A stretch of DNA of 32,909 bases, taken from assembly GCA_030827125.1 (NCBI GenBank), contig JAURFD010000018.1, positions 1 to 32,909 on the forward strand, read 5' to 3'. Position numbers and translations under genes: made by a program. The stretch's first letter is position 1. The number at the start of each line of letters is the position of its first letter. This document shows, piece after piece, positions 1-32,909 of this stretch. The stretch is from Candidatus Nanopelagicales bacterium. GTDB lineage: Bacteria > Actinomycetota > Actinomycetes > S36-B12. Under the pieces are notes generated by a model, which did not search any database, was not told the origin of the DNA, and worked only from the letters and a program-made list of their open reading frames with translations.

Positions 1-3000
1 AGTCCGGAGGTTTGTCGAGGACTTCTTGAAGCGGAACCGCTTGTCGTTGATAGACACCTGGACGACGTACCGCGTGGACTCTCCCACGGCGGATTCCTGC
101 CAACGAACGTACACGCGACGCTTCTTATTGGTCAGGGTCACCTCCAGCGGCTCGGTGACCGGCTCGGCTCGCGGCGTCAGAGTGATCGGCCGCGACCACT
201 CACCTGGTCCGTAGGACGTTTGCGCGGCGACACGGAAGCTGTACGACTGACCGTTGGTGAGCGCATCAATGGACAGCGCTCGCGTTTGCGTCGCAACCGC
301 GACGGCCGAACCGTTCACCTCCCACTGGACGACGTACATCTCAATGGGTGCTCCGCCGCTGTCGTCTGAGGCGCTCCACTCCAGTGACACGCTGCTGTCG
401 CCAGATCGACCAATGAAGGTGGTCGGTGCTGACGCCGGACCGATTGGAACGAGGTCTCGGCTCCACTCGCTGAAGTCACCGGGGCCCGCAGAATTGCTGG
501 CGGCGACACGGAGGCGGTAGGCGGCGCCATTGACCAGGTCGGCGAACTCGATCGAAGTCTCAGACGTGCTCCGCGTCCTGGTGCCGTCGCTGCCTTGGAG
601 TTCCACGGTGAACTCACTCGGCGCCTCCCCGCCGGTGTCGTCCGAGGCGAGCCACATGGCGCTTACGGTGCCGTCACCCGATTCGGTGCCGACCAGGATA
701 GGTGCGCTAGGCACCTCGATCACCGGAGCGGGTGGTGGTGCAGGGGCCGGTGCGGGTGCGGGGGCGGGAGCCGGTGCGGACGGAGCCACCGGGGTGTCAG
801 ATCCGGTGGCCCACGCTCCCGTGCCGATGGCGTTCGTGGCAGCCACTCGCACCGAGTACGTCGTGCCATTGGCCAGTCCTGAAATCGTGACCGACGTGCC
901 GGACTCGGTCGGATAGGTGGTCCAGGTGCTGTCGTCCGTCGAGGTCTCGTACTGGTAAGAGGCGATTGAGCGACCGCCGTCGTCGGACGGGGCCGACCAA
1001 CTCACGCTGAGGGAACCGTTGCCGGCGCTCACAGCTAGTGCTGTTGGTGCACTCGGCACCGCAGGCGTCCTCGGCGTCGCCCACTCGGTGGTTGCGGAGG
1101 TGCCAGCGCCGAGGGCATTGACGGGCGTCACGCGCACCTTGTACGGCGTGCCGTTCGTCAGGCCGCTGACCGTCGTGCTGGTCGTCGCGGTGGTGTCGTC
1201 GCTGATCCAGGTCGAGTCATCGGTGGAGTAGGCAACCTCGTATTCCAGGATCGGGCGTCCACCGGTGTTGGTCGGCGCCGTCCAACCCACCTGCAGCGCG
1301 GAGTCGTCAACGACGATCGCGAAGTTGGTGACGGCCTGTGAAGTGGTCGGAGCCAGCGGGCTTGTGGCTGCGCTCGTCACCCAGGCAGTGGAGTCGTCGC
1401 CGGTCCCGGATCGAATTCGGACGAGGTAGTCCTCCGTGGGATCGAGGCCCGCGAACGAGTAGGACGTGGAGGTCGTCGAATCGTCGCTCCATGTCGCCCC
1501 GGTGTCATCGGACAGACCAATGTCGTAGTGAGTGGGAGATGCACCGGATGCTGGAGCTGACCAGGAGACGTCAAGCGCTTCGTAGTCGGGGGTGACGGCA
1601 AGACTTGTGGGTGGCTGAACGCTGAGTGCAGCTACGGCAGCCTGCGCATCGACGTATCCGGCGCCACACAGACCGATACAACTCGAGCCGGCCGCGAAGG
1701 GCTGGGCGGTGGCTCGTAGGTTCGCCGAAACCTCGGCAGGAGTCAGAGTTGGGTCTGCTGCCATGAGCAGGGCCGCAACACCGGCCACGTGAGGAGTTGC
1801 CATTGAGGTACCGCTGTAGGAGGCGTAGCTGGCCGATGCCGGCACGGTGGAGCCGCTGTTGAGGGTTGACCAGATGCCCGACCCGGGTCCAGAGATCTCG
1901 ACGACGGCCCCATAGTTGGAGAAGGAGGATCGTTGTCCCGCGCTCGTGTGAGAGGCGACGGTGATGACGTTGTTGCAGTTGGCTGGCGTGGCACTCGAAG
2001 CGTTCGTGTTGCTGTTGCCCGCGGCCACGACGACCGTCGTGCCATTGGCCACGGCGACATCAATGGCACTTTGCATCGTCGTCTCACAAGATCCGCTTCC
2101 CCCCAGCGACAGATTCAAGACGTCGGAGGGGGTGGTGTTAGCCGGAAGGCCGCTGACCGATCCTCCCGACCCCCAGCGGATGGCCACCGCGATGTCGGAG
2201 GTGTAGCCACCGCACTTGCCGAGGACGCGTAGTGGCTGGATCTTGACGTCCGGGGCGACCGCTGCGACCCCGGTGCCGTTGTTGGTGATGGCGCCGATCG
2301 TTCCGGCCACGTGGGTGCCGTGCCACGAGGAACTCTGTACGCGGCAACCGGAAAAGGTGGAGCCGACGGATTCGGAAAAGGTAATCCAGTCACCCGGGTC
2401 TGAGGGATCTGAGTCCCGACCGTCCCCGTCATTGGCCACGTCGACGTCACCGATGAAGTCGTACCCGGCGACGACGTTGGCATCGAGGTCGGGGTGAGCG
2501 TTGATACCCGTATCGATGACGCCAACGACGACGCCGGAGCCGGTCGAGACAGGCCAGGCAGCCGGCGCTCGTGAACTGAAGCCGCCATCCCCGGAGCCCG
2601 CCCCCTGCCAGAAGCCCCACTGGTTATAGGGGCTGTTCAGGTACGGATCGTTAGGCAGCGTGACCGCCGTCGGATAGACCTTGATGTCTGGCTCGACGTA
2701 GGCCACTTTGGGGTCATCGGCGATCTCGGCGAGCAAGGCGTCGTACTCGCTCTGGGTGAGATTCGGATCGACCGCCACCACGGTGGTGTTGCGCGTGACC
2801 TGGGAGACCACGGTCGCCGGAGTATCAAGGCCTAACGCGGCCGCGGCTGACTCCGCGGTGCGGGCGACCGCTGCCGTAAGAGTTGCCGCGCGGGCGGACC
2901 GCACCGGGACCGTCCCCACGATGATCCGATCCGTTGCCGCCGGGCGGGAGTCTGCGGGGTCGCCGACGGGCTGCGCCGCTTGGGAGGGCAGCGCAAGGCC

Positions 3001-3060
3001 CACACTCGCTCCAGCCACGATGGCCAGAGCAGACATAGTCCCGAATGTCCGCTTCAGCAT
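1..3060 (-). CDS. Secreted subtilisin-like serine protease (S8) with C-terminal fibronectin type III repeats, 3' end outside window
   Basis: Open frame of 1020 codons from ATG at 3060 that runs off the left edge without a stop. The N-terminus is a Sec signal peptide (MLKRTFG, hydrophobic core, cleavage near LPSQAAQ). Residues about 45-135 look like an inhibitor-I9-type propeptide. The S8 catalytic domain spans about 150-470, with Asp183 in VIDTGIN, His247 in HGTHVAG, oxyanion Asn349 in AAGNSN and Ser419 in GTSMATPHVAG, so the triad is complete. Then follow three Fn3 domains, a Pro-Ala hinge, two more Fn3 domains and the start of a sixth. It should be an extracellular protease whose Fn3 array tethers it to a polymer or the cell surface. 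No good Shine-Dalgarno is visible. A second ATG at codon 9 would give a shorter signal peptide. The protease assignment is firm; the substrate is unknown. Confidence 0.95.
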   Translation of the reverse strand, partial: MLKRTFGTMSALAIVAGASVGLALPSQAAQPVGDPADSRPAATDRIIVGTVPVRSARAATLTAAVARTAESAAAALGLDTPATVVSQVTRNTTVVAVDPNLTQSEYDALLAEIADDPKVAYVEPDIKVYPTAVTLPNDPYLNSPYNQWGFWQGAGSGDGGFSSRAPAAWPVSTGSGVVVGVIDTGINAHPDLDANVVAGYDFIGDVDVANDGDGRDSDPSDPGDWITFSESVGSTFSGCRVQSSSWHGTHVAGTIGAITNNGTGVAAVAPDVKIQPLRVLGKCGGYTSDIAVAIRWGSGGSVSGLPANTTPSDVLNLSLGGSGSCETTMQSAIDVAVANGTTVVVAAGNSNTNASSATPANCNNVITVASHTSAGQRSSFSNYGAVVEISGPGSGIWSTLNSGSTVPASASYASYSGTSMATPHVAGVAALLMAADPTLTPAEVSANLRATAQPFAAGSSCIGLCGAGYVDAQAAVAALSVQPPTSLAVTPDYEALDVSWSAPASGASPTHYDIGLSDDTGATWSDDSTTSTSYSFAGLDPTEDYLVRIRSGTGDDSTAWVTSAATSPLAPTTSQAVTNFAIVVDDSALQVGWTAPTNTGGRPILEYEVAYSTDDSTWISDDTTATTSTTVSGLTNGTPYKVRVTPVNALGAGTSATTEWATPRTPAVPSAPTALAVSAGNGSLSVSWSAPSDDGGRSIASYQYETSTDDSTWTTYPTESGTSVTISGLANGTTYSVRVAATNAIGTGAWATGSDTPVAPSAPAPAPAPAPAPAPPPAPVIEVPSAPILVGTESGDGTVSAMWLASDDTGGEAPSEFTVELQGSDGTRTRSTSETSIEFADLVNGAAYRLRVAASNSAGPGDFSEWSRDLVPIGPASAPTTFIGRSGDSSVSLEWSASDDSGGAPIEMYVVQWEVNGSAVAVATQTRALSIDALTNGQSYSFRVAAQTSYGPGEWSRPITLTPRAEPVTEPLEVTLTNKKRRVYVRWQESAVGESTRYVVQVSINDKRFRFKKSSTNLRT
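724..795 (-). repeat. Pro-Ala hinge repeat inside the protease gene
   Basis: A run of alternating GCG/GGN triplets encodes an alternating Pro-Ala stretch of about 20 residues between Fn3 domains 3 and 4. Such linkers are stiff extended spacers between extracellular domains. At DNA level it is a low-complexity GC-rich tract that may vary in length between strains. Confidence 0.7.
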
Positions 3061-3183
3061 CGGTGTCAGTGTGTCGCAGACCCGCCCGGGATGCCCGCCG
3101 GCCAGGGGCCATTCTGGGAGGATTCACAGGACGGCGCGAATGCGCGCTTCACCTTCGAATCTGCGGCGACGCAGGTCCATCGA

Positions 3184-3522
3184 TCAGTCCTTGGCGCTGG
3201 TGAGCATGAACGTAGTCACCGCGGTGGTGGCCGCGACACCGATCACAGACGGCCAGGCGCCGACCTGCTTGGCGAGCGGATGGCTGGCCCCGAAGGCGCC
3301 GATCATCACCGTGAGTGCAGACACCGCTTTGACCGGGCCGGCCTGCTGCCACCACAGCACGGTGCAGGCGCCCGCACCGACCGCCAGCACAGCGCCGCCG
3401 AGTTGACGCTTCTTGGTCGAGCGGGCAACGGCGTACCCACCGATGAGGGAACTGGCCGCGAGGGCTGCAGGAAATGCGCGCATACCCATGACGCTAGGCG
3501 TCATCCGGTTGCACGGTGCCAC
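3184..3522 (-). CDS. Small hydrophobic membrane protein, unknown function
   Basis: 112 residues from GTG at 3522. ATG starts at 3504, 3489 or 3483 are also possible, and the last (MRAFPAALAASS) puts the hydrophobic part right at the N-terminus. About four membrane-spanning segments are visible: FPAALAASSLIGGYAVA, the stretch ending CTVLWW, AVSALTVMIGAFGAS and VIGVAATTAVTTFML. No catalytic motif is recognisable. It lies between the protease and the hydrolase on the same strand, 27 bases after the hydrolase stop, so it may be cotranscribed with the hydrolase. No family recognised. Confidence 0.6.
   Translation of the reverse strand: MAPCNRMTPSVMGMRAFPAALAASSLIGGYAVARSTKKRQLGGAVLAVGAGACTVLWWQQAGPVKAVSALTVMIGAFGASHPLAKQVGAWPSVIGVAATTAVTTFMLTSAKD
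3488..3504. promoter_or_regulatory. Perfect inverted repeat ATGACGC-TAG-GCGTCAT over the candidate starts of the membrane protein
   Basis: Seven-base perfect arms (3488-3494 and 3498-3504) separated by three bases. Two of the alternative ATG codons of the small membrane protein lie in the arms. It could be an operator or a start-site hairpin controlling translation; it could also be chance. Confidence 0.3.
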
Positions 3523-3549
3523 CGGGTAGCCCTGTAGGACCGAAAAAGC

Positions 3550-5610
3550 TCAGGCGCCGGGAGGTGCGGAGATCCGGCCGAAGCGCTCGAGTGGCGTCTC
3601 CTCATGCCCGTTGACCGCGCCGGGATCGATGTCGGCGACGTCGATCTGCGGTGATCCCCACTTGGCGAGCGTCGCCTGGATGGACTTGCGGGCACCGTCC
3701 ATCTTGCGGGCGATCATGCGGCGCGCGGCCCACTCAGTCTCGTTGTTGCGCAGTGCCGTCTCGATGGCATCGGCCTGCGCATCCGTGCAGTCAAGTCCGT
3801 ACGCGCGCTGCAGCGTGAGCCGTGCCTCGATGCGGTAGTCGTGTCCGCGGCGGACGAACTGGCCGGGTTTGGAATTCATGCCGTTCTTCAGGTCGACGGT
3901 GGCGATGACGAAACTGGTGATTGGGCGCCAGCGGGTCTCCCGCGGCACCATCGGCGGCCGAGACGCGGGCGGTCCCATCCACCACGGCGGCTGCAGCACC
4001 ATGCTGTAGCCGTACTTGTTCACCGGGTCATCGTCGTGAACGACCATGAGGTGACGCATCTGGCCCGGAGGCAGCGGTGGCGCCTGGCTCGGCTCGGCGA
4101 CGAGAAGGAGTTCGTGCTCGGGATCCATGGCGTCGGGGTTGTCGCGCCAGCGTCGCCAGAATTCGGTGCGGAAGGGGACGCCGAAGTAGCAGCCGCCGGA
4201 AACGCCGAGGTGTTCCAAAGCAGGGATGCCGGTGAAATGGCCCGGCACCGTCGAGACATCGAGTGCCACATTGGCGCCGAGGCTCTCGCCCATGAGGACG
4301 ACGCGGGGACGGCGTTCGGCGGGGATGCTGGCCAGGCGCTCCTGGATGCCCTCGAGCACGTAACGCGTGAGCATGACGCCGTCGAGGGTCTTGGTCATCG
4401 CCAGCGCGCTCGGGACCAGGGCGTACTGCGGCACGATGGTCGCGCAGTTGCCGCGCGTGAGGTATTCGAGTGCCTCGGTGATCGTGTAGTTGACGTAGCC
4501 GACGCCGGTGGGGCTGGCCACGCAGATGATGGAACGCTCGAATCCACCGCAGGCTTCGAGGTCTGCCAGGCCGAGGCGCGCGCGTTCCTTGAGATCCGGC
4601 GAAGACTCGTAGCCGCACACCACGCGGACCGGGTCGACGGCGGTCTCACCCATGACCGCGGTGATCTGATCGTGTGTCAACGCCATGGCGACGAAGCGGC
4701 GGCCCTCCTTGCCGATGGAATCAAACGGCATGTCGCTGTTGGGCCCGGAACTCACATGCGGGTTGCTCGGGGGTTCGGGATACGCCGGCTCGATGATGTC
4801 GTCGGAGTGCTCGAGCCGATCGGTGACACGCTTGAGTGCGGCGCCACCGATCACCGTCATGCCCGCGAGGATCGCCGCGTGCGCGAGGAAGGATCCAGCC
4901 GCACCGGGATCGCGTCGGATGACCTTGCTCATCAGCCGCTCAAGGCCGCGGGCCGACAGTTGTTCGCCGACGACCAGGGTCGTCAGGCCGACAGCGCTCG
5001 CCACGCCCACTCCGGTGGCGGTGAGCAGTGACCGGGCGTTGATGCCGGTGACGCGGTGGTTATCGGGATTGACGACGCCGTACTTGTGGGCGCGGCGTAC
5101 GGAGAAGTAGACATTGCCCGCCGCGATCGCGGCACCGGTCAAGACGTTGGGGAGCAACGTGGTGTCGAGTCCGGGGCGAAGGTGCAGGCGCCGATGGAGT
5201 ACGTCGTCCCACAGTGAGGCAGCGCCCCCGGCGATGCCGGCGAAGGCGACCTGGCGACCGGTGGCGTAGGCGACGGCCGCTGCCGGGTTGTCCGCGGTCG
5301 AGCGAGCGGTGATGAAGGCGGTGGCGTAGCCGCCGACGATGGCGCCACTCGCCACGATGACTCGGGCGGTGGTGCCGGGCCGCGTGCCGGGAACGGAGGC
5401 GAGGGCCTCGAGGGAGCTCCACGTGGTGGCGGTGAGCTGGTAGTGGATGGCGGCGGTGACCCCGGTGGCCACGGCCTGGTCGGCCGGGCTGCGCGGGAGC
5501 AGTCCCCGGGATAGGGAACCGGCCACGCTCCAGGCCGCGCCGAGGACTCCCGCCTGGGCGGCGGTATCGGTCGACCAGCGGGTGAGCCAGGCGGGGCGGA
5601 GCAGGGCCAT
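3550..5610 (-). CDS. Membrane-anchored alpha/beta-hydrolase family protein (Rv1069c-like)
   Basis: 686 residues. The N-terminal half (about 1-265) is hydrophobic, with several membrane-spanning segments separated by short polar loops. The C-terminal half is a hydrolase domain with the nucleophile elbow GESLGAN (Ser443). LMVVHDDDP and the region around HDYRIE offer candidate acid and His residues. This two-part layout matches the actinobacterial Abhydrolase_9 family with its own N-terminal membrane domain, as in Mycobacterium Rv1069c, whose substrate is not established. The ATG at 5610 follows a CTCGGGGC stretch, a weak ribosome-binding site. The gene has a long upstream region (433 bases) with strong inverted repeats. 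An esterase or lipase acting at the membrane is inferred only. Confidence 0.85.
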   Translation of the reverse strand: MALLRPAWLTRWSTDTAAQAGVLGAAWSVAGSLSRGLLPRSPADQAVATGVTAAIHYQLTATTWSSLEALASVPGTRPGTTARVIVASGAIVGGYATAFITARSTADNPAAAVAYATGRQVAFAGIAGGAASLWDDVLHRRLHLRPGLDTTLLPNVLTGAAIAAGNVYFSVRRAHKYGVVNPDNHRVTGINARSLLTATGVGVASAVGLTTLVVGEQLSARGLERLMSKVIRRDPGAAGSFLAHAAILAGMTVIGGAALKRVTDRLEHSDDIIEPAYPEPPSNPHVSSGPNSDMPFDSIGKEGRRFVAMALTHDQITAVMGETAVDPVRVVCGYESSPDLKERARLGLADLEACGGFERSIICVASPTGVGYVNYTITEALEYLTRGNCATIVPQYALVPSALAMTKTLDGVMLTRYVLEGIQERLASIPAERRPRVVLMGESLGANVALDVSTVPGHFTGIPALEHLGVSGGCYFGVPFRTEFWRRWRDNPDAMDPEHELLLVAEPSQAPPLPPGQMRHLMVVHDDDPVNKYGYSMVLQPPWWMGPPASRPPMVPRETRWRPITSFVIATVDLKNGMNSKPGQFVRRGHDYRIEARLTLQRAYGLDCTDAQADAIETALRNNETEWAARRMIARKMDGARKSIQATLAKWGSPQIDVADIDPGAVNGHEETPLERFGRISAPPGA

Positions 5611-5701
5611 GCCCCGAGACTAACTGCTGGAATCCTCAGGGGAGGCCCCTTGCGCGCGGCAGTGTTGCCCAGGGGAGCCCATCCCCGGACCCCACCACGC
5701 C

Positions 5702-5767
5702 TTTGTCACCGAGAACCCTGATGGCAGACCGAATTCGGCGCCGATAACCCGGGTTTTAGGTGACAAA
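5702..5767 (-). promoter_or_regulatory. Long structured inverted repeat in the hydrolase leader, unassigned
   Basis: TTTGTCACC (5702-5710) pairs perfectly with GGTGACAAA (5759-5767). Nested inside, AACCC (5714-5718) pairs with GGGTT (5751-5755) across a 3x3 internal loop. The centre holds the palindromes CCGAATTCGG and CGGCGCCG. As RNA on the minus strand this would form a long stem about 92 bases before the hydrolase start. It could be a leader RNA or an operator pair. I could not match it to a riboswitch class I know. Confidence 0.45.
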
Positions 5768-5975
5768 CCGCGCGGGGGCGCCGGGACGGGTGACCAGACA
5801 TAGGGGCAGGCCGGGGCCATCGACGGGGGGGACGACAGCACTCCGGCCTGCGCTTCGAATAGTACGGCTCCCTTTGTCCGTATCGCTCCGGGGGGTGCCC
5901 TTTGCCAGGGGGGTCCCTCGGCGGTTCAGGTAGCCGGGACGCGTTCCGCCGGCTCCGGGCTGCCGAGGCCTCAGA

Positions 5976-6030
5976 TTCCCGACATTTGTTGGGGTTTTGA
6001 GGCGGTCAAGATCCCAACAACGGTCGGGAA
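5976..6030 (-). terminator. Factor-independent-like terminator hairpin after the sulfatase gene
   Basis: TTCCCGAC (5976-5983) pairs with GTCGGGAA (6023-6030). After a 2x2 internal loop, TTGTTGGG (5986-5993) pairs with CCCAACAA (6013-6020), giving 16 base pairs in total. The loop has its own TTGA/TCAA mini-stem. It begins 14 bases past the sulfatase stop codon. There is no T-tract, which is common for actinobacterial terminators. Confidence 0.65.
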
Positions 6031-6043
6031 ATCGGGAACTGGC

Positions 6044-7555
6044 TCAGCCCGCGGCCTGCCAACTGAAGCCGGGCGGCGCGGGGGAGCAAGCCTTCTGGGT
6101 TGCCTTGCGCTGCAGGCGCACTGTCTTGGCGCGGGCCTTGACGTCGGCCACATTGACCAGCAATCCCGGATCGATACGTACGGCGTACAACTCTTCGAAC
6201 CCGGTCGAGTAGCGCACGTAGAGCCAGCTCTTGGTCCGACGCGCACAGTACGGCGGCATGACGGCGTTGCCCTCATCTGCGGGACGGTTTGCGGCTGCAG
6301 ACAGGATGAGTGACCGACGTGACTTATTGCCGTTGAGCAGTGACTGCCCGTCGATCGGCGACGTCGGTTCAAGGCTCGCCGCATCGAGTGCGGTCGCTGC
6401 GATGTCGGGGAGGGCGACGAGTCGCTCGTCCGATGTCCCTGGTTGTGCGAGGACGCTTCCCGCTGGTGCATCATCCCAGCGCATCACGAGTGGAATCGGC
6501 GAGGCATAGGGGAAGTTCTTGGCCCCCAGCAGATTGAACTGACCGAGGGTGAGTCCGTTGTCCGAGGCGAAGACGATCAAAGTGTTCGACAGGCGCCCGG
6601 TCGCCTCAAGTGCATCGAGCAGGTCGGCGATGCCCTCATCGGCCGAGAGCAGAGTGAGTGACTGCTGTTTGATCAGGTACTTGGCATCGGCCGGTCCGAT
6701 CTTTTGGCGGTCCTGCACCCAGGATGGTTTGCCTGTGGTGTCGCCGATGCCTTCCGGCAGCGTGACCTTCACCCGGTTCCAGGTGTTGGAGTGCCGCAAC
6801 GGGACGGTGTATGGCTTGTGCGGCGCGAAGACCGTGCTGATCATGAACAGCGGCTTATCGCTGGGCGTGGTCTCGACGACCTCGACGGCGCGCGCCGAGA
6901 GCACGTCGGTGGAGTAGTCCGCTGAGCTCGTGCCGAAGTAGGAGTACGTCGGCTCCTCGCCCTGACCCTCGCGATCCATGAGCCAGTAGTCGTAGTAGCC
7001 CTGGTGCCGGCCGTCCACGCCAGGGGAAGGCTTGGCGAAGGCGTGCCAGGAGTCCCAGCCTGGCGGGACGTAGTCGCGGTCCCCGGTCACGGACGTGCGC
7101 GTCGCCGCCAGGCCGTAGCCGTTGAGGTACTTGCCGACGTACGCCGTGTGATAGCCCGCAGCATCGAACTGCTGCACGATCGTGCGGTCCTCCCAGCCGA
7201 GGTCGTGGAAGAGTCCCCAGCCGCCGTCGGGCAGCCAGTTGCTCCAGATACCCGTGGTCTGCGAGAGGCCGCCGGTGAGCAGGCTCGCGCGTGAGGGGCA
7301 GCACGTGGGGGTGGTGGAGTGGGCGTTGGTGAAGGTCACGCCCTTGGCCATGAACTGGGCCTCGACGGTCTTCATGTTCTGCGTGAGGGAGGGTGCCTGG
7401 TCGTCGGTCCAGATGATGACGACGTTCGGCAGGGTGGGGGTGTTGGCGGGCGCCGGTCGCTGCATGGCCTGCGGTCCCGCGTAGGCGCCGGTGGCGGTGA
7501 CGAGGGCACCCGCAGCCGAGACGACCGCGACTGCCGACCACGCACGAAGGCGCAC
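6044..7555 (-). CDS. Secreted sulfatase (alkaline-phosphatase superfamily, FGly type)
   Basis: 503 residues from GTG at 7555. This start is chosen because AAGGGAGAG lies a few bases upstream and the protein then opens with a Sec signal peptide (VRLRAWSAVAVVSAAG, cleavage near TGAYA). The frame stays open to an ATG at 7714, but those 53 extra residues look non-coding. Metal-binding IIWTDDQ lies near the mature N-terminus. The motif CCPSRASLLTGG carries the C-X-P-S-R signature in which Cys85 would be converted to formylglycine. ASDNGLTLGQ is the second conserved metal and active-site segment. It should hydrolyse sulfate esters outside the cell. It is transcribed divergently from the Tat/Hcp operon, so a functional link is possible but not shown. 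A formylglycine-generating enzyme is not seen in the window. Confidence 0.92.
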   Translation of the reverse strand: MRLRAWSAVAVVSAAGALVTATGAYAGPQAMQRPAPANTPTLPNVVIIWTDDQAPSLTQNMKTVEAQFMAKGVTFTNAHSTTPTCCPSRASLLTGGLSQTTGIWSNWLPDGGWGLFHDLGWEDRTIVQQFDAAGYHTAYVGKYLNGYGLAATRTSVTGDRDYVPPGWDSWHAFAKPSPGVDGRHQGYYDYWLMDREGQGEEPTYSYFGTSSADYSTDVLSARAVEVVETTPSDKPLFMISTVFAPHKPYTVPLRHSNTWNRVKVTLPEGIGDTTGKPSWVQDRQKIGPADAKYLIKQQSLTLLSADEGIADLLDALEATGRLSNTLIVFASDNGLTLGQFNLLGAKNFPYASPIPLVMRWDDAPAGSVLAQPGTSDERLVALPDIAATALDAASLEPTSPIDGQSLLNGNKSRRSLILSAAANRPADEGNAVMPPYCARRTKSWLYVRYSTGFEELYAVRIDPGLLVNVADVKARAKTVRLQRKATQKACSPAPPGFSWQAAG

Positions 7556-7801
7556 AACTCTCCCTTGGTTGAGACTGACCGCGTGAATGTAGCGGCTCAG
7601 ACCGTCACGTCGCCTGCCGGGCAAGGCTGCTGAAGAGAAGGAACTATCGGGACTTTTCGCCCACATAGCCCGCGTGGGGGGTCTAGTACCCCATTTTGCT
7701 GCTGAGCGGGACATAGCCGGTTTTCCTCCCTAATCTGCCCTCGAGGCCGTCCATAGTGGCGGTGACCTGAATGTGGTGGCGTCCCTAAGCGAGGGAGTGC
7801 A
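7556..7801. promoter_or_regulatory. Divergent promoter region between sulfatase and the Tat/Hcp operon
   Basis: 246 non-coding bases between divergent starts, so promoters for both directions should lie here. For the plus operon, GGGACA, 17 bases and TAATCT (in the 7700-7740 stretch) is a weak sigma-70-like candidate. GAGGGAG at 7791-7797 is a good ribosome-binding site for the ATG at 7802. No clear operator palindrome seen. Confidence 0.45.
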
Positions 7802-10800
7802 ATGGGCGGCGAACTAGTCCTGCGTACAGACGTGAGCCGGCGCGGCTTCCTTGGCGGCCTGGCCGCGGGCGCACTCGTCATCGCCATGCCCTCGACGGCC
7901 CGTGCCATGACTGCCCGGGACGGCGAGCCGATGCCCACGATCACGGTGCGCCGACGCGAGGACATGCTGCGCTTGACGATCACGCCGTTCAATATGACCG
8001 TCAACAAGGCCACCGGGCGGGTGACTCCGAACGGCGCCAACGGCCTGCTCATCGTGAACTTTGGCCCTCAGGCGGTCACCGAGCAGGCCTTCGCTGCGGG
8101 TCAGACGCCCAGCGCCAGTGCCGTCCCTGCGCGACTGGCCGGCGACAGCCAGCTGAGTTTCGTCGTCGACGCTCCGGTGTCCCTCACCTTGGCCGGCCTG
8201 TTGGCCTGGGCCGACCGCGATCCTTATCTCAGCGAGATCGGGCGCTACCTCGACGGCGAGGTCCTGCCGGCCAACCTCCCGGTGACGAAGCCGTTGAGTG
8301 GCATGGTCACCCGTCTGGAGATGCCCTGGTGGCTGTATCTCTCGCCTAACAGAGTGAGCTCGTGGACTGAGCAGCGCAGTGCCAAGACCAACTCCGGCCG
8401 CACCGAGATCTTCCACGCACGACTGGGCTCGATGCTGCCGGGCGAGGATCAGACCGAGGACGCGGAGTACCGAACGTTGCGCGGTGTGGGCTTGCGCGAC
8501 CCTGGGGCGTCGCTGCTGCTGAGTGACCCCAACGCGGACGTCGCGGAGGGTCTCAACGGACACCCCTGGACGATGATCCCGACCCCGCGAGACCGGGCCG
8601 ACATCGTCCGGCTGACGACGCGAACCGGCGCCAACCAGGTGGGCGGTCCGGCGGCGGCGATCAAGGCCCGCGTCGCGCTCTCCCCGCTCGGGGGGCAACT
8701 CGTTGCCGAGGGCTCGTGGGATGAGCCCGGCGTCTCGACGATGACGGCGTGGCAGCAGCGCATCTGGCAGGGACGTGACACCTACGCCAAGGTCGTGCGC
8801 CGCGGATTCCTCTATCCCTGGGGCTTCAAGGCCGCGCAGGTCGAGGAGGGCGTACGCGTCTTCCGCGCCGATTCGCGCGGACGCATCCGGGCCTTCTGGG
8901 AAAAGCGCACCAGCATCGTGGTGACAGAACCTGAGCTCGACCTCGGGAGCACCTCGACCGCCACCGATGCCGGGAGGCGAGCGGCGCTCTTCAGCTACGT
9001 CACATGCAAGACGGTGCAGACGCCGCCGTTGGCCCTTCCCCGCAACCTCACGCCCATGGGCGGTGACTGGTCCGGGATGAAGGTGTACACACCCAAGGTC
9101 GCCACGCGCAACGGCTCAGTGGCCTTCCAGTTCGACCTCGTCGGCATTGATCCCGATGGCAATGAGATCCCCTTCAGTCAGCCGATGCTCTTTGCGCAGG
9201 CCAAGGTGTCCGATGCTCGTTCGACGCGACCGAGTCAGCGGCGCGGCGTGGATGGTCGATTCGGCATCGATGACCTCACCGACCCGAACTTCACCGAGGA
9301 TGGCGCGGCCCAGCTTCGTGGCTACTACGACGACACCGTCCCTTACTCAGACAAGGTGGCGGAGTTCGGCGGAGCCGCGATTGCCTACGCGGAGAATCTC
9401 GCCAACTCGGTGAGTACCGACGACGGCGAAGTGCTCTCCGAAGCCCTTGTCTCGGCCCAGACCGTTCAGGCAACCAAGGAGATTGTCTTCGGGATTGCCA
9501 ACCGGGTCGACGATGAACTGCAGCTCATCCGGGGCGACATCGAGGATCTTCTTGAGGAGTACCACCCCAACAACTTTCCCATCATCAAGGAGGCGCAGGT
9601 CTTCCTCGAGGACACCGCACGCCTCGTCGAGGAGACCGTCACCGCCGCACTCAACTATCCGCGCGAGTACCTCGAGAACGCCCTCGACGAGGCGCGCAAT
9701 GTCGGCCAGGTCTATCTCCAGGCGGCCGAGGATGCGGTCAACGATTTCCTCATGGATCCGGCCAAGGCTGGCGGGGTCACCGGCGGCAAGATGACCGTCG
9801 CCGGTCTCAGCCGCACGCTCGGGAACATCTACGGCGATGTGCAGTCCATCCGCTCCTTGGCTGCGGATGGTCGCGTCACCCCCGGCGAGGCGTTCAAGGC
9901 ATTCGAGATCCTCGGCGGCGTCACCCTGGCCGATCTCATCCCGAACCCCTACCCGGGAGTCGGCGCGGACGGCAAGCCGACTCCGATGGCGCTGAAGATC
10001 GATTCGACGTTCGAGAACACGGGTCTCGATAGCGAGCGCTCTGTCACCAGAATGTCGATGTCGATCGACAACTCGCTGCCGTTGGAAGACGGTTCGCGGG
10101 TCATGGAGAGCATTCCGCTTCTCGACGTCGACCGCGCCCGTCTGCTCCTTGACCTGCAGACCATCGTCCCCACGGTGCAGGGCTCGGCAACGTGGAAGGT
10201 GCGCGGCGAACTCAGCGACTTCATCGTCACGCTCGTGCCGATCGACAACCTGGAGTTCGTGCGCGTCGATGTCGAGCGCATCGTCTTCACCGCCGGTAGC
10301 GGCCGCAGCCCCGACGTCGACGTTCAGGTCCGCGAGGTCGACTTCAGCGGGCTGCTGACTCTTCTGCGCACGCTCGCCTCCTACCTGCCCTTCGGCGACC
10401 TGCTCATCATCAACGTCGACTCCGGTGGCATTGAGGCGGGCTTCGCGATCGATCTGCCGCCTATCGCGCTGGGTGCCTTCGCGATCTCCGGCATCGGGGT
10501 CGGCGGGGTCGTGGACATCCCCTTCGACTCTGAGCCGGTTCGCTTCGGCTTCCTGATGTCCTACCCCGAGGATCCGTTCACGCTCACGATCACCGGACTC
10601 GGTGGCGGTGGCTATCTCGATCAAGCACTCGGACTGACCGGGATCGAGCGCTTGAGCATCACTGGTTTCGTCGCGGCCGAGGCGAAGGTCAATTTCGGCG
10701 GAGTGGCCAGCGGCGGCGTGAGCGTACGCGCAGGATTCACCTTCGCTATCGGCGCACTCGATCCTCCGGTCGGCGGTGTCGAGGAGGGCCTTGCCCTCAC

Positions 10801-11134
10801 CGCGTTCGCCAGCCTCAACGGCAACGTCGACGTGCTGGGCATCGCGAGTGCCAGCATCGACGTCTACATCGGCCTGTCGGTGCTGATCCCCGCTGAACTG
10901 CCGGCCTACGTCAAGTTGCACGGAGTAGCCCGCGTCACCGTGCGCGTGAGCGTCGCGTTCTTCTCCAAGACGGTCAACTTCGAAGCCCAGCGGACCATCA
11001 ATGCCACCTACCTCGAGGGTCCTGCCGGCCGCGCCGCGGTCTCCGCGCGCAGCGGCGGCGAGGTCCCCGTGGCCACCTTCGCTGATGCCTGGGACGACCG
11101 TGCCTGGGCCGACTTCTGTGGAGCGTTCGGATGA
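7802..11134 (+). CDS. Large Tat-exported protein of unknown function, first gene of the Hcp operon
   Basis: 1110 residues; ATG with GAGGGAG four bases upstream. The N-terminus has a twin-arginine signal (SRRGFLGGLAAGALVIAM, cleavage near STARA), so it is exported folded. Residues about 45-500 are mixed beta-rich with a segment MPWWLYLSPN and TEIFHARLG that I associate, from memory only, with an uncharacterised family in Streptomyces and relatives. Residues about 515-660 are strongly helical and acidic (for example DDELQLIRGDIEDLLEEY), a likely helical bundle or coiled coil. Residues about 760-1080 are beta-rich and glycine-rich (GISGIGVGGVVDIP and similar) and may form a barrel or long sheet. 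It ends in an ATGA overlap with the next gene. No catalytic motif seen. A structural component of a surface or secreted complex is an inference. Confidence 0.85.
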   Translation: MGGELVLRTDVSRRGFLGGLAAGALVIAMPSTARAMTARDGEPMPTITVRRREDMLRLTITPFNMTVNKATGRVTPNGANGLLIVNFGPQAVTEQAFAAGQTPSASAVPARLAGDSQLSFVVDAPVSLTLAGLLAWADRDPYLSEIGRYLDGEVLPANLPVTKPLSGMVTRLEMPWWLYLSPNRVSSWTEQRSAKTNSGRTEIFHARLGSMLPGEDQTEDAEYRTLRGVGLRDPGASLLLSDPNADVAEGLNGHPWTMIPTPRDRADIVRLTTRTGANQVGGPAAAIKARVALSPLGGQLVAEGSWDEPGVSTMTAWQQRIWQGRDTYAKVVRRGFLYPWGFKAAQVEEGVRVFRADSRGRIRAFWEKRTSIVVTEPELDLGSTSTATDAGRRAALFSYVTCKTVQTPPLALPRNLTPMGGDWSGMKVYTPKVATRNGSVAFQFDLVGIDPDGNEIPFSQPMLFAQAKVSDARSTRPSQRRGVDGRFGIDDLTDPNFTEDGAAQLRGYYDDTVPYSDKVAEFGGAAIAYAENLANSVSTDDGEVLSEALVSAQTVQATKEIVFGIANRVDDELQLIRGDIEDLLEEYHPNNFPIIKEAQVFLEDTARLVEETVTAALNYPREYLENALDEARNVGQVYLQAAEDAVNDFLMDPAKAGGVTGGKMTVAGLSRTLGNIYGDVQSIRSLAADGRVTPGEAFKAFEILGGVTLADLIPNPYPGVGADGKPTPMALKIDSTFENTGLDSERSVTRMSMSIDNSLPLEDGSRVMESIPLLDVDRARLLLDLQTIVPTVQGSATWKVRGELSDFIVTLVPIDNLEFVRVDVERIVFTAGSGRSPDVDVQVREVDFSGLLTLLRTLASYLPFGDLLIINVDSGGIEAGFAIDLPPIALGAFAISGIGVGGVVDIPFDSEPVRFGFLMSYPEDPFTLTITGLGGGGYLDQALGLTGIERLSITGFVAAEAKVNFGGVASGGVSVRAGFTFAIGALDPPVGGVEEGLALTAFASLNGNVDVLGIASASIDVYIGLSVLIPAELPAYVKLHGVARVTVRVSVAFFSKTVNFEAQRTINATYLEGPAGRAAVSARSGGEVPVATFADAWDDRAWADFCGAFG

Positions 11135-14100
11135 TCCTCGAGACGATTCTCTTCACTGCGCTCCCGACGTCGCGAGACAAGAACTCGCTCTACGCCTCGG
11201 TGCTCATCTCGCCGCAACTCGGCGGCGAAGAAGGCAACCCGCGCCGTCTCCCGCTATCCCGCTATCGCGACTTCCGCGGTGGTGAGTGGGCGCGCATCGT
11301 GCGTGCCATCGAATGGCAACTGACATTGCGGTGGACGGTTGATGATCGACAGGAGGACTACCTCGACGCGGAGCGGATCTCCGACGATCCCGACCCCGAG
11401 CTCTTTGCCACGCTGTTCCCTGAAGACATGCCCGTGGACCCGTTCGTCTTCCGCAATCCCGCGGATTCGCCAATCGTGTCCTACCCGGCGGCGCGCCTGA
11501 ACTCTGACCTTGACCAGTTGCAGGTGACGGTAGCCCGGCAGTCGGGGGAGCAGCGACCACTCCTGGAGTCGTTGGTCACTCGCAGCGATGGCACCACGGC
11601 GGACTACACCAAGCTGCCCCTCGATGGATTCGTCGTCGATGAGGATCGTCGACAGCGCTTCACCAACCAGATCGAGCAAGTCTTGGCGACCAACGGCGTG
11701 CTGACCACGCCTGGAGCCGGTGCCGAGGGCACGGCTCGCTCGCTGGTCATGCTCAACGAGATGCTGGCGCCCAGCGCGCGAGCCAGCGAGCCGTACAAGC
11801 CTCAGTGGCCCGACATGGATTTCCACCAGGTCATCTCGCTTCTTCAGTCGCATCCCAACCTGCTGCGCCGCCTGGGCCTGCTGGTGGATCTGCGTATCCC
11901 GATCACACGCATCCGGAACAACACCGGCACTCCGCGGGTCTACGCGATGGTTGACTGGCCCCCGCCATACAACCCCGATGCGGTCGGCCTCGACATCACG
12001 ACCGCCTTCCCGCGCGTGCGCACCACCCTCGGCGAGTCCTACTTCCGCCCGAGGCCTCGCTCGGGCGACTTGGATGACACAGGCTTTGTCGACCTGACTT
12101 CGGCAGTGGTGATCACCAGCACACTGGAGTCTGAAGCGATTGGCACATCCGTGGACGCCACGGGGACGGCGCGCCTTTGGACCCAGGGCCGCGAGACCTT
12201 CGGGACGCCGAAGCGCCGTGGGCTCCCGGCTCGGCACTCCGCGGGCGTCGAGTTCGCGCGTCCAGACGAAGCGCGTCGGTGGAAGGATCGCATGGCGGCC
12301 GCGACGGAGCTGAGCGCGGCCGCAGCCACGGGCGACGATCTCTTCCTCGATGCCGAAGACGTCCTCATGGGTTATCGCGTCGACGTACGCCGTGCTGGCG
12401 AACGCGAGTGGCATAGCCTGCATCGACGCCGCGGAATCCTGACGCCGTACAGCGGAACCTCCCCGCAGGCGAAGGTTGAGCTCGGCGACGATGAGGGCTG
12501 GAGCGAGACCGCAGCGACGGCCAATCCCGAGGATGAACTCGACGGCGTGCCGACCAAGATCCGAATCCGTGAGGCGCTGGCGCAATGGGACGGGTGGAGC
12601 CTGTCACTGCCCCTGCCGGGCAAGTCCTTGGATGCCGAGGACCGGCCAAGTCCCGATACGACGGCGGCTGAGGCGTCGGACCTCATCGCGAGCATGCACG
12701 GCACCATCGACTACGAGGCCCCCGCCGGGGGCGCGAGACTGCCGGCGCTGCGCTTCTCGAAGTCCGACTACCAGGCGCGGATGCGCTGGGTCGACCTCGG
12801 CGGCAACTCGATCGAGCCTGACGCCACCGGCGGATCGATCCTCACCTTCCCCTACCTGCGCCACGATCCCGTCAACTCACCGGATCTCTATCTCGCGGCC
12901 AGACCGGAGTGGTCGGAGTCCGTCGATGTCATGGTGCTGCGCACCGGCAATGAGGCCAGCGCCCATCGCAAGAGCACCAAGCGCTGGATCGCGCCGCCGC
13001 GAAGTGCGGCCTTCTTCTGTCTGACGCACGGTGTCTTCGACGATGCTTCCGGCCGCCCGCAGGCCGGTATGTATGCCACGATCGCGCGCCGAGAGAACGA
13101 GTCCATTGCCACCGAGCCGGCGGGTGTCGACAACGTCGTCTTCGTCCCGTCGGACCCCGGGGCCGTTCCCTACCTGCCTGACCCGCTGGCACATGGCCTC
13201 CTGGCACGCGGCTTGCCCAAGCCCGGCGCGAATTACGATCGGGAACTTTCGGCCGCCTACTCCGGTGACTGGCCCACCGTGCAGGTGGCGAGCATCGAAG
13301 CCCGTGCAGCTCGACGCAACTCCGCACGGGTGACCCGGGACAAGATCTTCGTCGACCTCGAGCCCGGTCGTGTGGCACATGTTCGCCTATCTCACTCGCT
13401 GACCGGCGACGGCTTGCAACTCATGGACCTGTGGCGTCGAATTCAGCGCTTCGCCGATGCGGCAAAGGCACGCAAGGGTGCCTACTGGCAGTTGACCCCC
13501 GACCGCACTCTCGTGGTCGTCCACGCAGTTCAGCGACCGGTGACGCCGCCGGAGTTCGTCCGCACTCCACTGGGCAAGCGGTGGGTCTCGCGTCGCTCGG
13601 CGGGAGAGACCGCTACCGAGTTGAGGGGCTCACTCACCGTGGATGCGCCCTCGACCGAGTCGGTCGACATCGTCGGCGCGCGCACGTACGCCGTCGACAA
13701 TGGGCCGGGCAGTGGGCTCCCCTACGTGGCCGTCAACGCGGACATGGGGGTCCTCGGCACCGTCGCAATCCCGGATCCGGCTCCGGGTGGTGGGGAGCAG
13801 CGGGTCGACGGTCTTTCTGTACGCGCGGCCTTCGGCGATACGACGCGTCAGCAGGTGACTCTCACCGCCGAAGGCAAGTCCCGCTTCGCTGAGTACTTCC
13901 GGACGACAAAGACAGCGACAGCGTCGACCAGCAGCGTGACTCTCAACGGTGGTAAGCCTGTCGTCCCCGGAAGTGTCCGGGTCAGCTACACGACGTTCGA
14001 CAGCGACTTCCAGCCGGTGTCGACCACGGCGCCCGACTCGGCCTTCGCGGTGGACCCCGAAGAGGGGGTCCTCAGCGTGGTGGCGGGGGCCGAGCAGCCC

Positions 14101-15204
14101 ATCCCCACCAATGCCGTGATGTCCATCTCCTTCATCCCAGGGCCGATCACGAAGGCAAGCAGCGACTCCTCCGTGCGCGGCAACCTGCGCCGCGGCAAGG
14201 TGACGGTGCCGAGCGCCGCGCGCCCGCTCGCGCCGCAGGCCGAGTGGATCATGCCGGCGTTCACCTGGTCGGGTCCCCTTGGCAGCGACCGCACGAGCCG
14301 CCGTGGTGGGGGCTGGTTGCGCGTCTACCTCGCTCGGCCGTGGTTCAGTTCGGGCATTGGCGAGGAACTCGCGATCGTGCTCCAGCCGGCGAACTCGCGC
14401 GAGGGTCGAAATGACGCTCGGGACGCCCTGGTCACGCAGTGGGCGATGGACTCCATCACGACCGGCGGTCAGCTCCCCGGGGGGAGCCGCCAGTTCCCCA
14501 AGCAGCAGCACTTCGACTCCCGGCTCGTGGCACGCAACGTGCGCCTCGCGGAGATGGACGCTGAGGTCGACCTCGTGCGCTACCGGGTCGGCAGCAGCAA
14601 CGCTGCGGGCGCCATCAGCGGATTCGATGAAGAGCGCGACATGTACTTCGTCGACATCAACATCGAGGCGGCTGACGCCTACCGACCCTTCGTACGACTG
14701 GCTCTCGCCCGCTATCAGCCCTCCAGCGTCGGTGAACTCAATCTGTCGCCGGTTGCGCTGGTGGACGTGGTCCAACTCGAGCCAGACCGCACTGCCACCG
14801 TCGCCATCAATGGCAGTGGCGCCAAGCAGACCGCCAGCGTCACACTCTCCGGCCGCTCGTACATCAGCAACGAACTCGGTGCCGGGCCCGGCAAGGCGGT
14901 GGCTATCTTGGAGCAGTACGACGGCCCAACCGGCCCCAAGGCGAATCCGGCCCTCTCCGCCGCCTGGTCCGAAGTGCGCCGCGTGACGCTCAACGGCCGC
15001 ATCAACGCCAGCGGCCAGGCTACGTGGACCGGACGACTGACCGTGCCGGGCAGCCGTCCCCGCGGGCGCTACCGCATCGTCTTCGAGCAGTTCGAGCTCA
15101 TGCGCACGGACGGTCTGGCCACCCCCACGGCAAGCCTCTCAGCCAGTCAGAAGGCCGACGCTACTGGCGAGCGCTTGGTGCACCAGGACATCGTGAGTAT
15201 CTGA
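11131..15204 (+). CDS. Very large protein of unknown function in the Hcp operon, no signal peptide
   Basis: 1357 residues. The start overlaps the preceding stop by four bases (ATGA), so translation is probably coupled. No signal peptide or membrane segment is visible: it opens MILETILFTALPTSRDK and then LYASVLISPQL. The body alternates long beta-rich stretches with charged loops, and has an Ala-rich helix near residue 390. About residues 1025-1220 form a compact block (AFTWSGPLGSDRTSRRGGGW, RPWFSSGIGEELAIVL, VDLVRYRVG). A beta-sandwich-like tail (RTATVAINGSGAKQTASVTLSG) follows. I recognise no named domain or active site. Linkage to the Tat protein upstream suggests the two act together; without its own signal it would stay in the cytoplasm or leave with a partner. 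Confidence 0.85.
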   Translation: MILETILFTALPTSRDKNSLYASVLISPQLGGEEGNPRRLPLSRYRDFRGGEWARIVRAIEWQLTLRWTVDDRQEDYLDAERISDDPDPELFATLFPEDMPVDPFVFRNPADSPIVSYPAARLNSDLDQLQVTVARQSGEQRPLLESLVTRSDGTTADYTKLPLDGFVVDEDRRQRFTNQIEQVLATNGVLTTPGAGAEGTARSLVMLNEMLAPSARASEPYKPQWPDMDFHQVISLLQSHPNLLRRLGLLVDLRIPITRIRNNTGTPRVYAMVDWPPPYNPDAVGLDITTAFPRVRTTLGESYFRPRPRSGDLDDTGFVDLTSAVVITSTLESEAIGTSVDATGTARLWTQGRETFGTPKRRGLPARHSAGVEFARPDEARRWKDRMAAATELSAAAATGDDLFLDAEDVLMGYRVDVRRAGEREWHSLHRRRGILTPYSGTSPQAKVELGDDEGWSETAATANPEDELDGVPTKIRIREALAQWDGWSLSLPLPGKSLDAEDRPSPDTTAAEASDLIASMHGTIDYEAPAGGARLPALRFSKSDYQARMRWVDLGGNSIEPDATGGSILTFPYLRHDPVNSPDLYLAARPEWSESVDVMVLRTGNEASAHRKSTKRWIAPPRSAAFFCLTHGVFDDASGRPQAGMYATIARRENESIATEPAGVDNVVFVPSDPGAVPYLPDPLAHGLLARGLPKPGANYDRELSAAYSGDWPTVQVASIEARAARRNSARVTRDKIFVDLEPGRVAHVRLSHSLTGDGLQLMDLWRRIQRFADAAKARKGAYWQLTPDRTLVVVHAVQRPVTPPEFVRTPLGKRWVSRRSAGETATELRGSLTVDAPSTESVDIVGARTYAVDNGPGSGLPYVAVNADMGVLGTVAIPDPAPGGGEQRVDGLSVRAAFGDTTRQQVTLTAEGKSRFAEYFRTTKTATASTSSVTLNGGKPVVPGSVRVSYTTFDSDFQPVSTTAPDSAFAVDPEEGVLSVVAGAEQPIPTNAVMSISFIPGPITKASSDSSVRGNLRRGKVTVPSAARPLAPQAEWIMPAFTWSGPLGSDRTSRRGGGWLRVYLARPWFSSGIGEELAIVLQPANSREGRNDARDALVTQWAMDSITTGGQLPGGSRQFPKQQHFDSRLVARNVRLAEMDAEVDLVRYRVGSSNAAGAISGFDEERDMYFVDINIEAADAYRPFVRLALARYQPSSVGELNLSPVALVDVVQLEPDRTATVAINGSGAKQTASVTLSGRSYISNELGAGPGKAVAILEQYDGPTGPKANPALSAAWSEVRRVTLNGRINASGQATWTGRLTVPGSRPRGRYRIVFEQFELMRTDGLATPTASLSASQKADATGERLVHQDIVSI

Positions 15205-15205
15205 C

Positions 15206-16927
15206 GTGGGAACGATGATGACGGGACGGCCTGTGACGCGGCGACGACCGCGAAGTCTGTGGCTGCTGCTCGCGATGATCGTGCTCGTGGGTGGTTTCAG
15301 CGGCTTCGCCGGCGGGGCAAGTGCGGATACCGCCCGTGATGGCTTCGAGGAACTCAACGACTGCTGGGATGACGACGCCTTGCCCGTGCGGAATCTCACC
15401 AAGGTGTCTGAGGTGACCAAGCGGAACCGAACGACCGTGAAGATGACGTGGGAGCCCCCTGCTGACTCCGGTCTGTTCCAGGAGTACCGGATCGCCTACA
15501 CCGCCGACTGGCGCCCGCAGAAGTTCGTCGTGCTGACGACTGACAAGACTGCCGCCACGGTCTCAGGTCTTTGGCCCGGCCGGACCTACACGATCTATGT
15601 CCAACCGACCGGGAGCCCGGCGGAGTGCAACGTGGGCATCGACAGCATCGTGGGTGACGCCTGGGGCACGCCTGCTGCTGTCACCGTGACGACGGCGGAC
15701 ACGCGCACCTACCAGTCCGATTCACCCTGGGTGGTGTCGCTGGGCGACTCCTTCATCTCGGGGGAGGGCGGTCGCTGGGCTGGCAACTCCGACCTCTACC
15801 CCAACCTCCGCAAGGGCACCGATACCGGTGAGCGGGCGTACTACGACTACGCCAGTGGCGAGGAGATCGCCGGCTGCCATCGTTCGCGAGCAGCCCTCAT
15901 CCACATCACGGTCGCCAAGTCGATGAACTTCGCCTGCAGCGGCGCCATCACCGCATCGGCGTACGACAGCAGGGTCAGCACCAGCACCAGCGGAGAAGAC
16001 CCCGAGAAGTGGAAGCCTGGAATCGACCGCAAGACCTTCCCGAATGTTGACCTGACGTTCGAGGGCCAAGAAGCCATCGGTCAGGCAGAGATGCTGGCGA
16101 GGTTCGCCCGGACACATCGGGTCGAGATGGTGGTGCTGTCGATCGGGGGCAACAACTTCTACTTCTCCGACATTGTCACCAATTGCGTGACGGGGTACCT
16201 CGGCTTCAGTCGGTGCAGCGAGGATGAACGACTCGCCCATTACATCTCCGAGGAATGGCAGGACAAGGTCCGCGCCGAGGTAAAGGGCGCTATCCAGGAG
16301 ATCGTCTGGGCCATGCGCGACGCAGGCTATGACGAGAGCGAGTGGACCCTCGTCCAGAACTTCTATCCCCAGCCCATCGCGACCTCCGACCAGATGCGAT
16401 ACGCCGACGATGCCCTGGCCTATCGCCAGCAACTCGGCGGGTGCGGCTTCCGCGATGTGGATGCCGACTGGGCCGTCAATTCGGTGCTGCCCACGGTCAA
16501 CGCGACGGTGGCCGAGGCTGCGTTGGAGGCCAGGGCCTACTTCGATCAACGTCTGCGCCTGGTCCAGATGGATACTTCCCAGGCGTTCCGTGGTCATGAA
16601 CTGTGCAACAAGGCAGTCAAGCGGGTGGAGTCCTACAACGCCGAAGACCGCGGCGGCGTCAAGTCCTGGAGGAAGCGGAACGCTCCGGACAAGTCCGAGT
16701 GGATGAAGGACATCGACATTTCCAACTTCAGCGCCACGGAGAAGAACGAGTCGTTCCACCCCAACTACTGGGGTCAGTTGGCGTTGCGCAACTGCCTGCG
16801 GCAATTGTGGAACGGCGGAGACATCGTGAGTGGAGGCACTTGCACTCCACTCCAGGGAAGGAACAGGTACCTCGAGCCCAACATGGAGTTCACGAGAGTG
16901 GACGAGTTAACTCACCTGGGCACGTGA
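15206..16927 (+). CDS. Secreted SGNH/GDSL-type hydrolase with N-terminal fibronectin III domain
   Basis: 573 residues from GTG at 15206, one base after the previous stop. ATG at 15215 or 15218 is equally plausible, the latter six bases from GGGA. The N-terminus is a Sec signal (TRRRPRSLWLLLAMIVLVGG, cleavage near GGASA). Residues about 64-165 form an Fn3 domain. The hydrolase follows: block I GDSFISGEGG (Ser182), block III IGGNN (Asn316), block V ESFHPNYWGQ (His518). The residue three before the His is Glu515, not the usual Asp. Cysteines are numerous (CHRS, FACSG, TNCVTG, SRCSE), fitting an exported, disulfide-bonded lipase or esterase. It probably modifies an extracellular acyl ester; the substrate is unknown. 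Same operon as the Tat and Hcp proteins. Confidence 0.9.
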   Translation: MGTMMTGRPVTRRRPRSLWLLLAMIVLVGGFSGFAGGASADTARDGFEELNDCWDDDALPVRNLTKVSEVTKRNRTTVKMTWEPPADSGLFQEYRIAYTADWRPQKFVVLTTDKTAATVSGLWPGRTYTIYVQPTGSPAECNVGIDSIVGDAWGTPAAVTVTTADTRTYQSDSPWVVSLGDSFISGEGGRWAGNSDLYPNLRKGTDTGERAYYDYASGEEIAGCHRSRAALIHITVAKSMNFACSGAITASAYDSRVSTSTSGEDPEKWKPGIDRKTFPNVDLTFEGQEAIGQAEMLARFARTHRVEMVVLSIGGNNFYFSDIVTNCVTGYLGFSRCSEDERLAHYISEEWQDKVRAEVKGAIQEIVWAMRDAGYDESEWTLVQNFYPQPIATSDQMRYADDALAYRQQLGGCGFRDVDADWAVNSVLPTVNATVAEAALEARAYFDQRLRLVQMDTSQAFRGHELCNKAVKRVESYNAEDRGGVKSWRKRNAPDKSEWMKDIDISNFSATEKNESFHPNYWGQLALRNCLRQLWNGGDIVSGGTCTPLQGRNRYLEPNMEFTRVDELTHLGT

Positions 16928-16939
16928 GGACGTGAACTG

Positions 16940-17719
16940 ATGGACACGAGGACGATGAGGTTGCGCAACAGGCTGGGAGCGGCGCTCGCCGGCGTCGTGG
17001 CCGTGACCCTGATCAGCGCGGCGGCCCCGGCGCACTCGGCGGCGCCGGCGCCCGCGATATCAGCGGTGTCACCGACCGCCGTCCCGGACGCGCCGACCGG
17101 CCTGGTGCAGGCGGAGTGGAAGCGGCGAGGCAAGACCTACCGCACCAACGTGTCGTGGGCCGTCGTGGAGCAGCCGGCGGGCCAGCAGCCCCTGACCTAT
17201 GCCGCCGAGGTGGAGCGAGATGGCGAGATCATTTTGGAGTTGGAACTCCAGAACGCTGCGATCATCCTGCGCAAACTGATCAAGGGGCAGACCTACACCC
17301 TACGGGTCTATGCGGTGAATGGCGACGGGCGCAGCGGGGCTGCCGAGATCGTCCTTCAGGTGCCTGGTCGAATCCCGCCGGATGGTGGCGATGGTTACGA
17401 CCCCGGGGAGCTGGCTGGTCCGCGGCCGAAGATCACCGCGGTCACGCCGAAGCAGGGCGTCGCGGGCAGCTTCGTGCGCATCACCGGCCAGAACTTCGAG
17501 AACCTGCGCTACGTCCGCTTCGGCGGCCGACTGGCTGGATTCTTCATGGATTCCACGGGGACGTTGGTGGTGACCGCCCCACGAGGGGCGAACTCGGAGC
17601 AGATATCCGGCACGGTGAATATTGAGGTGGCGACCTCCGGAGGGGTGGCCAAGGCGAAGGACGCCTTCACCTACATTGCACGCTCTTCCAGGAGCGTTAT
17701 GAAGTATGGCGGGAGATGA
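16940..17719 (+). CDS. Secreted two-domain binding protein (Fn3 + IPT/TIG)
   Basis: 259 residues; ATG 12 bases after the hydrolase stop with GAGGA upstream. An internal ATG at codon 6 (MRLRNRLG) also follows GAGGACG. A Sec signal (LGAALAGVVAVTLISAAAPAHSA) is followed by a Fn3-like domain (about 50-145, DAPTGLVQAEW to AAEIVLQVPG). A Pro/Gly/Asp linker leads to an IPT/TIG domain (about 163-248), beginning PKITAVTPKQGVAGSFVRITGQNF. Both are immunoglobulin-like adhesion or recognition folds and no enzyme motif is present. It likely acts as a scaffold or ligand-binding part of the exported complex. Its 3' end overlaps the region just before the next gene. Confidence 0.85.
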   Translation: MDTRTMRLRNRLGAALAGVVAVTLISAAAPAHSAAPAPAISAVSPTAVPDAPTGLVQAEWKRRGKTYRTNVSWAVVEQPAGQQPLTYAAEVERDGEIILELELQNAAIILRKLIKGQTYTLRVYAVNGDGRSGAAEIVLQVPGRIPPDGGDGYDPGELAGPRPKITAVTPKQGVAGSFVRITGQNFENLRYVRFGGRLAGFFMDSTGTLVVTAPRGANSEQISGTVNIEVATSGGVAKAKDAFTYIARSSRSVMKYGGR

Positions 17720-17720
17720 G

Positions 17721-18194
17721 ATGGGTGAGATGAACTCCACAGGAGTGAGCAGGCGTGCCTTCGTCACGGGCGTCGCGACTGCGGCGGCTGGCGTCGGCGC
17801 TGCCACCATGGCCTCCGGGGTCGCCCGGGCCGATGAGGCGCGGGACGGCGCCTGGATCTGGCAGGGCTCGGACTGGCGGATGGTCCGCGCCGGTGCGCCG
17901 GGACGAACGCCTGATCGCGATGCCGCCACTCACACGGAAGGCACCGTCGCCGCGTCCAGTGGCACCGGGACCTTCCGCTCGGTGCCGCTCGGTGGCGGTG
18001 CTCATCTGCACCTGTTCACCTTCGACGACGGCATGCTCATCGGCCTGGGCCGGGGCCTGAGCAAGGGCACCTACGCCATCGTCGGAGGCACCGGTCGATT
18101 CGCGGGACTCTCGGGCGCCTACGTCGCCGAGCAGGTCCCGGCCACTACCCGCACCGAGGGCAGCGCCCTCTTCACCATCACCCCCACGCGATAG
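17721..18194 (+). CDS. Small Tat-exported protein with dirigent/allene-oxide-cyclase-like motif
   Basis: 157 residues from ATG at 17721, chosen because GGGAG sits five bases upstream and next to the preceding stop; an in-frame ATG at 17706 would add five residues. A twin-arginine signal is clear: SRRAFVTGVATAAAGVG, cleavage near GVARA. The mature part ends in a beta-rich section containing GTYAIVGGTGRFAGLSGAYV. This resembles the GTY-x-V-x-GGTG-x-F signature of dirigent and allene-oxide-cyclase-like barrels, a fold that binds small hydrophobic ligands. The fold call is from the motif alone. As the second Tat substrate of this operon, it may be a small accessory or ligand-binding part of the same system. 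Confidence 0.8.
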   Translation: MGEMNSTGVSRRAFVTGVATAAAGVGAATMASGVARADEARDGAWIWQGSDWRMVRAGAPGRTPDRDAATHTEGTVAASSGTGTFRSVPLGGGAHLHLFTFDDGMLIGLGRGLSKGTYAIVGGTGRFAGLSGAYVAEQVPATTRTEGSALFTITPTR

Positions 18195-18203
18195 GAGAGA
18201 GCG

Positions 18204-18626
18204 ATGGCCATCAAGTACTACCTACAGGTCACCGACATACCCGGTGACGCGACAGCGGCGGACTACCGCAACTGGATTGACACCCTGTCCTACTCGTGGG
18301 GTGGCGACTCGGACACGACCTTCGCCTCAGCAGCCGCGCGGGTCGACCATCGACCGCTCCTCGTCACGACAAACTCCGGCAAGCACACGACTCGGATGCT
18401 GGAGAAGTTCCACACGCGAGGACGCATTCGAACGGCGATCCTCGCCGGTGCAGAGAACCGCACGGAGATCATCCGTGTCACTTTGTCCGACGTGTACATC
18501 GGTCAGTGGGACATGGCCGGATCGTCATCAGCTGACGCCCCCGCTGAGTCCTGGTCCCTGTTCTACGGCAGTGCCCTCGTGGTGCTCGGGAACCTCCAGG
18601 AGGACTGGACCACAGGGTTGCGCTGA
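18204..18626 (+). CDS. Hcp-family protein (type VI secretion tube protein-like)
   Basis: 140 residues; ATG preceded by TAGGAGAGAG, nine bases after the previous gene. The sequence follows the Hcp1 pattern: an opening strand (AIKYYLQVTDIPGDA), IDTLSYSWGGDSD, the loop TTNSGKHTTRMLEKFH, then ILAGAENRTEIIRVTLSDVYIGQW and a closing WSLFYGSALVVL. These match Hcp features such as IDVLAWSWG, SGKH and AGGENQVEYLIITLKEV. Hcp proteins form hexameric rings that stack into the type VI tube or carry effectors. No sheath, VgrG, baseplate or ClpV gene is present, so this must work outside a standard type VI system. No signal peptide is seen. As last gene of a six-gene operon of exported proteins, it may be a ring-forming carrier or structural part. 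Family call good; role unknown. Confidence 0.82.
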   Translation: MAIKYYLQVTDIPGDATAADYRNWIDTLSYSWGGDSDTTFASAAARVDHRPLLVTTNSGKHTTRMLEKFHTRGRIRTAILAGAENRTEIIRVTLSDVYIGQWDMAGSSSADAPAESWSLFYGSALVVLGNLQEDWTTGLR

Positions 18627-18671
18627 CATGGCGGTGTTGACCGGGCCGTGCTGACCGGTTGCCTTGTGACG

Positions 18672-20021
18672 CTACCTACCTAGTCCAGAGGCGCGGCTGA
18701 CCTCGTCGGCGACCTGCATGAGTACGTCGACGTCAGACATGGTCGTGCGCACGTTGGTGAAGCACGGTCGCAGCCAGGTTTCGCCGTCCACGACAGCGTG
18801 GGAGATGTAGACGCGACCATCTGCCTGCAACTGCTTCACTAGTTCAGCGTTGTCGATGCCGGGCTTGCGCATGAGCGTGATCGAGAGATCCGGAGCGGGG
18901 CCGACCTCCCAGCCGCGCTCTGCGGCCATGTCGTGCAGGCACTGGGCAAACTCGATGTTTCGTGCGATCGTCTCCCGGAACTTCTTCGCGCCGTGCACCC
19001 GGAAGGCGAGCCAGAGCTTGAGTGCACGCAGCGGCCGGGAGTACTCCAGGGTCACGTCAACGGCATTGCGGGTGCCGGGGATGTACGACGTCTCGTGGCC
19101 GAAGGCCGCTGCGAGAGCCGACTCATCGCGCACCATGACGACGCCGCACGCCTTGGGCACGAACATCCACTTGTGCGCATCGACGGTGACCGAGTCCGCA
19201 CGCTCGAGCCCTCGGAACCGCTCGGGGATCACCGATGCAGCAGGTAGGCCGTACGCGCCGTCGACATGCATCCAGATGCCGTGCTCGGCGCAGATATCGG
19301 CGATGGCGTCGAGCGGGTCGATCGCACCCGTGAGCGTGGTCCCCGCCGTACCCACGACAGCCATCGGCGTCCGCCCGCCGGCTGCGTCGGCCTCGACCAT
19401 CTCCGCTAGTGCACCGGGACGCATGCGACGGTGCTCGTCGATCGGCACGGCGCGGAGATTGTCCGAGCCGATACCGAGCAACTCGATCGCGCGGACGATC
19501 GAGTAGTGCGCGTCCGAGGAGCAGTAGACGGTCGCACCGGGGGTCTCACCGCTCTGCCGCGATGCGGGGAAGACGCGCTCGCGTGCGGCCGCGAGCGCGG
19601 TGACGTTGCTGACCGTGCCACCCGACGTGAAGGATCCACCCGCCATGGGGAAGCCGACGAACTCCGCCGTCCACCTCAGCGCCTGCGCCTCGATGAGCGT
19701 GGCGGCGCCAGCGTGCAGCGCGAGATTGGGGTCGTAGGAGTGGGCGAGAAGGTCGGCCAGCGCTCCGATCTCCAGCCCGGACGAGCCGATGTAGGCGAGG
19801 TAGCGCGGACGCGCCTGCGCCAGCGACTGGTCGAGCGCCTCGGCGGCTTCGTCGAGTGCCGCGACGACGTCGATTCCCCACTCCGGCAAGGGCAGGTCGA
19901 GCGTGGCGAGCAACTCAGGGGACACCGGTGGCTCGACGTCACGTGCCTGGTCGAACTCCGCCCACGCCGCCGCGACGAGATCCCGGGTGTGATCCAGTGC
20001 GCGTTCGCGCTCGAGCTTCAC
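18672..20021 (-). CDS. PLP-dependent amino-acid decarboxylase (group II, aromatic-L-amino-acid decarboxylase-like)
   Basis: 449 residues from GTG at 20021, 10 bases after the ferredoxin-reductase stop. The frame is open further upstream, but that part overlaps the reductase gene and encodes Arg/Ser-rich nonsense, so it is not used. Group II motifs are clear: RPRYLAYIG, GGSFTSGGTVSNVTAL, HYSIVRAIELLG, the PLP-phosphate and ring pocket VDGAYG, and the Schiff-base lysine Lys284 in VDAHKWMFVPK. It is probably a cytoplasmic homodimer that decarboxylates an aromatic or related L-amino acid to the amine, or acts as an aldehyde synthase, which some members do. It is last in the homoprotocatechuate operon, so an aromatic amino acid such as tyrosine or DOPA is a natural candidate; substrate is inferred. 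Confidence 0.88.
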   Translation of the reverse strand: MKLERERALDHTRDLVAAAWAEFDQARDVEPPVSPELLATLDLPLPEWGIDVVAALDEAAEALDQSLAQARPRYLAYIGSSGLEIGALADLLAHSYDPNLALHAGAATLIEAQALRWTAEFVGFPMAGGSFTSGGTVSNVTALAAARERVFPASRQSGETPGATVYCSSDAHYSIVRAIELLGIGSDNLRAVPIDEHRRMRPGALAEMVEADAAGGRTPMAVVGTAGTTLTGAIDPLDAIADICAEHGIWMHVDGAYGLPAASVIPERFRGLERADSVTVDAHKWMFVPKACGVVMVRDESALAAAFGHETSYIPGTRNAVDVTLEYSRPLRALKLWLAFRVHGAKKFRETIARNIEFAQCLHDMAAERGWEVGPAPDLSITLMRKPGIDNAELVKQLQADGRVYISHAVVDGETWLRPCFTNVRTTMSDVDVLMQVADEVSRASGLGR

Positions 20022-20031
20022 GCCGACACCG

Positions 20032-21168
20032 TCATGAAGCGCCGATGGACTTGCGGTAGTCCATGAGGTCCTTGGTGCGGTTGACGCCGACGACGCCGAC
20101 GACCTCGCCGTCGCGCAGGTACTCCACGATGCAGTCGCCGCTCCATTCCCCATCCACCAGCGTCGCCTCGCCGATGCCGGGCAGGCCGTAGGACTGCAGG
20201 CCGATGTCGTACTGATCGCTCCAGAACGCCGGCATCGGCCGGAAGTCACCGGTCGGCTCCTCACCGTTCAGCAGCGCGCCGAGGGTCTGACCCGCGCGCT
20301 TGCCGGTCTCGGTGGGCAGATTCCAGTGCTCGATGCGTCGCGGCACGTCGTCGAAGCGGGGATTGGGGAAGCGCGCGATGTCGCCGACCGCGACGACGGG
20401 CACATCGGTGCCAAGGACGCGCATCAGATTGTCGGTGAGGACACCGTCGGCAAGGTCGAGGTTGTTGCCGTGCAGCCATTCGACGTTCGGCACGCTGCCC
20501 ACCGCCTCGATAGCGACGTCGGCTGTGAGCCGGGTGCCATCGGCGAGCGTCGCGCCGTCCGCATGGAACTCCGCCACTCCTACACCGAGATGGAACTGGA
20601 CTCCGTGAGCCTCGTGATGTTCGCGCATCGCCGCGCCCAGATGTTCACCGAGCGGTCGCATCATCGGCTGGGCGTCGTACGCCGTCACGGTGACCTCGCA
20701 GCCGAGTTGGCGAGCGGTGGCCGCCACTTCACAGCCGATGAAGCCTGCGCCGATGACCAGCAGCGACGCTCCCGGCGTCAGTCGTTCGCGCAGCCGCAGT
20801 GCGTCATCGACGGTGCGCAGCACCGGGGGCTGCGGGCCGGCCACGGGCAGGTGACGAGGTCGGATGCCGCTGGCGATGACGAGTCCGTCGAAGGTGTACG
20901 CCGCATCATCGACCTCGACCACCCGCGAGGCGAGCGAGCAGCCGGTAACGGCGGCACCGAGGCGCCAGTCGATGTCCTCGTGCTTGCGCCGGAAGTACAG
21001 GCCCTCCACCTCGACGCCGCCCTTGAGCGACTCCTTGGATAGTGGTGGGCGGTTGTAGGGCAGGTAGGGCTCTTCGCCGATGACCGTGACGTCAAAACCC
21101 TGGGCGCGCAGCGACTCCGCCGCCCGCAATCCGCCGAGTCCGGCTCCGACAACGACGACGTGACTCAT
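20032..21168 (-). CDS. NAD(P)H-dependent ferredoxin reductase (FAD, P450 redox partner type)
   Basis: 378 residues. An FAD-binding Rossmann motif opens the protein (HVVVVGAGLGGLRAAESL). The segment PYNRPPLSKE is typical of putidaredoxin-reductase-like enzymes. The NAD(P) Rossmann motif is VIGAGFIGCEVAATA, and the second FAD motif is VPVVAVGDIARF. The start overlaps the ferredoxin stop by one base (TGATG). It should pass electrons from NAD(P)H to the 3Fe-4S ferredoxin encoded just upstream, and so to a P450. The nearest P450 gene is at 26566-27816. Confidence 0.93.
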   Translation of the reverse strand: MSHVVVVGAGLGGLRAAESLRAQGFDVTVIGEEPYLPYNRPPLSKESLKGGVEVEGLYFRRKHEDIDWRLGAAVTGCSLASRVVEVDDAAYTFDGLVIASGIRPRHLPVAGPQPPVLRTVDDALRLRERLTPGASLLVIGAGFIGCEVAATARQLGCEVTVTAYDAQPMMRPLGEHLGAAMREHHEAHGVQFHLGVGVAEFHADGATLADGTRLTADVAIEAVGSVPNVEWLHGNNLDLADGVLTDNLMRVLGTDVPVVAVGDIARFPNPRFDDVPRRIEHWNLPTETGKRAGQTLGALLNGEEPTGDFRPMPAFWSDQYDIGLQSYGLPGIGEATLVDGEWSGDCIVEYLRDGEVVGVVGVNRTKDLMDYRKSIGAS

Positions 21169-21356
21169 CAGGCCGAGATCTCGATGGCCTGCATCGGGCA
21201 GACATCGGCGGCCGACTCCACCTGATCAGCAAGCGCGTCGTCGACCTCGCCCTGATATTCGAGCTTGCCGTCGTCATTGAGGGCGAAGACAGTCGGTGCC
21301 TCAAAGGTGCACTGGCCATAGTGCTGGCACTTGTCCATGTCGACGGTGATCTTCAC
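21168..21356 (-). CDS. 3Fe-4S ferredoxin of P450 type
   Basis: 62 residues from GTG at 21356, directly abutting the preceding TAA, with GAGGAG just upstream. The cluster ligands follow the 3Fe-4S pattern: Cys10 and Cys16 in CQHYGQC and Cys53 in CPM. The second ligand position of a 4Fe-4S set is His12, as in ferredoxins that serve actinobacterial P450s. The acidic body (DDALADQVESAAD) suits docking to P450 and reductase. It is cotranscribed with its reductase. Confidence 0.93.
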   Translation of the reverse strand: MKITVDMDKCQHYGQCTFEAPTVFALNDDGKLEYQGEVDDALADQVESAADVCPMQAIEISA

Positions 21357-22232
21357 TTACTTCTCCTCAATGGTCGAAGGGTAGAGATGCTTGCTTGGCG
21401 TGCGGATTCCGCGGAACTCCCAGTCGCCACCGAGGGCGGTCGAGATGACCTCCTCGCTCTCGGTCGGCTGGGCACCGCAGTCGGTGCGTATGGGTGTGGG
21501 GCCCTCGACGATGTGGTTGGTGAGCTTGCCGAGGCCCTCGACCTCGACCTCGACGACATCGCCGGGCTGCACGGGCCGGGAGTTGGCCGGGGTGCCGGAG
21601 AAGAGCAGATCCCCCGGCACGAGCGTGATCGTGCGCGCGATGTCGGCGACGAGGTAATGCATGTCCCACTCCATCTCGGCGGTGGTGGAGTCCTGCTTCA
21701 CCTCCCCATTGACGAGAGTGCGGATGGCCTTGTCGCGGAAGTCCCAGTCGGTGACGACGCCCGGACCGACCGGCGCGAGTGTGTCCGAACCCTTGACGCG
21801 CAGCATCGAGCCGGCATCCGTGTCGCGGAAGTCGTGCAGGCCGTAGTCGTTGCCGATGGTGTAGCCGGCGATGTAGTCCGCGGCTTGCTCAGGCGAGATG
21901 TTGCGGCAAGTACGACCGATGACGATGACGATCTCGCCCTCGTAGTTCAGCCACTTGCAGCCGGCCGGGCGCACGACTCCGGCCTTGTGCGAGTTCAGGG
22001 CGGTGATGGGCTTGTGGAAGTACGTCGGGGCCGCGGGCAACTTCGTCATGAACTCGTTGGTGCGGCTGGCGTAGTTCAGATGCACCGCGATGATCTTGGT
22101 GGGCTCGACCGGGGGCAGGTGCGCAGCGTCCTCGATGGCGATGGCGCGGCCGTCGCCGGCGACGAGGAGGTCACCTTCGCGGCGTACCTCGCACGGGTAG
22201 CCGTCGAGGAGAATGCGGCGGAACTCGGCCAT
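21357..22232 (-). CDS. hpaG: FAH-family hydrolase: 2-hydroxyhepta-2,4-diene-1,7-dioate isomerase / 5-oxopent-3-ene-1,2,5-tricarboxylate decarboxylase-like
   Basis: 291 residues; ATG overlaps the dioxygenase stop by one base (TGATG). The C-terminal FAH fold is clear: KIIAVHLNYASRTNEF, PTYFHKPITAL, the metal-binding YEGEIVIVIG with Glu, GNDYGLHDFRD, GSDTLAPVGPGVV, and the closing GDLLFSGTPANSRPVQPGD. In homoprotocatechuate breakdown, HpaG/HpcE decarboxylates and isomerises the C7 ring-cleavage product. The length fits a one-domain version, whereas E. coli HpaG carries two FAH domains, so one of the two reactions may depend on another gene. The assignment rests on family plus position between the dioxygenase and electron-transfer genes. 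Confidence 0.85.
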   Translation of the reverse strand: MAEFRRILLDGYPCEVRREGDLLVAGDGRAIAIEDAAHLPPVEPTKIIAVHLNYASRTNEFMTKLPAAPTYFHKPITALNSHKAGVVRPAGCKWLNYEGEIVIVIGRTCRNISPEQAADYIAGYTIGNDYGLHDFRDTDAGSMLRVKGSDTLAPVGPGVVTDWDFRDKAIRTLVNGEVKQDSTTAEMEWDMHYLVADIARTITLVPGDLLFSGTPANSRPVQPGDVVEVEVEGLGKLTNHIVEGPTPIRTDCGAQPTESEEVISTALGGDWEFRGIRTPSKHLYPSTIEEK

Positions 22233-23143
22233 CAGGTACTCGCCTTCTGGGCGCTTTCGCGCCCTCGCGTCCAGCCGGACTCGGGTCGGTCGAACCAGAC
22301 GTGCACCTGGCTGGTACCGATGGCGTTCTCGTAGTCGCTGTACTGCGCGCCGGGGGCGATGAAGTCGGCCTCACCCATCGCTCCGGCCATCATCAGGTAG
22401 TGGGCGAACATGGCCTCGGGCCGCACGGTGAGGAACTCCGGCATGGTCTCGAGCACGAGGTCGTGTCGGCCCTCGGCGAACCACGCCAGGCGCTCGTGAT
22501 CCATGTCGCGCGCCTTCTGGCTGATGATGTGCGAGGGATCGCTCGACTCATGCTTGCGCAGTTCCTTGAGCTTGTAGAAGGTGTGCGAGAGCGAGCCGGT
22601 GGCGATGATGATCACCTTGCGGTCCATCTCGGCGACCGCCTGGCCGATGGCGCGGCCCGCGCGCAGGAAGTCATCGGTCTCGCCGGTCTGACACACGCTC
22701 ATGGAGATCCACCGCTTGTCGAGGCCCTTGCCGAGATAGCTCCACAGGTTGAGCGAGGGGTAGTACAACGGGAGGTACTCGTCGTCGATCGCGGTGATCC
22801 ACGTGCCGTTGGGCTCACCGCGTGCAGCGATCGCCTCGGCGAGCTCAGGGTCGCCGCGCCACTCGAAGGGGATGCGGCACATGCCGCGGGGCAACTCCTC
22901 GGCGGTGAAGAGGCCCGCGCGACGGGCGTGGGAGGTGACGACGAACTCCACCGTGGTGAACCAGTGCGAATCCAGCACGATGACGGTGTCGTAGTCGAGG
23001 GTCTCGAACTTCTCCTTGCGCAGGCGCTCCAGGCCGGTGACGATCGAGATCTCTTTGCCCTCATTGAGTTCGAACCGCACGTCCTTGGGCAGCATGATGG
23101 TGGGCACGTGAGACAGCAGTGCCGCGGCGACAACCTCTCCCAT
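22232..23143 (-). CDS. hpaD: 3,4-dihydroxyphenylacetate 2,3-dioxygenase (class III extradiol, LigB superfamily)
   Basis: 303 residues. The start follows GGAGGTAGTC, two bases after the dehydrogenase stop. The layout matches enterobacterial HpaD/HpcB: ALLSHVPTIMLP with iron-ligand His12, VIVLDSHWFTT with His60, EYLPLYYPSLNLWSYLG, and IIATGSLSHTF near the active-site His. The enzyme uses Fe(II) and O2 to open the ring of homoprotocatechuate between C2 and C3, giving 5-carboxymethyl-2-hydroxymuconate semialdehyde. Its product is the substrate of the dehydrogenase encoded just upstream. A related catechol such as protocatechuate analogues cannot be excluded. Confidence 0.9.
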   Translation of the reverse strand: MGEVVAAALLSHVPTIMLPKDVRFELNEGKEISIVTGLERLRKEKFETLDYDTVIVLDSHWFTTVEFVVTSHARRAGLFTAEELPRGMCRIPFEWRGDPELAEAIAARGEPNGTWITAIDDEYLPLYYPSLNLWSYLGKGLDKRWISMSVCQTGETDDFLRAGRAIGQAVAEMDRKVIIIATGSLSHTFYKLKELRKHESSDPSHIISQKARDMDHERLAWFAEGRHDLVLETMPEFLTVRPEAMFAHYLMMAGAMGEADFIAPGAQYSDYENAIGTSQVHVWFDRPESGWTRGRESAQKAST

Positions 23144-23145
23144 GA

Positions 23146-24612
23146 CTACCTCCAGCCGTTCGGGGAGAAGACGGTGTTCTTCACATCAGCGTAGAAGTCG
23201 AACGACCACACGCCACCCTCGCGGCCAATGCCGGACTTGCGGGAGCCACCGAAGGGGGCACGCAGGTCGCGCACGAAGAAGCAGTTCACCCAAATGGTGC
23301 CGGCGACCAGGTGCTCGCTGATGCGTTCGGCACGGGCACGGTCACCGCAGACCAGGGTTGCGGCCAAGCCGAATTCGGTGTTGTTCGCCAGCGCGATCGC
23401 TTCGTCCTCGCTGTTGAAGGTCTGCATCGTGAGCACGGGACCGAAGACCTCCTGGGTCAAGATCTCCGAGCCGGCTGCCGCGCCGGTGATGAGGGTCGGA
23501 GCGAAGTAGAAGCCGCCGCCCACCGGCTCGATGCGCTCGCCGCCGAAGGCGACCTGGGCGCCGTCCCGGCGGGCGCGCTCGACGAAGCCCTCGATGCGTT
23601 CGAGGTGCGCCGGATGGATCTGGGGGCCGAGGTCGGTCGCCTCGTCGCGCGGGTCGCCCTGCCGGATGTCGCGAACCTTCTCCGCCAGTCGCTCGGCGAA
23701 TTCCGCGGCGATGGACTCGTGCACCAGCAGCCGCGTACCTGCCAGGCACACCTGTCCGGCGTTGTCGTACTGCTCGGCCGCGAGTTCGGCAGCCAGACCG
23801 AGGTCAGCATCGTCCATGACGATCGTCGGTGACTTCCCACCGAGTTCGAAGGAGAGCGGGGTGAGGTTTTCGGCGGCGGCACGAGCCACGGCCTTGGCGG
23901 TTGGCACCGATCCGGTGAAGGACAGGCGTGCGACACCCGGATGGCTCGCAAGGGCGGCACCGGCCTCAATGCCGAGGCCCTGCACGACATTGAAGACACC
24001 GGGCGGCAGGCCGGCTTCAGCGGTGATGTCGGCGAAGAGGCTCGCGGTGAGCGGCGCCCACTCCGGTGGCTTGAGCACGACGGTGTCGCCTGCGGCGAGA
24101 GCAGGACCGATGCGCCAGGTCGCGAGCATGAGCGGTGCGTTCCACGGCGTGATGATGCCGGCGACGCCCGCCGGATCCCAGGAGACGACGTTCGTGTGAC
24201 CGCGCGTCTCGAAGTCCGGATGCGACAGGTCGTTGATGGCGTAGTCGGCGAAGAAGCGGATGTTCAACGCGACGCGTGGCATGACACCGCGCCGATGCGA
24301 GCGCAGCAGCGAGCCGTTGTCGCGTGTCTCGAGTTGGGCGAACTCTTCGACGCGAGCCTCCACGAGGTCCGCGATGCGGTGCAGGATCTCGCCGCGTCCC
24401 TTGGGTCCGAGGCGCGCCCACCCCGGGAACGCCGTACGCGCGGCTGCCACAGCGGCATCAACCTCGGCGGCGCCACCACGGGAGATCTCGCCGAGGACGG
24501 CGCCGTCGATGGGGGAGAGGTTGGTGAAGGTCTCGGCCGAGCCCACCCGCTCGCCGCCGATCCAGTGGCGCGGGTCGACGTGGACGCCGGCGACCTCGAG
24601 GACGTCGTTCAT
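23146..24612 (-). CDS. hpaE: 5-carboxymethyl-2-hydroxymuconate semialdehyde dehydrogenase (aldehyde dehydrogenase family)
   Basis: 488 residues, the usual length of the family. ALDH motifs are complete: VAGIITPWNAPLM, VVLKPPEWAPLTA, LSFTGSVPTAKAV, general base Glu256 in SFELGGKSP, catalytic Cys289 in NAGQVCLAGTR, and EVFGPVLTMQTF. GGAAGG lies eight bases before the ATG. It oxidises the ring-cleavage semialdehyde to the dicarboxylate with NAD+. It is the first gene of the operon; one copy of the island's palindromic operator lies about 50 bases upstream. The specific substrate is inferred from the adjacent hpaD-like and hpaG-like genes. Confidence 0.88.
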   Translation of the reverse strand: MNDVLEVAGVHVDPRHWIGGERVGSAETFTNLSPIDGAVLGEISRGGAAEVDAAVAAARTAFPGWARLGPKGRGEILHRIADLVEARVEEFAQLETRDNGSLLRSHRRGVMPRVALNIRFFADYAINDLSHPDFETRGHTNVVSWDPAGVAGIITPWNAPLMLATWRIGPALAAGDTVVLKPPEWAPLTASLFADITAEAGLPPGVFNVVQGLGIEAGAALASHPGVARLSFTGSVPTAKAVARAAAENLTPLSFELGGKSPTIVMDDADLGLAAELAAEQYDNAGQVCLAGTRLLVHESIAAEFAERLAEKVRDIRQGDPRDEATDLGPQIHPAHLERIEGFVERARRDGAQVAFGGERIEPVGGGFYFAPTLITGAAAGSEILTQEVFGPVLTMQTFNSEDEAIALANNTEFGLAATLVCGDRARAERISEHLVAGTIWVNCFFVRDLRAPFGGSRKSGIGREGGVWSFDFYADVKNTVFSPNGWR

Positions 24613-24661
24613 GGGTGGATCCTTCCCAGGGCAGTGGTCACGGCGGAGCCCTTTGGAGATT

Positions 24662-24675
24662 GTTCGGACCCTAAC
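24662..24675. promoter_or_regulatory. Candidate MarR operator, copy a (hpaE operon)
   Basis: GTTCGGACCCTAAC fits the shared palindrome GTTYGG-N2-CCRAAC with one mismatch. It lies 50 bases before the hpaE start, in promoter position. Confidence 0.55.
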
Positions 24676-24738
24676 GGATTTTCCTCCGCACCGCCAGAGG
24701 TTTCCCCCTCATCCCCCACCCTCGCCATATTCCATGGC

Positions 24739-25218
24739 CTAGGTAGAGAGCTTCCGCGCGTACGTCGCATCGAGGGCGAGGAGGAAAGCCCCCTGGATGA
24801 TGATCGCCACGCCGTCGCCGCGCCCCATCCGGAACGATGTCCGCTCGGGGATCACCTGCCCGCCGAGATCGACGCGGGCGGGCTTGGCGTGGAAGGCCAC
24901 GTGCGCGCCCCCGGCGATGTAGAGGACATCCGCGGCGGCGTTCGCGATGAGCATGAGCTGCAGGCGACGGCGCTGGGTCTGAACCTCCTCATCGGAGAGT
25001 TCACCCCGGCGCGATCGGCTGAGGGTGCCGGCACCGGCGATGAGGCCATCGATGGCACCCCACATGGCGGTTTGCCGGCCGAAGCGCACCCACTGCCTGC
25101 GTCCGGTACGCCGACCGAGCAGGGCAATCGCCGAGCCCTTGATCACGCTGCCCACCGCCCAGGCGCCGAGGAGGGTGCTGATCTGTCGCTCGTTGCTCTC
25201 TAACTCCTGCTGATTCAT
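24739..25218 (-). CDS. Small membrane protein, unknown function
   Basis: 159 residues. About four hydrophobic segments are visible: LLGAWAVGSVIKGSAIALLG, AMWGAIDGLIAGAGTL, LMLIANAAADVLYIAGGAHVAF and VAIIIQGAFLLALDATYA. An Arg-rich cytoplasmic loop (RRRLQ) and a Gly/Pro-rich stretch with MGRGDGVA lie between them. No catalytic motif or named family recognised. It is divergent from the gamma-glutamyl hydrolase gene with only 37 bases between starts, so the two share a promoter region. No strong Shine-Dalgarno is visible. Confidence 0.75.
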   Translation of the reverse strand: MNQQELESNERQISTLLGAWAVGSVIKGSAIALLGRRTGRRQWVRFGRQTAMWGAIDGLIAGAGTLSRSRRGELSDEEVQTQRRRLQLMLIANAAADVLYIAGGAHVAFHAKPARVDLGGQVIPERTSFRMGRGDGVAIIIQGAFLLALDATYARKLST

Positions 25219-25255
25219 GTCGTCAGCATGTCATCGACCGCACTACCCTGCCGGA

Positions 25256-25939
25256 GTGACTCGTCCCCGAATCGCTCTGCTGGGCCGCTTTGCCGAGCAC
25301 ACCTCGGCCACGCGCTACGCCGCGGTGGTGTCCGCTCGGGCACTGCTGGAGTCACTCTGGCTCGCCGGCGCTGAGCCCGTCACGCTGCTCCCGGCGCCCG
25401 GGCCGGAGGGCATGGATTGGCCAGCGCGCCTATCTGGGGTCGACGGTGTCCTGCTCGCCGGTGGCGCGGACATCGATCCGCGCCTGTATGGCGAGTCCGA
25501 CATCCACCCCGAGGTGTACGACGTCGACGCGCTGCAGGACGAGGCCGATATCTCCCTGGCGACGTACTCTCTTGATGGCGGCATTCCGACGCTCGCCGTC
25601 TGCCGTGGGCTACACATCCTCAACGTCGCACGCGGCGGCACCCTGGTGCAGCACATGGACGCGCATCACCGGCACGTGGTCCATGACGTCGTCGTCGAAC
25701 GTGAGGTGCCCGGGTTTGCGGCGGGTCCCATTACGGCGTCCTGCTATCACCACCAATGCGTCGATCAGCTCGGGGAGGGCCTTGAGGTCATAGGCCGTGC
25801 GGAAGATGGCACCATCGAGGCGCTGGCCATCGATTCGCCGGGCTGGGCGTTCGCCGTGCAATGGCACCCGGAGGACACGGCCAAGGACGATCCCCGTCAA
25901 CTCGAGGTGTTGCAGGCGTTGGTCGCAGCGTCGCGCTGA
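25256..25939 (+). CDS. Gamma-glutamyl-gamma-aminobutyrate hydrolase-like (PuuD, peptidase C26)
   Basis: 227 residues from GTG at 25256 after CCGGA. An in-frame ATG at 25217 would add 13 residues unlike the family. Class-I glutamine amidotransferase fold: DGVLLAGGADIDPRLYGE, nucleophile Cys116 in AVCRGLHILN, and His204 and Glu206 in QWHPED. The usual CRGxQ is CRGLH here, a small change beside the nucleophile. Family members cleave gamma-glutamyl bonds, as PuuD does in putrescine breakdown. A gamma-glutamyl ligase-like gene lies nearby (29682-31040), so it may release a gamma-glutamylated intermediate. Confidence 0.85.
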   Translation: MTRPRIALLGRFAEHTSATRYAAVVSARALLESLWLAGAEPVTLLPAPGPEGMDWPARLSGVDGVLLAGGADIDPRLYGESDIHPEVYDVDALQDEADISLATYSLDGGIPTLAVCRGLHILNVARGGTLVQHMDAHHRHVVHDVVVEREVPGFAAGPITASCYHHQCVDQLGEGLEVIGRAEDGTIEALAIDSPGWAFAVQWHPEDTAKDDPRQLEVLQALVAASR

Positions 25940-25975
25940 CGCGCTCAGGTGGGGATCCCTCGAGTCTTGCCGCAG

Positions 25976-26461
25976 CTACTCGGTGGCCTCGGTGAGTGCG
26001 CGCAGCATCGCGGCGGCGCCGCCGAGGTCCTCGACATGCTGCGTGACGGCGCGCTCCTCGGCGTTGAACTTCGGGAAGAGCCCGCGCATGAGCTTCTCGC
26101 CGACGGGAGTGAGGGACACGTCGACCAGGCGGCCGTCGGTAGTACTCCGCGCACGCTCGACCAGCCCACGCTTCTCCAGTGTGGTGAGCACCCCGGAAAG
26201 GGTGGCCTTAGAGAATCCACCCTCCGCCGCGATGACCCGGGTCTCCACCGGCTCCCAGATCCACACCACCCACAGCACAACAAAGGCCGTCCAGGTGAGA
26301 TCGGCTGGAGCCAGCACCGTGCGCTCGAGGTGGTTGCGGACCGAGTTCGCCGCCCGGAAGAGATTGGAGACCACGGCCATCGCCTCGTAGTCGAGGGTGA
26401 GGTCGCTGAGGCGCTCGGTGACCTGGCGCTCGGTCTCGGCGAGGGTGTGGGGGCCAGCCAT
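25976..26461 (-). CDS. MarR-family transcriptional regulator
   Basis: 161 residues from ATG at 26461. The frame is open to an ATG at 26503, but that codon lies at the edge of the operator, so the shorter start is preferred. The winged-helix core is clear: DYEAMAVVSNLFRAANSVRNHLE, then LTWTAFVVLWVVW, recognition region FSKATLSGVLTTLEKRGLVER and the wing STTDGRLVDVSLTPVGEKL. MarR proteins usually repress divergent catabolic genes and release DNA on binding an aromatic ligand. It is divergent from the P450 gene, and two copies of the palindrome lie between them. It is the likely regulator of all five sites in the island. Confidence 0.9.
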   Translation of the reverse strand: MAGPHTLAETERQVTERLSDLTLDYEAMAVVSNLFRAANSVRNHLERTVLAPADLTWTAFVVLWVVWIWEPVETRVIAAEGGFSKATLSGVLTTLEKRGLVERARSTTDGRLVDVSLTPVGEKLMRGLFPKFNAEERAVTQHVEDLGGAAAMLRALTEATE

Positions 26462-26487
26462 GGCGAGAAGTGTCGCAGAACCCTTCC

Positions 26488-26501
26488 GTTCGGCCCCAAA
26501 C
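26488..26501. promoter_or_regulatory. Candidate MarR operator, copy b1 (MarR side)
   Basis: GTTCGGCCCCAAAC matches GTTYGG-N2-CCRAAC exactly. It lies 27 bases from the MarR start, so would give autoregulation. Centre-to-centre distance to copy b2 is 34 bases. Confidence 0.65.
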
Positions 26502-26521
26502 ATCTGGCACTATCACCAATA

Positions 26522-26535
26522 GTTTGGGCCCGAAC
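26522..26535. promoter_or_regulatory. Candidate MarR operator, copy b2 (P450 side)
   Basis: GTTTGGGCCCGAAC matches the consensus exactly. With flanks, it forms a 15-base inverted repeat with copy b1 with a single mismatch. It lies 30 bases before the P450 start. Confidence 0.65.
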
Positions 26536-26565
26536 GATCGGGTCGGCGTGCCCCAGGAGGTTTGC

Positions 26566-27816
26566 GTGTCTGTGAAGAACGACGTCACCCTGGCTGATCT
26601 CGACCTGTTCGAAGCCGGGCCGCCCTGGGCGACCTTCGACGCTCTGCGCAGCGAAGATCCAGTGCACTGGGATGTCGAGCCCGAACCCAATCACGGCTTC
26701 TGGTCCATCACTCGCTATCACGACATCGTCGACGTCTTGCGCGACACCGAGACGTTCTCCAGTGAGAAGGGCACGGTCAACCTCGAGGAACTCGATGAAG
26801 AGCAGATGCGGGTGCGCAAGTCGATGCTCGAGACCGACGGCGAACGGCACCGTGCCTTGCGCAAGCTCATGCAAGGTCAGTTCACGCCGCGCGCACTCGC
26901 CGGATACGAGACCTTCCTGCGCGGACTCACCGCATCGACCTTGGACGCAGCGTTCACCAAGGGCGAATTCGACTTCGTCGCCGACGTCGCAGCAGACTTC
27001 CCGATTCGCGTACTCGCCCGCATGCTCGACGTACCTGACATGGATATCCCGCAACTCATTGCCTGGGGCAACCGGATGGTCGGCAACACCGACCCCGAGC
27101 ATGCCGACGTGCTCGCGAGCGATCCGGAGAGCGAGAAGTACCGCATGCTTCCCTTCCGTTCACCCGCCGCCCTGGAGGTGTGGGCGTACGGCGACGAGTT
27201 GCGACGTCAGCGTGAGGGTCGCGACGGCACCGACTTGGTGTCCATGCTGGTCAACGAGACGCCGATGGACGGCAAGCCGCTCACCGAGGATGACTTCCAC
27301 GCGTACTTCCTGCTGCTCGTCGTGGCCGGCAACGAGACCACACGGCACACGATCAGTCACACGATGAACAACCTCATCGACCATCCCGATCAACTGCGTC
27401 GCCTGCAGGAGGATCCGTCGCTGATTCCGTGGGCCGTCGAGGAGTTCCTGCGCTTCGCAAGCCCCGTCTATCACTTCCGGCGTACGGCGACCCACGATGT
27501 GGAGATGCACGGCAGGCAGATCAAGGAAGGCGACAAGGTGGTCACGTGGTTCGCCTCGGGCAATCGTGACGGTGAGGTCTTCCCGGACCCGTATGTCTTC
27601 GATGTCACACGCAAGCCCAATGAGCACATGGCGTTCGGCCGCGGCGGGCCGCACATGTGCCTGGGCAACTCCCTGGCTCGCCTGGAGATCACGATCATGT
27701 TCGAGGACCTCATCTCGCGCATTGACTACGTGGAGCGCACCGGGCCGGTTGAGCGGTTGCGGTCGAACTTCGTCAACGGCATCAAGCGCTTCCCGGTACG
27801 GGTCCAACTGAGGTAG
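26566..27816 (+). CDS. Cytochrome P450 (CYP124/125/142-like signature)
   Basis: 416 residues from GTG at 26566, chosen because AGGAGG lies five bases upstream; the frame is open further back through the operators, which cannot be coding. P450 motifs: HRALRKLMQGQFTP (C-helix), I-helix AGNETTRHT (254-262), ExxR in VEEFLRFASP, and heme-ligand Cys365 in FGRGGPHMCLGNSLARLE. The signature is like actinobacterial CYP124/125/142 enzymes, but the location is in an aromatic-degradation island. It is soluble and needs a ferredoxin and reductase; both are encoded in the hpa-type operon nearby. Likely role is hydroxylation or N-/O-dealkylation of the pathway substrate. Substrate unknown. Confidence 0.93.
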   Translation: MSVKNDVTLADLDLFEAGPPWATFDALRSEDPVHWDVEPEPNHGFWSITRYHDIVDVLRDTETFSSEKGTVNLEELDEEQMRVRKSMLETDGERHRALRKLMQGQFTPRALAGYETFLRGLTASTLDAAFTKGEFDFVADVAADFPIRVLARMLDVPDMDIPQLIAWGNRMVGNTDPEHADVLASDPESEKYRMLPFRSPAALEVWAYGDELRRQREGRDGTDLVSMLVNETPMDGKPLTEDDFHAYFLLLVVAGNETTRHTISHTMNNLIDHPDQLRRLQEDPSLIPWAVEEFLRFASPVYHFRRTATHDVEMHGRQIKEGDKVVTWFASGNRDGEVFPDPYVFDVTRKPNEHMAFGRGGPHMCLGNSLARLEITIMFEDLISRIDYVERTGPVERLRSNFVNGIKRFPVRVQLR

Positions 27817-27833
27817 TTCCACTCCCTCCTTGC

Positions 27834-27895
27834 GCCGAGTGCTGAGTTGCGGGGTAATTTGCGAGCTTTTTTTGCCCCGCTACTCGACACTCGGC
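27834..27895. repeat. Long palindromic repeat, copy 1, downstream of the P450 gene
   Basis: 21-base arms (27834-27854 and 27875-27895) pair at 18 positions. They begin GCCGAGTG and end GCGGGG, with the mirror CCCCGC...CTCGACACTCGGC. The loop contains seven Ts (27867-27873). It starts 17 bases after the P450 stop, so it may serve as a terminator. The stop codon of the DUF559 gene lies in the right arm. Confidence 0.8.
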
Positions 27896-28758
27896 AGGTG
27901 GGATCTGGATCTGAAGGCGGCGCTGACCTTGGCGCGCAGCAGTGGCGGGTGGGATATGTCCTCACCCACGACGGTGACGACGAGCCAGTCATTGACGGCG
28001 AGCTTCCCCCTGCGGGCGGCGTCCTTGGCTTGGGTCTCCCGCGTGAGGTGATGCTCCCCGTCGTACTCGATGACGATCCGTTTGTCGATGTACACGAGGT
28101 CGCCGCGGGCGATGAACTGCCCCATCTCGTCCACGATGTCGACCTGGGGTGTGGGTGCGGGGAATCCCATCTCAAGGAGCATGATCCGCAGGACGGATTC
28201 GCGAGGTGACTCAGCCCGGGGATCGAGCAGAGCTAGTGCTTGTCGCGCACGGCGTACTCCTCGCTGGCCGCGAGACCGATCGAGCACTTCGGCGATGTCG
28301 GATCCCGAGCAGAGGTCGCGCCGCAGGAAGTCATCGCCCACAGCGACGAGGCGTGGGAGTTTTAGTTGCGAAGCAACGTCCACGAAGGTGCGCTGGGGAG
28401 TTGTCACTGCCAGTCCGTGAAGGTCTGTCACGTCCCGCTGATCAAGTTGTCGGCGCCGGCAGCGCACCCCAGGTCGAACTATCAATGGGTCATCCGCGCC
28501 GACTGTCACCTCGAGGTCATCGTCGCGATCCTCGACTCCGTCGCAGAGTCTGATGGCGGAGAGGCCGCTGAAGACGACTGTGCGCTTCGAGACGATGTTG
28601 ACTGCTTCGCATCGGGCCAGGAATCCGTGCTCCTCGAGCGGGAGCCGTACTCCTCGGCTGGGCCGCCAGTAGCCCTTGCCGTGCTGCCATCGGGTGAGGT
28701 CCGTGACAAGGCGGGCTCCATGGGGAGTGGGGGTGGGTTGAGGTTGTGGAAGGGACAT
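27880..28758 (-). CDS. DUF559-type (Vsr-like) endonuclease domain protein
   Basis: 292 residues. The N-terminal part (about 1-190) includes GYWRPSRGVRLP and TTPQRTFVDVASQL, as in AbiEi-like winged-helix regions that often precede this domain. The C-terminal part holds the PD-(D/E)XK/Vsr-like core: FIARGDLVYIDKRIVIEYDGEHH with Asp and Glu as metal-binding candidates, then DAARRGKLAVNDWLVVTVVGEDI. The last five residues (LPSVE) and stop are encoded within palindrome copy 1. The gene is bracketed by two palindrome copies. It does not fit the catabolic island and is probably an insertion. A role as a DNA nuclease is inferred from the family; whether it acts on the repeats is speculation. Confidence 0.85.
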   Translation of the reverse strand: MSLPQPQPTPTPHGARLVTDLTRWQHGKGYWRPSRGVRLPLEEHGFLARCEAVNIVSKRTVVFSGLSAIRLCDGVEDRDDDLEVTVGADDPLIVRPGVRCRRRQLDQRDVTDLHGLAVTTPQRTFVDVASQLKLPRLVAVGDDFLRRDLCSGSDIAEVLDRSRGQRGVRRARQALALLDPRAESPRESVLRIMLLEMGFPAPTPQVDIVDEMGQFIARGDLVYIDKRIVIEYDGEHHLTRETQAKDAARRGKLAVNDWLVVTVVGEDISHPPLLRAKVSAAFRSRSHLPSVE

Positions 28759-28847
28759 ACCCCCACCGTGTGCGCGGATAAGCCAAAGTGCCCCGATCGC
28801 CGAGGGGGCTGTGGGTGTCCGGCCCTCCCCGACCCTGTGGACCTCTC

Positions 28848-28908
28848 GCCGAGTGTCGAGTTGCGGGGCGAATATCAGCCAAAAGCCTCTCGCTTCTCGA
28901 CACTCGGC
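28848..28908. repeat. Long palindromic repeat, copy 2, downstream of the amidotransferase gene
   Basis: The left arm (28848-28868) begins GCCGAGTGTCGAG and the right arm ends CTCGACACTCGGC, a perfect 13-base outer stem. A TT/TT mismatch and GCG/CGC pairs continue it. The left arm matches copy 1 except at two adjacent bases (TC here, CT in copy 1). It lies 9 bases past the amidotransferase stop. Confidence 0.8.
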
Positions 28909-28917
28909 GAGGAGGGC

Positions 28918-29625
28918 TCAGATCTCGATGACGACCTGATCGAGGAAGGCGTCGACGAGTGCGTGGGCGCGGGCGACCGCGGCTGGCTCCTCACGAACGG
29001 TCCCAGCGAGCAATTCCGCGGGGTCGACGCCGTCCTTCTCGGCTTCTGCGACGCCGCCCTCTTCCAGCCAGCCCGCCAGGCACGCGGCGGTGACCTCGGG
29101 ATGGAACTGCATCGCCAGGGAGCGGCCGATCACGAAGGCCTGGGACGCGCGAGCATTGCGTGCGATCTCGACGGCGCCGGGCGGGATGCTGAAGCGGTCG
29201 TAGTGCCACTGGAACCACGGCCCGTTGGGCACCAACTCCTGGTCGTCGGAGTTGATCCAGGTGTAGCCGATCTCGGCGCGCGGCCCGGGTGCGACGGTGC
29301 CGCCGAGTGCGCGCGCCAGCGCCTGGGCACCGAAGCAGATCGCGAAGATGGGCACATCGTGCTTGTGCAGATCACGCAGCCAGTCGAGCTCGGGCTTGAG
29401 CCAGGTGCCGATGCGATCATCATCCCAGGCCCCCCAGGGAGCACCCATGGGTACGACGACGTCGTGCTCATGGATTTCGGGGAAGTCGAAGTCGACGTCG
29501 GGGGAGAAGAAGCGGTCGCGCGGCACCACCACGGACTCGACGACCTCAAAGCCGCGCGCGGCAAACCGATCGGCGATCGGTCCCGGCGGGCTCACATGGT
29601 CATGCTGCAAAAACAGGACCCGCAT
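28918..29625 (-). CDS. Class-I glutamine amidotransferase-like protein
   Basis: 235 residues; GGGGAGGA lies about eight bases before the ATG. Triad: Cys97 in FAICFGAQALARALGG, His175 and Glu177 in MQFHPEV. The N-terminus (VLFLQHDHVSPPGPIADRFAARGFEV) resembles stand-alone GMP-synthase-like amidotransferases and gamma-glutamyl hydrolases. It is divergent from the glutamine-synthetase-like gene with only 56 bases between starts, so both may share operator copy c. In aniline breakdown a ligase/amidotransferase pair (AtdA1/AtdA2, TdnQ/TdnT) makes and controls a gamma-glutamyl-arylamide; this pair could be analogous. The exact reaction is unknown. Confidence 0.85.
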   Translation of the reverse strand: MRVLFLQHDHVSPPGPIADRFAARGFEVVESVVVPRDRFFSPDVDFDFPEIHEHDVVVPMGAPWGAWDDDRIGTWLKPELDWLRDLHKHDVPIFAICFGAQALARALGGTVAPGPRAEIGYTWINSDDQELVPNGPWFQWHYDRFSIPPGAVEIARNARASQAFVIGRSLAMQFHPEVTAACLAGWLEEGGVAEAEKDGVDPAELLAGTVREEPAAVARAHALVDAFLDQVVIEI

Positions 29626-29653
29626 GCGGCCATCCTCCCCTACGATCCAAGTC

Positions 29654-29667
29654 GTACGCCCCCGAAC
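29654..29667. promoter_or_regulatory. Candidate MarR operator, copy c (ligase/amidotransferase divergent region)
   Basis: GTACGCCCCCGAAC fits GTTYGG-N2-CCRAAC with two mismatches, both in the left half. It lies in the 56-base divergent gap, 14 bases before the ligase start and 28 from the amidotransferase start. Confidence 0.45.
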
Positions 29668-29681
29668 GATCGGAGTAAATC

Positions 29682-31040
29682 ATGGATGCGCACCGCCCGC
29701 TCGACCTCTCCGATGTCCGCGCCAGCCTGCAGGCCCGCGGGATTGACGTCCTGCGCGTGCTCTACTCCGACGTCCTCGGCGTCACCCGGTCCAAGGACAT
29801 GCTGGTGAGCCAGATCGAACGCGCCCTTGGCCACGGCCCGACCTTTTGCCAGGGTGTCTGGGTCACCACCACGCAAGGTGGGGTGCTGGACGGTCAGGGG
29901 TCAATTTCGGACGGTCTGCCCGACCTGGTGACCCAGATCGTCCCCAGCATGATCCGCGACATCCCGTGGGAGCCGGGGGTGGCATACGTCGTCGCCGATG
30001 TCTTCGAACCGGACGGTTCACGTCATCAGATAGCCCCGCGCTCGGTTCTGCAGAACGTCATCGACGGATACGGCGAACTCGGCCTCACGCCGGTGACGGG
30101 GCCTGAACTCGAGTACTACGTGATGGAAGAGCGCGACGGTGTGTGGGAGCGCACCTTCGATCACAAGGGCTTGGTCTATACGACCGGGGCCATGGTCGAT
30201 CCGCATGGGTACTTCCTGCACACGCTGCGCATGTGCGACAAGCTTGACATCGGGGCCTTCGCCGGCAACCACGAGTTTTCGCCGTCGCAGTACGAAATCA
30301 ACCTGTGGCATGCCGACGCCATGTTGTCCGCCGATCGCACCTTCATCTTCAAGGCCGCCATCAAGGACATCACGCACCGGCAGGGCTTCCTCGCCTCGTT
30401 CATGGGCAAGCCTTTCAACGACGAGGGCGGCAGCGGCTTCCACCTCCACTTCTCCGTGGAACGTGGTGGCGACAACGTGATGGCCGATGCGAGTGGCGAA
30501 CTAAGCGAAACCGCCCTGTCGATGATCGCGGGCATCCTTGAACACGCCCCGGCACTGGCGGCGCTGACCAACCCAACGGTCAACGCCTTCAAGCGGCTCG
30601 GGCCGGACACGCTCGCGCCGTACCGGATCAATTGGGGAATGGACAATCGCTCGACCATGGTGCGGATCCCTCCGGAGCGCGGCCGCGGCACCCGACTGGA
30701 GTTGCGCATCGGCGATGGCGCGGCGAACCCCTATGTCATCTCCGCCGCGGTGCTCGCGGCTGCACTCGATGGCATTCGACGCAATCTCACGCCGCCGGCG
30801 GCCCTCGAGGGATGGACCTACGAGGACGAGACCGCTGATGTCCTGCCGATGACGTTGGAGGATGCGCTCGCGGCCCTGCAGCACGACGACGTCCTGAAGG
30901 ACCTGCTCGGCGAGCAGTTCGTGACGACGTTCATCACGATGAAGTCAGACGAGATCGAGCGCTACACCGAAGCGGTGGAGGACCCGGCGACCCGCGATGT
31001 GACACCCTGGGAGGTCACGGAGTACCTCCTTCACTACTGA
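29682..31040 (+). CDS. Glutamine-synthetase-family gamma-glutamyl-amine ligase
   Basis: 452 residues; GGAG eight bases before the ATG. Glutamine-synthetase catalytic segments are present: GPELEYYVM, GNHEFSPSQYEINL, GSGFHLHFSVE, TNPTVNAFKRLGP, NRSTMVRIP and RLELRIGDGAANPY. The NPTVNAFKR and ELRIGDGAANPY forms are typical of GlnA3/PuuA-like members, which join glutamate to an amine, rather than housekeeping GlnA. The adenylylation region of GlnA is not obvious. It should use ATP, glutamate and an amine to form a gamma-glutamylamide in the cytoplasm. The neighbouring amidotransferase, the PuuD-like hydrolase and the P450 support an amine pathway. The stop codon abuts that of the monooxygenase on the other strand. 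Confidence 0.88.
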   Translation: MDAHRPLDLSDVRASLQARGIDVLRVLYSDVLGVTRSKDMLVSQIERALGHGPTFCQGVWVTTTQGGVLDGQGSISDGLPDLVTQIVPSMIRDIPWEPGVAYVVADVFEPDGSRHQIAPRSVLQNVIDGYGELGLTPVTGPELEYYVMEERDGVWERTFDHKGLVYTTGAMVDPHGYFLHTLRMCDKLDIGAFAGNHEFSPSQYEINLWHADAMLSADRTFIFKAAIKDITHRQGFLASFMGKPFNDEGGSGFHLHFSVERGGDNVMADASGELSETALSMIAGILEHAPALAALTNPTVNAFKRLGPDTLAPYRINWGMDNRSTMVRIPPERGRGTRLELRIGDGAANPYVISAAVLAAALDGIRRNLTPPAALEGWTYEDETADVLPMTLEDALAALQHDDVLKDLLGEQFVTTFITMKSDEIERYTEAVEDPATRDVTPWEVTEYLLHY

Positions 31041-31045
31041 TCAGT
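31036..31045. other. Abutting convergent stop codons in a TGATCA palindrome
   Basis: The ligase TGA (31038-31040) is followed at once by the monooxygenase stop (31041-31043 on the minus strand). Both sit in the palindrome ACTGATCAGT, leaving no room for a terminator between them. Confidence 0.8.
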
Positions 31046-31979
31046 GTGCGGTGTCGCGGGCAACGCGTTCGACCACTTCTTGGCAGAAGCGAGCGTGATC
31101 GGCTGCGTCGTCGATGAAGATCGACGGCTTGATGGCGAACGTCGTGAATCCTAATTCACGCTGGCGTGGGATCTCCTCGAGCGCTTCAGGCAATGAGGCG
31201 CACGAGTGATCGTCAGGGAAGTTCACGCGGGTGCCGCCCACCATCTCGAACTCGGTCAGATCGCGACCACCAGCGTGGATCCGCGCACGTAGATCGGCGA
31301 TGTCCGCCTCATCCACTCGACCCACCGGATGAAAACCCGAGCCGTATGCCAGGAGGCGCCTCACCACGTGATCGCTGGCCCGTTCGCCACCGAACCACAT
31401 GGCCGGGCCCTCGGGGCGCCACGGCTTGGGCTCGACGTACGCGTCATCGAAGTTGAAGAACTCACCATGGAACGAAGCCGGCGACTCACCCCAGGCCAAA
31501 CGGAGAATGGCGAGTTGTTCATCAAGGATCTTGCCGCGGTGCCCAAAGTCGACGCCGAGTGCCGCGTACTCGTCGCGATGCCACGAGACTGTCGGCTGGA
31601 TGACGAGTCGGCCCTCACTGAGCAGGTCGAGTGCGGCGAGATCGTGCGCGAGTGCGAGCGGATGCCGCAACGGGGCAATGAGAGCAATGGCGCCAATGCG
31701 GATGCGTGAGGTCGCTTGAGCTATCGCTGAGAGTAGGACGAGGTTCGACGGCCAGGGCGTGGCCGGGTCCTGGTTGCCGGGCATCGCGTAATCGCGCGGA
31801 TTGGCCATTCGGCCCTGGGAGCCGGCCGACGGTCCAAGGACGATGTGGTCGCTCACCATGACCATGTCGAAGCCGGCATCCTCGGCCTCCTGGGCCATCC
31901 GGACGATGGCGCGCAGGTCCCGCGGGTTGACGATGGTCCAGTTCTCGGTGAGCACCGAGACCATGCGTGGAGCGTCCAT
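31041..31979 (-). CDS. Luciferase-like monooxygenase (LLM class, possibly F420-dependent)
   Basis: 312 residues from ATG at 31979, which overlaps the preceding stop by one base (TAATG). An upstream in-frame ATG would overlap the previous gene and is not used. TIM-barrel LLM features: FDMVMVSDHIVLG, AQATSRIRIGAIALIAPLRHPLALAHDLAALDLLSEGRLVIQPTVSW, GHRGKILDEQLAILRLAWG and PAMWFGGE. Such enzymes use FMN or F420 to oxidise or reduce small organic substrates. It is coupled to the acetoacetate-decarboxylase-like gene and follows operator copy d. Cofactor and substrate cannot be read from the sequence. Confidence 0.88.
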   Translation of the reverse strand: MDAPRMVSVLTENWTIVNPRDLRAIVRMAQEAEDAGFDMVMVSDHIVLGPSAGSQGRMANPRDYAMPGNQDPATPWPSNLVLLSAIAQATSRIRIGAIALIAPLRHPLALAHDLAALDLLSEGRLVIQPTVSWHRDEYAALGVDFGHRGKILDEQLAILRLAWGESPASFHGEFFNFDDAYVEPKPWRPEGPAMWFGGERASDHVVRRLLAYGSGFHPVGRVDEADIADLRARIHAGGRDLTEFEMVGGTRVNFPDDHSCASLPEALEEIPRQRELGFTTFAIKPSIFIDDAADHARFCQEVVERVARDTAH

Positions 31980-32776
31980 TAGATCGGCTGGGAGCGGTCG
32001 GTCAAGAGCGTGCCTCCCGCGAAAGTCACGCCAACCTCGCGGTAGTAGCCGTCGATGACCTCGCGCACCGGCAGCAGTGAGGCCGGCTGATCCCATGCGG
32101 AGTCGAAGAGATCGAGCGTCGCTTCTCCGCGCCAGGGCTGGCCGAGGTCGGCGTCGATGCCACCCATGGTGACCACCTGATCCAGGCTCAACGCACCACC
32201 AGCGATGCTCGGCATCTGTCGGTGATGCAACATCGGGAGTGCATTCACGAACCCGTTGGTGTCACTCGGCTCGGTCAATGTCACCTTCGCCGTTGCAAGC
32301 CGATGGTCGTACGCCGCCAGGGTGGCGCCGAAGGTGCCCCCGGGTGCGACACGCGGCGCCGCCTTGCCGTGGTTCATTGCGCGTGTGACAAAGATGCTGC
32401 CGAGCTTCTTGGGGTAGCCCTGGAACCAGCCCCGCCCGATCGCGAAGTCGGTCGTCACCCAGATGAGGACGCAGCGGCTGTACGTCGTGCCCTCGTATGA
32501 GCACCGCACGACCGCGAAGGTCTCGAGGTACTGCGAACGCGAGGGGTCGAGCAACTCGCGTCCGTCGGCACTGCACGACTGCCAATCGGCCCAGATGAAG
32601 GCAACGGCCCCCGGATCCTCCGGCGCGAGATCCACATCAGCGGGCAGGAGAGCGCGCACCTTCTCGACGTCGGTGCGGTACTCAACCGTGAGCAGGGTGC
32701 CGGAGTAGAACCACGGCATCTCGGGCACGAGCGCCGAGCCGCCGTCGTCGGTGAAGGGAGGCAGGAAGCCAGCCAC
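31979..32776 (-). CDS. Acetoacetate decarboxylase-family protein
   Basis: 265 residues from GTG at 32776, with AAGGAG seven bases upstream. The family signature is clear: WFYSGTLLTVEYRTD, IWADWQ, FAVVRCSYEG, and GYPKKLGSIF with Lys123/Lys124 at the place of the Schiff-base lysine pair of Clostridium ADC (Lys115/Lys116). C-terminal PMLHHRQMPS also fits. Many members are not acetoacetate decarboxylases but catalyse decarboxylation or aldol-type reactions on keto acids. Translation is coupled to the luciferase-like monooxygenase, and a 22-base palindrome of the island's operator lies in the promoter region. It probably handles a keto-acid intermediate of the same pathway; inferred only. Confidence 0.88.
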   Translation of the reverse strand: MAGFLPPFTDDGGSALVPEMPWFYSGTLLTVEYRTDVEKVRALLPADVDLAPEDPGAVAFIWADWQSCSADGRELLDPSRSQYLETFAVVRCSYEGTTYSRCVLIWVTTDFAIGRGWFQGYPKKLGSIFVTRAMNHGKAAPRVAPGGTFGATLAAYDHRLATAKVTLTEPSDTNGFVNALPMLHHRQMPSIAGGALSLDQVVTMGGIDADLGQPWRGEATLDLFDSAWDQPASLLPVREVIDGYYREVGVTFAGGTLLTDRSQPI

Positions 32777-32815
32777 GGGTCACTCCTTGTCGAAGGCTCA
32801 GGCGAGGCTAGTGGA

Positions 32816-32837
32816 ATTCGTTCGGACCCGCACGAAT
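32816..32837. promoter_or_regulatory. Candidate MarR operator, copy d (ADC-like/monooxygenase operon)
   Basis: A 22-base palindrome with arms ATTCGTTCGG and CCGCACGAAT, one mismatch, centred on AC. The core GTTCGGACCCGCAC (32820-32833) fits the shared consensus with one mismatch. It lies about 40 bases before the GTG start. Confidence 0.6.
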
Positions 32838-32862
32838 TTGTCGAATGTGCTTGACCCGGCTA

Positions 32863-32876
32863 GTGATGTGCGTCAC
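32863..32876. promoter_or_regulatory. Possible CRP/GlxR-like site
   Basis: GTGA-N6-TCAC matches the core of CRP-type sites (TGTGA-N6-TCACA) but lacks the outer bases. It is upstream of the ADC-like operon near the window edge and could serve a gene beyond it. Confidence 0.25.
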
Positions 32877-32909
32877 CCTCATCGATCATTAGGGGCCGTA
32901 CGAGGCGAG

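Follow-up and report, generated by a model that had tools for sequence, protein, structure and literature searches.

A recurrent palindrome predicts a MarR-type regulon of catabolic genes in a freshwater actinobacterium

A palindrome repeated before five gene sets is, in our considered judgement, likely the operator of the MarR-family protein encoded at 25976-26461, which would repress its own gene and those of one catabolic pathway until an inducer frees it. As the same DNA switch precedes the regulator and the enzyme genes, these are very probably turned on together, for the degradation of what is probably an amine-linked aromatic compound. What the sequences show is where the sites lie, that they are conserved, that they are nearly confined to these promoters, and that they occur together with the gene cluster.

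Palindromic sites and adjoining genes

The source organism is a freshwater actinobacterium, and its catabolic cluster has one DNA switch in front of regulator and enzyme genes alike. Scanning the window (the whole stretch of DNA analysed, 32,909 bp) recovered, with the same mismatches, the five palindrome copies that an earlier note had reported: 14-base cores at 24662 (one mismatch), 26488 and 26522 (none), 29654 (two; a weak site) and 32820 (one). The predicted operators are as follows.

24657..24680 (core 24662-24675): operator of the HpaE/HpaD/HpaG/ferredoxin/reductase/decarboxylase gene row, with 23 identical bases in one relative (G010)
26485..26502 (core 26488-26501, exact): operator O1 before marR, degenerate in another relative (G006)
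26518..26539 (core 26522-26535, exact): operator O2 before the P450 gene, the strongest site, kept in six of six aligned genomes
29649..29671 (core 29654-29667): operator in the gap from which the GATase and GS-like genes diverge, seen in an alignment of five genomes
32815..32838 (core 32820-32833): operator upstream of the ADC/luciferase-like unit
32884..32903 (core 32888-32901): weak candidate sixth operator, 6.5 bits

That each of the five stands shortly before a gene start was borne out, with 14-49 bases between core and start codon: 49 for the hpaE-like gene, 43 for ADC, 30 for the P450 gene (GTG at 26566), 28 for GATase, 26 for marR (taking the ATG at 26461) and 14 for the GS-like gene. 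An alternative, longer marR frame (ATG at 26503) would place core 26488 within the gene. The centre of O2 lies 34 bp from O1. The weak sixth site is 68 bp from the operator at 32820, and four relatives have a counterpart at a distance of 67 bp. On contig C8, a divergent amino-acid permease gene starts 34 bases beyond it; the ends of C8 and of the window's contig overlap by 77 bases, placing the permease gene on the adjoining contig.

The genes of the cluster are listed below.

18672..20021, minus strand: PLP-dependent (group II type) amino-acid decarboxylase with an uncertain start
20032..21168, minus strand: ferredoxin reductase
21168..21356, minus strand: small ferredoxin (PF13459)
21357..22232, minus strand: HpaG-like isomerase/decarboxylase of the FAA hydrolase family (205.9 bits, cut-off 276.4)
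22232..23143, minus strand: HpaD-like LigB-type extradiol dioxygenase (TIGR02298, 119.8 bits, cut-off 315.95)
23146..24612, minus strand: HpaE-like aldehyde dehydrogenase (TIGR02299, 521.3 bits, cut-off 638.35)
25217..25939, plus strand: peptidase C26-type gamma-glutamyl hydrolase-like protein
25976..26461, minus strand: MarR-family regulator, here proposed to repress the regulon (PF01047, 48.2 bits, cut-off 24.6)
26566..27816, plus strand: cytochrome P450, closest solved relatives of the CYP125/CYP124 type
28918..29625, minus strand: class I glutamine amidotransferase-like protein (GATase), its nucleophile Cys present in all 73 orthologues
29682..31040, plus strand: glutamine-synthetase-like (GS-like) ligase without ammonium-site residues
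31041..31979, minus strand: luciferase-like (LLM) oxidoreductase
31979..32776, minus strand: acetoacetate-decarboxylase-family (ADC) protein, its Lys pair present in all 60 orthologues

Of the earlier labels, 'hpaE operon' is loose: none of the HpaD-, HpaE- and HpaG-like proteins reaches the NCBIfam equivalog cut-off by which we judged membership of the hpa meta pathway. The fourth target, described as a ligase/amidotransferase pair, does have its site, but consists of two divergent genes that share it and is not an operon. In the organism's own genome the HpaI aldolase model found no match, and the HpaH hydratase model found three, all outside the cluster and none over the cut-off.

The motif within the genome and across genomes

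Taken by itself, the 14-base core is weak evidence, for outside the window another 29 places fit it with no more than one mismatch. Across the 2.6 Mb there are three exact cores, two of them in the window, and 31 one-mismatch cores, three of them in the window; as a stand-alone genome test the core was rejected, its 34 places at this threshold not being discriminating. Within the window, matches at up to three mismatches are at chance level (46 seen, 46.4 expected). Of the cores with at most one mismatch, four of five in the window are intergenic against two of 29 outside (Fisher p = 0.0015), the other 27 falling within predicted genes.

Two individual matches were rejected as regulatory. The one-mismatch core at 31382, absent from the earlier note, lies inside the luciferase-like gene and scores 7.4 bits; the exact core at position 1193 of contig C26 lies within an oxidoreductase gene. 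The two intergenic cores outside the window are C23:6825, before a DUF222 gene, and C7:7885, 57 bases before a gene for a PotA-like ABC ATPase. The latter, considered as a possible further promoter site, was not reported by the cross-genus model, and at one mismatch or fewer it is absent from 21 other orthologues (≥66% identity), with two mismatches in two distant ones and three in the closest.

Comparison of orthologous promoters widens the core to aaATCGTTCGGnnCCGAACGATtt. With an extended matrix of ours the five sites score 15.8-27.7, and the best score in about 144 kb of other DNA of the genome is 12.2; the rejected core on C26 also has 12.2, below all five. A cross-genus model was built from 79 operator sites of other genera, leaving out the organism's own genus; its training sites were picked with the earlier note's core pattern. 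Run on the whole genome, where it scored 150 of 844 first-look candidates, the model reported exactly the five sites and nothing else. With the 14-base core at one mismatch, the genome scan that had been proposed gives an ambiguous answer; it takes the extended motif to make it decisive. The commonness of the core and the chance-level count at three mismatches would suit an accidental likeness of five places in a G+C-rich genome; we rate that explanation as practically negligible, since none of 200 sham matrices gives five window hits, no other scanned DNA of the genome reaches the lowest of the five, the model returns only these sites and orthologous promoters carry the motif. At the sequence level, chance is already contradicted.

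For comparison between genomes, one scan found 545 places encoding MarR relatives; the best 80 of these were used, mostly in actinobacterial metagenome assemblies from lakes and rivers. We removed duplicates (14 of 100 loci) before counting, and excluded tblastn matches covering less than half of the query as well as upstream regions that were too short (<120 bases for the permuted-palindrome comparison; ≤80 bases for per-gene counts and enumeration). Of 83 marR loci, 74 have an upstream core with at most two mismatches; the figures are 73/79 for the P450 gene, 56/69 for GS-like, 55/72 for GATase, 44/57 for ADC and 32/72 for HpaE; the remaining 40 HpaE loci, many from Microbacteriaceae, have no upstream core at this threshold. 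Genes inside the operon are nearly without such cores (HpaD 0/66, HpaG 2/63, reductase 0/52). Among 59 permuted palindromes, one reached 9 of the 83 marR regions and the mean was 0.4. Pattern-free enumeration placed this palindrome, with versions of it shifted outward, on top for the marR, GATase, HpaE and ADC regions, and other sequences on top for HpaD and HpaG.

The motif recurs before the same genes in other genera, also where gene order differs, and the cultured relatives Microcella and Frigoribacterium have the same cluster and sites. In 59 related genomes, tallied by hand, the model had hits in 28 of 28 with marR, HpaG or GS-like and in four of the other 31; within the organism's own genus, outside the training set, the figure was 11 of 11 genomes with any of these genes. 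The earlier reading of a shared regulon gains support from this recurrence across genera, from the near-absence of the motif inside the operon and from its occurrence almost only in cluster-bearing genomes.

Conservation of this kind might also reflect common ancestry of whole promoter regions, some compared loci being close relatives, or RNA hairpins, which the palindrome can also form. Either seems very improbable: information drops to 0.0 bits beyond the palindrome, the 23-base identical block sits amid poorly conserved flanks, the letters and not pairing alone are preserved at several unlike promoters, and a terminator scan reports none of the sites.

Candidate regulator and predicted pathway

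It is strongly suggested that one protein reads all the sites, namely the MarR protein of 25976-26461, whose own promoter region carries the conserved palindrome. A different regulator, encoded elsewhere in the genome, could bind the same common operator; at least one relative (L082) does have a TetR gene next to the ADC operator, and six genomes have pathway genes and no marR match, all of them fragmented assemblies of 280-560 contigs. We hold this to be quite improbable, however: marR itself is flanked by the sites and has them in 74 of 83 loci, the motif accompanies marR in one genome (G035) in which HpaG and GS-like were not found, and the site geometry agrees with known MarR operators, as given in excerpts of the literature.

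A MarR dimer would accordingly be predicted to bind the 20-24 bp inverted repeat just upstream of the five gene sets, repressing marR together with the catabolic genes; the permease gene just past the window's right end is probably also under its control. Release would come from an inducer, probably an aromatic or amine substrate or intermediate. Rather unlikely, in our estimate, is that MarR activates from these sites, or activates some promoters and represses others. Dual regulators of the family are known, HpaR in Yersinia (PMC7180172, in part) and AcsR (PMC13118786, in part), and promoter elements could not be placed (a scan of the region recognised 0, with 0.7 expected); but the sites lie at the usual position for repression before the start codons, and most characterised MarR proteins repress, according to excerpts of PMC9613470.

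The GS-like ligase has Cys or Ser at the Asp position in 70 of 70 orthologues and Leu or Met at the Glu position in 68 of 68, positions that we take to be the ammonium-site residues of GS. It is of the GoaS type as we define it, a GS fold without these residues; the definition is our own and not from a paper. The pathway would begin with uptake by the permease, after which the GS-like ligase may gamma-glutamylate an amine, the P450 with ferredoxin and reductase oxidise the product, the amidotransferase strip the glutamyl group, and the HpaD/E/G-like enzymes and ADC-family protein carry out ring cleavage and processing.

The regulon may control an undescribed pathway, and in openly licensed PubMed Central papers we found nothing on it or on its operator letters. 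More tentatively, and with somewhat less than even confidence, we propose that a single MarR repressor, its 24-bp operator centred on G+C, runs an undescribed pathway that is widespread among freshwater Nanopelagicales and Microbacteriaceae. A dedicated permease would import an aromatic amine, gamma-glutamylation would mask it, the P450 would oxidise it and the HpaD-like dioxygenase would open it, an ADC-family Schiff-base enzyme replacing the missing HpaI aldolase. The operator links unlike-annotated genes into one regulon, a defined gene set whose substrate the MarR regulator could serve to find.

Comparison with known systems

The MarR profile A1 matches the structures of MgrA, OhrR and HpaR, and the protein scores 43.0 bits against the HpaR equivalog TIGR02337 (cut-off 121.2). 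HpaR, repressor of the hpa-meta homoprotocatechuate operon in E. coli W and Yersinia, likewise sits beside an extradiol meta-cleavage gene set and has several palindromic sites and self-regulation, according to excerpts of PMC7180172; self-regulation here is predicted. The same excerpts give the Yersinia operator as TTAA-N4-TTAA, whereas the consensus here has different letters, and the regulon here adds P450, GS-like, GATase, ADC and permease genes. On the best reading, the regulator would resemble HpaR in its mode of action, but the protein misses the HpaR cut-off.

In excerpts of PMC13118786, the operator of BmrR, a MarR-type protein of Bifidobacterium longum, is quoted as ATTGTTG-N6-CAACAAT; the marR-promoter version here, ATTGTT-N8-AACAAT, agrees with it in outer arms and spacing, but the inner bases differ, being CGGnnCCG here. 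AcsR and AesR of Corynebacterium glutamicum are, from partial sources, also actinobacterial MarR-type proteins tied to aromatic compounds, with palindromic operators and several targets, although their operators are A/T-rich or of the ACTATG type and their target genes are other ones. The aniline and 1-naphthylamine clusters (AtdA1, NpaA1) share a GS-like ligase, theirs glutamylating an organic amine before ring oxidation (PMC11335346, in part); those clusters, as excerpted, use a dioxygenase system, whereas here a P450 with ferredoxin is joined by HpaD/E/G-like enzymes and activity on an amine is predicted.

Core sites in the window and across the genome

The earlier note had placed five copies of a palindromic core, GTTYGG-N2-CCRAAC, around a MarR gene (25976-26461, minus strand) and read them as a local regulon. 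All five cores were recovered, at 24662, 26488, 26522, 29654 and 32820 with 1, 0, 0, 2 and 1 mismatches, and each lies just before a gene (the HpaE-like gene row, marR, P450, the GATase/GS-like pair and the ADC/LLM unit, respectively), with a start codon 14–49 bases past the core; the core at 29654 is a single site for the two divergent genes GATase and GS-like. At three mismatches, matches in the window were at chance level (46 observed vs 46.4 expected), so the five-site claim depends on the good matches. An additional one-mismatch core, absent from the earlier note, was found at 31382 within the luciferase-like (LLM) gene.

A scan of our assembly (2.6 Mb, 97% complete, 82 contigs, of which the window is one entire contig) with the core alone, proposed as the test that might refute the regulon, gave a mixed result. 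The exact core matched three times (two in the window) and the one-mismatch core 31 times (three in the window), compared with 10 matches for the pattern read backwards against 34 for the core (≤1 mismatch). Thus, 29 matches lie elsewhere, but 27 of these are intragenic, whereas 4/5 matches in the window are intergenic (Fisher p = 0.0015), according to gene predictions from a simple caller based on codon usage, for which window genes were the training set. A row of PotA-like ABC transporter genes starts 57 bases past one of the outside one-mismatch cores (contig C7, locus L193, 7885), which is not kept in orthologues.

The full motif was captured in a sequence-only model, R1, trained on 79 putative operators from other genera (our own genus being left out), which had been picked with the core from the earlier note at ≤1 mismatch. 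Run on the whole genome at E ≤ 10, R1 returned nine matches, representing the five sites only, each found on one strand or on both (of 844 first-look candidates, 150 were scored), and returned the same five from the window combined with 28 stretches holding all other ≤1-mismatch cores. Unfiltered, the next best match in the window was 31382, at 7.4 bits. A separate matrix scored the five sites at 27.6, 15.8, 27.7, 16.5 and 26.2, and reached no more than 12.2 elsewhere in this genome (about 144 kb scanned); none of 200 symmetric column permutations of that matrix yielded five window hits.

Conservation of the sites among related genomes

Of 59 related genomes, our own included, 22 encode a MarR orthologue. 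In a scan of named genomes, MarR relatives were encoded at 545 places; the closest named relatives are metagenome assemblies labelled Candidatus Nanopelagicales or Actinomycetota. The best 80 of these 545 places, together with 20 further stretches and minus 14 duplicates, gave 86 loci, in which cores upstream of each gene were counted at two stringencies (Table).

Table. Loci with a core upstream of the gene. Count A: ≤2 mismatches, region −160 to +20; count B: ≤1 mismatch, region −200 to +45. Counts are not independent, because one intergenic region is often common to marR and P450, and likewise to GATase and GS-like.
Gene: count A; count B
marR: 74/83; 37/83
P450: 73/79; 37/79
GATase: 55/72; 26/72
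GS-like: 56/69; 28/69
ADC: 44/57; 14/57
HpaE: 32/72; 18/72
C26: 24/51; 8/51
HpaD: 0/66; 0/66
HpaG: 2/63; 0/63
Ferredoxin reductase: 0/52; 0/52
Decarboxylase: 3/18; 0/18
LLM: 1/16; 1/16

Counts were low for the last five genes. In the control for count B, 59 permuted palindromes averaged 0.1–0.5 regions, with a highest single value of 9 (marR and P450). When all 6-base inverted repeats with gaps of 0–8 were enumerated without using the proposed pattern, the core palindrome and its outward shifts ranked top for the marR, GATase, HpaE and ADC regions, while other repeats led for HpaD and HpaG (best 19/66 and 16/63). Across 221 sites, the arms of the extended palindrome are aaATCGTTCGGnnCCGAACGATtt, outside which information drops to 0.0 bits. 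Motif blocks are visible in alignments with sister genomes: upstream of the HpaE-like gene, 23 bases are identical with G010, and the 26488 site is degenerate in relative G006.

R1 matched in 32/59 genomes (E ≤ 0.1, stricter filters): by hand tally, 28/28 with marR, HpaG or GS-like and 4/31 without, a co-occurrence that is partly built in, as relatives outside our genus supplied training sites. Within our own genus, outside R1 training, matches occurred in 11/11 genomes. Among the four exceptions, the site in G009 adjoins an ADC orthologue, and G011, G036 and G058 each have a single weak match (E 0.047–0.07). A hand tally of exact cores gave 50 in the 22 genomes with marR, 38 of them adjoining regulon genes, and 34 altogether in the 37 genomes that lack a marR hit. 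Pathway genes but no marR hit were found in six genomes (G001, G007, G008, G010, G021, G025), all of them fragmented assemblies. In G035 (contig C80, locus L316), a strong putative operator accompanies a marR orthologue (51%); HpaG and GS-like were not found there at the thresholds used, the marR contig being only 6 kb. Downstream of this orthologue lie genes for a MerR/TOBE protein and ABC transport.

Neighbouring units and a proposed route

In four relatives (G001, G003, G005, G007), the ADC gene and a gene for an amino-acid permease are divergently oriented, and the two sites there are spaced 67 bp apart. The window contains a candidate counterpart of the second:

32884-32903 (core 32888-32901): weak, degenerate sixth putative operator, 68 bp from the 32820 site

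The final 77 bases of contig C8 repeat the window end (32833-32909), so the two contigs adjoin and our own permease gene at the end of C8, divergent from ADC (83% identity to the G005 permease), is the right-hand neighbour; the sixth site lies 34 bases upstream of its start codon. Variant units occur elsewhere. In G002 (C435, L301) and G007 (C87, L302), a gene for an Orn/Lys/Arg-type decarboxylase has a site in front of it and is followed by a PotA-like ABC ATPase gene, which in G002 comes after a prolyl oligopeptidase gene; this arrangement hints that the substrate is an amine. In G056 (L042) and G040 (L190), both of family f7, the P450-ADC unit also includes genes for a Rieske oxygenase of the VanA type and a PaaE-like reductase (domain scan covering G056/L042 only).

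The P450, a small ferredoxin (21168-21356) and its reductase form an electron-transfer set. In the GS-like ligase (29682-31040), the positions of the ammonium-site Asp and catalytic Glu of true glutamine synthetase hold Cys or Ser (70/70 orthologues) and Leu or Met (68/68), respectively; the two residues that handle ammonium are thus replaced in almost every orthologue examined, which favours an organic amine as substrate. Other key residues are kept: the nucleophile Cys of GATase (73/73) and C26 (51/51), the P450 Cys (78/78) and the Lys pair of the ADC protein (60/60). The HpaE-, HpaD- and HpaG-like proteins belong to the right families with scores under equivalog cut-offs; in our genome, the HpaI model had no match and the HpaH model three, none over cut-off and none in the window. 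The route is therefore a proposed one, in which, in this tentative order, an amine would be converted to a gamma-glutamyl amide and then to an oxidised product before ring cleavage.

Elsewhere in the window, 18204-18626 encodes an Hcp-like protein (type VI secretion tube family), here in an actinobacterium, adjoining genes with fibronectin and TIG domains.

The regulator and known MarR systems

The MarR domain of the 25976-26461 protein is clear, and the protein did not qualify as a member of HpaR. The usual mode of MarR proteins is repression, according to an excerpt of PMC9613470, and repression by this protein would fit the positions of the sites, but a promoter scan of the region recognised none. 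Judged from sequence, the regulon reading is well supported and appears ordinary in kind; its value is that it defines a conserved pathway, probably so far undescribed. The operator letters are unlike the TTAA-N4-TTAA given for Yersinia HpaR in an excerpt of PMC7180172. At the marR promoter, the outer arms of the palindrome are identical to those quoted for Bifidobacterium BmrR in an excerpt of PMC13118786.
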